Below the pieces are notes generated by a model. That model made no database searches. It saw only the letters and a program-made list of their open reading frames with translations, and had not been told where the DNA came from. A program made the position numbers and the translations under genes. This document shows positions 1 through 64,000 of a stretch of DNA of 64,000 nucleotides, one piece after another. The stretch is from Gemmatimonadota bacterium (GTDB lineage Bacteria > Gemmatimonadota > Gemmatimonadetes > Longimicrobiales > Gaopeijiaceae): positions 434,001-498,000 of the forward strand of contig JAUIEJ010000001.1 of assembly GCA_030428885.1 (NCBI GenBank). Direction: 5' to 3'. Numbering within the stretch: position 1 is the stretch's first letter; each line of letters starts with the position of its first letter.

Positions 1-333
1 TCCACGGCCGAGTCCGAGCACGCGATGGAGGGCGTGGCGGGCCTGGTGTTGGTGTGTTTCCCTCTGCATCCCGCCAAGCGACCCGGGATCGCCCGGGCCG
101 AACACCTCTCCGCCGTGCACCGCCCCATGCTCTTCCTTCAGGGCACCCGGGACGCCCTGGCCCACCTCGATCTCCTGAAGCCCGTCGTGGCCGGGTTGGG
201 GGCCCGGGCGACCCTCCACCTCGAAGACGATGCGGATCACGGCTTCCACGTGCGCAAGCGCTCGGGGCGCGACGACGACGCCGTCGTGGAGTCGCTGGCC
301 CGGGGCGCGGCAGCGTGGATGAACTCGGTATGA
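1..333 (+). CDS. Alpha/beta hydrolase of the KANL3/TEX30-like (dienelactone hydrolase-like) type, 3' part only
   Basis: The frame is open from the first base, so the N-terminus and the nucleophile elbow lie outside the window; only 110 codons are visible. What remains fits the C-terminal half of a small alpha/beta hydrolase: a strand-rich 'VLVCFPLHP' segment, then 'PMLFLQGTRDALA', which carries the usual acidic residue of the triad, and 'DADHGFHV', which carries the catalytic histidine. This arrangement is typical of the KANL3/Tex30 hydrolase-like family. The substrate is unknown. The gene ends 33 bases before the ADOP permease gene. Family assignment is fairly sure, function is not. Confidence 0.75.
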   Translation, partial: STAESEHAMEGVAGLVLVCFPLHPAKRPGIARAEHLSAVHRPMLFLQGTRDALAHLDLLKPVVAGLGARATLHLEDDADHGFHVRKRSGRDDDAVVESLARGAAAWMNSV

Positions 334-336
334 AAC

Positions 337-351
337 CATATTCAATATGAT
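337..351 (+). promoter_or_regulatory. Palindrome with an embedded -10-like hexamer before the ADOP-padR genes
   Basis: The 33-base gap is conspicuously AT-rich for this genome. It holds a 6+1+6 perfect palindrome, CATATTCAATATG (337-349), overlapping a TATGAT hexamer (346-351), 15 bases before the permease start. A PadR repressor is encoded just downstream, and PadR proteins usually bind short inverted repeats over their own promoter, so this is a reasonable operator-promoter candidate. No convincing -35 box was identified and no ribosome binding site is visible before the ATG at 367. Confidence 0.4.
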
Positions 352-366
352 TTCGTATCGTTTTCC

Positions 367-3069
367 ATGACCGCTCCACACACGCCTCATCACCGACGGG
401 CTCGACGGCTCCGGACGCTGTACCTGCGCCTGGGTCGAGCCCTGCCCCGCGGCTTCCGCCGCGACGTGCTGCCCGCAGCCGCCGACGACGCGGCCGAGGC
501 CGTGCGCCGGGCGTCGGAACGAGGAGGACGCCGGGGCGCTGCCGGTGCGGCAGTGCGGTCCCTGGTGGATCTCGTGGCGCGGATTCCCGCCGAACGACGG
601 CGGGAGCATGGACCTTCGGGGCGAGGTGAGACGATGGGCAACGCGGTGACGCGGGTGCGACGGGCGGTGCGGGGACTCCTTCGGCGTCCGGGATACGCGG
701 CGGTGGCGATTCTCACCCTGGGACTGGGGATCGGCGCCAACGTCGCCATCTTCGCCGTGGTCCACGGGGTCCTGCTCGAGCCTCTGGACTACCCCGAGGG
801 CGAGCGCATCGTCTGGATCGCCCATCACGCGCCGGGGATCGATCTTCCCGAACTGCCCCAGTCCGACGGCACCTCCCTCATGTACCAGCGGGAGGTCCGC
901 TCGTTCTCGGCCTACGCGGCGCTGGAAACCGAGGGCCGGACCCTGGCCGGCGACCCGGGCACGGAAGCCCGGCGCATCACCGTCCTGTCGGCGTCGTCGG
1001 GCTACTTCGACGTGTTCGGCGTACGGCCCGCGGCGGGCCGGGCCCTGGTCCCCGGGGACTCGGAACTCGGTGCCCCGGCGGTGGCCCTCCTGGGCCACGA
1101 CCTCTGGACGAACAGCTACGGAGCCGACCCCGGCGTCGTGGGGCGCACCATCCGTCTCGACGGCGAGTCGGTGGAGGTGGTGGGGATCCTTCCCCCGGGC
1201 ACCCGGCTGCCCGACGAGGACTTCGACGCCCTGGTGGCCATGGAGCTCGACCCGGAGGAGGGGTTCGGGAGCTTCCACCACGGCGGCGCCGCCCGCCTGG
1301 CCCCCGGCGTCGAGTTGGCCCAGGCCCAGGAGGAGGTGACGGCGCTCCAGGCCCGGATCCCCGAGTTCTTCCCCGACGTGGGGGTGGAACTCCTGGAGGC
1401 CGCCAACTGGACGGCGTCGGTGACCCCCGTGAAGGAACGGGTGGTGGCCGACGTGCGCCAGACCCTCTGGATCCTCATGGGCACCGTCGGGTTCGTGCTC
1501 CTCATCGCCGCAGCCAACGTGGCGAACCTGGTGCTGGTCCGGGCCGAAGCGAGGCAGCGGGAGACGGCGGTGCGGACCGCCCTGGGCGCTGCCCGGGGCG
1601 ACCTCTTCGCCGGATTCCTGGCCGAATCGGCGGTGCTGTCGGCCGCCGGGGCCGTGGTGGGGCTGGCCCTGGCCTCCGTGACCCTTCGGGCACTGCTGGC
1701 GCTGGCGCCCCGGGGTCTGCCGCGGCGGGAGGCCATCGGCGTCTCGCCCGAGGTGGTGGCGTTCGCCGGCGCCCTGGCCCTGGCCGCCACGGTGGTGTTC
1801 GCCCTGGTGCCCCTGGTGCGGGCCCGGGTCCGGGACGTGGCCGGAACCCTGAAGGAGGGACTCCGGGGCGGCACCGGGAGCCGGGGCACCCTGCGCATGC
1901 GCAACGGGCTCGTGGTGGTGCAGTTGGCGCTGGCCCTGGTGCTCGTGGCCGGCTCCGGCCTGATGCTCCGGAGCTTCCAGGCCCTGCGAGCGGTGGATGC
2001 GGGCGTGGATCCGGACGGCGTCACCAGCGTGCGGATCTCCCTGGATCAGACGTACCTGGAGCCCGGTGCCGCCACGCGGTTCTATCGCGACCTCCAGACC
2101 CGCCTCGAGGCCCTTCCCGGGGTGGAGGCCGTGGGGATGGTGAGTGAAGTACCCCTGGAGGGGCGGGGTCAGTCGGCGGGATCATTCGAGGTGGAGGGGT
2201 GGGATCGCCCCGAAGACGCGCCCCCGGTGGTGGCCTTCCGCCAGCGGGTCACCCCGGGCTACCTGGCGGCCCTGGGCATCCCCCTGGAAGCGGGTCGGGC
2301 CCCCACCTGGGCCGACTCCGAGGACCGGGCCGAGGTGGTGTGGGTGACCCGTACGCTGGCCGACAACTTCATCGGCCCGAACCCCGTGGGCCGCCGGATC
2401 CGCGATGGTGAAGAGGCCCCGTGGATGGTGGTGGCGGGGGTCGTGGGCGACGTGCGCATGGAGGGCATGGACGCCGACCTGCGCCCGGGCATGCTGCGCC
2501 TGGTGGAGACCGCCGACATCGGTGAGCCGGCCCTGGGCATGGCGGTGCTGGTGAAGGGGCCCGACGCCGGCTTGCTGGTGCCCGAGATGCGCTCGATTCT
2601 CCGGGAACTGGATCCGGGCGTGCCCATCTCCATCACCGAGTCCATGGACGAGATCGTGGCCCGGGATCTGGCCGACACGTCGTTCACCGCCCTGCTCCTG
2701 GGGATCGCGTCGTTCCTCTCCCTGGCCCTGGGGGCCGTGGGCATCTACGGCGTCATCTCGTACGTGGTGGCCCAGCGCACCCGGGAACTGGGGGTGCGCA
2801 TGGCTTTGGGCGCCGCGGCCGGCGACGTCCGGGGCATGGTGGTGCGCCAGGGCCTGGTGGTGACGGCGGTGGGATTGGGTGTGGGACTGGTGGCCGCCAT
2901 GGCCCTCACCCGAGTGCTGGGATCCCTGCTCTACGACGTGTCCGCCACCGATCCCCTGGTCCTGGGGGGGACCACGGGACTCCTCCTGGCCGTGAGTCTC
3001 CTGGCCAGCTTCATACCGGCTCTGCGGGCGTCCCGGGTGGACCCCGTCGAGGCCCTGAGATCGGAGTGA
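367..3069 (+). CDS. ADOP-type (acidobacterial duplicated orphan permease) ABC transporter permease, FtsX/MacB superfamily
   Basis: A 900-residue inner-membrane protein. Residues 1 to about 90 form the arginine-rich N-terminal segment usual in ADOP proteins. A first transmembrane helix (about 114-140) is followed by a large periplasmic MacB-like domain, an FtsX core of three helices (about 365-450, 'ANVANLVLVRAEARQRE'), a second periplasmic domain (about 540-760) and a second FtsX core (about 773-890, 'VISYVVAQRTRELGVRMALG'). The duplicated layout and the PadR gene immediately downstream define the ADOP family. No ATPase gene is nearby, as is normal for these orphan permeases. Substrate unknown; export of a peptide or lipid-like molecule, or mechanotransmission, is possible. 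Confidence 0.9.
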   Translation: MTAPHTPHHRRARRLRTLYLRLGRALPRGFRRDVLPAAADDAAEAVRRASERGGRRGAAGAAVRSLVDLVARIPAERRREHGPSGRGETMGNAVTRVRRAVRGLLRRPGYAAVAILTLGLGIGANVAIFAVVHGVLLEPLDYPEGERIVWIAHHAPGIDLPELPQSDGTSLMYQREVRSFSAYAALETEGRTLAGDPGTEARRITVLSASSGYFDVFGVRPAAGRALVPGDSELGAPAVALLGHDLWTNSYGADPGVVGRTIRLDGESVEVVGILPPGTRLPDEDFDALVAMELDPEEGFGSFHHGGAARLAPGVELAQAQEEVTALQARIPEFFPDVGVELLEAANWTASVTPVKERVVADVRQTLWILMGTVGFVLLIAAANVANLVLVRAEARQRETAVRTALGAARGDLFAGFLAESAVLSAAGAVVGLALASVTLRALLALAPRGLPRREAIGVSPEVVAFAGALALAATVVFALVPLVRARVRDVAGTLKEGLRGGTGSRGTLRMRNGLVVVQLALALVLVAGSGLMLRSFQALRAVDAGVDPDGVTSVRISLDQTYLEPGAATRFYRDLQTRLEALPGVEAVGMVSEVPLEGRGQSAGSFEVEGWDRPEDAPPVVAFRQRVTPGYLAALGIPLEAGRAPTWADSEDRAEVVWVTRTLADNFIGPNPVGRRIRDGEEAPWMVVAGVVGDVRMEGMDADLRPGMLRLVETADIGEPALGMAVLVKGPDAGLLVPEMRSILRELDPGVPISITESMDEIVARDLADTSFTALLLGIASFLSLALGAVGIYGVISYVVAQRTRELGVRMALGAAAGDVRGMVVRQGLVVTAVGLGVGLVAAMALTRVLGSLLYDVSATDPLVLGGTTGLLLAVSLLASFIPALRASRVDPVEALRSE

Positions 3070-3073
3070 CGCC

Positions 3074-3415
3074 GTGTCTCGACCCGACACGCCCTTGAAG
3101 CCCCACTGGTTCCAGGTTCTCCTGGCCCTCTCGGAGCACCCCCGCCACGGGTTCGCGATCCGGGAGGCGGTGGAGGCCCGCACCGACGGGGGTATGGTGC
3201 TCTGGCCGGCGACGCTCTACGGTGTGCTGCGCGATCTGGCCGATGCCGGATGGATCGTGGAGCTCGACGGCGACCAGGCCCCCGACGACGACGGCCGCCG
3301 TAAATACTACGAACTGACGTCCGACGGCCGTGGCCGCCTCCTCGACGAAGCCCGTCGCCTCGAGGGGTGGGCGGCGGCGGCCCGGGCCGGACTGCGACCG
3401 GAGGAATCGGCATGA
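3074..3415 (+). CDS. PadR family transcriptional regulator
   Basis: A 113-residue winged-helix protein starting at GTG, four bases after the permease stop. The PadR signature is clear: 'ILLALSEHPRHGFAIREAVEARTDG'-like start (residues about 13-38), 'LWPATLYGVLRDLADAGWI' (recognition helix and turn) and 'DGRRKYYELTSDGRGRL' (the wing). PadR proteins repress transporter genes and are released by small molecules. Its pairing with an ADOP permease is a recurrent arrangement, so it probably represses the pair, perhaps through the palindrome at 337-349. The stop overlaps the next start as ATGA. Confidence 0.9.
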   Translation: MSRPDTPLKPHWFQVLLALSEHPRHGFAIREAVEARTDGGMVLWPATLYGVLRDLADAGWIVELDGDQAPDDDGRRKYYELTSDGRGRLLDEARRLEGWAAAARAGLRPEESA

Positions 3416-3966
3416 GGCGAGGGTGGACGACGTGGACGCGGGGTGTGGTGGCGGTGCTGGCCCTGTGGGCCGGTGGAGCCGCGGCCGTCGCGGCCCAGAC
3501 CGGAAGCGACGAGGGGGTCAGCGTGGTCTGGCTGGTACGCCACGCCGAGCGGGCCGACGACGGCATGGCCGATCAGCCCGATCCCGAACTCTCCGAGACG
3601 GGTCGGGCCCGGGCCGCCGAACTGGCCCGCTTCCTGGGCGACGCGGGAATCACCTCGATCCACTCCACCCCGTACCGCCGCACCCAGCAGACCGCGGCGC
3701 CTCTCGCCGAGGCCCTGGGCCTCCCGGTGGAGGCGTACGACCCCCGGGACACGGCGGCCTTCGTGGAGTCGCTCCACGCCCCCGGGCGCCACGTCGTGGT
3801 GGGCCACTCCAACACCACCCCGGCCCTGGTGCAGCAGCTCGGTGGCGACCCGGTCTCGGCCATTCACGAGGCCGAGTACGATCGCATCTACGTGGTGGTG
3901 CTGGGGGCCGACGGGTCGGTCACCTCGACGTTGCTCCGGTTCGGCGCGCCGGCCCCGGGGGGCTGA
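3412..3966 (+). CDS. Secreted histidine phosphatase family protein (SixA / phosphoglycerate mutase-like)
   Basis: 184 residues from an ATG that overlaps the padR stop codon. Residues 1-29 form a signal peptide ending 'AAAVAAQ'. The phosphohistidine motif RHAE is at 43-46 and the second catalytic histidine is in 'VVGHSNTTP' (His132), with an arginine in 'STPYRRTQQTA'. These are the four hallmarks of the histidine phosphatase superfamily. The short length fits a SixA-like or small-molecule phosphatase rather than a mutase. An exported location is predicted from the signal peptide. Substrate unknown. Confidence 0.85.
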   Translation: MRRGWTTWTRGVVAVLALWAGGAAAVAAQTGSDEGVSVVWLVRHAERADDGMADQPDPELSETGRARAAELARFLGDAGITSIHSTPYRRTQQTAAPLAEALGLPVEAYDPRDTAAFVESLHAPGRHVVVGHSNTTPALVQQLGGDPVSAIHEAEYDRIYVVVLGADGSVTSTLLRFGAPAPGG

Positions 3967-3978
3967 CGCGCCGAAGGG

Positions 3979-4788
3979 TCAGTTCGACGACGCGCCCTGG
4001 CGAATCCAGGCGGCGATGAGGCGGAGTTCCCGTGGCAGGAGGCGGGGCTCGTTGTCCGGCATGTCGCCGCTCTCCACGAGTTCGTAGAGGTAGCTGCCCG
4101 CCACGTCTCCCGGCTCCACCACGCTGCCCCACGTGGACCCGGCCAGGATGTCCGCCACCGTGAGGAGGTTCAGCCCCTCCTCGATGCGCTGGGTGCCGTC
4201 GTCCCGGAGTCCCCCGTGACACTTGATGCAGCGGCGCTCCAGGATCGGGAGCACGTCGGCGGCGAAGCTCACCTCGCCCACGTCGTCGGCCGCGGCGGCG
4301 GCCTCGTCGATGGGATCGAGGGTCATCTCCTCCATGGGCACGTCGGCCGGGGTCGCCGCGAGGCGGTCGTCGGCGGCGGCCGCAGGCGCCGGGGGAGGCG
4401 ACGGTTCAGGCTCGGGGTCCGGCGCCGTGGCCGCCGTCGTCTCGGCGGCGGGGACCGGAGCGGGCGCCGCATCGCCGGTCGGCGGGCTCGGGGCGGGGTC
4501 GGCCTGGGCGGTGACGGTCTCCTCGGGTGCGGGAGCGTCCTCGGGTGCCGGAGCCGTGGAATCACCGGGAGCCGCGTCGGCCTCCGCAGCGGCACGGCGG
4601 GCGTCCCGTCGTGCCTCGGCGGCAGCGGAGCGTTCGCTCGAGGCCTCTCCGGGAATCCGCATGGCTCCCCAGAACAGCCCACCCCATACGAGCATCACCA
4701 CGGCCACGATGGCGGCCTGCCGGGCGATCTGGGATCCGTCGGGCCAGACCACGGGTCGCCGGTCCGGAGGCGGCGTCTCAGTAGCCAT
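3979..4788 (-). CDS. Membrane-anchored single-heme cytochrome c (planctomycete-type PSCyt1 domain)
   Basis: 269 residues. An N-terminal transmembrane segment (about 20-42, 'AAIVAVVMLVWGGLFWGAM') is followed by a long low-complexity linker rich in alanine, proline and glutamate (about 50-160) and a C-terminal cytochrome c domain with CIKCH at 187-191 and a likely axial methionine in 'ESGDMPDN' (Met243). The 'FAADVLPILERRCIKCHGG' context is typical of the planctomycete cytochrome C domain family. The linker would let the heme domain reach out from the inner membrane. The start overlaps the end of the DUF2231 gene by 11 bases, so both are probably co-transcribed. Confidence 0.85.
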   Translation of the reverse strand: MATETPPPDRRPVVWPDGSQIARQAAIVAVVMLVWGGLFWGAMRIPGEASSERSAAAEARRDARRAAAEADAAPGDSTAPAPEDAPAPEETVTAQADPAPSPPTGDAAPAPVPAAETTAATAPDPEPEPSPPPAPAAAADDRLAATPADVPMEEMTLDPIDEAAAAADDVGEVSFAADVLPILERRCIKCHGGLRDDGTQRIEEGLNLLTVADILAGSTWGSVVEPGDVAGSYLYELVESGDMPDNEPRLLPRELRLIAAWIRQGASSN

Positions 4789-5221
4789 AGAGGATCACCC
4801 CGCCGAGAAAGCCCAGGACCGATGTGAGGGCCACCGTGCCCACGAAGCCGCTGACGTAGAGCACCATGGTGGAGGGATCCCAGAGCAGGCGACTCCGGCG
4901 GCAGCGGGCGAAGGCCATGCCGCCGCTCAGGAGGATCAGGGTGGCGCCGAGAAACGCCTTGGCCCCGACGTACTGGGCCTCGCCGTCGAATCGGACCAGG
5001 ACGTCCCGGTACCCGGTGAAGGCCGCCAGCAAGCCGGTGACGGCGGTGAGGGTCAGGCAGACGAAGGCCGCCTGTTCCATGGCGGGGTCGTTCTTCACCA
5101 GGGCCAGGACCACGAAGAGCAATCCCACCATGGACAGGGCGATGGGAAAGTGCACGGTCATGCTGTGCAGGGGATGCGTGACGAACACGGCCCGCGCCAC
5201 GGTGGCGATCAGTTCACCCAC
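4778..5221 (-). CDS. DUF2231 family integral membrane protein
   Basis: 147 residues with four predicted transmembrane helices (about 22-40, 50-70, 85-105, 118-142). The sequence around 'VTHPLHSMTVHFPIALSM' is the histidine-containing first-helix signature of DUF2231 membrane proteins, which are often found beside cytochrome c genes. Its paired histidines could bind heme or another metal, but this is not shown here. It lies upstream of, and overlaps, the anchored cytochrome c gene, suggesting a small redox membrane unit. Confidence 0.75.
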   Translation of the reverse strand: MGELIATVARAVFVTHPLHSMTVHFPIALSMVGLLFVVLALVKNDPAMEQAAFVCLTLTAVTGLLAAFTGYRDVLVRFDGEAQYVGAKAFLGATLILLSGGMAFARCRRSRLLWDPSTMVLYVSGFVGTVALTSVLGFLGGVILYGY

Positions 5222-5306
5222 GATGCTGCCTGCTCCTGGTTCCTGCTCTGCGTTTCCCGGGCCCCACCCGAATTCCGAGACCCCCCGGGGGTCCGGAGCG
5301 TTGGTC

Positions 5307-6191
5307 TCAGCCGCCGGCGGAACGGGCGGCCCGAATGGCCGCTACGGTCCCGTCGACCCGGAACTTCAGGAGTTTGCGTCCCACCTCGATGGTTTCGTCC
5401 ACGGGCTCCAGGGGCAGCCCGTTGATCGAGGCCTTGCCCGCGGCCCTCCGCTGCTCCAGCCGCACGGTCTCGGGGTCGAGGCCCATCATGATGGAGGTGA
5501 TGACGAAGTCGTCGTGGAGGCCGTCGTTGGTGGGCTCCACAATGCCCAACTCCTGCTCCATGTACTCGAACACCTCGGCGTACCGGTAGAACTCGGGCAC
5601 GTACAGGGCCCGGGCGTCGCTCCACTCGGCGTTCAGGCGTTGGGCCACGGCCTCCATGCCCCGCTGGTTGCCCCCGCTGTCGCCGATGAAGACCACGGTC
5701 TCGAACCCGTGGGCGGCCAGGCTCTCGCCCACGTCGGTGAGCACGGCCTGGAAGGTCTCCTCCCGCAGGCTCAGGGTGCCCGGGTAGCGCATGTGGCCCG
5801 AGGGTTCGTCGATGTTCCCCTCCGGCACCAGCTTGATGACGGGAGCACAGAGGGCGTCGCCCAACTCCCGGGCGATGGCCTCGCAGGCGAGTTCGAGCAC
5901 GTAGTTGTGCTTGCCCAGGGCCAGGTACGGGCCGTTCTGTTCGATGCCCCCGGTGGACACGATGGCGGTGGTGGTCCCGGCCCGGAGGGCATCCCGCACC
6001 TCGAGCCAGGTGAGTTCCTCGAGCCAGACCGACTCCAGGGCGGCGATGGGGCGGGGCGCCGCCATCTCCTCCTGGTAGCGCCGCTCCTGTTCCGCCGCCC
6101 GGGCGGCGGCGTCGGGCTGCTGGGCCGCGGCGTCGGCTCCGGCCAGGAGGGCGACGGCCAGGGCCGCCGACGCGAGGCGGTGCGAGGGCAT
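5307..6191 (-). CDS. Exported creatininase family protein
   Basis: 294 residues. The ATG at 6191 was chosen because a GGAGG sequence lies about 8 bases upstream and a signal peptide follows at once (residues 1-23, ending 'GADAAAQQ'). The much longer open frame upstream is antisense to the DUF1592 gene. Creatininase-fold signatures are present: 'IVSTGGIEQNGPYLALGKHN' (metal-ligand Glu and His region), 'EGNIDEPSGHMRYPGTLSL' and 'FIGDSGGNQRGM', then an acidic residue in the 'VPEFY' region. Members are metal-dependent amidohydrolases acting on creatinine, formamides or peptide-like amides. A periplasmic member of unknown substrate is the safest description. Confidence 0.85.
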   Translation of the reverse strand: MPSHRLASAALAVALLAGADAAAQQPDAAARAAEQERRYQEEMAAPRPIAALESVWLEELTWLEVRDALRAGTTTAIVSTGGIEQNGPYLALGKHNYVLELACEAIARELGDALCAPVIKLVPEGNIDEPSGHMRYPGTLSLREETFQAVLTDVGESLAAHGFETVVFIGDSGGNQRGMEAVAQRLNAEWSDARALYVPEFYRYAEVFEYMEQELGIVEPTNDGLHDDFVITSIMMGLDPETVRLEQRRAAGKASINGLPLEPVDETIEVGRKLLKFRVDGTVAAIRAARSAGG

Positions 6192-6401
6192 GGAGTACAC
6201 CTCCGACGGGGGGTTCGTCGATCGCCCCCGGACGGGTGCCGGGGCTCGAGCGGGAGGGATCATGGGTCGGGGAGCGGAGTGCTGGCAAGGGAATTGCTGG
6301 CGCGAACGCCCGGAGCCACCGTATTCTGACGGTCTGTGGGAACCAGGGCGGGGCGTGGCGGGCGGGAGCGAAAACCCTACCCTCGACAACAGAGGTCGTG
6401 T

Positions 6402-8831
6402 ATGAAGGTCGTCGGACTCCTCGCCGGTTTCGGCGCGGTGCTGGTGGCGGCGTCCGTGGAGCCGGGTGCCGCCGGCCCCGGACCGGAGATCCAACCGGCC
6501 ATGGCGTCGTTCCGGGCGCTGTCGCCCGACGAGAGCAACGAGGTCATCGAGGAGTACTGCCAGCGCTGCCACAACGACCGGCGCATGAGTGGCAACATGT
6601 CCCTCGCCGACTTCGACGCGGCCCTGGCCTACGAGCAGGCTCCCACCGCCGAGCGCATGATCCGGAAGCTCCGGGCCGGCATGATGCCGCCCCCGGGCAC
6701 CGAGCGTCCCGACGAGGCCACCCTCCAGGGCCTGGCCACCCAGCTCGAGGCCACCATCGACTCGGCGTCGGCGCTGCGGCCGAACCCCGGGACCCGCACC
6801 TTCCAGCGCCTCAACCAGGCCGAGTACGCGGCGTCGATCCGCGAACTCCTGGCCCTGGACATCGATCCCGAGGGCTACCTGCCCCCGGACACCAAGAGCG
6901 CCAATTTCGACAACATCGCCGACGCCCAGTTGCTGTCGCCGATTCTCATGGACGCCTACCTCAACGCCGCGGCCGAAGTGGCGCGGCTGGCCGTGGGCGA
7001 TCCCGAGGCGATTCCCAGCGAGGCGACCTACAAGGTGCCCCGGCTGGCGTCCCAGACCGAGCACGTGGAGGGCGCGCCCTTCGGCACCCGGGGCGGCATC
7101 AGCGTGGTCCACACCTTCCCTGCCGACGGAGAATACCGGTTCCGGATCCTCCTCCAGCCCACGCCCACCGGCGAACTGTTCGCCCGGACGGCTCGCGACG
7201 AGCGGCTGGAGATCAGCGTGGACGGAGAGCGGGTGGCTCTCCTGGAGATCGACCGCTGGATGTCCCAGTCCGATCCCGACGGCACCGAGATGGAGACCGA
7301 CGTGGTGCCCGTCCGGGCCGGACCCCACCGGATCTCGGCGGCGTTCCTCCCCACCCAGGAAGGGCCCGTCGTCGACGTCCTCTCGCCCATCGGCCACAGC
7401 CTGGCCGACACCCAGATCGGGTTGGCGTACGGCATCACCACCGTGCCCCACCTCCGGGAACTCCGCATCGGGGGGCCCTTCGAGGTGACGGGCGTCTCCG
7501 ACACGCCCAGCCGTCGTGAGGTCTTCCACTGCCGTCCCACCGCCCCCGCCGAAGAGGAGCCCTGCGCGACGCGGATCCTCACCCGCCTCTCCACGAAGGC
7601 GTATCGGCGTCCCGTGGCCGACGACGACCTGGCCGACCTGCTGGCCTTCTACCGCGACGGGCACGCTCAGGGCGGGTTCGAGGCCGGCATCCGCACCGCC
7701 ATCCAGGCCATGCTGGCGAGCCCCCACTTCCTCTTCCGCATCGAGGAGCTGGGCGAGCCCACCGACGTGGACGGGGTCTATGCCCTCACCGGCGTCGACC
7801 TGGCCACCCGCCTGTCGTACTTCCTCTGGGGCGCGCCCCCGGACGGTGAACTCCTGGCGGTGGCCCGGGATGGGCGGCTGGCCGACACCGAGGTCATGGA
7901 GGCCCAGGTGCGCCGCATGCTGGCCGACCCCGCCGCCGAGGCCATGGGCCAGCGGTTCGCGGCCCAGTGGCTGCGCCTGTCGGACATCGAGAAGGTGCAT
8001 CCCGACGCCTTGAAGTACCCGAACTTCGACACCCAGTTGTCGGAGGACATGGTCGAGGAGACGATCCGCTTCTTCAACCATCTGGTCCAGGCCGACGAGA
8101 GCGTCCTCGATCTTCTCACCGCCGACTACAGCTTCGTCAACGAGCGCCTGGCCCGGCACTACGGGATTCCGGGCATCGCCGGCGACGACTTCGAGCAGGT
8201 GTCGTATCCCATGGAGCATCGCCGGGGCCTGCTGGGCCACGGCAGCGTCCTGACCCTGACCTCCCATGCCAACCGCACCTCGCCGGTGCTCCGGGGCAAG
8301 TGGGTCATGGAGGTCCTCCTGGGCACGCCGCCGCCGCCCCCGCCGCCCGACGTTCCCGACCTGGACGCCACCAGCGAGGCGGTGGACGGCCGCTACCTGA
8401 CCGTCCGGGAGCAGATGGAACTGCACCGGTCCAACCCGAGTTGCAACTCGTGCCACTCGGTGATCGATCCCCTGGGCCTGGCCCTGGAGAACTACGACGT
8501 CACCGGCCGCTGGCGCATCAAGGACTCGGGCAACCCCGTGGACGTGCGGGGCGAGCTCTACGACGGCACGCCCCTGAACTCGGTGGAGGATCTCCGTGAG
8601 GCGCTCCTCAAGCGCCCCGAGCCCTTCCTGCGCACGTTCACCGAGAACCTGATGGCCTACGCCCTGGGCCGCCGGGTCGAGTACTACGACATGCCCACGA
8701 TCCGGGCCATCACGCGCCGGGCCGCCGCCGCCGACCATCGGCTCTCGGCCTACATTCTCGGCGTAGTGGACAGCGACGCGTTCCGGCTGAAGGCCGCCGA
8801 CGCAGCCGTGACCGACGCCGCATCCTACTGA
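6402..8831 (+). CDS. DUF1592-family c-type heme protein (DUF1587/1595/1592/1588/1585 architecture)
   Basis: 809 residues from ATG 6402, chosen because a signal peptide (residues 1-24, ending 'VEPGAAG') follows it. CQRCH at 53-57 is a c-type heme site. The central 'FQRLNQAEYAASIRELL' block opens the DUF1587-like region, 'LSTKAYRRPVADDD' and 'LASPHFLFRIE' belong to the DUF1595/DUF1592 core, 'RRGLLGHGSVLTLTSHANRTSPVLRGKW' to DUF1588, and the C-terminus has a second heme site, CNSCH, at about 680-684 followed by 'VIDPLGLALENYD' (DUF1585). These large exported proteins are common in Planctomycetes, Acidobacteria and Gemmatimonadota and nearly always precede a DUF1552 gene, as here. Biochemical function is not established. 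Confidence 0.9.
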   Translation: MKVVGLLAGFGAVLVAASVEPGAAGPGPEIQPAMASFRALSPDESNEVIEEYCQRCHNDRRMSGNMSLADFDAALAYEQAPTAERMIRKLRAGMMPPPGTERPDEATLQGLATQLEATIDSASALRPNPGTRTFQRLNQAEYAASIRELLALDIDPEGYLPPDTKSANFDNIADAQLLSPILMDAYLNAAAEVARLAVGDPEAIPSEATYKVPRLASQTEHVEGAPFGTRGGISVVHTFPADGEYRFRILLQPTPTGELFARTARDERLEISVDGERVALLEIDRWMSQSDPDGTEMETDVVPVRAGPHRISAAFLPTQEGPVVDVLSPIGHSLADTQIGLAYGITTVPHLRELRIGGPFEVTGVSDTPSRREVFHCRPTAPAEEEPCATRILTRLSTKAYRRPVADDDLADLLAFYRDGHAQGGFEAGIRTAIQAMLASPHFLFRIEELGEPTDVDGVYALTGVDLATRLSYFLWGAPPDGELLAVARDGRLADTEVMEAQVRRMLADPAAEAMGQRFAAQWLRLSDIEKVHPDALKYPNFDTQLSEDMVEETIRFFNHLVQADESVLDLLTADYSFVNERLARHYGIPGIAGDDFEQVSYPMEHRRGLLGHGSVLTLTSHANRTSPVLRGKWVMEVLLGTPPPPPPPDVPDLDATSEAVDGRYLTVREQMELHRSNPSCNSCHSVIDPLGLALENYDVTGRWRIKDSGNPVDVRGELYDGTPLNSVEDLREALLKRPEPFLRTFTENLMAYALGRRVEYYDMPTIRAITRRAAAADHRLSAYILGVVDSDAFRLKAADAAVTDAASY

Positions 8832-8860
8832 CCCCCCGCCCCCCGCACGCGAGACCCGCC

Positions 8861-10273
8861 ATGTTCCTCACCGGAAAGCACATTCCCCGTCGCACGTTTC
8901 TTCGGGGCCTCGGCGCCACCATCTCCCTCCCCCTCCTCGACGCCATGACACCGGCGGGGCGGGTCATGGGGCAGATCCGCGCCGAGGCCGACCGCAGCCG
9001 CCTGGTGGCCATCGAGATGGTCCACGGATCGGCGGGCGCCGCGAAGTACGGGCTGGAGAACAACCTCTGGGCCCCGGCCCAGGTGGGGCGTGACTTCGAC
9101 CTCTCGGGGAGCTCCCTGAGTCCCCTCGAGGCCTACCGGAAGGTCATGACCATCGTCTCGAACACCGACGTGCGCATGGCCGAGGCGTTCGAGCCCGAGG
9201 AGATCGGCGGAGACCACTTCCGGTCCAGTGCCGTGTTCCTGACCCAGGCCCGGCCCCATCAGACCGAGGGCTCCGACGTGCGGGTCGGGAAGTCCCTCGA
9301 TCAGATGTTCGCCGACCGCTACGGCCAGACCACACCCATTCCCTCCATGCAGCTCTGCATCGAGCCCGTGGACCAGGCCGGCGGCTGCGCCTACGGCTAC
9401 GCCTGCGTGTACACCGACACCATCAGTTGGGCGTCGGAGACCGAGCCCCTGCCCATGATCCGCGACCCCCGGGTCGTATTCGATCAGCTCTTCGGTGCGG
9501 GGGGCACCGCCGAGCAGCGGGCCCTGCGGCGTCGGACCAACATGAGCATCCTGGACTGGGTCACCCGGGAAGTGGCGGAGCTGAAGCGGGCGGTGGGCAC
9601 CGAGGATCGGCGGCGCATCGATCGCTACCTGGAAAACATCCGGGAGATCGAGCGTCGCATCGAGATGGTGGAGACCCGCAACCGCAGCGGCGAGGTGCGG
9701 GAGCTGCCGTCGGCCCCGGCGGGCGTGCCCGATTCGTTCGAGGAGCACGTCAAGCTGATGTTCGACCTCCAGGCCCTGGCCTTCGCCTCCGACGTGACCC
9801 GGGTGTTCTCGTTCAAGATGGGCCGGGACGGATCGTCCCGGGTCTACCCGGGCAGCGGCGTGGACAAGCCGTTCCACCCCGCGTCGCACCACGGCGACAA
9901 CGAGCAGAACATCATCGACTTCGCCCAGATCAACCGGTACCACGTGGGCATGCTGCCCTACTTCCTGGATCGTCTGGCCGAGATGCAGGAGGGCGACGGC
10001 AGCCTCCTGGACAAGACGACGATCCTCTACGGCTCGCCCATGGGCGACCCCAACGTCCACAACCACAAGCGGTGCCCGCTGGTGGTGCTGGGCGGCACCA
10101 ACGGGGCCCTGGCCGGCGGCGAACACATCCGGGCCGAAGACGGGACCCCCATGGCCAACGTCCTCCTCTCCCTCATGCACCGCATGGGTCTGGAAGACAT
10201 GGAGACCTTCGGCGACAGCACAGGCGAGTTCTCCTTCGGCCAGTCCGGCCTGGTCTCCATGGAGGCCGGATGA
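8861..10273 (+). CDS. DUF1552 family protein, Tat-exported
   Basis: 470 residues. The N-terminus 'HIPRRTFLRGLGATISLPLL' is a textbook twin-arginine signal (Arg10-Arg11), so it is exported folded, often meaning cofactor-loaded. The rest matches DUF1552, a sulfatase-like (DUF1501-related) fold found beside DUF1592 proteins: 'LVAIEMVHGSAG', 'SSAVFLTQARPHQT', 'GKSLDQMFADRYGQ' and a C-terminal 'TTILYGSPMGDPNVHNHKRCPLVVLGG'. It starts 29 bases after the DUF1592 stop and overlaps the ankyrin gene, so the three genes form one operon. Confidence 0.9.
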   Translation: MFLTGKHIPRRTFLRGLGATISLPLLDAMTPAGRVMGQIRAEADRSRLVAIEMVHGSAGAAKYGLENNLWAPAQVGRDFDLSGSSLSPLEAYRKVMTIVSNTDVRMAEAFEPEEIGGDHFRSSAVFLTQARPHQTEGSDVRVGKSLDQMFADRYGQTTPIPSMQLCIEPVDQAGGCAYGYACVYTDTISWASETEPLPMIRDPRVVFDQLFGAGGTAEQRALRRRTNMSILDWVTREVAELKRAVGTEDRRRIDRYLENIREIERRIEMVETRNRSGEVRELPSAPAGVPDSFEEHVKLMFDLQALAFASDVTRVFSFKMGRDGSSRVYPGSGVDKPFHPASHHGDNEQNIIDFAQINRYHVGMLPYFLDRLAEMQEGDGSLLDKTTILYGSPMGDPNVHNHKRCPLVVLGGTNGALAGGEHIRAEDGTPMANVLLSLMHRMGLEDMETFGDSTGEFSFGQSGLVSMEAG

Positions 10274-12150
10274 CCCACCGGACCCCGGCCCGGCGTCGGC
10301 TCCGGGTCGACGCCCTCTCGGCCCTCACCGCCCTCCTCCTTCTGGGGGGCAACCCCGGGACCGAGGCGCCGGTGGCCGACGCGGCGATGCGGGAAGACGT
10401 CACCGAGGTGCGGGCCCTGCTGAAGCGGGGCGCCGACGTCAACGCGGCCCAGGGCGACGGGATGACCGCCCTGCACTGGGCCGCGCAGCACGGGAGCCTG
10501 GAACTCGCCGAGATGCTGCTGTACGCCGGCGCGAATCCCCGGGCGGCCACCCGCATCGGTCCCTACACGCCCCTCATGGTGGCGGCCCGGGGCGGATACG
10601 GTCCGGTGGTGAGCCGGCTCCTGGAGGCCGGGGCGTCGGTGGATGCCGCCACGAACTCCGGGGTCACGGCCCTCCACCTGGCCGCGGCGTCGGGCAGCGC
10701 CGAGGCCGTGTCGGCCCTCCTGGACCGGGGCGCGGCGGTGGACGCCGTGGAGTCGTCGTGGGAGCAGACGCCCCTGATGTGGGCGGCGGACAACGGCCGC
10801 ACCGAGGTGATCGGGCTCCTGGTCCTCGCCGGCGCCGACGTGGCCGCCACCGAGAAGGTGGTGATGGTGAAGGATCTGGAGGCCGAAGACGCGGTGGAGA
10901 GCCGGGCGCGTCGGGAGCGCATGGCCGAGATCCGGGCCCAGCGCCTGGCCGAGGCGGCCGCCGAGTGCGAGACCTGCGCCGAGCCGCCGGCCCCGGCCGA
11001 CGCGGCCGACGACGACGAGGACGAGCCGGCCGACGACGAGGCCGCCGAGGACGACGCGACGGAAGAGGAGGCCCGGGACCGGGTGCCCGATCCGGACGCC
11101 CAGGCTCCGGTACCCGAGGCCGACGAAGACGAGAGCGACGACGACGAGGCCCCCGAGCCCCTGAGCTACGGCGATCTCGTGGGGGGCCACGGCGGTCTGT
11201 CGGCGCTCCACCACGCCATCCGGGAGGGCCACACCGAGGCCGTCCTGGCGCTCCTGGACGCCGGGGCCGACGTCAACGCGCCCACCGGGGGCGACGGCAC
11301 CCCGCCCCTGGTCCTGGCCACCATCAACGGCCACTTCGACATGGGGTTGGAACTCCTGGCCCGAGGCGCCGACGTCAACGGCGCCTCCGATGCCGGGGTG
11401 GCGGCCCTCTTCGCCGCGGTGAACGTCCAGTGGGCGCCCAAGGCGCTGTATCCCCAGCCCCGGGCCTACGAGCAGCAGACCGTCTCGTATCTGGACTACA
11501 TGCAGCGCCTTCTGGACGCCGGCGCCGACCCCGACGCCCGGGTGTCGAAGCACATCTGGTTCATGTCGTACAACTTCGATCTGCTCGGTGTGGACATGGA
11601 CGGCGCCACGGCCTTCTGGCGGGCGGCCTACGCCACCGACGTGGCCGCCATGGAGCTCCTGGTGGCCAACGGAGCCGATCCCGACATCCCCACCCGCAAG
11701 CCCGCCGAGCGGCGTCGTCGTCGGAGCACGTACTCCGACGAGGATCCGTCGGGCCTGGAGCCCATTCCCGTGGGCGGCCCGGGCATCTACCCGATCCACG
11801 CCGCCTCCGGGGTGGGCTACGGGAAGAACTTCGCCGCCAACTCCCATCGGCACGTGCCCGACGGGTGGCTTCCGGCCGTGCAGTACCTCGTGGAGGAACT
11901 GGGGGCCGACGTCAACGCGCGGGACCACGAGGGCTACTCACCGGTGCACCACGCCGCGTCCCGGGGCGACAACGAGCTGATCCACTACCTCGTGGAGCAC
12001 GGCGCCGACGTGACGCTCCTGGCCCGCAACGGCCAGACCACGGCCGACATGGCCAACGGTCCGGTTCAGCGCGTGCAGCCGTTTCCCGAGACCGTGGCCC
12101 TCCTGGAGAGCCTGGGAAGCAAGAACAACGACAAGTGCCTGAGCTGCTGA
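10270..12150 (+). CDS. Exported ankyrin-repeat protein with an acidic insert
   Basis: 626 residues; the ATG overlaps the DUF1552 stop (ATGA). An arginine-rich N-terminus with a hydrophobic stretch (about 12-30) suggests export. Ankyrin repeats run from about 37 to 215 ('GMTALHWAAQHGSLELAEMLLYAGANP' type) and again from about 300 to 600. Between them lies a highly acidic linker (about 235-295, many DD, DE and AEDD runs) with a single CETC pair. The C-terminus ends 'DKCLSC'. Ankyrin proteins bind partner proteins; here the partners are presumably the DUF1592/DUF1552 pair. The alternating repeat-acid-repeat layout is unusual. Confidence 0.85.
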   Translation: MTHRTPARRRLRVDALSALTALLLLGGNPGTEAPVADAAMREDVTEVRALLKRGADVNAAQGDGMTALHWAAQHGSLELAEMLLYAGANPRAATRIGPYTPLMVAARGGYGPVVSRLLEAGASVDAATNSGVTALHLAAASGSAEAVSALLDRGAAVDAVESSWEQTPLMWAADNGRTEVIGLLVLAGADVAATEKVVMVKDLEAEDAVESRARRERMAEIRAQRLAEAAAECETCAEPPAPADAADDDEDEPADDEAAEDDATEEEARDRVPDPDAQAPVPEADEDESDDDEAPEPLSYGDLVGGHGGLSALHHAIREGHTEAVLALLDAGADVNAPTGGDGTPPLVLATINGHFDMGLELLARGADVNGASDAGVAALFAAVNVQWAPKALYPQPRAYEQQTVSYLDYMQRLLDAGADPDARVSKHIWFMSYNFDLLGVDMDGATAFWRAAYATDVAAMELLVANGADPDIPTRKPAERRRRRSTYSDEDPSGLEPIPVGGPGIYPIHAASGVGYGKNFAANSHRHVPDGWLPAVQYLVEELGADVNARDHEGYSPVHHAASRGDNELIHYLVEHGADVTLLARNGQTTADMANGPVQRVQPFPETVALLESLGSKNNDKCLSC

Positions 12151-12156
12151 CCTTCG

Positions 12157-12978
12157 TCAGCGACCCACGTGGCGGCGGCCCACCGCCAGGGCCTCGTCTT
12201 CCGTGACGATGATCACCCGGAAGCCCTGGTCCAGGCGGGTGCCGATGTCGTCCGACCCCGCCGTGACCCCACAGGCCACCTCGAACTCGAGGCAGGCCGC
12301 CAGAACCGCCTGGATGGCGTTTTCCACGGCCTCCATGTCGCCGTCGTAGGCCCGTCGCAGGTCGCCCGGCCCGGCGAACACCACCGACAGCCCGGGCGTG
12401 GCCATGATCTCCCGCACGTTGGCCACCCCTTCCCGGTCCTCCACGATGAGGATGTCGAGGCCCGCCTCACCCAGCGGCCACGGCTCCCCCATGAGGCGCA
12501 CCGAGGTGGCCGCTTCCGGAGCGGCCGTGACGTGGGGGAACACGATGCCTGCCACCCCCGCGTCCATGGCCTGGCGCACGTAGTCCGGGGCGGCCGCCGT
12601 GTCGGTGTGGATCGGGGGCACCCGGAGGATCACCGGCTGGGGCGTGAGGTCGAGTCCGCCCGCCGCCGTCTCCATGGCGTCCATGTACGCCCGCATGCCC
12701 GCCACGTCGAAGGGGCCGCTCTCCATGGAGTAGAGAATGAAGTCGGCGGCCCGGTTCTCCACGATGGCCGCGCCCTGCTCCGCCGTCATGGGACCGGAGA
12801 AGGTCCCGAAGATGGCCGACCCGTCGGAGAGGAGGGACGCCAGGGTGGGAGCCGCCTCCGGCGCCGGGGCCGGGTCCATGGGCTCGTCGGCGGGAGGGGC
12901 CTCGCCGCCACAAGCCTGAAGCCAGAGCACGGGAAGGACCATCCAGGCGAAGCGAGCGGCGAGGCGGCGCGAGGACAT
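12157..12978 (-). CDS. HpcH/HpaI aldolase family lipoprotein
   Basis: 273 residues from ATG 12978, preceded by AGGAG at a normal distance. The N-terminus is a lipoprotein signal ('LPVLWLQACGG', Cys about 23) followed by a Pro/Ala/Asp-rich spacer. The remainder is a HpaI-type TIM barrel: 'FGTFSGPMTAEQGAAI', 'ILRVPPIHTD' (active-site Arg region), 'AGVAGIVFPHV', 'DILIVEDREGVANV' (metal-ligand Glu) and 'VVFAGPGDLRRAYDGD' (metal-ligand Asp). The family normally cleaves 2-oxo-3-deoxy acids in the cytoplasm. Active-site positions look intact, so the surprising feature is the exported, lipid-anchored location. The gene is convergent with the ankyrin gene and diverges from the kinase gene. Confidence 0.82.
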   Translation of the reverse strand: MSSRRLAARFAWMVLPVLWLQACGGEAPPADEPMDPAPAPEAAPTLASLLSDGSAIFGTFSGPMTAEQGAAIVENRAADFILYSMESGPFDVAGMRAYMDAMETAAGGLDLTPQPVILRVPPIHTDTAAAPDYVRQAMDAGVAGIVFPHVTAAPEAATSVRLMGEPWPLGEAGLDILIVEDREGVANVREIMATPGLSVVFAGPGDLRRAYDGDMEAVENAIQAVLAACLEFEVACGVTAGSDDIGTRLDQGFRVIIVTEDEALAVGRRHVGR

Positions 12979-13140
12979 GGCGGGCTCCTGGGTGCAGGGG
13001 GGCGTGTGACGCGAGTGCAAAGTCGTCGTGAAGTCCCGCACCGCAAGGGGTGGGCGGCGGGGCGACGTCGTTGCCGACCCCGTGCCCGGGGTGCATGATT
13101 CGGGCTCGGACACCCTGCCGACCCCCGACGCCCCCCTGCG

Positions 13141-15546
13141 TTGATCCCTCGCCCCCTCCGCTCCATCGCCCTGCCCGCGACCGGGTACATGGCGGCCTAC
13201 GTGGCGTTGGGACTGCCCACCCTCCAACCCGATTGGTTCGGGTTCGATCTCGAGCTGCGACGGGTCGTGTGGCTGGGAAGCGGCATCGCCCTGGCCGCCG
13301 TGCTCCGTCTCGGACTTTCGGTATGGCCCTGGATCTTCCTGGGGGAGATCGTGGTCACCCTGGTCACGGGCGGCGGCTTCCTGCACAGCCTGGGCGCCGG
13401 CGTGGGCAACTCGCTGGAAGCGGTGGTGGCGGGCCTCCTGCTCCGCCGAGTGGGCGTCGACGAGAACCTGAAGAGCGGGGTCGACATCGCCGCCCTGGTG
13501 GTGCTGGCGGCGGGATTGGCCGGGGGGCTCGGGGCGGCCCTGTCGACCCTCTCCCTGGTGTGGTTCCAGGGCACGCCGTGGTCCGACTACGCCTCGGTCC
13601 AGGTGCTCTGGTGGCTGACCCACGCCAACGGCATGGTGCTCCTGGCGCCCCTGGTCCTGGCCCTGCGGGAGACCCGCAACTGGAGCGTGCCCCGGGTGGC
13701 CGAGGCCACGGTGGCCATGACCTCGGTGGCCGTGCTGGGCTTCCTGGTGTTCTGGGCCTACGACCCCGACACGCCGGGTCGGCGCCTGTTGTACGCACCC
13801 TTTCCCCTCCTCATCTGGGCCGGGATCCGGTTCGGCATTCCCGGGGCCGCCGCCGCCAACCTGATCCTCTCGGTGGTGGCCATGGGGGCCATGGCCCTGG
13901 ACACCGGGCCCTTCTCCATCCCCACCCTCTCCCCCAACGAGCGGCTCTTCCAGCTCTGGCTGTTCGTGGCCATCAACGCCATCACCGCCCTGGTCGTGGC
14001 CGGCGTGGTGGAAGACCGGAAGCGGGGCGCCCGGGCGCTGGTGCGAACCCAGGAGCGATTGCGATCGGTGCTGGAGGCCACGGCCGACGCCATCGTGGCC
14101 GCCGACACCACGGGGCGGGTGTCGTTCGCCAATCAGCGGTTCGCCAGCCTGTGGGATCCCACGGCCACCGAGCCGCCCCCCTCCGGCCTCTCCCACGACG
14201 ACCCGCGGGTCATGGCCCTTCTCGAGGTGGAAGACGACCCCCTGCCGGGCCTGCTGGGATCGGAGCAGGAGATCCTGGACGAGGTTGCCCTGGAAGACGG
14301 GCGCAGCTTCGAGCGCTTCAGCGCGCCGCTCCGACGGGAGGGGTGGGTTTCGGGCCGGATCTGGGCGCTCCGCGATCTCACCGAACGGCGTCGCCTGGAG
14401 GAGCAGGTGCAGCAGACCCGGCGTCTGGAGAGTCTGGGACTCCTGGCCGGGGGCATCGCCCACGACTTCAACAATCTGCTGGTGGCCATCATGGGCAACG
14501 CCGATCTGGCCGAATCGGCGCTCAAGCCTGATCACCCGGCCCACGACCACGTGGAAGAGGTGCTGCGGGCCTCCCAGCGGGCCGCCGACCTGTGCCAGCA
14601 GATGCTGGCCTACGCGGGGAAGGGCCGGTCCACCGTGGAGCCCGTGGACATCAACGACGTGGTGCAGGAGATGACCGACCTCATGAAGGTCTCCCTCCCG
14701 CCCACGGCCGAGCTGGCCCTGCGCCTGACCCCGGGACTCCCGGCGGTGAACGGCGACGTGGTGCAGCTCCGGCAGGTGGTGCTGAACCTCCTCACCAACG
14801 CCGCCGACGCCGTGGGCGGCCGCCGGGGGTGGATCGAGATCGCCACCTTCCGGGACGACGGCGATCCGGTGCGGGAGCAGGACGCCGTGGTGGACGCGCG
14901 CCCCAAACAGGGCCCCTGGGTGGGGGTGCGGGTGGCCGACACGGGCATGGGCATGGACGAAGACACCCGCACCCGGATCTTCGACCCCTTCTTCAGCACC
15001 AAGGCCCGGGGCCGGGGGCTGGGACTCGCGGCAGTCCTGGGGATCGTTCGCGGTCACAAGGGCGCCCTGACCCTGCGCACCACCGAGGGGCGGGGGAGCG
15101 AGATCCAGGTGGTGCTGCCGGCCCTGCCGTCGCACCTGAAGCCGGCGCTGGCCGCCCGGGATCTCGACCTCGACGACGGCAGCGAGCTCCGGGGTCGCGT
15201 GATGGTGGTGGACGACGAGGAGACGGTGCGGGAGGTGGCCCGCACCATGCTGGAGGTGGTGGGCCTCGAAGTCGTTCTGGCCCGGGACGGCCTGGAGGCT
15301 CTGGAGTTCTTCGAGCTCCGCCCCGACGACGTCGACCTGATCCTCATGGACCTCACCATGCCCCGCATGGGCGGGGCCGAGGCCGCCGAAGCGATTCGCG
15401 CCATCCGCCCCCATGTCCCCATCATTCTGTCCACGGGGTATCTGGACGCGGCGGGGGCGGTGGCGGAACGGGCCGACCTGCCGCTGTTGAAGAAACCGTA
15501 CCGCAGGGACCAGTTGTATCGGCGGGTCAAGGAGTTGTTGCGCTGA
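13141..15546 (+). CDS. Hybrid sensor histidine kinase: MASE1 membrane sensor, PAS, HisKA, HATPase, receiver
   Basis: 801 residues from TTG 13141; ATG 13189 is an alternative start. Residues about 10-300 form a MASE1-like multi-helix membrane sensor. A PAS domain follows (about 305-420, 'ATADAIVAADTTGRVSFANQRF'), then HisKA with 'LAGGIAHDFNNLL' (phosphorylated His441), an HATPase domain with 'RQVVLNLLTNAADAV', 'DTGMGMDED' and 'GLGLAAVLGI', and a C-terminal receiver (about 685-801) with acceptor Asp737 in 'ILMDLTMPRMGG'. MASE1 sensors sit in the inner membrane; the ligand is unknown. No DNA-binding response regulator is adjacent. The TGA overlaps the next gene's ATG. Confidence 0.92.
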   Translation: MIPRPLRSIALPATGYMAAYVALGLPTLQPDWFGFDLELRRVVWLGSGIALAAVLRLGLSVWPWIFLGEIVVTLVTGGGFLHSLGAGVGNSLEAVVAGLLLRRVGVDENLKSGVDIAALVVLAAGLAGGLGAALSTLSLVWFQGTPWSDYASVQVLWWLTHANGMVLLAPLVLALRETRNWSVPRVAEATVAMTSVAVLGFLVFWAYDPDTPGRRLLYAPFPLLIWAGIRFGIPGAAAANLILSVVAMGAMALDTGPFSIPTLSPNERLFQLWLFVAINAITALVVAGVVEDRKRGARALVRTQERLRSVLEATADAIVAADTTGRVSFANQRFASLWDPTATEPPPSGLSHDDPRVMALLEVEDDPLPGLLGSEQEILDEVALEDGRSFERFSAPLRREGWVSGRIWALRDLTERRRLEEQVQQTRRLESLGLLAGGIAHDFNNLLVAIMGNADLAESALKPDHPAHDHVEEVLRASQRAADLCQQMLAYAGKGRSTVEPVDINDVVQEMTDLMKVSLPPTAELALRLTPGLPAVNGDVVQLRQVVLNLLTNAADAVGGRRGWIEIATFRDDGDPVREQDAVVDARPKQGPWVGVRVADTGMGMDEDTRTRIFDPFFSTKARGRGLGLAAVLGIVRGHKGALTLRTTEGRGSEIQVVLPALPSHLKPALAARDLDLDDGSELRGRVMVVDDEETVREVARTMLEVVGLEVVLARDGLEALEFFELRPDDVDLILMDLTMPRMGGAEAAEAIRAIRPHVPIILSTGYLDAAGAVAERADLPLLKKPYRRDQLYRRVKELLR

Positions 15547-17321
15547 TGATCACCCAGGGACAACGCGGATGGGGCGGGGGCACGCCCCGGAGCCGGCGCT
15601 CGCTTCGCGTCGCTCCACGCCTGGGGCGTGGACCGTCTCCGGGGCCTGCCCCCGCCCCATCCGCTTCCGGTGGGGGCCGCCGTGCGGGGGGGGCGGGGCT
15701 GTCGCGCTCGCTTCGCATCGCTGCGTTTTTGCTGTGCAGTGTGGTCACTGCTGCGGGGTGTGCCGACCGGACGGCCCAGGACGACGTCGTCGTGCGCGCG
15801 CCGCTCACGAATCGGGCGGTGTCGGGGGAGGGGATGGTGGTGTCGGGGTCGCCGCCGGCGACCGAGGCGGGGGCGGCGATCCTGGCGGCGGGGGGGAATG
15901 CGGCCGATGCGGCGGTGGCGGTGGCGCTGGCCCTGGCGGTGACCGAGCCGTCCCAATCGGGGCTCGGGGGGCGCACCCAGATCGTCTTCCGCACGCCCGA
16001 CGGCACCCTGGGGGGGATCGACGCCACCTCGGTGGTGCCCGCCTCGTACGATCCCGCCACGGCGCCCGAGGGCGAGCAGGGTCACGGGGCGGTGGGGATC
16101 CCGGGAATGGTGGCGGGACTGGGCCGCCTCCACGGCGAGCACGGTGTGCTGCCCTGGACCGACGTGGTCGCCCCGGCCCTGACCCTGGCCACGGTGGGGT
16201 TCGAACTGCCGTCGGGCGAAGCCGCCCGCTGGTCGGCGTCGGCCGAAGCCCTGGCGGCCCACCCGTCGGCGGCGGCGCTTTTCCTGGACGCCGAGGGTCG
16301 GCCTCCGGCGGCCGGCGACATGGTGGACCAGCCCGAGCTGGCGGCGGTGCTCCAGACGCTGGCCGAAGAGGGGGCCGACGCCTTCTACCGGGGCTGGATC
16401 GCCGACTCCGTGGCCGCCGACATGGCCCGCAACGGCGGGTACGTGCGCAGCGCCGACCTCCGGGGCTACCGGGCCCTGGACGCCGTCCTGGCCCGGGGGC
16501 GGTTCGGCGCCTTCGACCTGGTGGGCACGTGGCTTCCGGCGGGGGGTGCCACCACCATCGAGGCCCTCCAGATCCTCCACGCGGCGGGGCGCGGGCCCGA
16601 CGCCGGCCCGGCCTCGTGGGCCGTGGCCCTGGCCGGCGCCCTCACCCACGCCTACGCCGATCGCGACTCGGTGCAGGACGCCGATCCCGGCGAAGCCGTG
16701 GCCTGGATCACCTCCGACTCCCTGGCCCGGCGCCACGCCGACGAACTCACCGCCGCGGCCCCGTCCAGCGATGCCGGCGAACCCGACCACACGACCCACG
16801 TGGCCGTGGTGGACCGGGACGGGTTCGTGGTGGCCCTCACCCAGTCGCTGGGACCCCAGTTCGGCGCCATGGTGGCCACGCCGTCCCTGGGGTTCCTGTA
16901 CGCCTCGACCCTGGGCGGGTATCTGGCCGAGGGTGGGCCGGGCACCCGGGCGTGGTCGAGCCAATCGCCCATGATCGCCCTCCGGGACGGCGAGCCGGTG
17001 CTGACTCTGGGGGGCGGCGGCGGCCGACGCATCATCTCCGCCGCCGTGGGCGCCGTGGCTCGGACGGCCGCCGGCGCCGACCTGGCCGACGCCCTCACCG
17101 CGCCGCGGCTCCACCCCACCGGCGGCACCGTCTACGTCGACGGCCGCTGGGATCCGGCCGTGGTGCCGGCGCTGGAGGCCGCCGGCTGGTCGGTCGAGGT
17201 TCGGGAGCGGTCGTACTTCGCCCGCCTCAATGCCGTCGCCCGGGACTCCACCGGCGCGTGGGTGGGCGTGGCCGACCCGGTCTGGACCAACGGGGCCGCC
17301 TCGGGCCCGCTGCGCCGCTGA
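15546..17321 (+). CDS. Gamma-glutamyltransferase family lipoprotein (Ntn hydrolase)
   Basis: 591 codons if read from the ATG overlapping the kinase stop. The region after about codon 50 is a normal lipoprotein signal ('LCSVVTAAGC') followed by the GGT fold: 'VVSGSPPATEAGAAILAAGGNAADAAVA', 'GLGGRTQIVF', 'GHGAVGIPGMVAGL', and the self-processing site 'DHTTHVAVVDRDG' with Thr416 as expected N-terminal nucleophile of the small subunit, then 'SSQSPMIALRDGEP' and a glycine-rich 'LGGGGGRRI'. GGTs cleave gamma-glutamyl bonds, mostly of glutathione. Codons 7-40 consist of a long palindromic element, so the mature start may instead be a non-ATG codon near 15708. Two bases from the convergent ligD stop. 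Confidence 0.82.
   Translation: MITQGQRGWGGGTPRSRRSLRVAPRLGRGPSPGPAPAPSASGGGRRAGGAGLSRSLRIAAFLLCSVVTAAGCADRTAQDDVVVRAPLTNRAVSGEGMVVSGSPPATEAGAAILAAGGNAADAAVAVALALAVTEPSQSGLGGRTQIVFRTPDGTLGGIDATSVVPASYDPATAPEGEQGHGAVGIPGMVAGLGRLHGEHGVLPWTDVVAPALTLATVGFELPSGEAARWSASAEALAAHPSAAALFLDAEGRPPAAGDMVDQPELAAVLQTLAEEGADAFYRGWIADSVAADMARNGGYVRSADLRGYRALDAVLARGRFGAFDLVGTWLPAGGATTIEALQILHAAGRGPDAGPASWAVALAGALTHAYADRDSVQDADPGEAVAWITSDSLARRHADELTAAAPSSDAGEPDHTTHVAVVDRDGFVVALTQSLGPQFGAMVATPSLGFLYASTLGGYLAEGGPGTRAWSSQSPMIALRDGEPVLTLGGGGGRRIISAAVGAVARTAAGADLADALTAPRLHPTGGTVYVDGRWDPAVVPALEAAGWSVEVRERSYFARLNAVARDSTGAWVGVADPVWTNGAASGPLRR
15565..15664. repeat. Long inverted-repeat element, copy 1, with inner hairpin core
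   Basis: Left arm 15565-15592 and right arm 15637-15664 are complementary over 27 of 28 bases (arm starts GCGGATGGGGCGGG). The 44-base centre contains a second perfect hairpin, TCCACGCC/GGCGTGGA (15614-15621 with 15625-15632). The centre and the arm ends next to it (CCGGAG...CTCCGG) match the element at 37024-37118, while the outer arms have unrelated sequence. A partial core copy (GCGCTCGCTTCGC...TCGCT) recurs at about 15703. There is no T-tract, so it is not a classical terminator. It lies in frame within the 5' end of the GGT gene. Confidence 0.8.
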
Positions 17322-17322
17322 G

Positions 17323-19899
17323 CTAGCCGACCCGCCCCAGCAGCCGCTCCAGCGCGCCCAGGATGTCGGGGCGTTCGTCCAGCACGGCCCGCAGCGGGTC
17401 CCGGCCCAGGTGTTCCATGCGCTCCGCCGCGTCCCGCACGGTGAAGTCCCGGGGGCCGAGTTCGGGGGTCACCTCGCTCCATTCCAGGGGCATGCTCACC
17501 GAGGCCTCGGGTACGGGGCGCGTGGAGAACGGGGCCACCAGGAGCTTTCCCCATCCGTTCTGGAGGAAGTCCACGTAGACCTTCCCGTCCCGGCGCTCGA
17601 TGACCCGGTCGATGGTGGCGATGTCTCCCCGCTCCTGGACGGCCACGGTGGCCAGGAGCTGGCCCAGGAGCTTGCACTGCTCGTGGGTGAGTCGGCCCCC
17701 CAGGGGCACCAGCAGGTGGAGTCCCGACGACCCGCTGGTCTTCAGGTGGAGGGGCAGGGCGATGTCGTCGCAGATGGTCTTGATGGCCAGGGCCAGCTCC
17801 ACCACGTCGGTGAAGGGGGCCTCCTTGGGGTCCAGGTCGAGAATGCACCAGTCCGGGTGGCCCAGGGTATCGACCCGGCTGCCCCACACGTGCATGAGCA
17901 GCGCCGCCGAATTGGCGACGTACCGGAGTCCCAGGGCATCGTCGATGACGAAGTAGTCCAGGTCTCGCTCGCTCCCCTCGCTGTAGACCGTCTCGGTGCG
18001 GATCCACTCCGGCGCCCAGTCCGGGGCGTTCTTCTGGTAGAACGACGACCCGTGAATGCCGTCGGGATACCGGGTGAGCACCAGGCAGCGGTCCTTCAGA
18101 TAGGGCAGCATCCACGGGGCGATGGCGTCGTAGTAGGCGATCACCTCGCCCTTGGTCACCTCCGCTTCCGGGTACAGCACCTTGTCCTGATTCGTGAGGG
18201 CCACGGAGCGTTCGATGCCCCCTGTCACCGGCCCCGGTTCGGGCAGGAGGTCCTCGGCGTCGGCCTCGGGGTCCGCCGCCCGGGGATCGGCGCCCGGGTC
18301 TCCCGCGGGACCCACGCACTCGGTGGGGTCCTTGTCGTCCCGGAGCCGCTCGAACACCGGGTGCCGCAGATGTCCGGCCCCCGTGAGTTCCTTGTACTTC
18401 ACCTCCACCACGAGCCGCGGCTCCACCCAATGGTGCCCGCCGGACCGGGGCACCTCGCCGGTGCAGGGCGGATCGTCGACGGGGCGTTCGGCCAGCAGGG
18501 TCTCGAGGGACTCCAGCTTGGCCTGGTCGAATCCCGTGCCCACCGACCCCACGTAGACCAGCTCGGCTCCGGGGTCGTCCTTCGGCGGCGAGGTCCAGCG
18601 GGCCAGGTGAAGCGCGCCGAAGGCGCTCCGGGTGCCCCGGGGATCGGTCCACCCCACCACCACGAAGTCGTCGCCGCGAATCGTGCGGATCTTGAGCCAG
18701 TCCTCCGATCGGCCCGTGGCGTAGGGGGCGTCGGCCTTCTTGGCCACCACGCCTTCGATGCCCAATCCGGCGGCGTGGCGGAACACCGCTTCGCCCTCCC
18801 GCTCGATGTGTTCGGAAAACCGGATGGGTCCCACCGAGGGCAGGAGTTCCCGGAGCAGGCGCTTCCGAACCAGAAGGGGGAGGGGGCGGAGATCGAGTCC
18901 CCCGAAATCCAGCAGGTCGAAGGCGTAATAGGTGGCCGGCAACTGGACCGAAGCCGCCGCCACGTCGGGCCGCTTGGTGAGGCGTCCCCGCTTCTGGAGG
19001 AGCGAGAACGAGGGGAGGCCCCGGGCGTCGTGGACCACCACCTCGCCGTCCAGGACCAGGCCCGGGTAGGGCAATCCCCGCACCGCCCGGGCGATCTCGG
19101 GAAAGGTGTCGGTGAGGTCGTTGCCGTTGCGCGACCAGAGCACGGCGCCGCCTCCCGTGCGTTCGGCGGCGATGCGGTAGCCGTCGTACTTGATCTCGAA
19201 CACCCAGCCGTCGCGGGAAAACGGCTCGTCGAGGGCCGTGGCCAGCATGAGGGGAGGCGCACTGCCGTCCCGGGTCCGCTCCCGGGCCCCGGCCCCGGCG
19301 GCCTCCTCCACGAGTCGCGCCTCCTTGGCCTCGGGCTCGGCCAGTTCGTCGACGGTGAGTCCCGACAGGATGGAGTCCCGGGGGTAGATGTCGGTGCCCC
19401 CCTCGTCCACCAGGGCGTCGCGCTCCTTGATGAGGAGCCAGTGGTTGTCGCCGTTCCGGGGCGTGTGGACCAGGGTCCACAGACCTTTGAGCTTGTAGCC
19501 CCGCAACTCGAAGAGCAGCTTGCCGTGCTCCAGGCCGTGGGGCGGCCCCCCGGGTTGGGTGGGAATCTCCACCCACACCCCCCGGTCCCAGCAGATGGAG
19601 GGCCCGGCGCCGTACTGACCGTCGGGAATCACGCCCTCGAAGTCGGCGTACTCCAGGGGGTGGGGTTCCACGTGGACGGCGAGACGTTTGTCGGCGGGAT
19701 CGGGAGAGGGCCCCTTGGGCACCGCCCACGATTCCAGGGCGCCGTCCATCTCCAGGCGCAGGTCCCAGTGCAGGTTCCGCGCGGCGTGCATCTGCACCAC
19801 GAAGAGGCGGGCGCCGGAGCCGCTCCGGGCGCCCCCGAACGGCTCGGGCGTGCGTCCCGCCGCCCGCTTCTCCCGGTAGCGGTCGAGGCGATCGGCCAC
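17323..19899 (-). CDS. ligD: ATP-dependent DNA ligase LigD (phosphoesterase-ligase-polymerase), NHEJ
   Basis: 858 residues with the three LigD modules in the Pseudomonas order. The 3'-phosphoesterase domain (about 25-160) has 'VQMHAARNLHWDLRLEMDG' with His38, His44 and Asp46 as likely catalytic residues. The ligase domain (about 213-530) has the nucleotidyl lysine in 'FEIKYDGYR' (Lys237). The polymerase/primase domain (about 560-858) has 'NQDKVLYP', 'SFYQKNAPDW', metal-binding 'ILDLDP' and 'LKTSGSSGLHLLVPL'. LigD repairs double-strand breaks with Ku, which is encoded at 22358. The gene lies 7 bases downstream of the M28 peptidase gene, so the two may be co-transcribed. Confidence 0.96.
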   Translation of the reverse strand: MADRLDRYREKRAAGRTPEPFGGARSGSGARLFVVQMHAARNLHWDLRLEMDGALESWAVPKGPSPDPADKRLAVHVEPHPLEYADFEGVIPDGQYGAGPSICWDRGVWVEIPTQPGGPPHGLEHGKLLFELRGYKLKGLWTLVHTPRNGDNHWLLIKERDALVDEGGTDIYPRDSILSGLTVDELAEPEAKEARLVEEAAGAGARERTRDGSAPPLMLATALDEPFSRDGWVFEIKYDGYRIAAERTGGGAVLWSRNGNDLTDTFPEIARAVRGLPYPGLVLDGEVVVHDARGLPSFSLLQKRGRLTKRPDVAAASVQLPATYYAFDLLDFGGLDLRPLPLLVRKRLLRELLPSVGPIRFSEHIEREGEAVFRHAAGLGIEGVVAKKADAPYATGRSEDWLKIRTIRGDDFVVVGWTDPRGTRSAFGALHLARWTSPPKDDPGAELVYVGSVGTGFDQAKLESLETLLAERPVDDPPCTGEVPRSGGHHWVEPRLVVEVKYKELTGAGHLRHPVFERLRDDKDPTECVGPAGDPGADPRAADPEADAEDLLPEPGPVTGGIERSVALTNQDKVLYPEAEVTKGEVIAYYDAIAPWMLPYLKDRCLVLTRYPDGIHGSSFYQKNAPDWAPEWIRTETVYSEGSERDLDYFVIDDALGLRYVANSAALLMHVWGSRVDTLGHPDWCILDLDPKEAPFTDVVELALAIKTICDDIALPLHLKTSGSSGLHLLVPLGGRLTHEQCKLLGQLLATVAVQERGDIATIDRVIERRDGKVYVDFLQNGWGKLLVAPFSTRPVPEASVSMPLEWSEVTPELGPRDFTVRDAAERMEHLGRDPLRAVLDERPDILGALERLLGRVG

Positions 19900-19906
19900 C
19901 CCCGGA

Positions 19907-21013
19907 TCAACCTCCCCCAGGGGTGGGCGGTTCCGGGCGTCCCCCTTCGTTCCACTGGGGTCGGGGACCCCGGGCCAGGCCCTGCACCATGGCGATGGCG
20001 GCCTCGGTCAGCGCCGCCATGTGCTCCAGATCCACGAGCTCCACTTCGTCGCTGGGCCGGTGGTAGTCGGTGTGGAGGTTGTACGACGAGAGGGTGTGGG
20101 CCGGGATCCCGGCCTGGGCGAAGGGCAGGTTGTCGCTGCGGAAGAAGAACCGCATCTCGGGGCGGGGATCGGCCACGATGGGACTCCCGGCGGCGGCGAG
20201 CCAGTCGCCCATGGTGGAGCGCTCGTACCCGGTGAGCCACCCCTTGCCCGGGCCCCCGGCCAGGGAGTCGGGACGGCCGATCATCTCGATCTGGAGATCG
20301 GCCACGATGGAATCCACCGGCACCGTTGGATTGCGCAGGAACCAGCGGGGCCCGAGGAGGCCGATCTCCTCGGCGGAGAACAGGGCCACCAGCACGCTGC
20401 GCCCCGGGCGTTCCCTCACCAGATCCCGGGCGATCTCCAGTGCCGCCACCGTGCCCGAGGCGTCGTCGTCGGCGCCGTTGTAGATGGAGTCGCCGTCCAC
20501 CGCTTCGCCCACGCCGATGTGGTCGTAGTGGGACCCCACGATGATCACCTCGTGGGCCAGGGCAGGGTCGTCGCCCCGGATCATGCCCAGCACGTTCCAC
20601 GCGGTGGCCCGGTCCTCGTCGGCCAGTCCGTCGAGGCCCATGCCCTGGGGCGGGAGGCTCAGGCGGGTCCGGCCCTGATTGTCGGTGACCCGCAGCAGGG
20701 GCACGGGCTGGAGGTACCCGTCCTCCCCGGCGGGCTCCACGCCGAGCCGTTCCAGTTCCGACACGAGCCAGTCCCGGGCTCGGATCTCGCCGGCCGTGGC
20801 CGTGCGGCGGCCCTCCATCTCGTCGGACGCCAGGACGCCGAGGGCCGCGCCCAGGCGCTCGGCCCGGGAGAGGCCGTCGTCGGCGAGGGCCGGAACGGCG
20901 GGTTCGGTGGACGGGTCGGAGCTCTCGTCGCCGGCGTTCCCGCCGCAGGCGGCGACGGGGATCCAGGCCAGAAGCGAGAGGAGCGCGGCGAAGGGGGCCG
21001 GGCGGAAGCGCAT
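19907..21013 (-). CDS. M28 family zinc aminopeptidase-like lipoprotein
   Basis: 368 residues. ATG 21013 is preceded by a GGAG-like site and gives a lipoprotein signal ('AWIPVAACGG', Cys23). The peptidase domain carries the M28 metal set: 'GSHYDHIG' (His162), 'NGADDDASGT' (bridging Asp about 182-183), 'SAEEIGLLG' (Glu215-Glu216), 'ADLQIEMIG' (about 239-243) and 'DYHRPSDE' (His318). This predicts a di-zinc exopeptidase anchored in the envelope, releasing N-terminal residues from peptides. It lies upstream of ligD on the same strand; the functional link is probably only positional. Confidence 0.9.
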   Translation of the reverse strand: MRFRPAPFAALLSLLAWIPVAACGGNAGDESSDPSTEPAVPALADDGLSRAERLGAALGVLASDEMEGRRTATAGEIRARDWLVSELERLGVEPAGEDGYLQPVPLLRVTDNQGRTRLSLPPQGMGLDGLADEDRATAWNVLGMIRGDDPALAHEVIIVGSHYDHIGVGEAVDGDSIYNGADDDASGTVAALEIARDLVRERPGRSVLVALFSAEEIGLLGPRWFLRNPTVPVDSIVADLQIEMIGRPDSLAGGPGKGWLTGYERSTMGDWLAAAGSPIVADPRPEMRFFFRSDNLPFAQAGIPAHTLSSYNLHTDYHRPSDEVELVDLEHMAALTEAAIAMVQGLARGPRPQWNEGGRPEPPTPGGG

Positions 21014-21139
21014 GATGAAGTCTCCATGGGTGCGGTCGACGCCCCGAAAGTCGGGGGGCGGCCCCGCCTGCGCCACCCGCCCGGCCCCCTGCGCGGCGGC
21101 CGGGGTTGCCCGGGAGGCCGCCGGGCGCAACTTCAGCCC

Positions 21140-22240
21140 ATGAGCCCTTCCGACCCCGTGAGGCGGGCCGGGGCGCTGCTCTCGGTGGGCGTGCGAGGAG
21201 CGGTGCCCGGCGATCCCCGCCTCGAAGCCGATCTCGACGTCTGCGCCGCCGCGGGCGTGGGCAGCGTGGTGCTCTTCGACGTCGACGTGCCCCGATATCG
21301 GGCGCTTCTTGCCCAGGGGGCGGCCCCGGACGACGCCCGTCGAGCCGCCGTCCGCAACGTGGAGTCGCCCGAACAACTGGCCGCCCTCTGTGCCCACCTC
21401 CGGGCCCGGCTGGGCGACGGGCTCGTGATCCTGGTGGACCAGGAAGGGGGGGCGGTGGCGCGTCTCCGACCCGAGCGGGGCTTTCGGGCCACCCTGCCGT
21501 CGGCGGCGGCCTTCGCCCGTCTCCCGTCGGCGGAGCGGGTGGCGGCCTCCCGGCGCCAGGCCCGGGAGCTGGCGGAGCTCGGGTTCGACGGAAATCTGGC
21601 GCCGGTGGTGGACCTGGCGGTCCGTCCCGACGGCCCCCTGGCCCGGAAGGAGCGCACCTTCGACGCCGACCCCGGGGCGGTGGTCGCCTGCGCCCGGGAT
21701 CTGGTGGCGGGGCATCGGGCCGAGGGGCTGGTCACCTGCCTCAAACACTTCCCCGGCCTGGGTTCACCGGAGCTGGACACCCATCGGGCCCGACCCGTGC
21801 TGGGCGACACCTACGACCCGGACCGGGAACTCCACCCCTACCGGGCGCTCCTGGCCGATCCCGTGCCGCCGGAGATGGTCATGGCGTCCCACGCCGTGTG
21901 GGCCGCCGTGGATCCGGATCGTCCCTCGTCGGCCTCCCCGGCCGTGCTGGGGGGCGTGCTCCGGGAGGAGCTGGGTTTTCAGGGCGTCGTCGCCACGGAT
22001 TCACTGGACATGGGCGGGGCGGGGCAGGGGTCGGTGCCGGCGGCGGTGGCCGCCCTGGCGGCCGGTGCCGACCTCCTCATGGACGCCGTGAACCTGGACG
22101 GTCCCGCCGAGGGGGTGCACCACCCGGCCGGGGCGCTGGCCCACGCCCTGGTGGAGGCGGTGGAGTCGGGGGCGGTGGAGGGCGGTTGGCCCGAGATGGA
22201 CCGCCGGGCCGTCCGGGTTCGGGGGCTCCGTCGGAGCTGA
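21140..22240 (+). CDS. Glycoside hydrolase family 3 protein, NagZ-like beta-N-acetylhexosaminidase
   Basis: 366 residues with no signal peptide, so cytoplasmic. The GH3 N-terminal barrel is complete: 'GLVILVDQEGGAVARLRP' (substrate-binding, NagZ-like 'DQEGG'), 'NLAPVVDLAV', 'CLKHFPGLGSPELDTHRARP' (Lys202-His203 and the Asp-His dyad about 216-218 that acts as general acid/base in NagZ) and 'GVVATDSLDMGG' with nucleophile Asp287. NagZ enzymes remove GlcNAc from muropeptides in cell-wall recycling. The usual KHFPGHG reads KHFPGLG here. It is divergent from the M28 gene, and 117 bases upstream of ku. Confidence 0.88.
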   Translation: MSPSDPVRRAGALLSVGVRGAVPGDPRLEADLDVCAAAGVGSVVLFDVDVPRYRALLAQGAAPDDARRAAVRNVESPEQLAALCAHLRARLGDGLVILVDQEGGAVARLRPERGFRATLPSAAAFARLPSAERVAASRRQARELAELGFDGNLAPVVDLAVRPDGPLARKERTFDADPGAVVACARDLVAGHRAEGLVTCLKHFPGLGSPELDTHRARPVLGDTYDPDRELHPYRALLADPVPPEMVMASHAVWAAVDPDRPSSASPAVLGGVLREELGFQGVVATDSLDMGGAGQGSVPAAVAALAAGADLLMDAVNLDGPAEGVHHPAGALAHALVEAVESGAVEGGWPEMDRRAVRVRGLRRS

Positions 22241-22357
22241 GATCCTTGCCCCGCCCGCTGCGGGGAACACATGTTTCGGGTCCTCCGGCCCGCACCCTCC
22301 TCGGCAACGACGCCGCGCGGGGACGCGCCGGTACCACACATGACGAGGATCCGGTCC

Positions 22358-23209
22358 ATGAGCGCACGCGCCATCGGGACGTCCACCATCTCGTTCGGTC
22401 TGGTCTCGATTCCGGTGAAGCTGTACTCCACGGGCGAGAGCGGACGCCGCATCTCGTTCAACATGATGCACGAGGAGTGCGGCACCCGGGTCAAGCAGCA
22501 GTACATCTGCCCCAAATGCGACGTGGTGGTGCCCCGGAGCGACATGACCAAGGGCTACGAGTTCGCCAAGGGTCAGTACGTGCTCTTCGACGACGACGAG
22601 CTCAAGGCGCTGGAGATGCCCAAGAAGGACTCCATCGAGATCCACGAATTCGTGCCGGCCGACGAGGTCGAGCCCGTGTACTTCGACAAGCCCTACTACC
22701 TGGGTCCGGACAAGGGCGCGGCCCGGGCCTACCGACTCCTGTCCAAGGCGCTGCGGGAGAGCGGGCGGGTGGCCATCGCCAGCTACGCCACCCGGGGCAA
22801 GCAGTACCTGGTCCAGATCCGTCCCAACGACGAGGGACTGGTTCTCGATCAGCTCCGCTACGCCGAGGAGGTGCGCCGGTTCGACGAGGTGCCCATCGAC
22901 GAGGCCGAGGTGAAGGACGCCGAACTGGAGCTGGCCCGGCAGCTCATCGACCAGGCCGCCAGCGACGCGTTCGACGCCACCCGGTACACCGACGAGGTGC
23001 GGGAGCGGGCCCTGGCCATGATCCAGGGCAAGGTCGAGGGGCAGGAGATCGTCACGGCGCCCCAGGAAGAGCCCGCCACCCAGATCATCGACCTCATGTC
23101 GGCGCTCAAGGCGTCGTTGGCCGAGGAAGGGGACCGCAAGCCGGCGGCGAAGGCGGGCAAGAAGACGAGCAGGGGCACCGGCAGGAAGAAGAAGGCCGCC
23201 GGGGGCTGA
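22358..23209 (+). CDS. ku: Ku protein, non-homologous end joining
   Basis: 283 residues. ATG 22358 has a GAGGA sequence 9-12 bases upstream; another ATG at 22340 would add six residues. The prokaryotic Ku core is plain: 'RAIGTSTISFGLVSIPVKLY' at the start, 'CPKCDVVVPRSDMTKGYEF', 'YYLGPDKGAARAYRLLSKAL', 'IRPNDEGLVLDQLRYAEEVR'. A lysine-rich tail ('KAGKKTSRGTGRKKKAAGG') ends the protein, as in Ku forms that bind DNA non-specifically or recruit LigD. It forms a homodimer ring on DNA ends and works with the LigD encoded on the other strand. Confidence 0.97.
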   Translation: MSARAIGTSTISFGLVSIPVKLYSTGESGRRISFNMMHEECGTRVKQQYICPKCDVVVPRSDMTKGYEFAKGQYVLFDDDELKALEMPKKDSIEIHEFVPADEVEPVYFDKPYYLGPDKGAARAYRLLSKALRESGRVAIASYATRGKQYLVQIRPNDEGLVLDQLRYAEEVRRFDEVPIDEAEVKDAELELARQLIDQAASDAFDATRYTDEVRERALAMIQGKVEGQEIVTAPQEEPATQIIDLMSALKASLAEEGDRKPAAKAGKKTSRGTGRKKKAAGG

Positions 23210-23215
23210 TCCTCC

Positions 23216-24331
23216 ATGAAGGGTCGCCTCAGGGCCTACCGCCGAAGGGCGGTGGCGGCGTTCGTCGCTCTGGGCGTCATCCTGGGGTCGGGCATCGGCC
23301 TGGCCCTGGGGTCGTTCGACGGTGCCGTGGGTCGGCCCTCCCTCCACGGCGCGGTGGTGGGATTCTGGGCCGGCTTCGTGGTGGGACTCACGGAGGAATA
23401 CCTGGTGCCCCGCCTCGCCCGCTCCTGGGGCTTCCGGAGGTTGAACGCCTTCCGCCTCACCATCTTCGGGCTGGGACTCAGCGCCGCCGTCTTCGTGGGC
23501 AACGCCCTGCCCCGCATGATTCTGGAGGGCCTCGGCCCCGCGGCCGCCCTCGGCTCGTTCATGGAGAACGGCCATCCGCTCCGGGACATCGGAATCGCCC
23601 TGGTGGCCTCGCTGGTCATGACCTTCCTCCTCCAGATGCGCCGCCTCCACAACCGGGAGGAACTGTGGCGCCTGTTCACGGGCCGGTTCCACAGTCCCCG
23701 GGTGGAGCGGAGGGTCTTTCTGTTCGTCGACCTGGCCGATTCCACCGGCGCCGCCGAATCCCTGGGCCCCACGGCGTACAGCTCGTTCCTCCGGGACGCC
23801 TTCCGGGACATGGCCGAGCCGATCCTGGCCCACCGCGGCTTCGTCTATCAGCACGCGGGCGATGCGGTCATCGTGTCGTGGCCCTTCGCCCGAGCCCTGG
23901 CCGACTGCGCGTGCGTGCACTGCTTCTTCGACATCGCGGCGGCCCTGGCCCGGGAGGGCGACCGGTACGAGGCCCGCTACGGTCGCCGGCCCGCGGTGCG
24001 AGGCGCCATCCACGGAGGGCCGGTGGTGACCACCTGGGTGGGTGAAGCCAAGCGGGAACTCGCGTTCCACGGCGACACGGTGAACACGGTGGCCCGGCTC
24101 CAGGGGCTCGCCAGCAGCCTGAACCGCCCGCTGCTTGTGTCGGAATCGCTTCGCACTCACCTGGATCTTCCCGGTTTCCGGTCGGAGAACCTGGGCGCGT
24201 TCGACCTGCGGGGGCGGAGCACCCCCCTGGAGGTCTTCACGGTGCTTCCCTTGAGGACTGGACCGCTTGCGCCGCCTCCGACCCCCCCCGATCATCGTCC
24301 TCCCGCCCCCGCCGACCCCTCCGCCCGGTGA
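23216..24331 (+). CDS. Membrane-bound class III adenylate/guanylate cyclase
   Basis: 371 residues beginning 6 bases after the ku stop. The first 150 residues hold four predicted transmembrane helices. The catalytic domain follows with metal-binding 'VFLFVDLADSTG' (Asp172), 'HAGDAVIVSWPF' (Asp216) and 'HGDTVNTVARLQGLA', where the Asn and Arg are the transition-state residues. All key residues seem present, so it is probably active, making cAMP or possibly cGMP; specificity cannot be read safely. There is no fused receptor domain except the membrane part. It overlaps the following RidA gene by four bases (GTGA). Confidence 0.88.
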   Translation: MKGRLRAYRRRAVAAFVALGVILGSGIGLALGSFDGAVGRPSLHGAVVGFWAGFVVGLTEEYLVPRLARSWGFRRLNAFRLTIFGLGLSAAVFVGNALPRMILEGLGPAAALGSFMENGHPLRDIGIALVASLVMTFLLQMRRLHNREELWRLFTGRFHSPRVERRVFLFVDLADSTGAAESLGPTAYSSFLRDAFRDMAEPILAHRGFVYQHAGDAVIVSWPFARALADCACVHCFFDIAAALAREGDRYEARYGRRPAVRGAIHGGPVVTTWVGEAKRELAFHGDTVNTVARLQGLASSLNRPLLVSESLRTHLDLPGFRSENLGAFDLRGRSTPLEVFTVLPLRTGPLAPPPTPPDHRPPAPADPSAR

Positions 24332-24876
24332 ACACCATGCTGCGAATCCCTGCCGCGGTCCTCCTCTCCGCCGCCCTCCTGGCCCCCTCGGCCGCCGCCG
24401 CCCAGGACTACGACCCCGAGGCCCGCCTGGCCGACCTGGGCATCACCCTGCCCGTTCCCCAGGGGCCCAGTCGCTCCGCCTACGACCGCACGGTCCGGAC
24501 GGGCAACCTGGTCTTCACCGCCGGCCACGCCCCCTGCGGCGAGTGGGAGGGCACGGGTCGGGGCAAGGTGCCCACCGAGGCCAGCCTGGAGGAAGCCCAG
24601 GCCGCGGCCCGTCAGGTGGTGATCTGCATCCTGGGCTCCCTGAAGGCCGAGATCGGCGACCTGAGCCGGGTGACGCGGGTGGTCCGGGTGTTCGGCATGG
24701 TCAACTCGGCCCCCGACTTCACCCAGCAGTCCCAGGTGATGAACGCCGCCAGCGAACTCCTCAACGAGGTCTTCGGCGACCGGGGCCGCCACGTGCGGTC
24801 GGCCGTGGGCATGGCCGCGCTGCCGGTGAACCTGACCGTGGAGATCGAGATGGTCTTCGAGGTGGAGGAAGGCTGA
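24328..24876 (+). CDS. Exported RidA (YjgF/YER057c/UK114) family protein
   Basis: 182 residues from GTG 24328 (overlapping the cyclase stop); ATG 24337 gives nearly the same signal peptide, which ends about residue 24 ('PSAAAAQ'). The RidA fold follows: 'RTGNLVFTAGHAP', 'EAQAAARQVVICILGSLKAEIGDLSRVTRVVRVFGMVN', 'SELLNEVFGDRGRHVRSAVGMAALPVNLTVEIEMVFEV'. Cytoplasmic RidA deaminates reactive enamines. This sequence has 'RGRHVRSAVG' where RidA proper has an arginine that holds the substrate carboxylate, so it resembles the divergent 'RidA-like' subfamilies. Export is unusual but common for this subgroup. Confidence 0.85.
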   Translation: MNTMLRIPAAVLLSAALLAPSAAAAQDYDPEARLADLGITLPVPQGPSRSAYDRTVRTGNLVFTAGHAPCGEWEGTGRGKVPTEASLEEAQAAARQVVICILGSLKAEIGDLSRVTRVVRVFGMVNSAPDFTQQSQVMNAASELLNEVFGDRGRHVRSAVGMAALPVNLTVEIEMVFEVEEG

Positions 24877-25703
24877 CGGGATACACCACCCGCGAGGTTT
24901 CCGAGGTTCTCGGGATTCCGACCGACCGCCTCCGGCGGTGGGCCCGGCAGGGGCTTCTGGAGGCGGCAAAAAGTGCCGACGGCGGGTGGAGGTTCACCTT
25001 TCCCGACATCATTCTGCTGCGGGCCGCCGAGGAACTGCGGGAGGCCGGCGTCTCGGGCCAGCGCATCGCCCGAGCGCTTCGGAGCCTGGCGACCCAGCTT
25101 CCCGCAGGCCGCCCCCTGAGCGCGGTGCGCATCGCCGCCCGGGGCGACGAGGTGCTGGTCCGGGACGCCGACACGGTCTGGGCCCCCGCTACCGAGCAGG
25201 TGGCGTTCGACTTCTCCGTGGGCGAACTCGCCTCCCGGGTCGAACCGTTCGCCGCCCGCATGGCCCGGGAGCGCGAGGCCGCCGGCGACATGGGTGCCGA
25301 CGACTGGTACGACCTGGGCTTCGACCTGGAGGCCGTGTCCATGGTCGAGGCGAAACGGGCCTATGCCGAGGCATTGCGCCTCGATCCGGGGCATCCCGAC
25401 GCCCTGGTGAACATGGGACGCCTCCGTCACGAGGAAGGTGACCCGGCCGGTGCCGAGGCCCGGTATCGGGCGGCCCTGGCCACCGATCCGCATCACGCCG
25501 TGGCACGCTTCAACCTCGGCGTCGCCCTGGAGGACCAGGGCCGGACCGAGGCCGCCATCGTCGCCTATCGCCGCGCCATCGGTGGCGATCCGGGTCTTCC
25601 CCAGGCCCACTTCAATCTGGCCCGACTCCTGGAACGGGCCGGCGACGTGCAGGGGGCCGTGCGCCATCTGGCGGCCTATCGGCGCCTCCGGGAGACGGGC
25701 TGA
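24873..25703 (+). CDS. MerR-type HTH regulator fused to TPR repeats
   Basis: The frame starts inside the RidA stop region. The HTH begins 'YTTREVSEVLGIPTDRLRRWARQGLL', so the start must lie just upstream of 24879. No ATG, GTG or TTG is available there; CTG at 24873, behind GGAGGAAGG, is the best choice, giving 276 residues. Residues 1-70 are a MerR/Xre-like winged helix ('ADGGWRFTFPDIILLRAAEELREAGVSGQRI'). A middle segment of unknown role (about 75-150) leads to three or four TPR units (about 155-270, 'AYAEALRLDPGHPDALVNMGRL'). Family members act as one-component regulators. It directly precedes the riboswitch-led operon. Confidence 0.75.
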   Translation: MTGYTTREVSEVLGIPTDRLRRWARQGLLEAAKSADGGWRFTFPDIILLRAAEELREAGVSGQRIARALRSLATQLPAGRPLSAVRIAARGDEVLVRDADTVWAPATEQVAFDFSVGELASRVEPFAARMAREREAAGDMGADDWYDLGFDLEAVSMVEAKRAYAEALRLDPGHPDALVNMGRLRHEEGDPAGAEARYRAALATDPHHAVARFNLGVALEDQGRTEAAIVAYRRAIGGDPGLPQAHFNLARLLERAGDVQGAVRHLAAYRRLRETG

Positions 25704-25806
25704 GGGTATTCTGCGACCGTCCGGGTCGTTCGAAATGCACTGAATCGTGCGATTTTCGGCACCGATCTTGCCATCCGGAGATCTACGTACGGACCGGCAG
25801 AACGTC

Positions 25807-25893
25807 GGAGCCCGTAGCGGCAAACCGTCGGTGACGGCGGGACGCAAAGCCAGGGGTCCCTCGGAAGAGGGATGGCCCGGTTGCCGGGATTCC
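25807..25893 (+). ncRNA. Cyclic-di-GMP-I (GEMM-I) riboswitch aptamer
   Basis: The GEMM-I core is present. P1 can form between GGAGCCC (25807-25813) and GGGATTCC (25886-25893). CAAACC is followed by a stem CCGTCG/CGGCGG closed by a GTGA (GNRA) tetraloop, then the invariant GACGCAAAGCC, a P3 stem (GGGGTCCCTC...GAGGGATGGCCC) with the receptor region, and GGTTGCCG. Aligned to the Vibrio Vc2 aptamer, the ligand-contacting position equivalent to G20 reads G, which favours c-di-GMP over cGAMP (A20 in Geobacter cGAMP switches). It lies 111 bases before the multiheme cytochrome operon. Identification is by eye against the known consensus. Confidence 0.92.
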
Positions 25894-25955
25894 AGGCCGG
25901 AGGCGCTCGATGCGGGCGCCCCCCGACGGGGTCCTCACGAACCGTGAAGACACCC

Positions 25956-25984
25956 GGCCGCACGCCCTCCCGTGCGGCCTTTCC
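25956..25984 (+). terminator. Terminator-like hairpin, probable riboswitch expression platform
   Basis: A perfect 9-base-pair stem, GGCCGCACG with CGTGCGGCC (25956-25964 and 25971-25979), six-base loop CCCTCC, then TTT. It lies 62 bases after the aptamer and 20 bases before the first start codon, with AGGAG (25989-25993) immediately downstream. This position suits ligand-controlled termination. The T-tract is short, so it may need a helper factor or act on translation instead. Whether c-di-GMP turns the operon on or off cannot be told from the sequence. Confidence 0.7.
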
Positions 25985-26003
25985 AGACAGGAGAACAAAC
26001 GAC

Positions 26004-26855
26004 GTGCTCGCGACGGTTCTCGCGGTCCTGTGGATCGGGATCGCCGGGTGGGTCACGTGGTCCGGGTTGGATTTCTACCTCCTTCCCCTGGATCAGCGTG
26101 CCTATTCCCCCTTGTTCGACCAATGGGGCCCCACCGGGTTGTGGGGCCAGGGACTGGGCATCGTGGGGACCGCCATGATGACCCTCGGGGTCGTGGGCTA
26201 CATGGTGCGGAAACGGGTCGGCGTCCTGCAGTCGGCCGGCTCCCTCCGGCATTGGCTCCAGGTGCACATCTTCCTCTGCACCCTCGGGCCCTACTTCGTG
26301 ATGCTGCATACGACCTTCAAGTTCGGCGGCATCATCTCCGTGGCGTTCTGGAGCATGGCCGTGGTCGTGGCCAGCGGCGTCTTCGGACGCTACGTCTACG
26401 CCCGGATTCCCAAGACCATCCAGGGTCGATTCCTCGATCTCGAGGCGGTGATCGAGCGGAGTCGGGCCCTGGTGGACACGCTCCACGAACGGACCGGAAT
26501 CGCCGCCGACGAGATCCGCGCCCTCCTCGAGGGCGACCCGGTTCCGGCTCGCGCCCCCGGGCTGGTGGGGTCCCTGGCCCTGGCCGTGCGGTCCGACGTC
26601 GAAGGTCGCCGCACCCGCCGGGAAGTGCGGCGGTTTCTTCGGGCCCGATCGGTTCCCGCCGACCTCCACGCCGGGTTCATCGATCTCGCGGCCCAGCAGC
26701 ACCGGCTGCGGCGGCAGGCGCTCCTCCTCCACCCGTTCCAGCGCCTCTTCCGGTACTGGCACGTCGTCCATCTGCCCCTCGCGGTCACCATGTTCGTGAT
26801 CCTCGCGGTGCACGTGGCGGTGGCCGTGGCGTTCGGCTACACCTGGATCTTCTGA
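26004..26855 (+). CDS. Inner-membrane b-type cytochrome-like protein of the multiheme operon
   Basis: 283 residues from GTG 26004, with AGGAG 10 bases upstream; longer in-frame starts would fall inside the riboswitch. Four to five transmembrane helices: about 1-20, 45-68, 83-105, 110-135 and a C-terminal one (about 255-280). Histidines placed for heme ligation occur in 'HWLQVHIFL', 'FVMLHTTFKFG', 'YWHVVHLPLAV' and 'ILAVHVAVAV', suggesting up to two b-hemes. A cytoplasmic charged stretch (about 145-235) separates the helices. By position it would take electrons from the quinol pool and pass them to the periplasmic cytochromes. I do not recognise a named family with certainty. Confidence 0.7.
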   Translation: MLATVLAVLWIGIAGWVTWSGLDFYLLPLDQRAYSPLFDQWGPTGLWGQGLGIVGTAMMTLGVVGYMVRKRVGVLQSAGSLRHWLQVHIFLCTLGPYFVMLHTTFKFGGIISVAFWSMAVVVASGVFGRYVYARIPKTIQGRFLDLEAVIERSRALVDTLHERTGIAADEIRALLEGDPVPARAPGLVGSLALAVRSDVEGRRTRREVRRFLRARSVPADLHAGFIDLAAQQHRLRRQALLLHPFQRLFRYWHVVHLPLAVTMFVILAVHVAVAVAFGYTWIF

Positions 26856-26857
26856 CC

Positions 26858-27457
26858 ATGCCGTCCTCCGCCCGCCTCCCCCTCGCCCTGTCCCTCGTTC
26901 TCGGACTGGCCATCTCGGGGGTGCTGTATGCCCGGCGCGCCGGGGGACCGGAGTCCGCCCCGGACGATCCGGCGGCGGCCGCCGCCCGGGCCCACGAGGC
27001 CGCCGGGGTCGTGGTGGGCGACGTGGGGCCCGTGGCCCCGGGCTTCCAGGCCCGGATCGACTCCCTCACCGCCCGCATGGAGTCCGCCCCGGACGATCTC
27101 GACCGGGTGCTCGAACTCGCCCGGTTGCTCCACGATGGGCATCGCCCCGACGAGGCCGTCCCCCTCTACCGGCGCGCCCAGGAACTCGAGCCCGGCCGGG
27201 CCGAGGTCACCTACGATCTGGCCGCGGCTCTTTCGGCGGCCGGCGACGGGGAGGGGGCCTCCGACGTCCTGCGGCGCCGGCTGGACGACGTCCCCGACGA
27301 CGCCGTCGCCATGTACAACCTGGGGGCGCTCCGGGCCAACGCCGGGGACACGGAGGGGGCTCGCCGGTGGTTCGACCGCGCGGTGACCACCACGTCGGAC
27401 GGCGCCCTCCGGGCCCGGGCCCGGGAAGCGCTGGACCGTCTCGGAGGCGACCGGTGA
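26858..27457 (+). CDS. TPR protein of the multiheme operon (NrfG/CcmH-like)
   Basis: 199 residues, starting two bases after the previous stop. An N-terminal signal anchor (about 5-25, 'LALSLVLGLAISGVLYA') is followed by three or four TPR units (about 70-195: 'RVLELARLLHDGHRPDEAVPLYRRAQELEPGRAEVTYDLAAAL', 'AVAMYNLGALRANAGDTEGARRWFDRAV'). Anchored TPR proteins of this size resemble NrfG/CcmI, which hold apocytochromes during heme attachment. With 51 heme sites encoded in the next two genes, a role as an apocytochrome or assembly chaperone is plausible. This is inference from context. Confidence 0.75.
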   Translation: MPSSARLPLALSLVLGLAISGVLYARRAGGPESAPDDPAAAAARAHEAAGVVVGDVGPVAPGFQARIDSLTARMESAPDDLDRVLELARLLHDGHRPDEAVPLYRRAQELEPGRAEVTYDLAAALSAAGDGEGASDVLRRRLDDVPDDAVAMYNLGALRANAGDTEGARRWFDRAVTTTSDGALRARAREALDRLGGDR

Positions 27458-28968
27458 TGGGGGCCCGGAGAGCCTCCATCGGCGTCTTCCTCGCCGCGAC
27501 GGCGACCCTGTTCGCCGCGTCGCCGGCGGCCGCTCAGTTGATCTCTCCGGGCAAGCTCGCGGCGCCCCACGCCGAACTCGAGGGGATCCGCAACTGCACC
27601 CGATGCCACCAGCTCGGGCGGCGCGGCGTGAGCCGGGATCTCTGCCTGGACTGCCACACCCCCCTCGGCGCCCGTCTGACTCGCGACGAGGGCTTCCACG
27701 CCTCGCTGGCCGAGCCCGACTGCGCCTCGTGCCACAAGGACCACTTCGGCGTGGAGTTCGAGTTGGTGAAGCTCGACACCCTCGCCTTCGATCACGATCG
27801 CACCGGTCACGTCCTGGAAGGTGCCCACGCCGAGGCCGGCTGCCGGACCTGCCACACCCCGTCGGCCGTGGCCGACCCCGAGGTGCGCCGCGTCAAGGCC
27901 GAGCGGGGGGGCCTGGATCGGACGTTCCTCGGTCTGGCCACCCGGTGCCTCGACTGCCACGCGGGGGACGATCCCCACGCCGGCACCTTCCCCGGTCAGG
28001 CATGCACCGACTGCCACGACCAGACCGACTGGGCGGGGGCCGACGGCTTCGACCACGCCGACACTTCCTACCCCCTCACGGGCCGGCACCGGGCGGCCGA
28101 TTGCACCGGATGCCACGTGAACCTGCCGGCCCGGGGCGCCGGAGACGGGTGGGGTCCCGACGTGGAGCTTCGATTCGACGGGGTTCTCGCCGGGGCCTGC
28201 ACCGACTGTCACGCCGCCGACGATCCCCACGGCGGAGCCATGACCGGTCCCTGTTCGTCGTGCCATGCCACGTCCGGGTGGCGAGGCGTGGACCGCCGCC
28301 GGGTGGAATCGAGCTTCGATCACACCACGACCGGGTTCGATCTGATCGGCGCCCACGGCGCCCTGGAGTGCGCCTCGTGCCACGACGCGGCCGCTGCCGG
28401 CCGCCTCGACGGCATCGCCCTCACCTTCGATCCCGCGAGCCGAGGTCACGCCTTCCCTCCCCCGGCCTCCGACCGATGCATGGCGTGTCACGTCGACCGC
28501 CACGAGGGCCTCTTCGACGACCGTCCGGGTGGTCCGGAATGCGCCGAGTGCCACGGTGTGGCGGAGTGGTTGCCCGCCGACTACGACCTCACCCGCCACA
28601 ACGCCGAGGCCGCCTTCCGTCTGGAAGGATCCCACGCGGTCGTCCCGTGCGTCACCTGCCACGAGACGCCCGACGGCGCTCTGCGCTTCGACATCGGGGT
28701 GCCGGACGGCTGCGCCACCTGTCACGCGGTGGACGATCCCCACGGGGAGCAGTTCGCCGACCGCACGTGTGATTCCTGCCACGGGATCGACGCGTTCACC
28801 CCGGTGGCCGTCGATCACGACGCCACCCGCTATCCCCTCGACGGAGCCCACGCGGACCTCGACTGCGCCTCCTGCCATCGGGCCGAGCCCGACGGGGCGG
28901 GGGGCACCCGGATCCGCTATCGACCCCTGGGCACCGAGTGCCGCGATTGCCACGGAGGTACCCCGTGA
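27457..28968 (+). CDS. 17-heme c-type cytochrome, exported
   Basis: 503 residues; the ATG overlaps the TPR stop (TGATG). A signal peptide (1-26, ending 'AASPAAAQ') is followed by 17 CXXCH motifs counted through the whole length, starting at 'NCTRCHQ' and ending at 'ECRDCHGG'. Between them are repeated distal-histidine patterns ('FDHADTSYPLTGRH', 'FDHTTTGFDLIGAH', 'DHDATRYPLDGAH') that would give bis-histidine hemes. The fold resembles the NapC/cytochrome c3-like class III multiheme family. Expected location is the periplasm, bridging inner and outer membranes. The stop overlaps the next GTG by four bases, so translation is coupled. Confidence 0.93.
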   Translation: MGARRASIGVFLAATATLFAASPAAAQLISPGKLAAPHAELEGIRNCTRCHQLGRRGVSRDLCLDCHTPLGARLTRDEGFHASLAEPDCASCHKDHFGVEFELVKLDTLAFDHDRTGHVLEGAHAEAGCRTCHTPSAVADPEVRRVKAERGGLDRTFLGLATRCLDCHAGDDPHAGTFPGQACTDCHDQTDWAGADGFDHADTSYPLTGRHRAADCTGCHVNLPARGAGDGWGPDVELRFDGVLAGACTDCHAADDPHGGAMTGPCSSCHATSGWRGVDRRRVESSFDHTTTGFDLIGAHGALECASCHDAAAAGRLDGIALTFDPASRGHAFPPPASDRCMACHVDRHEGLFDDRPGGPECAECHGVAEWLPADYDLTRHNAEAAFRLEGSHAVVPCVTCHETPDGALRFDIGVPDGCATCHAVDDPHGEQFADRTCDSCHGIDAFTPVAVDHDATRYPLDGAHADLDCASCHRAEPDGAGGTRIRYRPLGTECRDCHGGTP

Positions 28969-31628
28969 CCCTCCCCCTCCTCTTCCGCCCGCTTCGGGGC
29001 GCCCTGGGGGCGGCCACGGCATGGCTCGCCCTGGCGGCCTCGGGCTTCCTCGCTCCGGTGGCCGCCCAGGAGAATCCCCACGGGCCCCTGCCCGGGGACC
29101 TGGACTGCGCGGCGTGCCACACGCCGGCGGGGTGGGCGCCGCTCCGGCCCGACCTCCAGTTCACCCATGGCGGGCTCCGGGGATTCGAGCTGACCGGTGC
29201 CCACGCCGAGGCCACCTGCGCCTCGTGTCACCTCGATCTGCGGTTCGACGGCCCCACGGTGAGTGCCGCGGACTGCGGAGGCTGCCACGTCGACGTCCAC
29301 GACGGTCAGCTCCTGAACGACTGCGCCTCCTGCCACGACACCGACAGCTTCCGGGACGTCGACGGCTCCCTGGTGCACGCCCTCACGGCCCTGCCCCTCG
29401 ACGGTGCCCATCTGGAAGTGCCGTGTGAGGGCTGTCACGCCGATGAAGGTCGCGGGCTCTACACGGGCCTCGACCCCGACTGTGCCGCCTGCCACCGCAA
29501 CGCCTTCGAGTCCGCCGAGACCGTCGACCACGTGGCCGCCGGCTACCCGACGGATTGTACCCAGTGTCACACGGCGTTGGGATGGTCCGATGCGCCGTTG
29601 TTCGACCACCTGGCGGCCTCCGACGGTTTCGGCCTTCTCGGCGCCCACCGGGAGGTCCAGTGCGCCTCGTGTCACGTCGTGCCGGGAATGGCGCCCATCT
29701 TCGACGCGGCCGGCCCCGACGACTGCGTGGCGTGCCACCAGGTCGATTTCGACCGCGAGCATCCCGGGTCCGACTTCTCGACCGATTGCACGATCTGCCA
29801 CACCGTCGACGAGTGGAGCGTCACCGACTTCGACCACGACCTCACGGGCTTCGATCTGCTGGGGGCCCACGCGCCTCTGGACTGCGGCGATTGCCATACG
29901 AACGGGCACCGGGGACTCTGGTTCGACACCCCCGCCGACGAGCAGGACTGCGTCGTGTGTCATCAGGCCGACTACGACGAGGAACACGCCGGCACCGGGT
30001 TCCCCCTCGAGTGTGCGTCCTGCCACACCGTCGACGACTGGGAAGACGCCGAGTTCGATCACGGTGACACGAACTTCCCCCTCGTCGGTCGCCACGCCGA
30101 CGAGGATTGCACGATCTGCCACGGTCCGGGAGGCACCCTCGTGGTCCCCCGACCGTCGGGCCCCCAGGACTGCGTGTCCTGCCATCAGGCCGACTACGAC
30201 GATGAGCACGCGGGCTCGGGTTTTCCCACGAACTGCCTCGACTGCCACGACCAGAACGACTGGGACGACGCGACCATCGACCACCCGGCCATGGCCAACG
30301 GCTTCGAGCTGCTCGGTCGTCATGCCCAGGCCGAGTGCGCCAGTTGCCACACCACGCCCGACTTCGGCCTCCATTGGGCGGCCCCCTCGGGTCAGAACGA
30401 CTGCGTGGTGTGCCACCAGACCGACTACGACGGCGAGCACGCCGGTACGGGCTTCCCCCTGGACTGCGCGTCCTGCCACGCCGAGACCACCTGGGAGGGG
30501 GCGACCTTCGACCACGGCGACACCGGCTTCCCGCTGAGGGGCGCCCACGACGCGGCCGACTGCGCCACCTGCCACGCCGACGGGGGCACCCTGGTGGTTC
30601 CCCAGCCGACGGGCCCCGACGACTGCGTGTCGTGCCACCAGACCGACTACGACGGGGAGCACGCCGGGTCGGGCTTCCCCTCGAGCTGTCTGGACTGCCA
30701 CACCGAGACCACCTGGGAGGGGGCGACCTTCGACCACGCCACCACCGGCTTCCCGCTGAGGGGGGCCCACGACGCGGCCGACTGCGCGACCTGCCACGGA
30801 GACGGGGGCACCCTGGTGGTTCCCCAGCCCTCGGGCCCCGACGACTGCGTGTCGTGCCACCAGACGGACTACGACGGCGAGCACGCCGGCACCAGCATCC
30901 CCACGAGCTGTCTCGACTGCCACTCGGAGACGACCTGGGAGGGCGCCACCTTCGACCACGCCTCCACCGGCTTCCCGCTCGTGGGGGCCCACGACGCCGC
31001 CGACTGTGCGACGTGCCACGGTGACGGCGGCACGCTGGTGGTGCCCCAGCCCTCGGGTCCCGACGACTGCGTGACCTGTCACCAGCTCGAGTACGACGGC
31101 GAGCACGGAGGGTCGGGGCTGCCCACCACCTGCCTGGACTGCCACAGCCAGACCACGTGGGAAGGCGCCACGTTCGACCACGGGACCACGGGCTTCGCCC
31201 TCGTGGGGGCCCACGACGCGGCCCAGTGCGCGTCGTGCCACGTGATTCCCGGGTACGCGCTCCACACGGGAACCCCGTCGTTCCAGGACGACTGCGTGGC
31301 GTGCCACCAGACCGACTACGACGGGGAGCACGCCGGGAGCGGGTATCCGAACACCTGTCTGGTCTGCCACGATCAGACCGCCTGGGACAACTCGAGCTTC
31401 GATCACGACGCCCAGTACTTCCCGATCTTCTCGGGCAAGCACCGCACGGAGTGGGGCAACCAGTGCTCCACGTGCCACACCGACCCCCTCGACTACGCCG
31501 TCTTCACCTGCATCGACTGCCACGAGCACCGACAGTCGAAGGCCGATGATCAGCACAAGGACGAGTCGGGATACGCGTGGGACAGCGCCGCCTGCTACTC
31601 CTGCCACGCCAACGGGAGAAGCGAATGA
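28965..31628 (+). CDS. 34-heme c-type cytochrome with tandem three-heme repeats
   Basis: 887 residues. GTG 28965 overlaps the previous stop and has GGAGG seven bases upstream. A signal peptide ends about residue 35 ('FLAPVAAQ'). I count 34 CXXCH sites; there is no transmembrane helix or lipobox. From 29721 the gene is made of eight tandem units of 222-231 bases (74-77 residues), each with three CXXCH and three more conserved histidines (in 'DGEH', 'FDH' and 'GAH'), a set sufficient for three bis-His hemes. Such linear arrays conduct electrons over long distances in metal-reducing bacteria. It is probably the extracellular or porin-embedded conductor; heme loading is not proven. Confidence 0.93.
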   Translation: MTLPLLFRPLRGALGAATAWLALAASGFLAPVAAQENPHGPLPGDLDCAACHTPAGWAPLRPDLQFTHGGLRGFELTGAHAEATCASCHLDLRFDGPTVSAADCGGCHVDVHDGQLLNDCASCHDTDSFRDVDGSLVHALTALPLDGAHLEVPCEGCHADEGRGLYTGLDPDCAACHRNAFESAETVDHVAAGYPTDCTQCHTALGWSDAPLFDHLAASDGFGLLGAHREVQCASCHVVPGMAPIFDAAGPDDCVACHQVDFDREHPGSDFSTDCTICHTVDEWSVTDFDHDLTGFDLLGAHAPLDCGDCHTNGHRGLWFDTPADEQDCVVCHQADYDEEHAGTGFPLECASCHTVDDWEDAEFDHGDTNFPLVGRHADEDCTICHGPGGTLVVPRPSGPQDCVSCHQADYDDEHAGSGFPTNCLDCHDQNDWDDATIDHPAMANGFELLGRHAQAECASCHTTPDFGLHWAAPSGQNDCVVCHQTDYDGEHAGTGFPLDCASCHAETTWEGATFDHGDTGFPLRGAHDAADCATCHADGGTLVVPQPTGPDDCVSCHQTDYDGEHAGSGFPSSCLDCHTETTWEGATFDHATTGFPLRGAHDAADCATCHGDGGTLVVPQPSGPDDCVSCHQTDYDGEHAGTSIPTSCLDCHSETTWEGATFDHASTGFPLVGAHDAADCATCHGDGGTLVVPQPSGPDDCVTCHQLEYDGEHGGSGLPTTCLDCHSQTTWEGATFDHGTTGFALVGAHDAAQCASCHVIPGYALHTGTPSFQDDCVACHQTDYDGEHAGSGYPNTCLVCHDQTAWDNSSFDHDAQYFPIFSGKHRTEWGNQCSTCHTDPLDYAVFTCIDCHEHRQSKADDQHKDESGYAWDSAACYSCHANGRSE
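29721..31512 (+). repeat. Eight tandem 222-231 bp repeats inside the 34-heme cytochrome gene
   Basis: Each unit begins at GACTGCGT (the 'DDCVxCHQ' motif) at 29721, 29946, 30168, 30399, 30621, 30843, 31065 and 31290. Spacings are 225, 222, 231, 222, 222, 222 and 225 bases. The units at 30399, 30621 and 30843 are nearly identical in DNA, including silent positions, which points to recent unequal crossing-over or ongoing gene conversion; outer units are more diverged. The unit length stays a multiple of three, so gain or loss of a unit would add or remove exactly three hemes. Confidence 0.9.
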
Positions 31629-33310
31629 GAATCGGGTCCGGCGTGGCCGCCTGGATGGTCGCCGCCACCCTCGCCGGGGCGCCGGTGGACCTTCACGCCC
31701 AGGACCCCGCACCGGGGCCTCGGGTCGAAGCCCGGGTGCGGCAGGTGGCGGGCTCCACGATCTACGTCGACCTGGGCACGGACCACGGTCTGGCCGTGGG
31801 CGACACGCTGGACGTCTCCCGCCGCGGCGCCGACACCGTCGTCGGGCGACTGACCGTGGCGGTGGCGAGTCCGGTCCGGTCGGTGCTTTCGTTCGCCGGG
31901 GCGGCCTTCTCGGTGACCCGGGGCGAAGTCCTGGCGTTCGGGCTGCTGCGAGCCCCCTCGGTCGAACCGCCTCCCGTCGACGAACCGGCGGAGGCCCCCG
32001 AGCCGGCGGCCGGGCGCTCTCGGGCCGGCGCCTCGCAAGCCGGGGCGGAGCCCGTCGAGGGCGGGAGCGACGACCCGTCGCCCCCGGGCGCCGCCTCCGC
32101 CGCCCCGGTCCGGGCCCCGAGGGTCCCGGCCGTGCCCGCGAGCGGTCGCTGGTCGCTGGAGATGGCCGTGAATCGCTCGAGTTCGGAGGTGGGCACCGAG
32201 GTCGATCCGGTGGAGATCTCCCGCACCTTCGCCACGCCCGCGCTGCGACTCGATCTACGGGCGCCCGGGGCCGTGGGGGGCTTCGACCTGCGCCTCAGTA
32301 CGCGCACGACGTACCGCTACGGCACCGACCCGGGCTTCGACCCCACCTGGTCTCCCCGGGTCTACGAGGCGTCACTGGAGCGCCGGTTCGAAGGGGCCCC
32401 GGTGCACCTCGTCCTGGGGCGATTCCACTCTCCGGGGGAGTCGTTCAGCGGCTACTGGGACGGCGCCTCATTGCGCCTCGGGGGCAAGGGATTCGGCGTG
32501 GGAGCCATAGCCGGACTCCAGCCCGATCGATGGAACCAGCTCCCCACGGCCGACCTCCCCAAGGCGTCGGTGTTCATGGACTTCGACAGGAACGGCGAAG
32601 GGGTGCGTTGGCTCGGCGACGTGTCCGCCCACGTGGCGTGGCCCAGCGACGGCGCCCCCACCCATACGTGGTTCGGGTTCGGACAGCGGGTGTCCACCGA
32701 CCGACTCCGCCTGCGGCAGGAGGTCCAGGTCGATCGCGACCCGTTCGAGGGGGGTCTCCACCTCTCCCTCCTCACCGCGCGGGCCTCCTTCGCGGCGTCC
32801 CCGGCCTTCGACGTGCGAGCCGGCGTCTCCCGTCGGGAAACCTACCTGGTCTGGGCGTTGGACGGAGACGACCTCTTCTCATCGCGGCGGGACCGGGCCG
32901 ACGTCGGCGTCTCGATCCGGGGCGGCGGTCGCTACTGGTCCACCGACGTCGGGCTGAACCGCGACGTGGCGGGCAACGTCACCCGCTCCGTCACGTCGTC
33001 GTTCTCTGCTCCCCGGGTCGCCGGGAGCGTGGGCTTCCTCGCCTCGGCGTCGTGGTGGGACGGCGACACGGGCCATGCCCTCTCGATGGCTCCTTCCCTG
33101 TCGTGGCGGTGGGGTTCGGCCCGCCTCCGCACGGGCTATCGGTTCTACTCCTCCGACGTTCTCGGTCGGGCCCGCACCACCCATTCGCCCGACGTCTCCA
33201 TCGACGTACCCTTCTCCGGGGGCGTCCGAGCGACCCTGCGAATGCGGGGACGGTGGGGCGACGCGGTGCGGAGCGAGTTCGTGCAGTTCAATCTCAGTCG
33301 CGTCTTCTGA
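31625..33310 (+). CDS. Outer-membrane beta-barrel (porin-like) partner of the multiheme cytochromes
   Basis: 561 residues; ATG overlaps the 34-heme stop (ATGA). A signal peptide ends about residue 26 ('VDLHAQ'). Residues about 30-110 form a small beta domain ('STIYVDLGTDHGLAVGDTLDVSRRG', resembling the FlgT C-terminal fold), then a Pro/Ala/Glu linker (about 115-175). From about 180 there are alternating amphipathic strands with aromatic girdles, and the protein ends 'FVQFNLSRVF', with the C-terminal phenylalanine required by the BAM machinery. In porin-cytochrome systems such a barrel sheathes a multiheme cytochrome across the outer membrane. The sequence shows a barrel; the specific role rests on operon position. 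Confidence 0.8.
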   Translation: MRIGSGVAAWMVAATLAGAPVDLHAQDPAPGPRVEARVRQVAGSTIYVDLGTDHGLAVGDTLDVSRRGADTVVGRLTVAVASPVRSVLSFAGAAFSVTRGEVLAFGLLRAPSVEPPPVDEPAEAPEPAAGRSRAGASQAGAEPVEGGSDDPSPPGAASAAPVRAPRVPAVPASGRWSLEMAVNRSSSEVGTEVDPVEISRTFATPALRLDLRAPGAVGGFDLRLSTRTTYRYGTDPGFDPTWSPRVYEASLERRFEGAPVHLVLGRFHSPGESFSGYWDGASLRLGGKGFGVGAIAGLQPDRWNQLPTADLPKASVFMDFDRNGEGVRWLGDVSAHVAWPSDGAPTHTWFGFGQRVSTDRLRLRQEVQVDRDPFEGGLHLSLLTARASFAASPAFDVRAGVSRRETYLVWALDGDDLFSSRRDRADVGVSIRGGGRYWSTDVGLNRDVAGNVTRSVTSSFSAPRVAGSVGFLASASWWDGDTGHALSMAPSLSWRWGSARLRTGYRFYSSDVLGRARTTHSPDVSIDVPFSGGVRATLRMRGRWGDAVRSEFVQFNLSRVF

Positions 33311-33320
33311 CGAGTTCGTG

Positions 33321-34643
33321 ATGGATCCGGCCCTCCTGGAAAACCCGCTGGTGTTCTGGCTTCTGGCGGGACTGCTCACGGCGGTGGTCTCGCTGCCCTT
33401 CGTGCTCCATGCCCGGCGGAAGGAGCTCGAAACCATCGAGGCCCGTGAGGAGGCGTCGCGCTACGGCCTGGACATCCCCGCGAGCCTTCATCCCGTGGTG
33501 GATCCGGGGGGGTGCATCGGCATCTCCAACTGCGTGAAGGTCTGCCCCGAAGACGTACTGGGCATCGAACACGGGCAGGCGGTGGCGGTGCGGCCGGCCC
33601 GCTGCATCGGCCACGGGCTCTGCGAGCGCGTGTGCCCCGTCGACGCGATCCAGCTCGTATTCGGCACGGCCACCCGGGGCGTCGAGCTGCCCCGGATCAA
33701 GGAGAACTTCGAGACCAACGTCGAAGGGATCTACGTGGTGGGAGAGCTGGGGGGCATGGGGCTGGTGGCCAACGCCTTCGAGCAGGGACGGCAGTGCATC
33801 GAGGGCATCGTGAAGGAGTCCGCGAAGGGTCCGCCGGGCATCGCCGACCTCATCATCGTGGGGTGCGGACCCGCGGGGCTGTCCGCCTCCCTCACCGCCC
33901 TCCACCACGGCATGACGTTCCTGACCCTGGAGAAGGAGGACGTGGGCGGCACCGTGGCCCACTACCCCCGCAAGAAGTTGGTCATGACGCGGCCCGTGAA
34001 GGTGCCGGGCTACGGCAAGCTCTCCTTCCGTGAGGTGCGGAAGGAAGAGCTCATGGGCGTCTGGCAGGACGTCATCGACCGCTCGGGGCTCGAGGTCCTC
34101 ACCGGCGAAACCGTCGAGGGCATCCAGAAGGTCGGGCGCCACCACTTCCGGGTGGTGTCCAGCGGCGGCACGTACGAGGCCGCCCGGGTGATCCTGGCCA
34201 TCGGCCGGCGGGGCGTCCCCCGCAAGCTCGGGGTGCCGGGGGAGGCGGCCCCCCACGTGCAGTACTCGCTCCGGGAGCCCGAGGTGTACAAGGGGGAGCG
34301 GGTCCTGGTGGTGGGTGGCGGCGACTCGGCCGTGGAGGCCGCTCTCGCCCTGGCCGACCAGCCCGACACCGAGGTGCGCATGTCGTACCGCCGCGAGGCC
34401 TTCAACCGCATCAAGCCCGGCAACTTCGACCGCATCGCCCGGGCCCAGGACGACGGGGCGGTGGAGGTACTCTGGCGGTCCAACACCACGCGCATCGAAC
34501 CCGAGGCGGTGCACCTGGAACTCGAGGAAGAGGCCGTCGCCGTCCCCGCCGACCAGGTCTTCATCTTCGCCGGGGGCGTGCTCCCCACGGCCTTCCTCCG
34601 CAACTGCGGAATCCAGATCGAGACGAAGTTCGGGCAGCCCTGA
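33321..34643 (+). CDS. Membrane-anchored ferredoxin-like/FAD/NAD(P)-binding oxidoreductase
   Basis: 440 residues from ATG 33321, ten bases after the barrel gene. A transmembrane helix (about 9-30) comes first. Two ferredoxin-like motifs follow (about 55-105), 'CIGISNCVKVCP' and 'CIGHGLCERVCP'; each has three cysteines in C-x5-C-x3-CP spacing and lacks the second cysteine of a normal 4Fe-4S motif (Ile and His instead). Then a thioredoxin-reductase-like part: FAD-binding 'DLIIVGCGPAGLSASL' and NAD(P)-binding 'VLVVGGGDSAVEAALAL', ending 'GIQIETKFG'. No redox CxxC of thioredoxin reductase is seen. It could connect NAD(P)H with the membrane cytochrome. Confidence 0.85.
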   Translation: MDPALLENPLVFWLLAGLLTAVVSLPFVLHARRKELETIEAREEASRYGLDIPASLHPVVDPGGCIGISNCVKVCPEDVLGIEHGQAVAVRPARCIGHGLCERVCPVDAIQLVFGTATRGVELPRIKENFETNVEGIYVVGELGGMGLVANAFEQGRQCIEGIVKESAKGPPGIADLIIVGCGPAGLSASLTALHHGMTFLTLEKEDVGGTVAHYPRKKLVMTRPVKVPGYGKLSFREVRKEELMGVWQDVIDRSGLEVLTGETVEGIQKVGRHHFRVVSSGGTYEAARVILAIGRRGVPRKLGVPGEAAPHVQYSLREPEVYKGERVLVVGGGDSAVEAALALADQPDTEVRMSYRREAFNRIKPGNFDRIARAQDDGAVEVLWRSNTTRIEPEAVHLELEEEAVAVPADQVFIFAGGVLPTAFLRNCGIQIETKFGQP

Positions 34644-34766
34644 CCCACCGACGCGGGGCCCTCCGCGGCGCCCGTCGTTTCCGGTGCGGGTCCCGATCCC
34701 CTAGGTTGCCGGGCCGCGCGTCGGCCCGGTCCCGCGCCCCTTCGTCGTCTCATCGCCCCCGCCTCC

Positions 34767-37004
34767 GTGCCCGAGACCGCACGCTCCACACCACCTCCCC
34801 GCGATCCCGTCGTGGCGGGCCGCGAGGGCGGCCTCGGCACCTTCGGCGGGGTCTTCACGCCGTCGCTGCTGACGATCCTCGGCGTGATCATGTACCTGCG
34901 CTTCGGCTGGGTCGTGGGCAACGTGGGGCTCGTGGGCACGCTGGTGATCGTGACGTTGTCCACCTCCATCACGTTCCTCACCGGCCTCTCCATCGCGGCC
35001 ATCGCCACCGACCAGCGGGTCCGCACCGGCGGCGCGTACTACATGATCAGCCGGTCGTTGGGCATCGAGACCGGCGGGGCCGTGGGCATCCCCCTCTTCC
35101 TGGCCCAGGCCCTGTCCGTGGCCCTGTACACGGTGGGGTTCGCCGAGGCCGTGGTGGGGGCCTTTCCCGGCTTCGACGCGCGCACCGTGGGTGTGGTCAC
35201 CACAGTGGCCGTCGCGGCCCTGGCCCTGATCTCGGCCCGGGTGGCCATTCGCAGCCAGTACATCATCATGGGGGCCATCGCCCTCTCCCTGATCTCGCTG
35301 GCCCTGGGGTCCCCCCTGGATCCCGACAACACCGAGGCCACCGTCCGGACGATCAACAACGCCCGGGAGCCGTTCTGGGCCGTCTTCGCCGTCTTCTTTC
35401 CCGCCGTGACGGGCATCATGGCCGGGGTGAACATGTCGGGCGATCTGGCCGATCCCGGGCGGTCGATTCCCCGCGGCACCTTCGCGGCCATCGCCGTGGG
35501 TTACGTGATCTACATGGCCCTGCCCATCCTCCTGGTGACCCGGGCCGACACGGCGAGTCTGCTGGTCGACCCCCTGGTCATGCGCCGGGTCTCGCTGTGG
35601 GGCGATGCGATCCTCCTGGGGGTGTGGGGGGCCACCCTGTCGTCGGCGGTGGGGAGCATCCTCGGAGCCCCCCGCGTGCTCCAGGCCCTGGCTCGGGACG
35701 GCGTGTTGCCCCGTCCGCTCCGGTGGCTGGGCAAGGGCAGCGGTCCCGAAGACACGCCCCGGGCGGGCACGGTGCTGACGTTGGCCCTGGCCCTGGTGGC
35801 CGTGTGGGTGGGCGACCTCAACCTCATCGCTCCGGTCCTCACCATGTTCTTCCTCACCACCTACGGCGTGCTCAACGTCGCCGCCGGGGTGGAGCGGTTT
35901 CTCGGCAGTCCCTCGTACCGCCCCCAGTTCCAGGTGCCCTGGGCCGTCTCCCTTCTGGGGGCCGTGGGCTGCATCGCCGTCATGCTCCTCATCAACGCCA
36001 TGGCCACGGCGGCGGCGGCCGTGGTGGTGCTGGGGGTCTTCGTCTACCTGGAGCGGCAGGGACTCGAGGCCACCTTCGGCGACGTGCGCCGCGGGGTGTG
36101 GATGTCCCTCACCCGCACCGGGCTGCTCCGGATCCGCTCCGAGAGCGATCCCCGGAACTGGCGTCCCCACTTTCTCGTGCTGTCGGGGGCGCCCACGAAG
36201 CGCTGGCCCCTCATCGAACTCGCCGACGGCTTCACTCAGGGTAGGGGACTCCTCACCGTCGCCACGGTCGTGCCGCTGGAGGCGGTCTCGGCGGAACGTC
36301 GGGAGTCGCAGGAGCAGGGCATTCGCGAGTACCTGGCCAAGCGCGGCGTGCAGGGTCTCGTGCGGGTCGTGCCCGCGCCCGACCCGTTCTCCGGGGCGGA
36401 GCGGCTGGTGGAGTACTACGGCCTGGGAGCCCTGTCGCCGAACACGGTCCTCGTGGGCGATACGGCCCGCCTCGAGTTGCGGGACCGTTACTGCACCATG
36501 ATCGAGCGCCTCCACTCCGCCCGCCGCAACATCGTCGTGGTGCGCGACGCCGAGAACCGCGGATTCGGCAAGCGGGAGCGCGTCGACATCTGGTGGGGGG
36601 GACTCCAGGGCAACGGGGCCCTCCTCCTGATCCTGGGCTATCTGTTGCGGTCGAGTCTGCGCTGGCGGGGCGCCGACGTGCGCATGATCACCGTGGTGCC
36701 CAACGAGCAGGCCCGGGACCGCACCCTGGCCCACCTCCGCCAGGTGGTGGAGGCCACCCGCACCGGCGTGCGGCCCGTGGTGGTGGTGTCCGAGGGACGC
36801 CCCTTCGACGACATCCTCCACGAGGTGTCCACCGACAGCGACCTGGTGCTCATGGGACTCCAGGCTCCCGAGACCCGGGGCGACGAAGGGTACCGCGTCT
36901 ACGTGGAGTCCATGCGGGAGCGCACGAAGGGGCTGCCGACGACGTTGTTCGTGCTGGCGGGAGAAGAGATCGTGTTCCGCGAGGTGTTGCTCCGGGGGGA
37001 GTGA
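34767..37004 (+). CDS. APC-superfamily cation-chloride cotransporter-like (SLC12-type) permease
   Basis: 745 residues from GTG 34767. Twelve transmembrane helices occupy about 20-450. The SLC12/amino-acid-permease signature is clear: 'GTFGGVFTPSLLTILGVIMYLRFGW', 'TGGAYYMISRSLG', 'ITGIMAGVNMSGDLADPGRSIPRGT' (as PAVTGIMAGVNMS) and 'LSSAVGSILGAPRVLQALARDG'. The long cytoplasmic tail (about 460-745) resembles the SLC12 C-terminal domain with universal-stress-like repeats ('LLLILGYLLRSSLRWRGADVRMITV'). It probably moves K+, Na+ and Cl- or an amino acid. It lies 123 bases after the oxidoreductase gene, so membership in the electron-transfer operon is doubtful. Confidence 0.88.
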   Translation: MPETARSTPPPRDPVVAGREGGLGTFGGVFTPSLLTILGVIMYLRFGWVVGNVGLVGTLVIVTLSTSITFLTGLSIAAIATDQRVRTGGAYYMISRSLGIETGGAVGIPLFLAQALSVALYTVGFAEAVVGAFPGFDARTVGVVTTVAVAALALISARVAIRSQYIIMGAIALSLISLALGSPLDPDNTEATVRTINNAREPFWAVFAVFFPAVTGIMAGVNMSGDLADPGRSIPRGTFAAIAVGYVIYMALPILLVTRADTASLLVDPLVMRRVSLWGDAILLGVWGATLSSAVGSILGAPRVLQALARDGVLPRPLRWLGKGSGPEDTPRAGTVLTLALALVAVWVGDLNLIAPVLTMFFLTTYGVLNVAAGVERFLGSPSYRPQFQVPWAVSLLGAVGCIAVMLLINAMATAAAAVVVLGVFVYLERQGLEATFGDVRRGVWMSLTRTGLLRIRSESDPRNWRPHFLVLSGAPTKRWPLIELADGFTQGRGLLTVATVVPLEAVSAERRESQEQGIREYLAKRGVQGLVRVVPAPDPFSGAERLVEYYGLGALSPNTVLVGDTARLELRDRYCTMIERLHSARRNIVVVRDAENRGFGKRERVDIWWGGLQGNGALLLILGYLLRSSLRWRGADVRMITVVPNEQARDRTLAHLRQVVEATRTGVRPVVVVSEGRPFDDILHEVSTDSDLVLMGLQAPETRGDEGYRVYVESMRERTKGLPTTLFVLAGEEIVFREVLLRGE

Positions 37005-37023
37005 GGCTTCCTGGCCTTCTTCC

Positions 37024-37118
37024 GGTCGCGGCGCTCGTGGACCGCGGCCGGAGCCGACGCTTCGCTCCACGCCTGCGGCGTGGGCCGCCTCCGGCCGCGG
37101 TCCACGAGCGCCGCGACC
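37024..37118. repeat. Long inverted-repeat element, copy 2, with inner hairpin core
   Basis: Arms 37024-37053 and 37089-37118 are perfectly complementary over 30 bases (left arm starts GGTCGCGGCGCTCGTGG). The 35-base centre has the inner hairpin CCACGCC/GGCGTGG (37067-37073 with 37077-37083). The centre and the adjoining CGGAG...CTCCG match copy 1 at 15565-15664, but the outer arms do not. It begins 20 bases after the transporter stop, where a terminator would be expected, yet it has no T-tract. It lies in the convergent gap before the minus-strand propeller gene. Confidence 0.85.
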
Positions 37119-37508
37119 TACCGCGGTGGTATCCCTACCCTGCGGGGCGCCGCCTCGGGTCCGCCGTCGCCTCGTTCCCCGAGAGTGATCGAAACGTACG
37201 GATGAAGGCGGATCGCGAATTCAGATCGACGTTTCGGCTATATGTGGTCGAAATCGCCGTCTGAACTCGCGCCGGACTCCGCGAATCGCCGGTTTTCGTC
37301 AATAATGGGCGAAACCCCACAGGTGAACTCGGCGAATCGATTCAACCATGCGTTTCGCTGGCCGAGATGGTCATCGGGGGTGGTCCAAACGTGTCCGTCG
37401 CTCCTGCGCGGCATTCAAAGTGGGGGTCCAGGGCCGCGGCGGGTTCCTGACGTTGCTGGGGGACGACTGTGCTCTCGACGATTCCGATTCGGAACCCGAT
37501 GGTCCGGG
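37119..37508. other. Non-coding convergent gap with further imperfect hairpin
   Basis: No convincing gene. The stretch from about 37185 to 37345 is visibly less GC-rich than its surroundings. It contains GCGAATTCAGA (37215-37225) facing TCTGAACTCGC (37260-37270), 10 of 11 paired, with partly paired CGTTTCG/CGAAATCG inside, plus CGAAACGT/ACGTTTCG (about 37189 and 37229) and the palindrome GAATCGATTC (about 37334). Short frames of 60 residues on both strands lack signals. It could be a bidirectional terminator, a small RNA or remnants of a mobile element. Confidence 0.5.
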
Positions 37509-38693
37509 CTACCGCGTGATCCGGTACTTCACCACGTAGTGTTCGCCGTATTCGCCGGTCTCCCTCACCCAGACTTCGTCGCCTTCGGCCCAGAGCAGCA
37601 TCGAGCGTCGTTCGGGAAAGGTCACCTGCCCAAGGAACGTGCCGTCGGCGTCGAACACGTCGGTGACGAACGGCTCGAACCACGTCCAGGGAACGCCGTC
37701 GTAGCGCTCCCGAAGCTCGATCTCGCCGGGGGACTGCTCGCCCTCCACCGCTTCGGTGGCCCGGTGCACCCAGATCCTGCCGTGCCCGTCGATCCAGAGT
37801 CCGGTTATGGGGGACTTGTACCGGGGCACCGTCTTCGGGGCGCTGCCCCGCCGACCTGCGAACACGCGCTCGTTGCGCTCGATCTCCGCGCGCTCGCCTC
37901 GGGTGAAGGCGACGCGCGGCGACGTGTGCTCGATCCGTCGGCTTCCCACGTGCAGGGTGTAGCCGACCTCTTCGCCGACGACCCGAATGACGTCCCCTTG
38001 GGAACGCATCGTCCCAACGGCGTCCAGCCCGTAGACCTCGGGTTCGGAGTCGGATTCAGGGACCCATACCGTGTCCAGGGTTTCCCCCTCCGCAGTGAAC
38101 CGCACCCACCCGTTGCGGGAAGGGTCCCTCGCCAGGGCACGGAGCCGGTCGGGGTCGCCCCGCGCCTCGGCCAGAGCCCCGAAGGCGGAGGTCGTCAGCA
38201 CCCAGACGATATCCGAGTCCGACACCATCAGCTCTTCGTGGTATGCACTCCAGACCATGCCCGAGGGGCCTCGGAAGGAACCGATGGGGTCGCCGTGAAG
38301 ATCGAAGGTGGTCGCTCGGCCCAGACCGCTGTCCCACACCAGGGCTCGATCGGGTCCCCGCGCCGCCAGCGACTGGGGGCGCCTGAACTCGCCGGGCCCC
38401 TCCCCCTCCCGACCCACGGATCCGATGTAGGCTCCCGACGCGTCGAAGCGGAGGATCGTGGTTTGTTGGCCGTCCAGGATCCAGATCGACCCGTCGTCGA
38501 GCACGATCAGGTCGTCCACCGAGCCGAACGTGGACTCGGGCGGCCCCGCGAGGCTGCCGATGCGGAGTTCCTCGTGCAGGGACGGCGACGGTCCCCACGG
38601 TCCTCGCGGGGGCTCCTGGGCGGTGAGGGGCGAGGTCAGCATGGACATCACCATCAGGCAGCCGGAGAGACCGGCGGTCGTCGGGCATTCCAT
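37509..38693 (-). CDS. Exported 6-bladed beta-propeller protein (paralogue 1)
   Basis: 394 residues with a signal peptide (about 1-25, 'MSMLTSPLTAQ'). The propeller family mark 'GSVGREGEGPGEFRRPQSL' is at about 85-103. Blade repeats such as 'VDDLIVLDDGSIWILDGQQTTILRFDASG' and 'TGLWIDGHGRIWVHRATEA' follow the NHL/6-bladed pattern of a hydrophobic strand, Asp-Gly turn and 'IWVxD'. Such proteins are very numerous in Gemmatimonadota and Bacteroidetes and have no known reaction; they probably bind ligands or partners in the envelope. Transcribed away from the NHL-TPR gene. Confidence 0.8.
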   Translation of the reverse strand: MECPTTAGLSGCLMVMSMLTSPLTAQEPPRGPWGPSPSLHEELRIGSLAGPPESTFGSVDDLIVLDDGSIWILDGQQTTILRFDASGAYIGSVGREGEGPGEFRRPQSLAARGPDRALVWDSGLGRATTFDLHGDPIGSFRGPSGMVWSAYHEELMVSDSDIVWVLTTSAFGALAEARGDPDRLRALARDPSRNGWVRFTAEGETLDTVWVPESDSEPEVYGLDAVGTMRSQGDVIRVVGEEVGYTLHVGSRRIEHTSPRVAFTRGERAEIERNERVFAGRRGSAPKTVPRYKSPITGLWIDGHGRIWVHRATEAVEGEQSPGEIELRERYDGVPWTWFEPFVTDVFDADGTFLGQVTFPERRSMLLWAEGDEVWVRETGEYGEHYVVKYRITR

Positions 38694-38930
38694 GTCGGAA
38701 CCTCTGGTGTGTGCGATGGGCGAGCTCGCGAACGCCCAAGCTTGCGTCGCAGGATGCTAAGGGCCACCCCGCGGCGAACCGGCGCGGATCCTGACGGAGA
38801 CCACGGGGACGGACCGGCTGTAGACGAGGGCTGGCTCACACGCATCGAAACGCATATATGTAATCCGATGCGACGTGTGCCGTATTCCGCATGAGTGCTC
38901 ACCGGCCCCCCCACGTTCGAGTCCGATCCC
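38694..38930. promoter_or_regulatory. Divergent intergenic region with an inverted repeat
   Basis: The gap between the divergent propeller and NHL-TPR genes carries the repeat CGCATCG (38841-38847) facing CGATGCG (38866-38872), separated by 18 bases that include CATATATG, the most AT-rich stretch nearby. This is where promoters for both genes would lie. No -35/-10 pair stands out. The assignment is positional. Confidence 0.35.
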
Positions 38931-40286
38931 ATGACCACATCGTTCCGTCGTCTTTTCGTCGCCTGTGGCCGCGCCGGCCGGAAGGTACCCGTGTCCGGTG
39001 GCGGTCCGGCTTCTCCCGTCACGAGGGGGCGGCGGGCGATGGGGGTCGGGCTCGTGGGGGCCCTTCTGTTGCCGGGACTGCTGGCGGCCCAGGGACCCCG
39101 AGGCGATCGGGTCCGCACCGTCACCGACACCCTGGTGGGAAGCGTGGGCGGCGTCACCGTCGACGGGCTGGGCGCCATCTACGTGGCCGATTTCGGTGAG
39201 CGGGTCTACAAGGTGTTGCCCGACGGGCGCTGGTCGGTGTTTGCCGAAGGGCTCTACGGGAGCTCGGGCAACGCCATCGACTCGAAGGGGCGCCTGCTCC
39301 AGAGCGAGTTCACCGGCAACCGCATCGCACGGGTGGAGAGGGACGGCACGGTGTCGACCTTCGCCGAGGGACTGCAGGGGCCCGTGGGAATCGCCGTCGG
39401 CGAGGGCGACGAGCTCTTCGTCTGCAACTGTCGGGCGAACTCCATCGCCCGGGTGTCCCCCGAAGGTGTGGTTTCGACGTTCGCCGAGAGCGACCTGCTG
39501 AACTGTCCCAACGGCATCACCCGGGGCCCGGACGGGACCCTCTACGTGGTGAACTTCAGCGACGGGCGCCTTCTGGCCGTGGGCACCGACGCCTCGGTGA
39601 CCGAGCTTGCGGTCCTCCCCGGCGGCGGCAACGGCCACGTGACCATGGCCCGGGGCGATCTCTACGCCACGAGCTTCCAGGGCCACCGCCTCTACCGCAT
39701 CACCACGTCCGGCGACGTCACCCACGTCGCGGGCACGGGCACGCCGGCCGAGGTGGACGGCCCCGCGCTGGAGTCGTCCTTCACCTGGCCCAACGGCATC
39801 GCCGCGGGGCCCACCCAGGACCGTCTCTACGTCAACGACTTCATCAACCGCTTCCCGCCCACGGCCGAGGCGCCGCCCGTGCCGAAGAGCACGGTGCGTC
39901 AGCTCACCCTGGCCGCCTTCTGGGAACGGCTGGCCGCCGTGCGCTCCACCGACGGCGTCGACGCCATGCGCACCTTCTACCGGGAGTGGAAGAGCAATCC
40001 CGGCACGGCGGGCCTCTACACCGAGATCGAGGTCAACGCCTACGGGTACGCTCTGCTGAACGGCGGCGACCTGGAGGGGGCGCTGGCCCTCCTCGAACTC
40101 AACACCGAGTCGTACCCGAACTCCTTCAACACCTGGGACTCCTTCGCCGAAGCCCTGGCCGCCGCGGGTCGCACCGACGAGGCGATCGAGAATTACGAGA
40201 AGTCCCTCGAACTGAATCCCGGCAACGACAACGCCCGGGAGCGGCTGGCGGCGCTGCGGGGCGGAGGCGGAGTGGACCCCCTCTAG
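38931..40286 (+). CDS. NHL/SMP-30-like beta-propeller protein with C-terminal TPRs
   Basis: 451 residues from ATG 38931; a later ATG at 39039 would remove the arginine-rich lead of the signal segment ('GRRAMGVGLVGALLLPGLLAAQ'). Residues about 65-320 form a 6-bladed NHL/SMP-30-type propeller ('VGGVTVDGLGAIYVADFGERVYKVLPDG', 'GPVGIAVGEGDELFVCNCRANSIARVSPEG', 'NGITRGPDGTLYVVNFSDG'). Residues about 335-445 form TPR units ('EIEVNAYGYALLNGGDLEGALALLELNTESYP'). Exported, probably periplasmic. SMP-30 relatives are lactonases, but the metal ligands are not obvious here, so binding rather than catalysis is the safer guess. Confidence 0.75.
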   Translation: MTTSFRRLFVACGRAGRKVPVSGGGPASPVTRGRRAMGVGLVGALLLPGLLAAQGPRGDRVRTVTDTLVGSVGGVTVDGLGAIYVADFGERVYKVLPDGRWSVFAEGLYGSSGNAIDSKGRLLQSEFTGNRIARVERDGTVSTFAEGLQGPVGIAVGEGDELFVCNCRANSIARVSPEGVVSTFAESDLLNCPNGITRGPDGTLYVVNFSDGRLLAVGTDASVTELAVLPGGGNGHVTMARGDLYATSFQGHRLYRITTSGDVTHVAGTGTPAEVDGPALESSFTWPNGIAAGPTQDRLYVNDFINRFPPTAEAPPVPKSTVRQLTLAAFWERLAAVRSTDGVDAMRTFYREWKSNPGTAGLYTEIEVNAYGYALLNGGDLEGALALLELNTESYPNSFNTWDSFAEALAAAGRTDEAIENYEKSLELNPGNDNARERLAALRGGGGVDPL

Positions 40287-40804
40287 CCCCGGGTCTCCTG
40301 GGCCTCCTTCGGCCACGGCTGGAACGACGACACCAGTTCCTGCAGGGCGGCCTTCAGCGTGGCATCGTGCCCCATGACGTACCGGCTCACGAAACGGAAG
40401 ACCGGGCTGTAGACCTCGCCTTCCTCGACGATGGTGACGGTCGACCGACCTTCACCCTCGTCTTCCACGGTCCAGGTCCAGCGTCCGCCGTACGGGAGTC
40501 CCGGGGTGTCGATGGTGGTGACCAGGGTGCGCGGGGCGGCCTCATGGAGCCGATACCGCACCACGTCGCCACCCTCCCGCACCGTGACGTGGTCGACTCC
40601 CGAATCCTCGACGGTGAGGTCCCGCCACCGGGGCCAATCCTCGACCCGGCGAATCCGATTCCACGCCGAGTCCGCGGGCACGGAGAGCGTGGCGCTCACG
40701 GTGGCCCGGTGGTTCTGCGGAAGTCGGGCACCCACGCCCCACACGCCGGCCAGGGCCACCAGGAGTCCCCCGACTCCGACGCCCGCCCATCCACGAATCT
40801 TCAT
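40283..40804 (-). CDS. SRPBCC superfamily protein with N-terminal membrane anchor
   Basis: 173 residues. A transmembrane segment (about 7-25, 'VGVGGLLVALAGVWGVGA') precedes a START/polyketide-cyclase-like domain: 'ATLSVPADSAWNRIRRVEDWPRWRDLTVEDSG', 'TPGLPYGGRWTWTVEDEGEGRSTVTIVEEGEV', 'HDATLKAALQELVSSFQ'. These domains bind hydrophobic ligands in a deep cavity. It overlaps the upstream MarR gene by four bases, so the regulator may control a lipid- or xenobiotic-binding protein. The start overlaps the NHL-TPR gene's end on the other strand only at the 3' side. Confidence 0.8.
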   Translation of the reverse strand: MKIRGWAGVGVGGLLVALAGVWGVGARLPQNHRATVSATLSVPADSAWNRIRRVEDWPRWRDLTVEDSGVDHVTVREGGDVVRYRLHEAAPRTLVTTIDTPGLPYGGRWTWTVEDEGEGRSTVTIVEEGEVYSPVFRFVSRYVMGHDATLKAALQELVSSFQPWPKEAQETRG

Positions 40805-41226
40805 GCCTGCAGTTCCCCGATGGCGCGTTTCACGAGCCGCAGCCCCTCGAGCACACGCTCCTGCTCGGCATCGCTCAGCCGATCGAGGATCGCGCCCACC
40901 ACCCTCGGGTGGATGCCCTCACTGGACGTGAGGGCGTCCTGGCCGTCGGGCGTGAGCCGAATCTCCTTCCGGCCCCCGGCCCCCGGCGTCCGTTCGATGA
41001 ACGAGTCGCGCTCCAGTGCCCGCAGCGCCTCGGACAGCCGCGAGCGCGACAGGCCCAGGTGTCGACCGAGGTCAGCCGCGATGATCCCGGGCGTGGCGGA
41101 AATGTGATGGAGCAGTCTCATGGCACTCTCACTGAGCCCGTCGGAGCGTCGGTGGGAGTCGTGGGAGGCGAAATAGAGCAGCGGATAGAGCCGCTGGACT
41201 TCCCGGATTCGATCGTCGCGTGTCAT
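40801..41226 (-). CDS. MarR family transcriptional regulator
   Basis: 141 residues with the MarR layout: dimerisation helices at both ends and a winged helix in the middle, 'MRLLHHISATPGIIAADLGRHLGLSRSRLSEALRALERDSFIERTPGAGGRKEIRLTPDGQDAL' (about 36-100). It probably represses itself and the overlapping SRPBCC gene. Its start region faces the methyltransferase gene across 101 bases, where an inverted repeat suitable as operator is present. Ligand unknown. Confidence 0.88.
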   Translation of the reverse strand: MTRDDRIREVQRLYPLLYFASHDSHRRSDGLSESAMRLLHHISATPGIIAADLGRHLGLSRSRLSEALRALERDSFIERTPGAGGRKEIRLTPDGQDALTSSEGIHPRVVGAILDRLSDAEQERVLEGLRLVKRAIGELQA

Positions 41227-41253
41227 GGGCGGACGCTAGTCGCCGTCTGCGGA

Positions 41254-41285
41254 GTTCGTCAAAGCGAACGGGCCAAGGTTATGAT
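41254..41285. promoter_or_regulatory. Candidate MarR operator and divergent promoters
   Basis: GTTCG (41254-41258) and CGAAC (41265-41269) form an inverted repeat with six bases between. On the minus strand TTGACG (41257-41262) overlaps it and could be the marR -35 box, with CTAGCG 17 bases on. On the plus strand TATGAT (41280-41285) could be a -10 for the methyltransferase gene. Binding of MarR here would silence both directions. Confidence 0.4.
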
Positions 41286-41327
41286 TCCCCGTTCTCTCCT
41301 CCCGACCGGTCCCTCACCGAGAGGCGG

Positions 41328-42044
41328 ATGACCCTCTCCTGGTCCGACCCCGAACCCGACGATTCGCTCTTCGATTCGTCCGATGATCGCCGGTCGCGCG
41401 CTGCTCGCACGCGCGACGCCGGCCGCTCGTCGCTTCGCGGGTGGTTGAACGCCCTGGGGGTCCGGGCCCTCGCCGGGGGCATGCACCGCGTCTACGGACG
41501 CCGCAAGCGCGCGCTCTTCGCCGACCTGCCCGACACGGTGGTGGAGATCGGACCGGGGCCCGGCACCAACCTGCGCTACTATCGCCCGGGAACCCGGGTC
41601 ATCGCCGTGGAGCCCGCGCCCCACGCCCACCGGATGCTCCGCAAGGCGGCGCGGAAGCACGACATCGACCTCGACCTGCGCCCTCACGGCGCCGAGTCCA
41701 TGGAGTTGGACGACGCCAGCGTCGACGCGGTGGTGGCCACTCTCGTGTTGTGCAGCGTGGGCGATCCCCGGGAGGTGTTGGCCGAGGTGCGGCGGGTGCT
41801 GCGCCCCGGGGGCCGCTTCATCTTCCTGGAGCACGTGTCCGCCGATCCGGGCACGAACCTGCATCGGGTCCAGGGCTGGCTCCGACGTCCGTGGTCGTGG
41901 GCGTTCGAGGGCTGCGAACTCCGCCGCAACACCGGCGCCATCATTCGAGCCGCGGGCTTCGACTCGGTGGATGAAGAGCGGTTCCGCGTCTCCACGTCCC
42001 TCTTCCCCTTCTCGCCCCACGTGGCGGGCGTGGCGCGGCGGTAG
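41328..42044 (+). CDS. Class I SAM-dependent methyltransferase (Methyltransf_11 type)
   Basis: 238 residues from ATG 41328, preceded by GAGAGG. SAM-binding motif I is 'VVEIGPGPGTNLRYY' (about 68-82), followed by an acidic residue in 'VIAVEPAPHAH', 'MELDDASVDAVVATLVLCSV' and 'VLAEVRRVLRPGGRFIFLEHVSA'. The layout matches small-molecule or lipid methyltransferases (UbiE/thiol methyltransferase-like). The substrate cannot be told. It may be coupled to the next gene, which starts directly after its stop. Confidence 0.85.
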   Translation: MTLSWSDPEPDDSLFDSSDDRRSRAARTRDAGRSSLRGWLNALGVRALAGGMHRVYGRRKRALFADLPDTVVEIGPGPGTNLRYYRPGTRVIAVEPAPHAHRMLRKAARKHDIDLDLRPHGAESMELDDASVDAVVATLVLCSVGDPREVLAEVRRVLRPGGRFIFLEHVSADPGTNLHRVQGWLRRPWSWAFEGCELRRNTGAIIRAAGFDSVDEERFRVSTSLFPFSPHVAGVARR

Positions 42045-43112
42045 ATGAGCCCGAGGCGCCGGCGAGGCTTCGGTTCGTGGCGCGCCGTGGGAACCCTGAT
42101 CGCGGCACTCGCCGTCGCTCCCACAGGGCTCCAAGCCCAGACGATCCGCGGGACCGTGCTTCAGGAGGACTCCCGAGAGCCGGTTTCCCTCGCCCTGGTG
42201 CTGCTCCTCGATGAGACGGGGCGCGCGGTGGCGAGTCGATTGACCGACGACCGTGGCCGGTTCGAGATCCGGGAGCCGTCGGAGGGGGTCGGGCGTGGGC
42301 TCCGCGCCGAGCGAATCGGTCTGGGTGTCGTGACCGTGTCCATCGAGGACCATGCCCGGGGCGCCGAACTCGAGGTCCTTCTACCCGTGCGCCCCGTGCC
42401 CATCGAAGGGATCGCCGTCGAGGCGGTGGACCGGTGTCCGGCCGACCCACGGGATGCCGCCCTGGCCGATGCGTGGGCCCGATTCCGGCCCCTCCTGGCT
42501 TCGTTGCAGGAACTCGACCGCGACGAGCCCCGGCGGTTCGAGATCGAGTATTCCGAGGCCGAGTTGACGTCCGCGGGCCACGAGGTCGCGCGGATGCTCA
42601 CCGACACCCTCGTCACCGCCGACGTCGTGCCCTTCGGCACGGAGGATCCGTCCGCCCTCACCCGCGACGGATTCGTCGTCCAGGAGTCCGACTCCACGGT
42701 GGTCTACTACGGGCCCGACGCTCGGGTGCTGCTCTCGCCGGAGTTCATCGCGTCCCACTGCTACCGGTTGCCCGAAGTCCAGGATCGGGCCGGGTACCTG
42801 GAGATCGAGTTCTCGCCCCGGACGGCGGGCACGCCCCGGGACATCGGAGGCGTCTTCGCGCTCCCCCTGGACGAATCCCAGCTTCCCCTCATCGAGTTCA
42901 CCTTCACCTCCCACCCGTGGAGGTATGCGCCCGATCCCCGCCTCGGGGGCGTGGTGGAACTCGCGCCCACCGACTTCGGATGGGTGGTCAGTCGATGGGA
43001 ACTGCGGGTCCCCGGCCCTCCCATGGTCGCCCTCGACCGGATCCCCCCCATCATGTCCATGACCGCCTATCGGGGCCGGTTGCTCCGGGTGCTGACCCCC
43101 GGTACGCCCTGA
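42045..43112 (+). CDS. Exported protein with carboxypeptidase-regulatory-like (CarboxypepD_reg) domain
   Basis: 355 residues, ATG immediately after the methyltransferase stop. A signal peptide ends about residue 31 ('APTGLQAQ'). Residues about 32-110 are a transthyretin-like beta-sandwich ('TIRGTVLQEDSREPVSLALVLLLDETGRAVASRLTDDRGRFEI'), the domain often found at the N-terminus of TonB receptors, but no plug or barrel follows. The C-terminal 240 residues have no match I can name; they include 'HCYRLPEVQDRAGYLEIEFSP', a pattern frequent in Gemmatimonadota exported proteins. Function unknown, probably cell-envelope. Confidence 0.7.
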   Translation: MSPRRRRGFGSWRAVGTLIAALAVAPTGLQAQTIRGTVLQEDSREPVSLALVLLLDETGRAVASRLTDDRGRFEIREPSEGVGRGLRAERIGLGVVTVSIEDHARGAELEVLLPVRPVPIEGIAVEAVDRCPADPRDAALADAWARFRPLLASLQELDRDEPRRFEIEYSEAELTSAGHEVARMLTDTLVTADVVPFGTEDPSALTRDGFVVQESDSTVVYYGPDARVLLSPEFIASHCYRLPEVQDRAGYLEIEFSPRTAGTPRDIGGVFALPLDESQLPLIEFTFTSHPWRYAPDPRLGGVVELAPTDFGWVVSRWELRVPGPPMVALDRIPPIMSMTAYRGRLLRVLTPGTP

Positions 43113-43125
43113 GCGGGGCCGGCGA

Positions 43126-43989
43126 CTACGACTCCAGGCCCAGCGCCTCGGCACTCACCTCCCACAATTCCCGAGCCAGGGTGTCGGCTCCGTCCGGGAG
43201 GCGGGCCGGCTCCACCGTGGTACGGTTCACGTACGCGCCGTCGTGGGCGTCGAAGCGTGGGTGGGTGGCCACCTCGGCGACGGCCCTTCCACCGTCGGCG
43301 GGGTCGCCCATGAGCGGCTTGATGAGGCGCACGAGGGCCATGCCCACGGTGCGGTTCCGGTCCCAGATGGCCGTGGACAACATGCCCGGATGCACCGCCA
43401 GCGCCGTCACCTCGGGCCACCGCCGGGCGAGTTCCCGGGTGAACAGCACGTTGGCCAGCTTCGAGTCGGCGTAGGCGCCGAAGCCCCGGTACGACGAGGG
43501 CTCCCGGAGGATCTGTCGTAGGGGACTCCGCTGCAGCTTCCCCGACCGGTGCGCCGCCGACGCGACCTGAACGACCCGGGCTCCCGATTCCCTGAGGGTC
43601 GGTTCCAGCAGGCGGGTCAGGAGGTAGGGCCCCAGGTGGTTCACCGCCATGGTGCGCTCGAATCCGGCGGGTGTGCGCTCCAGCCGGGCCCGGTAGACCC
43701 CGGCGTTGTTGACCAGGGCGAGGGGGCGGGGCGCCCGTTCGGCGAGCTGCGGCGCCGCCTGCCGGACCGCGTCGAAGTCCTCGAGGTCACAGACCACCAG
43801 ATCCAGATCAGCGGCGGGGGTCTCGGCACGAATGCGGTCCATGGCCGCCTCGCCGCGCTCCTGGCTGCGACAGACGAGCACGACCGGGTGGCCCTCCGCG
43901 GCCAGGGCACGCGCGGCTTCGTACCCGACGCCGACGTTGGCGCCGGTGACCAGGAGGGGCCGGGTAGTGTGGGATGTGGGGGGTGTCAT
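43126..43989 (-). CDS. Short-chain dehydrogenase/reductase (retinol dehydrogenase-like)
   Basis: 287 residues from ATG 43989. The SDR marks are all present: cofactor motif 'LLVTGANVGVGYEAARALA' (TGxxxGxG, about 14-30), 'VVCDLEDF', 'ALVNNAGVY' (NNAG), catalytic Ser in 'VVQVASAAH' and 'YADSKLAN' (YxxxK), then 'HPGMLSTAI'. The pattern is close to human retinol dehydrogenases and WW-domain oxidoreductase. It is NAD(P)-dependent with an unknown alcohol or ketone substrate. Upstream in-frame starts are antisense to the kinase gene and were rejected. Confidence 0.9.
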   Translation of the reverse strand: MTPPTSHTTRPLLVTGANVGVGYEAARALAAEGHPVVLVCRSQERGEAAMDRIRAETPAADLDLVVCDLEDFDAVRQAAPQLAERAPRPLALVNNAGVYRARLERTPAGFERTMAVNHLGPYLLTRLLEPTLRESGARVVQVASAAHRSGKLQRSPLRQILREPSSYRGFGAYADSKLANVLFTRELARRWPEVTALAVHPGMLSTAIWDRNRTVGMALVRLIKPLMGDPADGGRAVAEVATHPRFDAHDGAYVNRTTVEPARLPDGADTLARELWEVSAEALGLES

Positions 43990-44130
43990 GGGCCTGTGGA
44001 CCCGGGCTCGAGCCCGGGGTTCCCCGTGGCGGGTTTCCACGGGAACGCACCTCGGTGAGGTTCGCGCGTTGCCGCGGCTCGGTGGAGTCCCGATACTGGC
44101 CAGATCCACCGTGTCCCGGAGCATGCGAGA

Positions 44131-46128
44131 GTGAGCGAAGACCTCAATCGTCCCATGGTGATTCGTGGCCTGGAGGCAGGGGCCACCGTGTGGGTGAACG
44201 CCGCGTTCCGGAAGTCCACGGGTCTGTCCGCTGCCGACCTGGCCGAGCGGCCGTTCGCCGAGTGGGTCGACCCGTCCGGCCGCGAGGAGCTGGAGGCGAT
44301 TCTGCGGTGCGGACAGGACGGTCGCTTCTGGACCGGTCACACGACTCGGAACGGTGCTCCACTGACTCTGGCTGTCACCGCACGACAGACCCCCGAGGGG
44401 TGGACCGTGTGTGGTCGCTTCCACCCCGACGACGGGATCCTGGACGCCTACGCCGAGGAGTTCGATCGGGGTACGGTGGCGGGAACCCTCGAGACCATCG
44501 CCCGGATCGTCGAGGACCAGAATCCGGGATACCGGTGCTCGATCCTCTTGAAGAACCGGGACCGATTCGCCCGCGGCGCCGGCCCCAGTCTGCCGGAGGA
44601 GTACAACGCCGCCATCGACGGAGAGGAGATCGGGCCCGCCGTGGGGTCCTGCGGCACCGCCATCTACTGGAACGCTCCCGTCATCGTGGAGGACATCCAG
44701 GCCGACCCCCTCTGGCGGCAGTTCGCCGAACTCGCCGAGAACGCGGGGGTGGCGGCGTGCTGGTCGCATCCGTTCACCAACAGCGCCGGCGAGGTGCTCG
44801 GAGCCCTCGCCCTCTATGCGCCCCGACCCGAAGCCCCCACGGAGGAGCAGCTCAGCGGCCTGCGGGCTGCCGCCCGCATGACCGGGCTGGCGGTGGAGCG
44901 GGGCCGTGTCGAAGAAGCGCTTCGCGAGCAGAGGCGGCGAGAGGCGGAACTGGAAGAGCAGTTGCGTCAGGCCGCCAAGATGGAAGCCCTCGGCGTACTC
45001 GCCGGGGGCGTCGCCCACGACTTCAACAACCTCCTCACCACCATCAGCGGGAACGCCGAACTCGCACTGCTCGATCTGCCGCCCGAGCACGAGGTCCGGG
45101 AGATGCTGGACCGCATCGTTCTCACGAGTCAGCGGGCCGGCGATTTCTGCAGCCAGATGCTCGCCTATGCCGGGCGCGGTGCGATCCGCACCCGGCGGAT
45201 CGAGGTGAACGCCCTTCTGGTGGAAGTGCGGGATCTGGCGCACGTCGCCCTCACCAAGAAGACGTCGCTCGTCTTCTCGCTTCACGACGAGCCGGTCCAC
45301 GTCGAGGCCGACGAAAACCAGTTGCTCCAGGTCGTCCTCAGCCTCGTCACGAACGCCGCCGAGGCCATCGGAGACGACGAAGGCCGAATCCTCGTGTCCA
45401 CCCAGGTGGTGGATCTGGACTCGGCCGCCCTGGGCCAGATGTACTTCGACGCCTCGTCGCGACCCGGGCGCTACGTGCGCCTGGCCGTGGCCGACGACGG
45501 CGCGGGAATGGACGACGAGACCCTGGCCCGGATCTTCGATCCGTTCTTCACCACCAAGTTCACCGGACGGGGTCTGGGGCTCGCGGCGGTGACGGGGATC
45601 CTCCGGCGACACCAGGGCGCGATCCGGGTGGAGAGCGAGCCGGGGCGGGGCTCCTCCTTCGAGGTCTTCCTTCCTGCGGTGGCCCCTCCCGTTCAGGAGC
45701 ACGTCGAGGTCGAAGGCGGCGAGGTCCCGCGGCCGGGCGCCGGTCGCGTCCTCGTGGTGGACGATGAGGACGGCCCCCGGGAAGTGTTCCGACTCGCCCT
45801 GGAGGGCGGCGGATTCACGGTGGTGGAGGCCGTGGATGGAGAAGACGCCGTGAGGGTGTTCGCCCGGGAGGGCGCGGCTCTGGACTGCGTGCTGCTCGAT
45901 CTGAGCATGCCACGCCTCAGCGGACACGAGGTGCTGCAGGAGATTCGCCGGATCCGCGACGACGTCCCCGTGGTCCTCATCAGCGGATACAACGAAGACA
46001 GCATCCTGGATCGGCTGGATGGAGCCCCCATCGGCGCGGTCCTGCGCAAGCCGGTCGCCCTGTCGGTGCTGGTGGACACGATCCGGAACGTGGCGGCGTC
46101 CCGGGCCCGGCAGGCGCTGGGCGGCTGA
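44131..46128 (+). CDS. Soluble hybrid histidine kinase: PAS, GAF, HisKA, HATPase, receiver
   Basis: 665 residues from GTG 44131, with no membrane segment. Residues about 1-100 are PAS-like ('VWVNAAFRKSTGLSAADLAERPFAEWV'). A GAF domain follows (about 105-255: 'TLETIARIVEDQNPGYRCSILL', 'GSCGTAIYWNAPVIVEDIQADPLW'). HisKA has 'LAGGVAHDFNNLL' (His296), HATPase has 'LQVVLSLVTNAAEAI', 'DDGAGMDDE', 'GRGLGLAAVTGI', and the receiver has phosphoacceptor Asp590 in 'CVLLDLSMPRLSG'. The catalytic half closely resembles the MASE1 kinase at 13141, so the two share an ancestor with exchanged sensors. No partner regulator is adjacent. Confidence 0.92.
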   Translation: MSEDLNRPMVIRGLEAGATVWVNAAFRKSTGLSAADLAERPFAEWVDPSGREELEAILRCGQDGRFWTGHTTRNGAPLTLAVTARQTPEGWTVCGRFHPDDGILDAYAEEFDRGTVAGTLETIARIVEDQNPGYRCSILLKNRDRFARGAGPSLPEEYNAAIDGEEIGPAVGSCGTAIYWNAPVIVEDIQADPLWRQFAELAENAGVAACWSHPFTNSAGEVLGALALYAPRPEAPTEEQLSGLRAAARMTGLAVERGRVEEALREQRRREAELEEQLRQAAKMEALGVLAGGVAHDFNNLLTTISGNAELALLDLPPEHEVREMLDRIVLTSQRAGDFCSQMLAYAGRGAIRTRRIEVNALLVEVRDLAHVALTKKTSLVFSLHDEPVHVEADENQLLQVVLSLVTNAAEAIGDDEGRILVSTQVVDLDSAALGQMYFDASSRPGRYVRLAVADDGAGMDDETLARIFDPFFTTKFTGRGLGLAAVTGILRRHQGAIRVESEPGRGSSFEVFLPAVAPPVQEHVEVEGGEVPRPGAGRVLVVDDEDGPREVFRLALEGGGFTVVEAVDGEDAVRVFAREGAALDCVLLDLSMPRLSGHEVLQEIRRIRDDVPVVLISGYNEDSILDRLDGAPIGAVLRKPVALSVLVDTIRNVAASRARQALGG

Positions 46129-46155
46129 CCCTCGGGAGCCTGGCGGTCGCAGACA

Positions 46156-46190
46156 TTGCGCGTGTTTCGGTGTTTCGCTAAACTCCGAAA
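46156..46190 (+). promoter_or_regulatory. Promoter and operator of the sdpR-sdpI operon, likely leaderless
   Basis: TTGCGC (46156-46161), a 17-base spacer and TAAACT (46179-46184) make a good promoter. Over it lies an 11-base inverted repeat, TTTCGGTGTTT (46165-46175) and AAACTCCGAAA (46180-46190), with one mismatch. The ATG at 46192 would fall at the transcription start, implying a leaderless mRNA. ArsR-type autorepressors bind exactly such repeats across their own -10 region. Confidence 0.7.
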
Positions 46191-46191
46191 T

Positions 46192-46506
46192 ATGAATCGA
46201 GTCTTCAAGGCGCTGTCCGATCCTACGAGGCGCAGGGTGCTCCAGCTCCTCCACGAGCGACCCATGACGGCCGGCGAGCTCGCCGACGAGTTCGAGCTCT
46301 CCAAGCCCACCATGTCCGGCCATTTCGCCGTCCTGCGGGAGGCCGATCTGGTCTACACCGAACGGGACGGCACGACCCTCACCTACCGGCTCAAGCTGTC
46401 CGTCCTGGAAGACGCGCTCCTGAGCTTCGCCGAGGCGTTCGCGTCCCAATCTGCGGTCGAAGCACGGCGTCCGCTCTTCGGTCGGCTGGCTGAGGACGGA
46501 CCCTGA
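46192..46506 (+). CDS. ArsR/SdpR family autorepressor
   Basis: 104 residues with the ArsR-type winged helix: 'MNRVFKALSDPTRRRVLQLLHERPMTAGELADEF' and 'LSKPTMSGHFAVLREADLVYTERDGTTLTYRL'. There is no cysteine metal site, as in SdpR. In Bacillus, SdpR represses sdpRI and is sequestered by SdpI when the SdpC toxin is bound. The downstream gene here encodes an SdpI-like membrane protein, supporting this assignment. The start was taken as the first ATG after the promoter; its stop overlaps the next ATG. Confidence 0.88.
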   Translation: MNRVFKALSDPTRRRVLQLLHERPMTAGELADEFELSKPTMSGHFAVLREADLVYTERDGTTLTYRLKLSVLEDALLSFAEAFASQSAVEARRPLFGRLAEDGP

Positions 46507-47126
46507 TGTTCGCCCGGTCCCGACTCGCCCCCGTCCTGACGGGCGTCGCCGTCGCCACTACCGGAGCCGTGGCGTTCTGGGGCTGGACGCTCCGTCCCGA
46601 GAAGCTGGCGGTGTGGGTCCTTCTAAGCGCCGCTCTTCCGGCGATGTGGGCGTACGTGGAATTCGCCCAGGTGCGGGGCCCGGACCCGGCCACCGGACGC
46701 ACCCTCATGACGCTCCATCGCACGGTCATCGCCTGGGCCGGATTCACGATGTCGCTCAAGATCGCCTGCAGGCTCGCTCTCGCCGCCGAACTCGTGGACC
46801 CCGCGACGGCCATGACGGGCCTCCGCCTGGGCGGCGTCTCCATGGGACTCTTCCTCGTCTACTTCGGAAACACCCTGCCGAAGCTCCAATCGCCCTGGTC
46901 CATGACCTCCGAGCCGTTCGACTGGCAAAGGGTGCATCGATTCGTGGGTTGGGTCTGCCTGGTCGGTGGGATCGCCACCATTGCTCTCTGGCTCTCTCTT
47001 CCCCTCGCCTCCGCCTACACCGCGGGCAGGATCGTCATGGCGGCGGTGGCTGTGCTGGCCCTGGGCCGGAAGTTCTTCTCGCTCGCCACCTACCGACCGC
47101 GCCGCGTGTCGTCGGGAGTCCCATGA
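46506..47126 (+). CDS. SdpI family membrane protein
   Basis: 206 residues, start overlapping the sdpR stop (TGATG). About six transmembrane helices. The SdpI signature loop is recognisable: 'YFGNTLPKLQSPWSMTSEPFDWQRVHRFVGW', comparable to the 'GNxxPK...T..W.LSSEE.W...HR..G' pattern of the family. In Bacillus, SdpI gives immunity to a secreted toxin and controls SdpR. No sdpABC toxin genes are in the window, so it may defend against foreign toxins or sense envelope stress. Confidence 0.75.
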   Translation: MFARSRLAPVLTGVAVATTGAVAFWGWTLRPEKLAVWVLLSAALPAMWAYVEFAQVRGPDPATGRTLMTLHRTVIAWAGFTMSLKIACRLALAAELVDPATAMTGLRLGGVSMGLFLVYFGNTLPKLQSPWSMTSEPFDWQRVHRFVGWVCLVGGIATIALWLSLPLASAYTAGRIVMAAVAVLALGRKFFSLATYRPRRVSSGVP

Positions 47127-47371
47127 CCACCGTGACCTTCTACCACTCCGCCATCTGCCCCCGATGCGGCCTGGCCAAACTCTGGCTGGCGTCGCTGAAG
47201 CCCGACTTTCCCGGGATCGACGTGGAGAAGGTGGAGTTCCTGACCCATCGGGCCCAGGCTCGAGAGGCCGGTGTCCGGGCCATTCCGACGCTCGTTGCGG
47301 GGGATCGACAGTTGAGCGGCTTTCTCCTCACCCGGGGCGCGATCCGCACCTTCTTCGAGTCGTTGGACTAG
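47123..47371 (+). CDS. Glutaredoxin-like thiol protein
   Basis: 82 residues, ATG overlapping the sdpI stop. The thioredoxin-fold start 'TVTFYHSAICPRCGLAKLWL' carries a CPRC redox pair (Cys12, Cys15), and 'GVRAIPTLVAGDRQLSG' supplies the cis-proline. It is as short as bacterial glutaredoxins. No signal peptide, so cytoplasmic. It is the last gene of the sdpR operon, an odd partner for an immunity system. Confidence 0.8.
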   Translation: MTTVTFYHSAICPRCGLAKLWLASLKPDFPGIDVEKVEFLTHRAQAREAGVRAIPTLVAGDRQLSGFLLTRGAIRTFFESLD

Positions 47372-47508
47372 CGGTCCCGGTCGGGGGTCGGAGGGCCCTT
47401 CACCAACCCTGGCGCCGAGACCCCCCTTGCCGGTAGCATGCGCAACCTGAGCACCGATCCTCGCGCCGGACCTGCGTTGTGCGATCCCACCCCCGCTCCA
47501 CTCCAGTG

Positions 47509-48699
47509 ATGTGGCCCTGGCGAGCGCCCGTTGTCGCTTTGGCGGCCTGGGTCTCGGCCGGCTGCTCGGATTCGGGTGAGGGGCCAATGCCCGTCGTCCG
47601 CACCGACAGTGCCGGCGTTGCCGTGGTGGAGAACCACGCGCCGCCCTCCGACCGGTGGACGGTGGGCGATCCGACCCTGTCCATCGGGGTCGTGGCAGGG
47701 GAGCCCGAATACGAGCTGTCCAGGGTGGCCTTCGGACGCCTCCTCGACGACGGCCGCATCGTGATCTCCAACGGTGCGAGCAGGGAACTGCGGGTCTTCG
47801 ACCGAGACGGTTCGTTCGAGCGGAGTGCCGGGGGAGCAGGGGAGGGCCCCGGCGAGTTCGGGTTTCCCGCCCACATGTTCCTGCGCGGCGATACGCTCCG
47901 GGTCTGGGATCCCGTGCACAGTCGATTCAGCGACTACCGGACCGACGACCTCGAACTCCTCGGGGTTCGCACCATCAGCCGGGAGATCCTGAACGCCGAG
48001 CCGGTGACGCTGCTTCCCGACGGGACCGTGGTGATGGGAAGCGACCAGTACGCCATTCCCGACGTGGGCTTCGAGCTCATGTACACCGCCTACGTCAGGA
48101 TCAGTCCGGATGGCGAGATCCTGGACTCCCTCCCTCGACAGCCCCTCGCCGAGATGGGTCGGCTGGAAGAGGTGCAGATGGTCGGTGGACCCGTATTCGG
48201 ATTCCGGTCCGTGACGGCCGGTGCTGCCGACGGCTACTGGGTGGGGATCGCGCGCGATCCGGAACTGCGACGGTTCGATGGAAACGGGACCCTGACCACG
48301 GTCGTCCGATGGTCGGCGGGGGACCGCACCGTGACCCCCGACCACATCGACCGCTACATCGCCGACCGCCTCGAGGGCGCCTCCGACAACGATCAGCGGC
48401 GCAGCCGGCAGTTGATCGACGCCCAGGGATTCGCCGAAGAGTTTCCGGTCCTGGAGGGCCTCTTCGTCTCCACCACCGGGGCCGTATGGGCCAAACGCTT
48501 CGTCCGCCCCGGGCACCAGGGACCGGAGCAGTGGGACGTCTTCGACCCCGACGGAACGCACCGCGCCGTGGCCGACCTCCCGGCGGGCCTTCGGATCCTG
48601 GAGATCACGGACGGGTCGATTCTGGGGGTCGTGCTCGATGAACTGGATGTCGAGCGGGTGAGGATCTACCCCATCGAGACGGCGGATGGCGACGCCTAG
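47509..48699 (+). CDS. 6-bladed beta-propeller lipoprotein (paralogue 2)
   Basis: 396 residues from ATG 47509, chosen over GTG 47479 because the lipoprotein signal follows directly ('LAAWVSAGCSD', Cys about 19). The family mark is 'SAGGAGEGPGEFGFPAHM' (about 105-122). Blades are recognisable by 'GRLLDDGRIVISNGASRELRVFDRDG' and 'LEGLFVSTTGAVWAKRF'. The extra 'YIADRLEGASDNDQRRSRQ' helical insert (about 280-300) sits between blades, as in related proteins that also contain a helical excursion here. Envelope-anchored; function unknown. Overlaps the next gene by 14 bases. Confidence 0.8.
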   Translation: MWPWRAPVVALAAWVSAGCSDSGEGPMPVVRTDSAGVAVVENHAPPSDRWTVGDPTLSIGVVAGEPEYELSRVAFGRLLDDGRIVISNGASRELRVFDRDGSFERSAGGAGEGPGEFGFPAHMFLRGDTLRVWDPVHSRFSDYRTDDLELLGVRTISREILNAEPVTLLPDGTVVMGSDQYAIPDVGFELMYTAYVRISPDGEILDSLPRQPLAEMGRLEEVQMVGGPVFGFRSVTAGAADGYWVGIARDPELRRFDGNGTLTTVVRWSAGDRTVTPDHIDRYIADRLEGASDNDQRRSRQLIDAQGFAEEFPVLEGLFVSTTGAVWAKRFVRPGHQGPEQWDVFDPDGTHRAVADLPAGLRILEITDGSILGVVLDELDVERVRIYPIETADGDA

Positions 48700-49102
48700 G
48701 CGTAGCGTCCGGCTCACGCGGGTTCGCCTGCCGTGGATCGTGGGTGCGATGGCGCTCGTGGGGATCCCGGCATCGAGCGGAGCCCAGGTCGTCGAGTCCA
48801 CGTCGACCGTCGACGATGGGAAGCCGTCGGTGGTGGTGGAACTCCGGGCCCGGGTTCCCTACGATTTCGAACTCCTGCGACCGCCGGCGCCGCCGCGGCC
48901 CCTGCCGGCCGACGCGTTCCGACAACAGGAAGATCGGCCCGGCAGCTTCGTATTCGGTGCCATCGTGGGCGCGCTCGTGGGGGCGTACATCGCCCAGCAG
49001 ACGGAAACGCGGGAGGACGAGATGTTGTACGTGCCGCTGGGCGCGCTCATCGGCGGCGTCGTGTTCTGGACGAGCGGCTTCCAGGTGCCCGCGAGGCGCT
49101 GA
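48686..49102 (+). CDS. Small exported glycine-zipper-like membrane protein, unknown
   Basis: 138 residues overlapping the propeller gene. A signal peptide (about 15-33, ending 'SSGAQ') is followed by a proline-rich part ('RPPAPPRPLPADAF') and two hydrophobic stretches (about 88-102 'FVFGAIVGALVGAYIA', about 113-128 'VPLGALIGGVVFW') with Gly/Ala zipper spacing. I do not recognise the family. It could insert in the envelope as an oligomer. It opens a run of four short genes of unknown function (48686-50281) that overlap or nearly touch. Confidence 0.6.
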   Translation: MATPRRSVRLTRVRLPWIVGAMALVGIPASSGAQVVESTSTVDDGKPSVVVELRARVPYDFELLRPPAPPRPLPADAFRQQEDRPGSFVFGAIVGALVGAYIAQQTETREDEMLYVPLGALIGGVVFWTSGFQVPARR

Positions 49103-49128
49103 GGACACCACCGGGAAAGGGAGGAGGA

Positions 49129-49683
49129 ATGAGGGTTGCGAAGTTGAAGGTCCCGGTGTTGATGGCGCTGTCGTCCATCGCCGTGGGCTGCGGGCTCACG
49201 GTACCCCCGGACCCCGCCCCGGAGACGCTTCTGGGGTGCTTTGCCATGGACTCGAACATTCCGGAGTCTTTCGCGGACACGCTGGGATACCAGTTGCCCG
49301 ACCACTTCCGCCTGGCCGTGACCGAGCACGGGCAATGGTCGTTCCTGCCCACCGACGAGGAGTGGGCTCCCGCCTGGTCGCGATACGGTTCGATGCCGTC
49401 CGATCACGCCCGTCGCAGCCGGTTGTGGGCAGCAGGAGAGGGCGATCCGGAGACCCTGCGGCGGATTCCGGGGGACTCCATCGACATCACGTTTCCCGGG
49501 CCCATCGGTGGGGTCGTGATTCGCCTCGGGGGCGACCCCGATCATCTCGCAGGCCGAGCGGCATACGCCGTTCGCGACGCTCCGGGGACGAACCGGATTC
49601 CGTGGGCCGAAGTGACGGCGGTGAGAACCGCGTGCGACGGGGTCCCCCTGGCCCTCCGCAGGACCCGGTACGTAGAGCGATGA
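49129..49683 (+). CDS. Predicted lipoprotein, unknown function
   Basis: 184 residues behind a strong GGAGG site four bases before the ATG. Lipoprotein signal 'ALSSIAVGCGL' (Cys about 21). The rest is soluble, with 'LLGCFAMDSNIPESFADTLGYQLPDHFRLA' and 'GDSIDITFPGPIGGVVIRLGGDPDHLAGRA'. This resembles small Gemmatimonadota lipoproteins that describe a strand-rich, lipocalin-sized domain, but no named family is certain. Its stop overlaps the next ATG. Confidence 0.6.
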   Translation: MRVAKLKVPVLMALSSIAVGCGLTVPPDPAPETLLGCFAMDSNIPESFADTLGYQLPDHFRLAVTEHGQWSFLPTDEEWAPAWSRYGSMPSDHARRSRLWAAGEGDPETLRRIPGDSIDITFPGPIGGVVIRLGGDPDHLAGRAAYAVRDAPGTNRIPWAEVTAVRTACDGVPLALRRTRYVER

Positions 49684-49988
49684 ATCGGTGGATTCGCTTC
49701 GTGCCGGGCGCTCTGGGCGCCGTGCTGGGTGTGGGCCTTCTGGCGTTCCTGGTCCGCCCCACGCCGTGCGGCGCCTGCACCCCCACTCCGTTCGCCGAGA
49801 CGTGGGAGTTGCGCCTCATGGCGCGAACAGTCGACGGCGTGCCCGCCGACTCGGTTCCGACGGCGGACTTCGCCTTCGCGGGTGTGGTCAGTGTCGATGA
49901 CCTGGATCGACTGTGGTTCTATGTCAACCTGAGGGACGGCCCGACCCACCCGGAGTCGAGCCGCCTTCGAGTCGAGGTGGTGCGATGA
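49680..49988 (+). CDS. Small membrane-anchored hypothetical protein
   Basis: 102 residues; ATG overlaps the preceding stop. A hydrophobic anchor (about 8-25, 'VPGALGAVLGVGLLAFLV') precedes 'PTPCGACTPTP', a CxxC pair, and a short beta-rich domain ending 'SSRLRVEVVR'. No family recognised. Its tight coupling to both neighbours supports it being a real gene. Confidence 0.5.
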   Translation: MNRWIRFVPGALGAVLGVGLLAFLVRPTPCGACTPTPFAETWELRLMARTVDGVPADSVPTADFAFAGVVSVDDLDRLWFYVNLRDGPTHPESSRLRVEVVR

Positions 49989-50281
49989 GGCGCGTCGCGA
50001 CGGCCTCGGCGGCCCTGGCCACGTGCCTGCTCCTCGGCTGCGGCATCGGCGACCCCGAATGTTCGCTGGGCGAATACTTCACGCTCGTCTCCGGCACCTA
50101 TCGGGCCGCGGAGGTCGAAATGGTCGGCGACACCGCCGTCCTCCGGGAGTGGCTCCCCGCCGATCTCGCCGAAGATCTCACGGTGACTCTCTCCGACGAT
50201 CGCACCGAAGTCGTCGTGCGCTACCGCCTCGACGGGAAGCTGGTGGAGGATCGTTGGCGCGTCAGCGCGATCGCGCCGTGA
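49985..50281 (+). CDS. Small hypothetical lipoprotein
   Basis: 98 residues; ATG overlaps the preceding stop. Lipoprotein signal 'LATCLLLGCGIG' (Cys about 19), then a compact beta-rich domain ('SGTYRAAEVEMVGDTAVLREWLP', 'LTVTLSDDRTEVVVRYRLDGK'). No family recognised. It is the last gene of the run and converges on the DUF1275 gene seven bases away. Confidence 0.55.
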   Translation: MRRVATASAALATCLLLGCGIGDPECSLGEYFTLVSGTYRAAEVEMVGDTAVLREWLPADLAEDLTVTLSDDRTEVVVRYRLDGKLVEDRWRVSAIAP

Positions 50282-50288
50282 CCGCGGG

Positions 50289-50984
50289 CTACCGAGCCCG
50301 CTGCGCCGCCCGCCAACGGTAATATACGAACCCACCCAGGAAGCACCCCAGGGCTGCGGGCGCGAGGGCGGTGGAGCCCACTCGCTCTACAGCGAGTTGG
50401 CCGGCGATTCCACCCACCAGGAAGCCCCCGAGCAGCCCCAGGAGAAGTGCCGGCTTCCAGCATTCGACGCGGACGCCGCGAAGGCGCTGGCCCGCGATCA
50501 TCCCCAGGTCGGTGACGATGCCGGTGACATGCGTCGTTCGGATGATGAGGCCATAGTAGCTGCTGGCCATGGCGTTCTGGGTGCCGCAAGCCAGGGCTAT
50601 CAGGGGAGTCCCCAGGCGGGACCCCCCCGCCAGGAGGGCCGCCGCTCCCGCCAGGGCGGCGGCTTCGAACATCAGGGCGGAACCGTAGCGTCGCCCTGGC
50701 TCGAGTCGAGGCTCGCCGATGATCGCTCCAGAGACTACGGCACCCAGTAGGAATCCCACGAGAATCAGCACCACCAGCCCCAGGTCAGCGGCATTGCCCG
50801 TGGCCACGTCGATGCCGAGCCTCGAAACGGCTCCGGACATATGGCTCACGGGAACGGCGAACACGCCCAAGGCGATCACGTTGACATAGCCGGCGAGTGC
50901 GGCAAGGCCGACGCCTCCCCCGATGATCCAGCCGCGGTAGGGCAGCGCGGCCTCCGCGAACGACTCTCCCGATCGATAGGGCAT
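50289..50984 (-). CDS. DUF1275 (YoaK) family membrane protein
   Basis: 231 residues from ATG 50984. Six predicted transmembrane helices. The YoaK/DUF1275 pattern is present: 'AALAGYVNVIALGVFAVPVSHMSGAVSRLG', then 'ALACGTQNAMASSYYGLIIRTTHVTGIVTDLGMIAGQRL', the central 'Q-N-A-x5-G..RTTHxTG' signature. Members are proposed transporters; none is well characterised. It stands alone, and longer in-frame starts would run over the methyltransferase remnant. Confidence 0.85.
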   Translation of the reverse strand: MPYRSGESFAEAALPYRGWIIGGGVGLAALAGYVNVIALGVFAVPVSHMSGAVSRLGIDVATGNAADLGLVVLILVGFLLGAVVSGAIIGEPRLEPGRRYGSALMFEAAALAGAAALLAGGSRLGTPLIALACGTQNAMASSYYGLIIRTTHVTGIVTDLGMIAGQRLRGVRVECWKPALLLGLLGGFLVGGIAGQLAVERVGSTALAPAALGCFLGGFVYYRWRAAQRAR

Positions 50985-51099
50985 GGTCGGAACGCTATCG
51001 AACTCCTCAGGCGGCGAGAAGGGTTTGGGGGGCGGGAGTGGTGGCGCAACCGACGGCAACGGGACCATTATCGCTGTCGCCCCCCGGTCGGAGGACCTC

Positions 51100-51651
51100 A
51101 TGACCGCACCCACGGATCTCGGACGGCACAGGGACTGGCTGGTGGGTCTGGTGGCCCTTCCGCCGGCGGGCACCGTCGTGGATCTGGGTTGTGGGCGCGG
51201 GTTGGAGCTGCTGCGACCCGGCGTGGTTCGTGGACGAGATCGCACGGGTGCTGAAGCCCGGCGGGCAGGTGGTGGCCGCGCACCACGACAGGGGCACCCA
51301 GACCTATGCCGGAAGCAACCGGGAGCGAACCCGGCGGGTCCTGACGGCGTGGGCGGAGTGGAAGCAGTCGCGGGCAGCGACCGCTTCGAGGGCCGGGTCG
51401 AGGCCCGCACCATGATCAACACCACCTTCGGTGAAGGGGATCACGGCCACACCCTGGCCCTCGGGATGGGGTCCATGGTGAAACGGGGACTCCTTGCGGC
51501 CGTCGACTACGAGGGGTTTCTGGCCGAACTGCACGAGCTCGCCCACCAGGGGCGGTACTTCTGGAGCACGACCCGGTTTGCGTTCGTGGGACGCACGCCG
51601 GCAGAGGGGCCGACTCAGAGGGGTCCGGCGGCGAACCAGGCGGCGGGGTAG
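51100..51651 (+). pseudogene. Decayed SAM-dependent methyltransferase
   Basis: The frame from ATG 51100 begins like an intact enzyme ('VALPPAGTVVDLGCGRGLELL', motif I) but at about 51217 jumps frame: the next recognisable part, 'FVDEIARVLKPGGQVVAAHHDRG', lies in another frame (about 51225-51395). The first frame resumes with 'MINTTFGEGDHGHTLALGMG' and 'HQGRYFWSTTRFAFVGRTP'. About 70 residues between motif I and the 'LKPGG' motif are missing, so a deletion and at least two frame changes have occurred. Its end overlaps the convergent metalloprotease gene by 37 bases. Confidence 0.75.
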
Positions 51652-52619
51652 CCGAGGTCGATCAACGCTCCGATGGTCACTCGGCCGATGCGATCGGCGG
51701 GGATCGTGCCCATGAGGTCGGCGCCGTTCCAGTGACTGCCGTCGGCGAAGCTCAACTCCGTGGCACGGCGCCCGGTGTCCTGGAAGTGCCCGAAGAGGCC
51801 GAACGTGCCGAGGTAGCGGCCCGGGCCCGGGTCGAGCCAGGGTGGCTGGAAGCCTTGCACCACCCCCACCAGTCCCAGCGCGTGTCCCACCTCGTGATGG
51901 GCCACGTAGGCGAGGCGCCCCGTCTCCACTCCGCCGTCGAAATGGTCGGCATTGAGGGTCACCTCGCCCACCACGGTCGTGGGCCAGGGCAGTCCGCGAT
52001 GGATGCACGGGCCGCCCACCGCCTCCACGTAGGTGTCCTCGGGGAAGTCGTGGGAGACCCGCACGTGCACCCGTACGCCGTCTTCGAAGCCTTCGACGAC
52101 CGCTGCGGGATAGTCGGTGGTGCAGTGCCTCTGCATCTCCGCCACCTCGACCCGCGGCAGGGGGCGACGGATGACCTGCTCCCATCGCGCACGGGCCTGC
52201 TCCAGCGCCTCGCGCCACCACCCGGGCACGTCGTCGTCGAACACCAGAGTCATGGCGAAGGTCGATGGGGTGTCTTCGGCCGGCTGAACCCAGACGTCGA
52301 CGGAGTCACGGAGGCCGTCGACGTCGACGTGGATGCGTCCGGTGCCCCACTCGGCGAGGGCCGTGACTTCTCCCGATGGGTCCACCTGGATCGCCTGCGG
52401 GGCGGATGACGACCACGTGGCGGTGACGGGGTCGTCGATGGGGTTTCCGGCGGCGTCCAGGACCCGGATGGTGAGGCGCGTCGTCTCACCCCGGCTCAGG
52501 GTCACGACGTCCGGGGTCTGGATCGATAGCTGGGCGGGGTCGGGGGGCGTAGGCTCGGTGCCGCACGCCGCAACGGTGGCGGCGAAAAGGCCGTGGAGTA
52601 CGATGAGGCGACCGCGCAT
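51615..52619 (-). CDS. Lipoprotein with Ig-like domain and leishmanolysin-like (M8) zinc protease domain
   Basis: 334 residues. Lipoprotein signal 'LFAATVAACGTE' (Cys about 19). Residues about 35-112 are a BIG2-like Ig domain ('LSIQTPDVVTLSRGETTRLTIRVLDAAGNPI', 'SGEVTALAEWGTGRI'). The C-terminal part has the metzincin-type site 'VAHHEVGHALGL' (HExxH) and, further on, 'GSHWNGADLMGT', which matches the distant third zinc histidine and Met-turn of leishmanolysin (HW...LM). A surface-anchored protease is predicted. Substrate unknown. Confidence 0.78.
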   Translation of the reverse strand: MRGRLIVLHGLFAATVAACGTEPTPPDPAQLSIQTPDVVTLSRGETTRLTIRVLDAAGNPIDDPVTATWSSSAPQAIQVDPSGEVTALAEWGTGRIHVDVDGLRDSVDVWVQPAEDTPSTFAMTLVFDDDVPGWWREALEQARARWEQVIRRPLPRVEVAEMQRHCTTDYPAAVVEGFEDGVRVHVRVSHDFPEDTYVEAVGGPCIHRGLPWPTTVVGEVTLNADHFDGGVETGRLAYVAHHEVGHALGLVGVVQGFQPPWLDPGPGRYLGTFGLFGHFQDTGRRATELSFADGSHWNGADLMGTIPADRIGRVTIGALIDLGYPAAWFAAGPL

Positions 52620-52719
52620 GACGGTGGCTCCGGGTGGCAGAAGGGCTCCGGGATGCGTGCAGAGTAGCGCGGGTTGGGCGATCTTCGACAGGCTCGTTCC
52701 TCAGGGAGGTAGCCTGCCC

Positions 52720-53343
52720 ATGCTCGAGATCCGCTCTTCCCGCGAAACCCGTTTGTGGGCTTGGACCGGTGCGGTTGTGCTCGGGATCTACCTGTCGGCT
52801 GCGTGGGCGGGGGCGCTGTCCGGGCTGCTGGCCGAGCGGGGGATCCTGGAGCCGGCGTTCGCCGCGGGGTTCGTCCTCGTGGCGGTGGCCCTCGTCGGGA
52901 ATGCGGTGAAGGATCCCGGTGCCCGGCGGCAGCTCTGGTTGGTGGTCGGGGTCGTCGCCGCCCTGGGCATGATCCTGGTGCGCCTCGGAGTGTCGCCGGC
53001 CCATCGCACCCACCTGTTCGAGTACGCCCTCGTGGGCGTGCTGGTCTACGAAGCCCTCGCCGAGCGCGTGCGGGCCGGAGGGCGGGTGTGGGCGCCGGGG
53101 GTCGTGGCCGTGTTGGCGGCGGGCATCCTGGGATGGGTCGACGAGGGCATCCAGGCGGTCGTGCCCGGACGGGTGTACGACCTCCGCGACGTGGGGTTCA
53201 ACCTCCTCGCGGCCGTGGGTGGTGTGGCGGGCACGTCGATGGCGGGTTGGGTCCGGCGGCGGTGCGATCCGCTGGCGAGAAGGCTGCGGAGCCCGCATGA
53301 TGGTCCCCGTGAACCTGGAGCCGATCCGGAGTCGCCGAGCTGA
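52720..53343 (+). CDS. VanZ-like membrane protein
   Basis: 207 residues behind GGGAGG, about eight bases before ATG 52720. Five or so transmembrane helices. The VanZ signature is 'RTHLFEYALVGVLVYEAL' and 'GWVDEGIQAVVPGRVYDLRDVGFNLLAAVGG', containing the conserved acidic 'DE...Q...PGR..D..D...N' pattern. VanZ gives low-level teicoplanin resistance in enterococci; most homologues have unknown roles. Cytoplasmic tail from about 185. Confidence 0.75.
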   Translation: MLEIRSSRETRLWAWTGAVVLGIYLSAAWAGALSGLLAERGILEPAFAAGFVLVAVALVGNAVKDPGARRQLWLVVGVVAALGMILVRLGVSPAHRTHLFEYALVGVLVYEALAERVRAGGRVWAPGVVAVLAAGILGWVDEGIQAVVPGRVYDLRDVGFNLLAAVGGVAGTSMAGWVRRRCDPLARRLRSPHDGPREPGADPESPS

Positions 53344-53430
53344 CGAGGCGGGCTTCGGTCACCGACGAGACCGACGTTTCGATTGGGTGGTGCGGGCACG
53401 GCTGATGGCCGCACCGGGGAGCTGACGGAC

Positions 53431-54600
53431 ATGAAGGGTCGCAGGCTGCTCGTGGGGCTTCTGGCCCTCGCCGCGTGTGGGGGTACAGAGGGCGATTCCG
53501 GCGACGGGGCTGCCGTCCCATCCCTTGCGGCCACGGAGGACCTCCGCATCGACGGGTACGAGCACGACCTCGTGCCCATCACCTGGTTGGGCGTTGACGG
53601 TGGCGGCCGGATGGCCCTGATCCAGTGGCAGGACTACGTCGTCCGATTCTTCGATGCTCAGGGGACCGATCTCGGCACCGTCGGACGGGAGGGGGAGGGC
53701 CCCGGGGAGTTTCGACGCCCCGTCCGGGCCGGGTGGATCGGCGACAGTCTCTGGGTCAGCGATACGCAGCTCGGCCGGGTCGTGGTGATTTCGCCCGAAC
53801 TGGAAGCCGTACGCACCGTCCGGAACCACGATGCAGCGCTCCCGCCCCCCGACGACACCACGGGCCTGAGCGGGTACCTGGAGCCCTTCCCCTACGCCAT
53901 GTACGGAAACGGGGAGAGCCTCGTCTGGGCGATTCGCCCGGCGGCCGGGGACTGGGTGATTCCCGACGAGGGGAGTCCGATGCTGAGGGTATCGGCCGAC
54001 GGCACCATTCGGCACGTCATGACCCGGGTTCCGTCCATGGAAGGCGGTTCGGTTCGGATGGAGGTCTCGGGCGGGTTTCGGATGGCCCAGATTCCGTTCG
54101 TGGCCCGGCCCTATTGGGTCGTATCGGGCGATGGAACGCGGTTCGCCCACCTGTCCACCGACGTCTCGAGCGCCCCCCTCCCGACCTATCGGGTGTTCGT
54201 GAAGGACGAATCAGGCGCCACGGTGTTCGATCGCACGTATCCGTTCGAGGCGGTGCCCATACCCACGGCCCGGATGGACTCGGCCATCCTCGCGGCCGCC
54301 GCTCGCGTTGGAGATCTCGCCGCCGAGACGGAATCGAAGTTGCGGCCCGTCGCTCCCGAGATCTACGCCGAGGCCCAGCGCCTGGTGGTGGGCCGAGATG
54401 GGCGGGTCTGGATCGGCATGCGAGCCAGGCCCGAGGGACGCCGTTGGCGGGTCCTGTCGCCCACCGGGGAGCCCGAAGCCGACGTGATGTTGTCGGCGAA
54501 CGTCACGCTGTGGGCGGCGGACCGTACACACGTGTGGGGAGTCGAGCGCGACGAACTGGACGTGGAGAGCGTGGTTCGGTACCGGCTCGGGAGTGGATGA
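53431..54600 (+). CDS. 6-bladed beta-propeller lipoprotein (paralogue 3)
   Basis: 389 residues. Lipoprotein signal 'VGLLALAACGG' (Cys16). The family mark 'LGTVGREGEGPGEFRRPVRAG' (about 80-100) is almost the same as in paralogue 1. Blades include 'VDGGGRMALIQWQDYVVRFFDAQG', 'IGDSLWVSDTQLGRVVVISPE' and 'VVGRDGRVWIGMRARPEG'. Ends 'DELDVESVVRYRLGSG', a tail ('DxxDVexVxxY') also seen in paralogues 2 and 4. Function unknown, anchored in the envelope. Confidence 0.82.
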   Translation: MKGRRLLVGLLALAACGGTEGDSGDGAAVPSLAATEDLRIDGYEHDLVPITWLGVDGGGRMALIQWQDYVVRFFDAQGTDLGTVGREGEGPGEFRRPVRAGWIGDSLWVSDTQLGRVVVISPELEAVRTVRNHDAALPPPDDTTGLSGYLEPFPYAMYGNGESLVWAIRPAAGDWVIPDEGSPMLRVSADGTIRHVMTRVPSMEGGSVRMEVSGGFRMAQIPFVARPYWVVSGDGTRFAHLSTDVSSAPLPTYRVFVKDESGATVFDRTYPFEAVPIPTARMDSAILAAAARVGDLAAETESKLRPVAPEIYAEAQRLVVGRDGRVWIGMRARPEGRRWRVLSPTGEPEADVMLSANVTLWAADRTHVWGVERDELDVESVVRYRLGSG

Positions 54601-54740
54601 GTCGCCTCGCCCGGCTGAAAATTTACGGGTCGTTCGACGCTTCCCTGGTCGAGCAGTCAACTCTCCGGCGTGATATCGTGTCCAAGATCGTAGTCGGTCC
54701 CGACGCGACCCTTCCGATTCGACCTCCGCCCCCTCCACGA

Positions 54741-55814
54741 ATGCGATCTTCCCTTCTCTCCGTCTCGGCGCTCGGCGTCGCGCTTCTCTCGGCTCTTCCG
54801 GCCGCCGGACAGGTTCTTCCGGGGCGGGTGGGGCCGGAGGTGCTGGACGTGCTGGCTCCCTCGGCGAGAGTGGAGGGCGCCCTGGGCGCCATGCGGGTCG
54901 TGGAGCGGGGGTGCAGTCCCCTTCCTTCGACGGACCTGCGGCGGCGCATCGTGGACATTGCCGTCCAGGAATGGGCCTTCTTCGGCTTCCCGGTCCTGGA
55001 TCGCCTCAACGGAGCGCGACTGCTCCCCGGGGCGGCGATGTGGGCCCGGCCCGTGGTGTTCGAGCGCACGACCCGACGGGCTCCCACTCCCTCCGCCCGG
55101 GAAGGGGAGCGGGTGGGCGCCACCATCGCCGGATATTGGGCGGTCACGCCCGAGGGACCGGGGATCGTCGACGCCCAGGCTCGACGCTGGGCCGAGCGCG
55201 GCGCCGGCACTCGATGGAACGCCCCGTGGTCGGCGGCCTTCATCTCGTGGGTCATGTGCGAGGCCGGCCTGGACACCCGCGACCGATTTCATCGGGCCAT
55301 CGCCCACTGGAGCTACGTGGACCAGGCGATTCGCTCCCGGGACGGTCGGGCCGATGCTGCGGCCTACGTCGCCTATGACGTGGGCGAGCGCGAGGTCGAG
55401 CCCGGCGACCTCCTGTGCACGTCGAGTCGCCCCCGGTACCGAAACCTGGCGGAGCGCCGGAACCAGATGGGCGAGGGGGCCCGGAGCCACTGCGACGTGG
55501 TGGTCCAGGTCGAGGAAGACGAGGCCCGGATCCTGGCCATCGGAGGCAACGTCCTGCGGGCCGTGAGCCTGAAGGTGCTGCCGGGTCGCCGCGGGACCGA
55601 CGGCGGCGTACTGGCACAGCGCACCTCGTCGGTGCCCTTCTACGCCCACCTCAAACTCCAGGGCGACGCCATCTCGCCCCTGGCCCTGGAGGAAAGTCCG
55701 GTCCTGGCGGCCCTGGTGGGCGAAGCCGGAGAATGGTCCGGCACTCCGGCGGCTCGAGTACTGGACGCCCTCGGGGTCGACGCCCCTCGCGCCGAGCAGC
55801 ACAACGGGCGATGA
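54741..55814 (+). CDS. Exported DUF2272 family protein (putative amidase/peptidoglycan-type)
   Basis: 357 residues from ATG 54741. Signal peptide ends about residue 23 ('LPAAGQ'). The DUF2272 core is seen as 'IVDIAVQEWAFFGFPV', 'TIAGYWAV', 'WNAPWSAAFISWVMCEAGL', 'HWSYVDQAI', 'VEPGDLLCTSSRP', 'HCDVVVQVEEDEARILAIGGNV'. The fold is related to CHAP/NlpC amidases, where a Cys-His pair cuts peptide bonds in cell wall. Here the His is in 'SHCDVVV'; the cysteine is less certain. Precedes a PAAR gene by 87 bases, which hints at delivery by a contractile system. Confidence 0.75.
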   Translation: MRSSLLSVSALGVALLSALPAAGQVLPGRVGPEVLDVLAPSARVEGALGAMRVVERGCSPLPSTDLRRRIVDIAVQEWAFFGFPVLDRLNGARLLPGAAMWARPVVFERTTRRAPTPSAREGERVGATIAGYWAVTPEGPGIVDAQARRWAERGAGTRWNAPWSAAFISWVMCEAGLDTRDRFHRAIAHWSYVDQAIRSRDGRADAAAYVAYDVGEREVEPGDLLCTSSRPRYRNLAERRNQMGEGARSHCDVVVQVEEDEARILAIGGNVLRAVSLKVLPGRRGTDGGVLAQRTSSVPFYAHLKLQGDAISPLALEESPVLAALVGEAGEWSGTPAARVLDALGVDAPRAEQHNGR

Positions 55815-55901
55815 CGCCACGTTCCTTGACCGATCCGACGCGTCCGGGCAATTCTGCGGAAGTGCCCCGGCCTTCTTCGAGCCTCGACCCGACGTAGATC
55901 C

Positions 55902-56195
55902 ATGCCCTTTCCCGTCTGCCGGCTGACCGACAGCCACGTCTGCCCCATGGTCACGGGGGTGGTGCCGCACGTCGGTGGCATCATCGCGGGACCGGGCGCT
56001 CCAACGGTGCTGGTCATGAACATGCCCGCGTCGGTGATGGGCGACGTCACCGTCTGTGTCGGCCCCCCCGGCACGGTGGTCATGGGGTCGCCGACGGTTC
56101 TGGCCATGAACAAACCCGTCACGCGCCTCACCTCCAACACGGCTCATGGGGGAATGGTCGTGGGACCCGGCGCGCCCACGGTGCTGGTGCCGTAG
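55902..56195 (+). CDS. PAAR-like spike-tip protein
   Basis: 97 residues. The sequence is built of short repeats ending in 'GAPTVLVMNMPASVMGD', 'GSPTVLAMNKPVTRLTSNTAHGGMVVGPGAPTVLV', with the Gly/Pro-rich turns and scattered Cys/His ('DSHVCPM') of PAAR proteins, which form the pointed zinc-stabilised tip of type VI and extracellular contractile spikes. The length is typical of a bare PAAR protein. No T6SS or eCIS structural gene is in the window, so it is an orphan or island component. Its partner is likely the DUF2272 protein. Confidence 0.8.
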   Translation: MPFPVCRLTDSHVCPMVTGVVPHVGGIIAGPGAPTVLVMNMPASVMGDVTVCVGPPGTVVMGSPTVLAMNKPVTRLTSNTAHGGMVVGPGAPTVLVP

Positions 56196-56490
56196 TCGAC
56201 GGGCATCGGTCGCCGGACGCGGCCATCACCGTCGCCCTGGCGACCACCTCCGGTACTGGTTTCGCGGGGCGAGTCCGTTTCGGCGCCTGGACGTCAGTTT
56301 CCATGGGCCGGAGGACTACCGGGTCCTGCTGGCGGATGGCCTGGGCCCGAAGCGACCCCCCTTCGAACCCGTGGCCTTCGAGCGCGACCTCACCCCTGTC
56401 CCACCGTCCTCGACGGTGCCGGAGTTCTCCGAGGAGGAGTGGGAGTTCGCCGGCGCCCTTCGGCGTTTCCACGAGTCCGTGAAGGCGGGC
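56196..56490 (+). other. Gap with a short unsupported coding-like stretch
   Basis: No clear gene between the PAAR stop and the end of the serine hydrolase. One plus frame reads 'GDHLRYWFRGASPFRRLDVSFHGPEDYRVLLADG', which has protein-like composition, but there is no start codon with it and the frame runs on as antisense of the hydrolase. It may be the tail of a degraded gene. Confidence 0.3.
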
Positions 56491-57510
56491 TCAGCCTTCT
56501 CCCGCCGGGACTCGCGCCTCCATGAGGCGACGAAGCAGGGCGTCGTAGGTGGAGGTGCCGATGCGGGGGCCACCTTCGACATCCGTGTCCATGAGATGGA
56601 CCACGACGGTCTGGAGTTGGGGGATGACGGTCAGTCGCTGACCTCCCGATCCGCTGGCCGTGAAACTGCCCTGGGGGAGCCCGGCTCGGTCGGTCGCGAC
56701 GACCCACCACATCAATCCGTACCCGCTCTTGGTGCCCGAGTCGCCCGTGTGAGAATGAACCCGTGTGCTCTCGGTGATCCAGGTTTCGGGGACCACCGTT
56801 GCGCCGTCCCAGTGACCGCGCTGAAGGAACAGTTGGCCGAATCGTGCGAGGTCCCGTGCCGACAGTCGAAACTTGTAGGCCGGATGTCGCGACAGATGCG
56901 GCTCCAACTGATAGCGAAAGTCCCGATCTTCGTCATAGTCCTGCATGCCCAGCGGTCGAGCGATCCGGTCGCGAAACGCATCGCCGACGGTCTGGCCACG
57001 GGCGCTGGCATAGATCGTCCCCAGGGCGTTGAAGTCCCAGTTGTTGTAGTACCAGTGGGAGCCCGGGGGGTGGCTTCCGCGTGGTGGGCGGGTGGACCGG
57101 GCTTCCACCGTCTCCGAGGCCGCCGGGTGGTAGACTCCCGATCGCGATCGCAGCAGGTCCAGAACGGTCGCGGTGCGTTCAGCGTCCGTGAGGAGTTCCC
57201 GATCGTTGATGCCCAACTCGCCGAGCGTGATGTCCAGGTCCAGTTCTCCCGCGGTCACCGAGATCCCGACCAGTGCCGAAAGAAGGCTCTTGCGGATGGA
57301 GTGGGCGCGGAATGGCTTGGCGATGTTCCCCCAGGACGCCTCCACCGCGCCGTTGGTCAGGAGAAGGAACGCGGCCGTGCCGATGGAGTCGGAGAACGAC
57401 CGCACGGCCTCCAGCCCTTCCTCCGACCATGCGCCTTCGGGTTGTGCTCCCGCCCCGTGGGGGACGGCCAGCAGCGTGAAGACGAGAAGCGGCTCGAAAC
57501 GAGGACGCAT
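56491..57510 (-). CDS. Exported serine hydrolase (class C beta-lactamase / penicillin-binding family)
   Basis: 339 residues from ATG 57510. Signal peptide ends about residue 22 ('PHGAGAQ'). The nucleophile motif is 'HSIRKSLL' (SxxK: Ser71-Lys74), the second motif is 'HWYYNNWDFN' (YxN around 154-157), and the third is 'TASGSGGQRL' (HxG replaced by SGG). This suits the esterase/peptidase-like branch of the beta-lactamase-fold family. An 'DYDEDRDFRYQLEPHLSRHPAYKFRLSARDLARFG' block is typical. Periplasmic hydrolysis of an ester or peptide is likely. Confidence 0.88.
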   Translation of the reverse strand: MRPRFEPLLVFTLLAVPHGAGAQPEGAWSEEGLEAVRSFSDSIGTAAFLLLTNGAVEASWGNIAKPFRAHSIRKSLLSALVGISVTAGELDLDITLGELGINDRELLTDAERTATVLDLLRSRSGVYHPAASETVEARSTRPPRGSHPPGSHWYYNNWDFNALGTIYASARGQTVGDAFRDRIARPLGMQDYDEDRDFRYQLEPHLSRHPAYKFRLSARDLARFGQLFLQRGHWDGATVVPETWITESTRVHSHTGDSGTKSGYGLMWWVVATDRAGLPQGSFTASGSGGQRLTVIPQLQTVVVHLMDTDVEGGPRIGTSTYDALLRRLMEARVPAGEG

Positions 57511-57588
57511 GACGGACGGGGGTGCGGGGCGAGGTCGACACGAATGTAGACCGTTGCATCGGGGGGGCGGGTTGGAAATCATGCGACC

Positions 57589-58794
57589 ATGAGCCCCCGA
57601 CCCCGCGTGGCGTCCATGGTGAGCCGAGTGTCGAGGCGCCGTGCATTCCTTACGGCGTTGATCTTCGCCGGCTGCTCTTCGGTCGACGATTCCACGGCCA
57701 CGTCCGTGGCCCAGTCCGACGAGACATGGGCCGTGGCCGACACGGCACTGGTCATGGGCGGGTCCGAAGCTCCGGGCGGCCCCCAGTTCTTCATGCCCCG
57801 GCGCGCTCGGTTCGGCCCCGGAGACTCCATCGGCGTCATGGACGGGCTGGTGGAACTCCGGATCCATGATCCGACGGGGCGGTTCGTGAGGACCGTGGGC
57901 GGGCGAGGCCAGGGGCCCGGTGAGTTCACGGCGGCGTACTGGTGGGACTGGCTTTCGGACGGCGGGTTTCTGGTGGTGGACGAACAGAGATCCGCGCGGC
58001 TACTGGACGCTTCGGGTACGGAGACGGTGCGTCGAGCTCTCGAACCGGTGCCCGAATTCAACGTCCCGCTCGCCGCGTTGGAGGGGCAGCGGATCGTGGC
58101 GCTCACGCGGTTCCCGCTCCCCGCCTCGTCCGGCGAGAACGTGTGGGTCCGGCGCGAGGTCGATCTCTTCGTCGCGGACCTGACGGGCGGACAGCCGGCG
58201 CGGGTGCTGGATCGGGTGCCGGGGTTGGGGTGGTGGGGGGCGTCCGGCCGATTCCTGGCGTTGCCCCTGGGTCCCCGCTCGACCGTCGCGGCCCGGGGGG
58301 ATGTCGTGGCGTTCAGCGATGGGGTCGAGTATTCGATGACCTTCTACGACCTCCAGGGCCGGAAGAAGAAACTGGCGTTGTCGAGGGAGGCCGAGCGCAC
58401 CGAGCCGCGGCACCTCGATGCCTGGGTTGCCGAACGGGAGGCGCTTCTCCGGGAGATGGGAGCGCCTCCGGCCGCGAAGGCTCTGGCCCTGGGCGACGAT
58501 CCTCCGTTGAGGGCGACACTTCCGGCGTGGGCCGGAATGCTGGTGGATGGGTCGGGTTGCGTCTGGGCCCGTTGGGCTCCTCGTCCGGGGCGAGACCGCG
58601 AAACCTGGGATGTCCTGGATCCCGCGGGACTCCACCTGGGGGTGGTCGAGTTTCCACCGCGCTTCGAACTGACGGACGTGGGTCGGGACGCCGCATTGGG
58701 CATCGGGGCGGACGACCTGGGGATCGAGTCCGTGCTCGCTCTGCGCCTCCCGTCCGCCCTCACGGTGCGCACCTGTGGTGCACCGTTTCGCTGA
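57589..58794 (+). CDS. 6-bladed beta-propeller lipoprotein (paralogue 4)
   Basis: 401 residues. Arginine-rich lead and lipoprotein signal 'LTALIFAGCSS' (Cys about 29). The family mark reads 'VGGRGQGPGEFTAAYWW' (about 104-120). Blades include 'VMDGLVELRIHDPTGRFVRTVG', 'DGGFLVVDEQRSARLLDASG' and 'LVDGSGCVWARWAPRPG'. Ends with the shared 'DDLGIESVLALRL' tail. It is the most divergent of the four propellers in the window. Divergent from the serine hydrolase across 78 bases. Confidence 0.8.
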   Translation: MSPRPRVASMVSRVSRRRAFLTALIFAGCSSVDDSTATSVAQSDETWAVADTALVMGGSEAPGGPQFFMPRRARFGPGDSIGVMDGLVELRIHDPTGRFVRTVGGRGQGPGEFTAAYWWDWLSDGGFLVVDEQRSARLLDASGTETVRRALEPVPEFNVPLAALEGQRIVALTRFPLPASSGENVWVRREVDLFVADLTGGQPARVLDRVPGLGWWGASGRFLALPLGPRSTVAARGDVVAFSDGVEYSMTFYDLQGRKKKLALSREAERTEPRHLDAWVAEREALLREMGAPPAAKALALGDDPPLRATLPAWAGMLVDGSGCVWARWAPRPGRDRETWDVLDPAGLHLGVVEFPPRFELTDVGRDAALGIGADDLGIESVLALRLPSALTVRTCGAPFR

Positions 58795-58893
58795 GGGCTC
58801 TCCCACACGAGGCAACACCCGGGCCGCCTGTCGACATCCCACCGGTCGGGAGGGAGTGGGGTGAGGGGTTGTTCGCCCGTTCCGTGAGACAGC

Positions 58894-59670
58894 GTGGACC
58901 ACGACCGTGGCAGCCGGAAGAGCCGGGAGCTCCGCCGCAGGCGTGAGCGTCGTCGGCTCCGGTGGGCCATGGTCGGCTCCGCTGCCGTTCACCTCGCGGT
59001 CCTCGTGGTTCCGTGGAGGGGGAGCGTCGAGTCGGAGGGTTCGGACCGACGCGCGTCGGACGAGCCGTGGTCGGGAGTCGAGGTCGTGCACCTGAGGGTG
59101 CCGGACGAGCCGCCCGCCCTCGTCGGGTCGGAGTCGTCGGATCCTACGCCGATGGAAGAGGACCCCGCGGACCGATCCAACTCGCCCGACGTTCCCATCG
59201 CGTCCGGACCGGCTCCTCGTCTCGGAGCCGCCTCCGCGGCCTCCCGCCTTCGATCGTCGGGCCCGGATCCCCGGCTCGTGGACGTCTCCGCCGGGGAACT
59301 CCCGAATCGGTCCGTCGCCCAGGGAAGGGTATCGGGGATCATCGCGGCCACTCTGGCGCGCCCCCCGGAGGTGGCCGGCCGGGATTCGATGAAGTTGACG
59401 ACCTGGGGTGACGACGGGGGACTCCGCCTGGCTCCGGGGGTGCTCACGATCGGAGGAGTCGCCCTTCCGTTCTGCGGGGGCCCCGATGCCGCTCGATGTG
59501 GCTTCGGCGTCCGCCCCTGGGACCTGGAGCGGGCGGACCTGGAGGCCGACCTGATCCGGGAACTGGAGGAGCAGGGGCGATGGGAGTCGATCCAGGAACG
59601 GGCTCGTGCGGTCCGGCGGCATGTCGATGCCCGCAGGGACTCGGCGTCCGGCGGTGGAGGGGGTGCGTAA
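58894..59670 (+). CDS. TonB-N-terminus-like anchored protein, unknown
   Basis: 258 residues from GTG 58894. A very basic N-terminus leads to one helix (about 25-42, 'WAMVGSAAVHLAVLVVP'), containing the Ser-x-x-x-His pattern by which TonB senses ExbB/ExbD. An acidic, proline-containing spacer follows (about 45-120), again TonB-like. The C-terminal 130 residues ('PPEVAGRDSMKLTTWGDDGGLRLAPGVLTIGG') are not a recognisable TonB domain. An ExbD gene lies 420 bases downstream on the other strand. It may be a specialised energy transducer. Confidence 0.55.
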   Translation: MDHDRGSRKSRELRRRRERRRLRWAMVGSAAVHLAVLVVPWRGSVESEGSDRRASDEPWSGVEVVHLRVPDEPPALVGSESSDPTPMEEDPADRSNSPDVPIASGPAPRLGAASAASRLRSSGPDPRLVDVSAGELPNRSVAQGRVSGIIAATLARPPEVAGRDSMKLTTWGDDGGLRLAPGVLTIGGVALPFCGGPDAARCGFGVRPWDLERADLEADLIRELEEQGRWESIQERARAVRRHVDARRDSASGGGGGA

Positions 59671-59725
59671 CCTGCGACCCGCCGCCGGCGTACCAAAGAT
59701 GCGTTCACCCCATACCGGAGTCCCC

Positions 59726-60160
59726 ATGATCGCGTCGTTCCTGACCCTCGGCCTCGTGGCGGCACTCGCCTCGCCGGCTCCCGGGTCGGTGCTGAAGTGT
59801 TCGCCGGCGGCCACCATCAGCGACGACGGTCGCCGCATGATCGTGCCCGAACCCGAGGTGCGGGTGGATCCCGTCGTGGTCGTCGACGACGCCGTGGTTC
59901 AGGAATCGGAGAAGAAGAACGACCTCCTCTCCCGAGACCTGGAATCCGTTCAGGTCGCGTGCTGGGACCCGGACTCGGGCCGGTTCAAGGCCGGGCTGGG
60001 TCTGACGGTGGTTCTCATCGTGACGAACACCGGGTGGGACGATCGTCCCGACACCGAGGAAGCGGTCCGGGCCGCGCAGGCGGACGCGCTCACCGAATGG
60101 TACCGGAGCCTTCCGCAGGAACCATCTGCAGGGAAATCCGCTGGGCACGAGCCTGTTTGA
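59726..60160 (+). CDS. Small exported hypothetical protein
   Basis: 144 residues with a signal peptide (about 1-20, 'LGLVAALASPAPGS'). No family recognised. It contains 'VLKCSPAATISDDGRRM' and 'VACWDPDSGRFKAGLGLTVVLIVTNTGW', with one cysteine in each half. Its 3' end overlaps the convergent exbD gene by 71 bases, which is unusually long; the shared segment encodes the end of both proteins. Confidence 0.5.
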   Translation: MIASFLTLGLVAALASPAPGSVLKCSPAATISDDGRRMIVPEPEVRVDPVVVVDDAVVQESEKKNDLLSRDLESVQVACWDPDSGRFKAGLGLTVVLIVTNTGWDDRPDTEEAVRAAQADALTEWYRSLPQEPSAGKSAGHEPV

Positions 60161-60533
60161 GGCCGTCCAGCACCGCCACCATGGCTCCGTAGCGCGCGTT
60201 CCCGTGGGGCCGCACCACGGCGATGAGGTTGGGGTTGGCGGCCACCTCCTCGCGCCATACGTCGGCCACTCTCGAGACCGGCAGGCGTTGCCCCCGGGAA
60301 TCGGCGCCCCGTACCACCTCCACGCCGCCCGACGGGTCCACCACGAACTGGAGCAGGTTGCGCGGGGAGACGTCCACCACCTCGTCGGCCCGGGGCAGGA
60401 CCACCGCCAGACCCTGGTCTTTGGGGAAGACGGTGGTCACCAGGAAGAACACCAGCAGCAGGAACGCGATGTCGGCCATGGACGACGAGGGGATGCCCCC
60501 GTCGGGTCGGGAGCGGCGTGAGCGAGTCGGCAT
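60090..60533 (-). CDS. ExbD/TolR family biopolymer transport protein
   Basis: 147 residues. The ExbD pattern is unmistakable: 'IPSSSMADIAFLLLVFFLVTTVF', one transmembrane helix with the conserved Asp in 'MADIAFLLLVFF' that carries protons, then a periplasmic domain ('GLAVVLPRADE', 'VADVWREEVAANPNLIAVVRPHGNARYGAMVAVLDGLKQA'). With ExbB it drives TonB-like proteins by proton motive force. No ExbB or TonB gene lies beside it, so it depends on partners elsewhere, though the protein at 58894 could be its transducer. Confidence 0.92.
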   Translation of the reverse strand: MPTRSRRSRPDGGIPSSSMADIAFLLLVFFLVTTVFPKDQGLAVVLPRADEVVDVSPRNLLQFVVDPSGGVEVVRGADSRGQRLPVSRVADVWREEVAANPNLIAVVRPHGNARYGAMVAVLDGLKQARAQRISLQMVPAEGSGTIR

Positions 60534-60746
60534 GGAGTCCCCCTCTGTCTGAAGTCGACGCTTCGCGGGTGTCGATCACAGCTACGGCGCTGGAACCGGA
60601 GAGGTTACCGGCGCCACCGAGGAGGAGGCTGGCGCGTCGGCGGCCTTCCCGCCCACTATGGGACGACGTACGAGCCATTCGAGACATCTCCCATCGAGGC
60701 CCCGCGCCGTGATCCACAGGTTCAAGAAGTCCGTGGGGCTCCATCG
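60534..60746. other. Divergent gap between exbD and the NUDIX gene
   Basis: 213 bases with no convincing gene. The region must contain the promoters of exbD (minus) and the NUDIX gene (plus). No hexamer pair or inverted repeat stood out by eye. Confidence 0.4.
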
Positions 60747-61208
60747 ATGACGCCCGGCTACATCCGTGGTCTTCGGGAGTTGGTGGGTCGACGCCTGTTG
60801 CTGGTGCCGTCCGTGGCCGTGGTGGCCCGCGATGGTCGGGGGCGCCTCCTGATGGTCCGGGACCGGGAGTCGGGTGTGTGGGGGCTTCCGGCCGGCGCCG
60901 TGGAGCCGGGCGAATCTCCGGCCGCCGCCGCCCACCGGGAATTCATGGAGGAGACCGGCGTCACTCCGGGTGAATTGGCCCTCGTGGGCGCCGTGGGCGG
61001 AGCGGACTTCCGCCACACCTATCCCAACGGCGATCCGGTGGAATACCAGATCTTCGTGTTCGCCGCCCGGGTGGACTTCGTGGGTGCCCCGAGCGACTCG
61101 GCCGAGATCGCCGAGGTGGCCTTCTTCTCCCGGACCGACGCTCCGGACCTGCCCCTCCCCTATCCTGACCACCTGCTGTGGGGCCCGTGGCCCCGGGAGT
61201 CGACATGA
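60747..61208 (+). CDS. NUDIX hydrolase
   Basis: 153 residues. The NUDIX box is complete, Gly50 to Val72 ('GAVEPGESPAAAAHREFMEE' then TGV, matching Gx5Ex7REUxEExGU), with preceding 'VWGLPAGAVEPGES'. This predicts hydrolysis of a nucleoside diphosphate linked to another group, with Mg2+. No fused domain narrows the substrate. ATG overlaps the next gene's start region (four bases). Confidence 0.93.
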   Translation: MTPGYIRGLRELVGRRLLLVPSVAVVARDGRGRLLMVRDRESGVWGLPAGAVEPGESPAAAAHREFMEETGVTPGELALVGAVGGADFRHTYPNGDPVEYQIFVFAARVDFVGAPSDSAEIAEVAFFSRTDAPDLPLPYPDHLLWGPWPREST

Positions 61209-61879
61209 GGGTACGCACCGTGGGATGTCTGGCGGTTGTATTGGCCATGGCCGCGCCTCTCGCCGGGCAGAGCTGCTCCCTCATGCCCTCCGACGAAAAC
61301 CGGCTCTGGGCCGGGGGGCACTACGCCGCGGGGGCGGCCGCGGGCCTGGGTGGACTGGAGCTGGGCATGGATCTCTTCGGGCGCGTGTACGTCGAAGGCA
61401 ACTATACCTTCGGCGGCTACGACACCGGTCGGGGCACGGCCACCCGGCGCGCGGCGTCCGTCGGCGCGCCCGTCCGGGTGGCGGGCCTCCACCTCTGCCC
61501 CACGGCGTTCGTGGAGAGCACCGTGTTCGGATTCCTGGATCGGTTCGACGCCGACCGAGGCGAGGTGAGCGACTTCCGAGGGGGCGTGCGCCTGCCCGTG
61601 GCGGGGCCGGCCGTGGAACGGGCCGGCGTGGAATTCCGCTGGCTCGCGGCCGTGGACGTGGCGTGGCGACGGTGGGAGAGGGCGTCCCGGACCGTGATCC
61701 TCGACTCGGGTGTGTCCGTGGACGTGGAGAACGCCACCGACCGCGACGCGGTGGTGGAGGGCCTCGTCGGCGTTCGCGGGCGTGCCGACGGCGTGGGCCT
61801 GACCATCGGCATCGCCAACCGGCTACTGGACAAGCGGCGCTTCCTGCCCTTCATCCAGGTCGGCGTGCGCATCGGATGA
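61205..61879 (+). CDS. Small exported beta-barrel-like protein
   Basis: 224 residues; ATG overlaps the NUDIX stop. Signal peptide ends about residue 21 ('APLAGQ'). Glycine-rich alternating stretches ('LGGLELGMDLFGRVYVEGNYTFGGYDTGRG', 'VGLTIGIANRLLDKRRFLPFIQVGVRIG') look like short outer-membrane beta strands of an OmpX/OmpW-sized barrel with about eight strands, though the protein ends in Gly rather than Phe. Function unknown. Confidence 0.6.
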   Translation: MRVRTVGCLAVVLAMAAPLAGQSCSLMPSDENRLWAGGHYAAGAAAGLGGLELGMDLFGRVYVEGNYTFGGYDTGRGTATRRAASVGAPVRVAGLHLCPTAFVESTVFGFLDRFDADRGEVSDFRGGVRLPVAGPAVERAGVEFRWLAAVDVAWRRWERASRTVILDSGVSVDVENATDRDAVVEGLVGVRGRADGVGLTIGIANRLLDKRRFLPFIQVGVRIG

Positions 61880-61909
61880 GGTAGGGGCCGTGAGTGGCCC
61901 CCCCCCTGA

Positions 61910-62338
61910 TCACCGCACCTCGGTGTACCGGAACAGGGGGTCGTCGGAGGCGTCTTCGTCGTAGCGCACGTGGGTGCGCAGGAGCTGCCCGGCGATGAGG
62001 TACACGGTGTCGGGCGCCAGGCAGAGGGCGTTGGGCGGGCAGAAGAAGTCCAGGACCAGCCGACTGCCGTCGCGGCGAACGAAGCCGTCCGACTCCCGTC
62101 GGACCGTCTCGTCGTCCTGGAGCACCACCGACACCCGGGCCCAATCCCCCCGGTCGATACGGATCGTGTCGGCCACCCACGACTCACCGGCGATCTCCAC
62201 GGGGAGGACGGCTCCGTCGATGTCCATGAGGGCGTAGGTGCCGTCTTCGGTGCCGGGGCCCGTCCCTTCGGAGCACGCCGCGAGGACACCGAACAGGGCA
62301 GTGGTGAGCGTGAGGACGACGATGCGCGACGGGTGCAT
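61910..62338 (-). CDS. Small hypothetical lipoprotein
   Basis: 142 residues. Lipoprotein signal 'ALFGVLAACSEG' (Cys about 22). The soluble part resembles small Gemmatimonadota lipoproteins with strand-rich sequence: 'GTYALMDIDGAVLPVEIAGESWVADTIRID', 'RRDGSRLVLDFFCPPNALCL' (two cysteines, possible disulfide). The 'G.Y.L..idG..LP' start is reminiscent of the 'META/lipocalin-like' small domains. No named function. Confidence 0.6.
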   Translation of the reverse strand: MHPSRIVVLTLTTALFGVLAACSEGTGPGTEDGTYALMDIDGAVLPVEIAGESWVADTIRIDRGDWARVSVVLQDDETVRRESDGFVRRDGSRLVLDFFCPPNALCLAPDTVYLIAGQLLRTHVRYDEDASDDPLFRYTEVR

Positions 62339-62476
62339 GGGGGACTCCGGAGGGGGATCGATCGGTCGCTGCTGGAACGAGTCGTGTGCGTTCGTCGTGA
62401 CAGGTGTGCAGATTCGGGCGGCTCATTCGTTCGAGGTATGAGACCTCGCCGACGCCCCTTCGACCCGGAGTCCCCC

Positions 62477-62827
62477 GTGCCTTCCATCCGACCCTTCGCT
62501 GCCGCTCTGGTTCTGAGCCTCGCCGGCTGCACCCTGGGAGGCACGGCCCCCGTCGACGACGGGGCCGTCACCGTCGAGGGCACCGTGACCGAGATCGTGG
62601 ACCAGACGCCGGTGGACGGCGGCGTCACCATCGAATTGACCGTAGATGGCGGCGCCACCGAACGCCTGCTCTTCGGGTCCCTCTTCACCCAGCCTCCGCC
62701 CAGCGAGGAACGGATCGCCCTCTACCAGCGCATCCAGGGGGCCGATGTGGGCAGTCGGGTCCGGGCCACGGGCGTTCGGAGCGACGAGGGCATCGAGCTC
62801 ACGGACCTGAGAGTCCTCGACCCCTGA
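62477..62827 (+). CDS. Small hypothetical lipoprotein with OB-like strand pattern
   Basis: 116 residues from GTG 62477, preferred over ATG 62438 because GGAG lies eight bases upstream and the lipoprotein signal starts at once ('LVLSLAGCTLGG', Cys about 18). The rest is beta-rich ('VTVEGTVTEIVDQTPVDGGVTIELTVDGG', 'IQGADVGSRVRATGVRSDEGIELTDLRVLDP'), a pattern seen in small OB-fold envelope proteins. Function unknown. Confidence 0.6.
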   Translation: MPSIRPFAAALVLSLAGCTLGGTAPVDDGAVTVEGTVTEIVDQTPVDGGVTIELTVDGGATERLLFGSLFTQPPPSEERIALYQRIQGADVGSRVRATGVRSDEGIELTDLRVLDP

Positions 62828-62873
62828 CCCGGGGCGGCTGGCGCGCCGGCACCTCGTTGGTGCATCGTGGATC

Positions 62874-63584
62874 ATGGCCCACTATGCCGAAGCTGCCGAG
62901 TACTACGACCTGCTCTATCGGACGCAGAAGGACTATGCGGCCGAGGCCCGTCTCCTCACCTGGGTGATCCAGTCCCGGAATCCCGAGGCCCGGACCCTGC
63001 TGGATGTGGGATGCGGCACCGGGGCCCACGCCCGGGCTCTCATCGACGCGGGCTTCGCCGTCGACGGGGTGGATCTCGAGCCCGCGTTCGTGCGGATCGC
63101 CGCCGAGAAATGCCCCGAGGGCCGCTTCCGCGTGGCGGACATGCTCCTTCTCGAGTCCGACCGGCGCTACGACGTGGTCACCTGCCTCTTCTCGGCCATC
63201 GGCTACGTGCGCACGGCGGAGGGACTGCAGGAGGCGGTGCGGCGCATGGGGACTCTCCTCGCGCCGGGGGGCACCCTGCTCGTGGATCCCTGGTTCGAGC
63301 CGGGCCAGCTCACCCACGGACGGATCACCACGCTGGTGGCGGAGGGGGAGGGCCATTCGGTGTGCCGCATGTCCCGGACCGTGGTGGAGGGCCGCATGTC
63401 CCGTCTGGAGTTCGAGTACCTGGTGGGTCGGGAGTCGGGCGTGGAGCGCCGCAGTGAACTCCACGAACTGGGGCTCTTCACCCAGGGCGAGATGGAAGAG
63501 GCCTTCTCCCGCGCCGGACTGGCCGTGGAGCGGCAGAGCGGGGCGCTCCGGACCCGGGGGCTCTACGTGGGATGGCGCGCATGA
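62874..63584 (+). CDS. Class I SAM-dependent methyltransferase (DesVI-like)
   Basis: 236 residues. N-terminal 'AEYYDLLYRTQKDYAAEA' and motif I 'LLDVGCGTGAHARALIDAG' (about 42-60), then 'VDGVDLEPAFVRIA', 'YDVVTCLFSAIGYVRT' and 'LLAPGGTLLVDPWF'. The 'YYDLLY...K.Y...A' start and 'LFSAIGY' segment are typical of the dTDP-amino sugar N-methyltransferase (DesVI/TylM1) group, but many close relatives act on other small molecules. Cytoplasmic. Its stop overlaps the YqgE/AlgH start by four bases (ATGA). Confidence 0.88.
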   Translation: MAHYAEAAEYYDLLYRTQKDYAAEARLLTWVIQSRNPEARTLLDVGCGTGAHARALIDAGFAVDGVDLEPAFVRIAAEKCPEGRFRVADMLLLESDRRYDVVTCLFSAIGYVRTAEGLQEAVRRMGTLLAPGGTLLVDPWFEPGQLTHGRITTLVAEGEGHSVCRMSRTVVEGRMSRLEFEYLVGRESGVERRSELHELGLFTQGEMEEAFSRAGLAVERQSGALRTRGLYVGWRA

Positions 63585-64000
63585 CGAGCCTCAAGGGGCG
63601 GCTGCTGGTGTCCAGCGGGGGGCTCTTCGACCCCAACTTCCGCCACACCGTGGTGCTCATCGGTGAACACAACGACGAGGGCGCCCTGGGTGTGGTTCTC
63701 AATCGACCCCTGGGGGTGAGCGTCGAAGACGCCGTTCCGCCGCTGGCTCGCCTGGTGGACCAGGGGACCGCGCTCTATCAGGGTGGCCCGGTTCAGCCCA
63801 CGAGTCCCGTGCTGCTGGCCGAGTTCGCCCACGTCGATCTGGCCGATCTTCCGGTCTTCGAGAACGTGGGGTTCCTGGTGGGCGACGTCCCCGCCGATCT
63901 CCGGCCCGGCGTGCTGCGGGCCCGGGTGTACGCCGGGTACTCGGGGTGGGGGCCGGGCCAGCTCGAACGGGAGATGACGGAGGACTCCTGGATCGTGGCC
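63581..64000 (+). CDS. YqgE/AlgH family protein, 5' part
   Basis: 140 residues are visible before the window ends. The family opening 'LKGRLLVSSGGLFDPNFRHTVVLIGEHNDEGALGVVLNRPLG' is well conserved (usual form 'FxxTVVLLxxHxxxGAxGxVLNRP'), followed by 'YQGGPVQPTSPVLL' and 'YAGYSGWGPGQLEREMTEDSWIV', the 'GYAGWGxGQLExE' mark. About 40-50 residues should remain outside. Members are cytoplasmic and proposed to be regulators; biochemical role unsettled. Confidence 0.93.
   Translation, partial: MTSLKGRLLVSSGGLFDPNFRHTVVLIGEHNDEGALGVVLNRPLGVSVEDAVPPLARLVDQGTALYQGGPVQPTSPVLLAEFAHVDLADLPVFENVGFLVGDVPADLRPGVLRARVYAGYSGWGPGQLEREMTEDSWIVA

Follow-up and report, generated by a model that had tools for sequence, protein, structure and literature searches.

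A GEMM-I riboswitch aptamer precedes a PCC3-like porin-multiheme-cytochrome operon in a Gemmatimonadota bacterium

Organization of the locus and its leader

The locus lies in a window of 64 kb, which is the whole stretch of DNA that was analysed, and consists of a leader with a riboswitch aptamer and six plus-strand genes, named g1 to g6 (Table 1). The junctions between the genes are 2, −1, −4, −4 and 10 bases, and these values, given in the initial annotation, match the gene coordinates exactly. A compact porin-multiheme-cytochrome operon behind a genuine GEMM-I aptamer is supported.

Table 1. Features of the riboswitch-operon locus (positions within the window)
Feature	Positions	Strand	Description and basis
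Aptamer	25809..25888	+	c-di-GMP-I (GEMM-I) riboswitch aptamer; RF01051
Leader hairpin	25956..25979	+	GC hairpin, 9-bp stem, 6-base loop, then TTTCC; terminator-like, possible expression platform
Shine-Dalgarno-like site of g1	25990..25994	+	AGGAG, from sequence; small predicted hairpin directly 3' of the GC hairpin
g1	26004..26855	+	Inner-membrane protein (IMP), PCC3-type, 283 aa, 5 predicted TM helices
g2	26858..27457	+	Membrane-anchored TPR protein, 199 aa; TPR_19 7.7e-11, N-terminal TM
g3	27457..28968	+	c-type cytochrome of 503 aa with 17 hemes and a signal peptide; Cytochrome_C7 1.3e-21
g4	28965..31628	+	34-heme c-type cytochrome, 887 aa; Cytochrome_C7 1.1e-37
g5	31625..33310	+	Outer-membrane beta-barrel, small N-terminal beta domain; AF2 model, fold search
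g6	33321..34643	+	Membrane-anchored Fe-S (Fer4-type) and YpdA/thioredoxin-reductase-like FAD/NAD(P) oxidoreductase, 440 aa

Using cmscan, the aptamer was matched to RF01051 with 64.9 bits (E 2e-10) against a gathering threshold of 35, over the full length of the model (positions 1–87 of 87), and this was the sole Rfam match across the window. Standard pairing was found in 22 of 22 base pairs, P2 is capped by a GUGA loop of the GNRA type, the core reads GGACGCAAAGCC, and CAAACC is preceded by a G. The covariance search and its alignment thus confirmed the GEMM-I assignment of the initial annotation together with the three details on which it was built, namely the GNRA-capped P2, the invariant core and the G at the Vc2 G20 position. 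By our own count, the G before CAAACC is presumably the residue equivalent to G20 of Vc2; a G20-type aptamer points to c-di-GMP rather than cGAMP as the ligand.

The leader hairpin had been annotated as terminator-like. Its stem is perfect and, among perfect stems of at least 9 bp that have three or more T within the 5 bases behind them, unique on the plus strand of the window, but its tail is merely UUUCC, a weak U-tract, the terminator scan made no call at this position, and in folding each pair formed with a probability above 0.93 whether the aptamer was present or absent. No ligand-dependent alternative fold of this hairpin was seen in the folding, and no sigma-70-type promoter was found upstream of the aptamer. 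Once bound, c-di-GMP would act around the leader hairpin, on either transcription or translation, and we lean modestly towards an ON rather than an OFF effect, solely by analogy with the cGAMP switches of Geobacter and in view of a lifestyle attached to surfaces.

Encoded proteins and their likeness to known conduits

The g1 protein carries two HX13H pairs, H88/H102 and H256/H270, and the four His are invariant across 30 sequences. Its motifs W84..H88..H102, SGVFG (124–128) and W252..H256..H270, with key residues invariant in the same 30 sequences, begin at 84, 124 and 252 on predicted TM3, TM4 and TM5, respectively (helices 81–102, 110–132 and the end of 219–276), while the region 133–250 is large, helical and probably cytoplasmic. 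The former label "cytochrome b-like" agrees with these invariant His pairs, although g1 had no significant match in Pfam, where only DUF6713 appeared, at a non-significant level. The fold search likewise gave no significant match to a solved cytochrome b, with NarI at a background Z of 4.5–5.0. Judged from its sequence, g1 is probably a two-heme cytochrome b. Since PF01794 was not matched either, a likeness to ferric reductase or NADPH oxidase is one of functional analogy only.

The TPR assignment of g2 was upheld by its TPR_19 match; TPR_CcmH_CycH was also matched at 1.1e-6, below the cut-off of that model, and a role in handling apocytochrome c is possible. The 17 and 34 hemes first read in g3 and g4 agree with the CXXCH counts, which correspond to 29.6 and 26.1 aa per heme, respectively. 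The g4 gene contains triheme 222-bp repeats, with a tandem array at 30397–31242 (period 222). We regard g3 as the probable periplasmic wire and g4 as the probable outer or extracellular wire; of localization signals, the sequences show signal peptides, but a lipobox is absent from both. Although g5 had no match in Pfam, its annotation as a beta-barrel was substantiated by the AF2 model, with 22 predicted strands at 173–560, a mean pLDDT of 80 and most of the barrel above 90, and by the fold search, with Z of 17–20 against outer-membrane barrels. MtrB was not among the listed rows of this search, which is uninformative either way. Finally, g6 showed both parts of the predicted Fe-S/FAD protein (Fer4 3e-8, Pyr_redox_3 2.7e-41), its FAD domain has 7a7b (YpdA/Bdr) as the nearest solved structure (3e-52), and with a TM at 4–32 its body would lie on the cytoplasmic side by the positive-inside rule.

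It is unlikely that the giant cytochromes serve as a charge store or in periplasmic redox or detoxification reactions instead of extracellular electron transfer. Capacitor-like roles have been proposed earlier for PCC3, neither cytochrome has a lipobox and the locations of g3 and g4 are putative, but the conserved neighbouring outer-membrane barrel, whose gene overlaps g4 by 4 bases, is a hallmark of trans-outer-membrane conduits.

The operon was compared with described porin-cytochrome systems. PCC3, known from Sideroxydans, Leptothrix and other Proteobacteria (He et al. 2017, PMC5566968), comprises a porin, two multiheme cytochromes (MHCs; median hemes 34 and 21) with 22–39 aa per heme, one of them extracellular and the other periplasmic, and an IMP of about 300 aa with 5 TM, of which TM4 bears SGXXG and TM3 and TM5 each bear WX3HX13H; motifs as in g1 are described for the IMPs of PCC3 and PCC4 (PMC5566968). 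Likewise, the barrel gene here adjoins the MHC genes, the 34 and 17 CXXCH fall within 22–39 aa per heme, and the 283-aa g1 has 5 TM, SGXXG and two WX3HX13H. By published description and motifs, the four-protein core (IMP, two giant cytochromes and porin) therefore fits the PCC3 type, and the first impression of a composition unlike any known set has to be withdrawn. The four-gene composition is exceeded, however, by the TPR gene g2 and the Fe-S/FAD/NAD(P) oxidoreductase gene g6, and for this reason we call the operon PCC3-like and not PCC3 itself. It also differs in the phylum, in the riboswitch leader and in the barrel, which has 22 strands, whereas many PCC3 porins are larger, with up to 42 transmembrane regions.

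With MtrCAB and MtoAB the operon shares a porin and multiheme cytochromes across the outer membrane, but MtrA and MtrC are decahemes. A decaheme MtrA/DmsE-family identity was ruled out by the heme counts and by the MtrA-like model TIGR03508, which has a cut-off of 192.2 bits and for which g3 and g4 reached no more than 23.9 and 48.2. In clusters of cave MAGs, a gene of the ferredoxin-NADP-reductase type accompanies those for porin and multiheme cytochrome (PMC13264449), but large decahemes are central there and neither the 17-/34-heme pair nor a riboswitch is reported. In Geobacter, GEMM-I aptamers lie upstream of multiheme cytochrome genes as here and regulate the operons of OmcAHG, PgcA and OmcST (PMC6456294). 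Many of those switches are cGAMP-selective (GEMM-Ib), whereas the aptamer of the window is of the G20 type, and the present operon is of another type that includes the inner-membrane entry.

Distribution of the cassette and of the riboswitch

A search for the gene order in other genomes revealed that the cassette recurs across phyla and keeps its gene content, in many Gemmatimonadota and also in Rhodothermota/Bacteroidota, Acidobacteriota and others; the cultured Emticicia oligotrophica holds a homologous cassette at EMTOL_RS21090–RS21110, in which RS21090 corresponds to g1 and RS21095 to g6. None of the five other congeneric genomes has g6, so the lineage can live without the set. Matches of g1 on proteobacterial plasmids were rejected as PCC3: they belong to sets of a 2Fe-2S protein, an IMP and a c3-type cytochrome, the latter with 7 hemes where counted, and a Sphingobium plasmid match has decahemes with an FAD/Fe-S protein.

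The pairing of riboswitch and operon was recovered in two Gemmatimonadota relatives, SZUA-318 (L112/L118; 57 bits) and ALJrbin.25 (L119; best model RF03167, 61.2 bits), which form one clade with the window. A covariance model was built including the window and L112, and L119 was its sole fresh match; Rfam supports all three aptamers independently of this model. No riboswitch was found at further operon loci, either in Rfam scans of loci among L036–L075 or in the covariance search of 81 named loci. The riboswitch was therefore rejected as a conserved component of the system; it is a late, single-clade addition to the cassette. Most operon relatives are without it, so it is not a requirement of the conduit.

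The aptamer is the best-conserved segment of the leader, being 76–78% identical to those of L118 and L119 against 30–49% for the rest of the leader and 14–31% upstream. We consider it improbable that a genuine aptamer is left without meaningful control of the operon, either vestigial or affecting only a short attenuated transcript. The lack of a ligand-dependent alternative in folding, the poorly conserved leader 3' of the aptamer and its absence from almost all operon relatives would agree with such a loss, but its core has been retained in three operons whose flanks diverged and whose g1 proteins are just 60–61% identical, and in L119 it is followed by a GC hairpin that is long and ends in a U-rich tail.

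Another GEMM-I in the same genome lies upstream of an FN3-repeat lipoprotein, and the genome contains six GGDEF matches and cytochrome c maturation genes. CXXCH-rich genes directly downstream were found in none of the best 30 other Gemmatimonadota GEMM-I loci (30 genomes), several of which had no downstream gene called. The proposed link of the operon to biofilm signalling is plausible.

Electron path and significance

On the basis of sequences and models, the operon probably encodes a PCC3-like trans-envelope electron conduit, the expression of which would be gated by c-di-GMP through the 5' riboswitch. In this conduit, g6 would exchange electrons with NAD(P)H or ferredoxin on the cytoplasmic side and pass them to the two b-type hemes of g1, with H88/H256 on the cytoplasmic and H102/H270 on the periplasmic side. 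From g1 they would move to g3 spanning the periplasm, which would meet the barrel g5 and g4, the latter reaching outside, while g2 would assist apocytochrome handling. Since g6 usually adjoins g1 (both occur together in 51 loci and are adjacent in 39), NAD(P)H or ferredoxin is a possible source of the electrons.

The "quinol-to-surface" pathway of the initial annotation proved to be an assumption, as no quinone-site motif was identified in g1 and its conserved partner g6 could feed it from the cytoplasm. Nevertheless, a conduit fed by the quinol pool, with g1 as a cytochrome b-type quinol oxidase and g6 as an auxiliary enzyme that serves maturation, redox sensing or repair, has a chance not far below even. 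PCC3 IMPs were proposed as quinone-active b cytochromes by He et al. (PMC5566968), proteobacterial PCC3 clusters are described without g6, some Acidobacteriota loci (L145, L146, L158) show no g6 beside g1, and NarI, which appears in the fold list of g1 though at background Z, is a quinol-oxidizing two-heme b subunit. Besides the lack of a quinone motif, this is opposed by the conservation of g6, mostly adjacent to g1 across phyla, and by the helical region 133–250 of g1, which could dock g6. Tentatively, g1 and g6 may constitute a split NADPH-oxidase-like transmembrane module that would link the NAD(P)H or ferredoxin of the cytoplasm straight to a giant-cytochrome wire ending outside the cell and bypass quinones; such a module would be widespread in the FCB group and Acidobacteriota, with c-di-GMP control through a riboswitch in one Gemmatimonadota branch.

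For the conduit, outward flow is slightly favoured over inward. In the somewhat less likely inward case, Fe(II), Mn(II) or another cell would supply the electrons, and the inner membrane or NAD(P)+ would receive them. Iron oxidizers are among the PCC3 carriers, yet in S. lithotrophicus ES-1, where PCC3 has only a putative function, its two clusters are downregulated on Fe(II) (PMC8788666). A homologous operon (L123) is found in a MAG labelled Mn-Gemmatimonadetes-2, and the present genome has several heme-copper oxidases, so the organism is probably an aerobe, which would suit uptake; the direction, however, is not encoded in the sequence.

In the literature searched, direct control of extracellular electron transfer by a second-messenger riboswitch was met in Geobacter alone. 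The present operon would add a distinct example from another phylum and with another conduit type, in which a single RNA leader stands ahead of all the steps that lead from the inner membrane to the surface. The conduit type, PCC3-like, is known but barely studied, and the results suggest that such conduits reach well beyond Proteobacteria. Emticicia oligotrophica DSM 17448 is a cultured carrier of the homologous cassette, and g6 is a conserved candidate for electron entry into PCC3-type conduits.

A PCC3-like cassette

The six window genes (g1–g6) were linked exactly as first annotated, with junctions of 2, -1, -4, -4 and 10 bases, and the heme-motif counts of 17 (g3) and 34 (g4) were reproduced. 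The 283-aa g1 product had no significant relative in Pfam, NCBIfam or PDB. Residues W84, H88, H102, S124, G125, G128, W252, H256 and H270 were invariant among 30 aligned homologues, and the AF2 model (mean pLDDT 87.8) contained helices 2–20, 46–71, 81–102 and 110–132 and a long helix (219–276) whose end forms the fifth TM; SGXXG therefore falls within TM4, and the HX13H pairs belong to TM3 and TM5. Sequence searches identified g2 as a TPR protein with a membrane anchor, while g3 and g4 were c7/c3-type multiheme cytochromes (MHCs) with 29.6 and 26.1 residues per heme, respectively. The 34-heme gene g4 carries a tandem array of 3.8 copies of a 222-bp unit (74 aa, triheme; 83% matches), and its heme number probably changes up or down in steps of three. 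The g5 model was a predicted barrel of 22 strands plus a small domain at the N-terminus, giving Z 17–20 to outer-membrane barrels, among them TonB-dependent receptors, which have 22 strands.

The porin-cytochrome cluster type PCC3, as defined by He et al. 2017 (PMC5566968), comprises a porin, an extracellular MHC (median 34 hemes), a periplasmic MHC (median 21) and an inner-membrane protein (IMP) with five TM helices, of which TM4 bears SGXXG and TM3 and TM5 each bear WX3HX13H. The sequence features of all four proteins were found in the window cassette; g2 and g6 lie outside the definition. We use the term PCC3-like because of these two extra genes and because the proteobacterial clusters were compared by described features, not by sequence homology. 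The cassette is a real, well-formed variant within the known porin-cytochrome kind and not a new kind. Electron conduction is the proposed function of PCC3, which was downregulated on Fe(II) in Sideroxydans ES-1 (PMC8788666), and one IMP gene went up with iron oxidation in strain CL21 (PMC12442390). No literature linking PCC3 with Gemmatimonadota was found in a search that largely left out subscription journals, so novelty is unproven; 'riboswitch' with 'porin-cytochrome' returned Geobacter or Geobacter/Shewanella only, subscription journals being mostly outside that search too.

Coordinates of features in the window and in loci (L-numbers) of its own and other genomes
Sequence	Feature	Position	Strand	Remark
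Window	PSD/PSCyt-type protein (DUF1592/1588/1585/1595/1587) adjoining DUF1552 protein	6336–10273		pair presumably associated with Planctomycetes-style genomes
Window	MerR-type DNA-binding domain fused to TPR repeats	24873–25703		directly upstream of riboswitch
Window	c-di-GMP-I aptamer (RF01051)	25809–25888	+	64.9 bits, E 2e-10, full length
Window	hairpin	25956–25979	+	GGCCGCACG-CCCTCC-CGTGCGGCC, then TTTCC
Window	tandem array in g4	30397–31242	+
Window	g6	33321–34643	+
L119 (ALJrbin.25)	aptamer (RF03167, c-di-GMP-I-GGC variant)	9784–9871		61.2 bits
L034 (window's genome)	aptamer	~2995	reverse complement
L035 (window's genome)	aptamer	~3115	reverse complement
L198 (Emticicia oligotrophica plasmid)	CcsA gene and divergent sigma-factor/beta-barrel/Rieske/YceI gene group	2996–5446 and 5818–8904		operon lies behind these

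The g6 oxidoreductase and distribution of the cassette

The g6 product combines a membrane anchor, two Fe-S motifs (within residues 65–106) and a FAD/NAD(P) domain nearest to YpdA/Bdr and thioredoxin reductases. The second motif, C-x2-H-x2-C-x3-C-P, has His in a Cys position, and this His was invariant in 21/21 aligned sequences from several phyla; the second Cys of the first motif is gone in the window's lineage and kept in many other phyla. The pattern suggests a His-ligated or 3Fe-4S cluster.

Since g1 was present in 40/298 Gemmatimonadota genomes and g6 in 6/121 genomes of the window's family, the cassette is patchy; g6 occurred in 0/5 other genomes of the genus. Across 84,980 scanned species genomes, 80 loci turned up, belonging to Gemmatimonadota, Rhodothermota/Bacteroidota, Acidobacteriota, Neomarinimicrobiota, Latescibacterota, Eisenbacteria, Nitrospinota, Bdellovibrionota and Chloroflexi. 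Two main gene orders were seen, g1-g6-g3-g4-g5 and the window's g1-g2-g3-g4-g5-g6, which also occurs in Rhodothermota. Both g1 and g6 were present in 51 loci and were neighbours among the operon genes in 39, and no g6 was seen near g1 in some Acidobacteriota loci. The larger cytochrome reached 64 CXXCH in L133. Emticicia oligotrophica DSM 17448, a cultured member of the Bacteroidota, carries on plasmid pEMTOL02, behind an adjoining CcsA gene, an IMP, a NAD(P)-binding protein, two cytochromes with 23 and 40 hemes and a 538-aa hypothetical protein (EMTOL_RS21090–RS21110); the last occupies the barrel position and had no significant similarity to g5.

The riboswitch and its gain

The proposed GEMM-I aptamer was recovered by Rfam as the sole above-threshold match in all 64 kb. 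The terminator-like hairpin behind it is real and was the only perfect plus-strand stem of 9 bp or longer in the window to have 3 or more T among the five bases that follow. By the usual criterion, though, it makes a poor intrinsic terminator, and it was unreported by the terminator scan of the window. In thermodynamic folding its probability was close to one both with the aptamer imposed and without, so no switch was visible.

Among the operon loci examined, the aptamer was common only to the window, SZUA-318 (L112/L118, taken as one contig since each has 51,578 bases and the same operon; RF01051, 57 bits) and L119, where a long GC hairpin is followed by a U-rich tail. The best-scoring family was RF01051 for the window and SZUA-318 and RF03167 for L119. 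A g1 phylogeny with 68 rows placed the three together, and in 100% of bootstrap trees the group required only one change; its support was 99/50, the SH-aLRT value being weak. Identity of the window to the two relatives was 60–61% for g1, 76–78% for the aptamer, 30–49% for the rest of the leader and 14–31% for upstream sequence; the aptamer therefore appears to be the part under selection, the expression platform being free to change. Judged from these comparisons, the riboswitch is a late addition to the cassette.

GEMM-I was found in 150/298 Gemmatimonadota genomes; at 30 inspected loci it mostly preceded secreted or surface proteins, and no multiheme gene was seen there. The other two copies in the window's genome precede a gene for a 1113-aa FN3-like lipoprotein, with a polymerase/ligase-like, polysaccharide-type membrane protein gene behind it (L034), and a 432-aa phosphotransferase-like gene (L035); no cytochrome lies near either. 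Several Gemmatimonadota (G232:C121, G111:C77, G002:C3) have same-strand GEMM-I pairs about 200 bases or less apart, resembling the tandem switches of Geobacter.

Proposed electron path and control

In conclusion, we showed from sequence that an aptamer precedes a compact set of genes, the products of which would be able to bridge both membranes. The g6 domain and g1 region 133–250 would face the cytoplasm, as charge distribution suggests, and electrons could enter either at g1, from quinol, or through g6, supplied by NAD(P)H or ferredoxin. Two b hemes of g1, held by H88/H256 and H102/H270, would carry them across the inner membrane, g3 through the periplasm and g5/g4 through the outer membrane; flow might run in either direction. 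The genome encodes cytochrome c assembly proteins, several heme-copper oxidases and six GGDEF matches. By analogy with Geobacter cGAMP switches, whose ligand turns cytochrome genes on (PMC6456294), we lean towards an ON switch. The most valuable outcome is the conserved pair of g1 and g6 as a candidate entry module, together with second-messenger riboswitch control that was apparently gained separately and with a single origin.

What the first reader, a model, noticed from the sequence alone, without database searches (positions are those of the whole stretch)
29721..31512. 34-heme cytochrome growing by whole three-heme units of 222 bp
Eight tandem units at 29721, 29946, 30168, 30399, 30621, 30843, 31065 and 31290, each with three CXXCH and three other conserved His. 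The inner units are near-identical at DNA level, which means recent duplication or gene conversion. Such an array could change its length, and therefore conductor length, by unequal crossing-over without frame loss. 34 hemes in one chain is a high number among known cytochromes.
Basis: partly seen in the sequence, partly recalled or inferred. Interest (0 to 1): 0.75.

Follow-up and report, generated by a model that had tools for sequence, protein, structure and literature searches.

The report
Cytochrome wire growing by three-heme units
This bacterium encodes a protein strung with 34 iron-carrying hemes, and its relatives in several phyla make versions with 13 to 64 hemes that differ by whole three-heme cassettes, so evolution has produced a natural length series of a protein that probably carries electrons out of the cell.

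Summary
Confirmed and extended. The gene (28965-31628, start GTG) encodes a secreted 34-heme c-type cytochrome: a 7-heme N-cap, eight three-heme units and a 3-heme C-cap. Only U4-U6 are close at DNA level (82-89%), so 'near-identical' is overstated. The longest exact internal repeat is 38 bp, so assembly collapse is very unlikely. Relatives in Gemmatimonadota, Rhodothermia, Bacteroidota and other groups keep both caps and vary the middle: of 50 counted genes (13 to 64 hemes), 49 hold 3n+1 hemes, and the exception has lost one motif. Two Lacihabitans genomes have B proteins 94% identical over 1,162 residues, with one gap of exactly 74 residues, one unit. The operon is conserved: diheme cytochrome b, FAD/4Fe-4S protein, a partner cytochrome of nearly fixed size (17, 20, 23 or 26 hemes), the variable cytochrome, and a plugless beta-barrel of about 22 strands. 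A c-di-GMP-I riboswitch precedes it here and in one relative. Best reading: an electron conduit to or across the outer membrane whose wire is lengthened in three-heme cassettes. Whole-unit growth is shown; wire geometry, location and function are inferred (the AlphaFold model of the cytochrome was unusable). 34 hemes is no record: 86 and 113 are published.

The parts
25809..25888 (+). c-di-GMP-I (GEMM-I) riboswitch aptamer, RF01051, in the operon leader
   Evidence: 64.9 bits, gathering cut-off 35; also directly upstream of the operon in G379/L079 (57 bits)
26004..26855 (+). membrane diheme cytochrome b-like protein (start GTG after AGGAG; the longer ORF from 25872 would overlap the riboswitch)
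   Evidence: four invariant His as two H-x13-H pairs in 9 homologues; start from sequence
26852..27457 (+). TPR protein
   Evidence: Pfam TPR_19 8e-11; homologues at the same place in related operons
27457..28968 (+). cytochrome A: signal peptide, 17 hemes; partner of nearly fixed size (17/20/23/26 in relatives)
28965..31628 (+). cytochrome B: 887 aa, signal peptide, 34 hemes (the finding); start overlaps the stop of cytochrome A
28965..29660 (+). cytochrome B signal peptide and N-cap (7 hemes), with conserved PHG motif before the first heme
   Evidence: N-cap match and spacing 37-19-16-34-19-25 shared with relatives
29661..31463 (+). eight three-heme units (cap-based register)
   Evidence: spacing periodicity about 21-21-32
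30399..31064 (+). units U4-U6, the most recently duplicated or homogenised stretch (82-89% DNA identity)
31464..31628 (+). conserved C-cap (3 hemes)
   Evidence: alignment A1: 47-59% identity to relatives in several phyla
31625..33310 (+). predicted outer-membrane beta-barrel with N-terminal beta domain; about 22 strands, no plug, C-terminal Phe
   Evidence: AlphaFold model pLDDT 77; fold matches; directly downstream of B in 58 of 65 loci with room
33321..34643 (+). FAD / 2x[4Fe-4S] oxidoreductase with N-terminal membrane segment
   Evidence: Pfam Pyr_redox_3 3e-41 and Fer4 domains; conserved in related operons

Best explanation
An operon for an electron conduit from the inner membrane to, and probably across, the outer membrane, in which one component, cytochrome B, has a length that evolves in whole three-heme cassettes. 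SHOWN: cytochrome B is cap-repeat-cap (N-cap 7 hemes, n units of 3, C-cap 3; n = 8 here and 1 to 18 in relatives). Length changes by whole in-frame units, while the caps, the partner cytochrome, the barrel, the b-type cytochrome and the FAD/4Fe-4S protein stay. INFERRED: (1) units are gained and lost by unequal recombination between neighbouring copies, with homogenisation; (2) bis-His hemes in each unit stack end to end, giving roughly 1 nm per heme by analogy with GSU1996, so about 34 nm here and 13-64 nm across the family; (3) electrons pass from quinol or NAD(P)H through the FAD/4Fe-4S protein and diheme cytochrome b to fixed-size cytochrome A in the periplasm, then by way of the barrel to B, which reaches towards an extracellular mineral, electrode or partner; (4) a cyclic-dinucleotide riboswitch ties expression to surface life in this lineage.
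For: Heme counts: 49 of 50 counted genes are 3n+1, with 14 different such values between 13 and 64; the exception (42) has one 55-residue gap where a CXXCH was lost. Single step: Lacihabitans G406 (46 hemes) and G452 (49) are 93.8% identical over 1,162 aa with one gap of exactly 74 aa, next to its near-copy. Lutibacter G426, G403 and G428 show 1, 2 and 3 copies of one 6-heme spacing block; in G403 two copies are 98.8% identical over 406 bp. Emticicia oligotrophica plasmid pEMTOL02 (complete record, cultured strain): 40 hemes, two units 97% identical. Unit tree: 17 of 18 units of the 64-heme protein form one clade (100/99); in the window U5+U6 and U2+U4 pair, while U1 groups with U1 of a relative. 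Three non-CXXCH His per unit conserved in 276 units. Partner A nearly fixed at 17/20/23/26. Conserved neighbours. Barrel model. Riboswitch.
Against: No usable structure for cytochrome B (pLDDT 45), so the linear stacking is unproven. No lipobox or export signal beyond a Sec-type signal peptide was seen, so B could stay in the periplasm. The barrel is not recognisably MtrB. No expression, activity or current data exist. Most relatives are short-read MAGs, and the 64-heme contig has very low stated coverage (1.4x in its record title). The riboswitch was found in only 2 of 42 loci scanned.
Confidence: 0.62

Rival explanations
1. Periplasmic capacitor. Cytochrome B is a soluble periplasmic heme store, as proposed for GSU1996; extra units raise the number of electrons held, not the distance bridged, so length is free to drift with demand.
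For: Sec-type signal peptide with no lipobox or other anchor; GSU1996, built of four three-heme domains, is described as a periplasmic capacitor (PMC10138318); freely varying length fits storage.
Against: The conserved operon neighbour is a wide, plugless outer-membrane barrel (58 of 65 loci), and both caps are strongly conserved, which suggests fixed contacts at both ends of a chain.
Confidence: 0.25
2. Periplasm-spanning network feeding a soluble or periplasmic reductase rather than extracellular electron transfer.
For: Multiheme c3/c7-like proteins often supply periplasmic reductases (own knowledge); Pfam class III matches.
Against: No reductase gene is conserved in the clusters; the conserved extra gene is a barrel.
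Confidence: 0.1
3. The array is an old, stable architecture; unit number does not change on evolutionary time scales that matter.
For: Most unit pairs in most arrays are only 60-75% identical, and three congeners in g73 all have 40 hemes.
Against: One-unit difference between 94%-identical proteins; 97-100% identical unit pairs in several genomes; 22 to 46 hemes within one genus.
Confidence: 0.03
4. Assembly artefact.
For: Repeats can be mis-assembled; one Lacihabitans contig has a run of undetermined residues inside the array (L030).
Against: Window: longest exact internal repeat 38 bp inside a 740-kb contig; a complete plasmid record of a cultured strain shows the same architecture.
Confidence: 0.01

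Closest known systems
Geobacter sulfurreducens GSU1996 / GSU0592 (dodecaheme 'nanowire of hemes' built of four triheme c7-type domains)
   Same: Tandem three-heme modules in one chain; hemes in a line in the crystal structure; weak profile match (PDB 3ov0, E 1e-4); GSU1996 is needed for ferrihydrite reduction and is raised when cGAMP is raised (PMC12094021).
   Different: GSU1996 has four modules, each with one His-Met heme (PMC10138318); here every unit has three conserved His and unit number runs 1-18, with dedicated caps, a partner cytochrome and a barrel.
MtrCAB and Pcc porin-cytochrome conduits
   Same: Periplasmic multiheme cytochrome, outer-membrane barrel and a second multiheme cytochrome in one operon.
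   Different: Far larger cytochromes (17-26 plus 13-64 hemes), barrel with about 22 rather than 26 strands and no detectable MtrB similarity, own b-type and FAD/4Fe-4S inner-membrane proteins; DmsE/MtrA-like NCBIfam cut-off not met.
HmcA (16-heme high-molecular-weight cytochrome of sulfate reducers)
   Same: Best solved-structure profile match (PDB 2e84, E 2e-12); class III-like tandem heme domains.
   Different: NCBIfam HmcA score 35 against a cut-off of 400; different operon; HmcA is not known to me to vary in length by units.
OmcS/OmcE/OmcZ cytochrome filaments
   Same: Proposed long-range heme chains outside the cell.
   Different: Those are polymers of many short monomers; here length is encoded within one chain.
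Very large multiheme cytochromes (86 hemes in D. acetexigens, 113 in Methanoperedenaceae)
   Same: Very many hemes in one chain.
   Different: Not compared in sequence here; whether they grow by units is unknown to me.

Membership tests
Cytochrome_C7 (PF14522) | profile score above Pfam gathering cut-off | tested here: met
   128 bits, cut-off 24.8; the profile is broad and probably rests largely on CXXCH spacing
GSU1996-type triheme-domain nanowire cytochromes | tandem triheme domains in one chain | tested here: met
   eight three-heme units
GSU1996-type triheme-domain nanowire cytochromes | one His-Met heme per domain | tested here: not met
   three conserved non-CXXCH His per unit in 98-100% of 276 units
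GSU1996-type triheme-domain nanowire cytochromes | linear heme packing in the fold | tested here: inconclusive
   AlphaFold model pLDDT 45
MtrA/DmsE decaheme family (TIGR03508) | NCBIfam cut-off | tested here: not met
   48 bits against cut-off 192
MtrB-type porin | MtrB fold of 26 strands | tested here: inconclusive
   model has about 22 strands; no curated Pfam or NCBIfam hit; matches are generic to large barrels
Porin-cytochrome conduit (general sense) | adjacent genes for secreted multiheme cytochromes and an outer-membrane barrel | tested here: met
   58 of 65 loci with at least 1.5 kb downstream
Porin-cytochrome conduit (general sense) | demonstrated electron transfer across the outer membrane | not testable with these tools
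   needs experiment
HmcA (NF045713) | NCBIfam cut-off | tested here: not met
   34.6 bits against cut-off 400
c-di-GMP-I riboswitch (RF01051) | Rfam gathering score | tested here: met
   64.9 bits against 35, full-length 1-87
c-di-GMP-I riboswitch (RF01051) | ligand c-di-GMP rather than cGAMP | not testable with these tools
   ligand specificity needs a binding assay

The most novel reading that the evidence does not exclude
A widespread trans-envelope electron conduit whose wire is a one-chain ruler: evolution adjusts its reach or capacity in 3-heme steps of about 3 nm (13 to 64 hemes) by recombining like-folded cassettes between fixed caps, while the rest of the conduit is unchanged; array length may also differ between strains or cells of one population.
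Probability: 0.35. Interest if true: 0.85.

Novelty: new variant of a known kind. Interest (0 to 1): 0.7.

Why it matters
How electron flow through a chain of hemes depends on its length is mostly a matter of theory and of polymeric filaments whose length is not encoded. Here nature supplies a length series (13, 16, 19 ... 64 hemes) with conserved ends and partners, including cultured species (Emticicia oligotrophica, Lutibacter oceani, Lacihabitans) and a pair that differs by exactly one unit. That makes reach, rate and storage against length directly testable. It also points to a candidate extracellular-electron-transfer system in Gemmatimonadota and Bacteroidota, which I did not find described in the papers I searched.

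Tried and rejected
AlphaFold of cytochrome B on 9 homologues: mean pLDDT 45, pTM 0.21; not used for fold search. PDB sequence search with B alone: no match. MtrB among solved structures: not in the 50 rows shown by Foldseek or by the second look; absence proves nothing. Phage records: no match. Promoter scan: no sigma-70-like site in 24500-35000. Ten literature searches found no description of this family; subscription journals and preprints are not held, so this is weak evidence of novelty. Assembly collapse was considered and judged very unlikely. Not placed in the 50-gene tally: truncated genes; L060, L069, L073 and L076, whose N-cap is incomplete; L069 and L052, where the array lies in two frames (16+30 and 37+9 hemes, each summing to 46); and the variant architectures L040, L050, L051, L083, L085 and L087.

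Full report
WHAT IS THERE. The ORF 28965-31628 (GTG start overlapping the stop of the gene before it) encodes 887 residues with a Sec-type signal peptide and 34 CXXCH motifs; every Cys belongs to a CXXCH. Unit lengths are 222-231 bp with a mode of 222. DNA identity is 89% for U4-U5, 88% for U5-U6 and 82% for U4-U6, and 56-72% for other pairs; dS runs from 0.16 to about 1.5. So there was recent duplication or homogenisation in the middle, but 'near-identical' is too strong. The longest exact internal repeat is 38 bp and the contig is 740 kb, which makes assembly collapse very unlikely.

THE FAMILY. Searches of relatives gave homologues in Gemmatimonadota (42 of 395 genomes sampled by the C-cap profile), Rhodothermia, Bacteroidota and MAGs labelled Zixibacteria and Eisenbacteria. 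They share a strongly conserved C-cap (alignment A1, 47-59% identity to the window) and an N-cap of seven hemes with typical spacing. Between the caps lies a variable number of three-heme units. Across 276 units from 42 proteins each unit carries three conserved His besides the CXXCH His, at 100, 100 and 98%, which implies bis-His ligation of all three hemes.

THE 3n+1 RULE. I counted 50 genes that hold both caps. Hemes, counting CX3-4CH motifs in six of them as hemes: 13 (6 genes), 16 (9), 19 (2), 22 (4), 25 (4), 28 (3), 31 (4), 34 (3), 40 (4), 43 (3), 46 (3), 49 (2), 55 (1), 64 (1), and one of 42 (counts). Forty-nine are 1 mod 3; the 42-heme gene shows a 55-residue gap where one motif was lost. 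Related genes are not independent, but 14 different lengths all in one residue class would occur by chance with probability about (1/3)^13. This tally was assembled by hand from the two tables. Truncated genes, genes with an incomplete N-cap, split arrays and variant architectures were left out, as listed under Tried and rejected. The rule was noticed in the first batch and held in the later ones.

STEPS CAUGHT IN THE ACT. Lacihabitans G406 (46 hemes) and G452 (49) are 93.8% identical over 1,162 residues with a single gap of exactly 74 residues; the extra unit lies beside its near-copy. Within Lutibacter, G426, G403 and G428 carry one, two and three copies of the same 6-heme spacing block, and in G403 two copies are 98.8% identical over 406 bp; G428 has two identical units. 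In Emticicia oligotrophica the whole cluster sits on plasmid pEMTOL02, with 40 hemes and two units 97% identical. In the window's own family the numbers are 13, 16, 28 and 34. A unit tree, weakly resolved for want of columns, places 17 of 18 units of the 64-heme protein together, pairs window U5 with U6 and U2 with U4, and groups window U1 with U1 of a relative (units there in the cap-based register). Older arrays have units only 60-75% identical, so many lengths are long-lived.

THE OPERON. Upstream: a diheme cytochrome b-like membrane protein with two H-x13-H pairs invariant in nine homologues, a TPR protein and a second multiheme cytochrome A. Downstream: a beta-barrel and an FAD/4Fe-4S protein. 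In Bacteroidota the FAD/4Fe-4S gene lies before A, and a cytochrome c synthase (ResB/CcsA) and a GW-domain protein are often present. Cytochrome A has 17 hemes in the window's group and 20, 23 or 26 elsewhere, one case of 18, so it also differs by threes but is nearly fixed within groups, unlike B. The barrel gene follows B in 58 of 65 loci with at least 1.5 kb of downstream sequence (a few of these hits lie elsewhere on the locus, as in the variant architectures). Its model (pLDDT 77) has about 22 strands and no plug, with matches to large barrels in general.

REGULATION. A c-di-GMP-I riboswitch (64.9 bits) lies at 25809-25888, 115 bases before the likely start of the operon. It recurs upstream of the operon in G379, of the same family, and in none of the other 40 loci scanned. 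In the same genome another copy lies just before a gene for a large Ig-like/fn3-repeat protein, which fits a surface-attachment programme. In Geobacter, c-di-GMP and cGAMP govern biofilm formation and electron-transfer genes, and GSU1996 is needed for ferrihydrite reduction (PMC12094021). Ligand identity here is untested.

MECHANISM. Most likely an electron conduit: FAD/4Fe-4S protein and cytochrome b at the inner membrane, fixed cytochrome A in the periplasm, barrel in the outer membrane and B as a wire of evolvable length. The structure model of B failed (pLDDT 45), so a continuous heme chain and a length of about 1 nm per heme are analogies with GSU1996 (12 hemes, title of the structure paper: 12 nm; PMC10138318). 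The main rival is a periplasmic capacitor. Unequal recombination as the cause of unit gain is inferred from whole-unit steps and near-identical neighbours.

NOVELTY. Tandem triheme domains, porin-cytochrome operons and very large cytochromes are known. What I did not find described is a family in several phyla with conserved caps and a unit number of 1 to 18, alongside nearly fixed partners. The literature held here excludes most subscription journals and preprints.

Noticed in passing
window 25809-25888; L079 4587-4672: c-di-GMP-I riboswitch in front of the operon here and in the 28-heme relative of the same family, but not in the 13- and 16-heme relatives of that family.
   Followed up: partly
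L116 (G000:C18) 4559-7897, minus strand: Another c-di-GMP-I riboswitch of this genome lies directly before a 1113-residue protein with Big_2, fn3 and other Ig-like domains, a likely surface adhesin.
   Followed up: partly
L112 (NC_018749.1): The whole cluster, with its own sigma-70-family factor and CcsA gene, sits on plasmid pEMTOL02 of the cultured Emticicia oligotrophica DSM 17448.
   Followed up: partly
L050, L083, L085, L087 (G048, G090, G320, G356): A variant family in which the C-cap-like module, with non-canonical CX3-4CH motifs, is repeated about four times and the barrel gene lies upstream in three of the four loci (L083, L085, L087).
   Followed up: no
L069 (G112) and L052 (G376): The array is split over two frames (16+30 and 37+9 hemes), each summing to 46; frameshift or true gene split.
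   Followed up: no
L092 (G416), cytochrome B: A 42-heme member in which one CXXCH is missing inside an otherwise regular array.
   Followed up: no
G001-G005 (same genus): None of five other genomes of the window's genus gave a match to cytochrome B, so the cluster is patchy.
   Followed up: no
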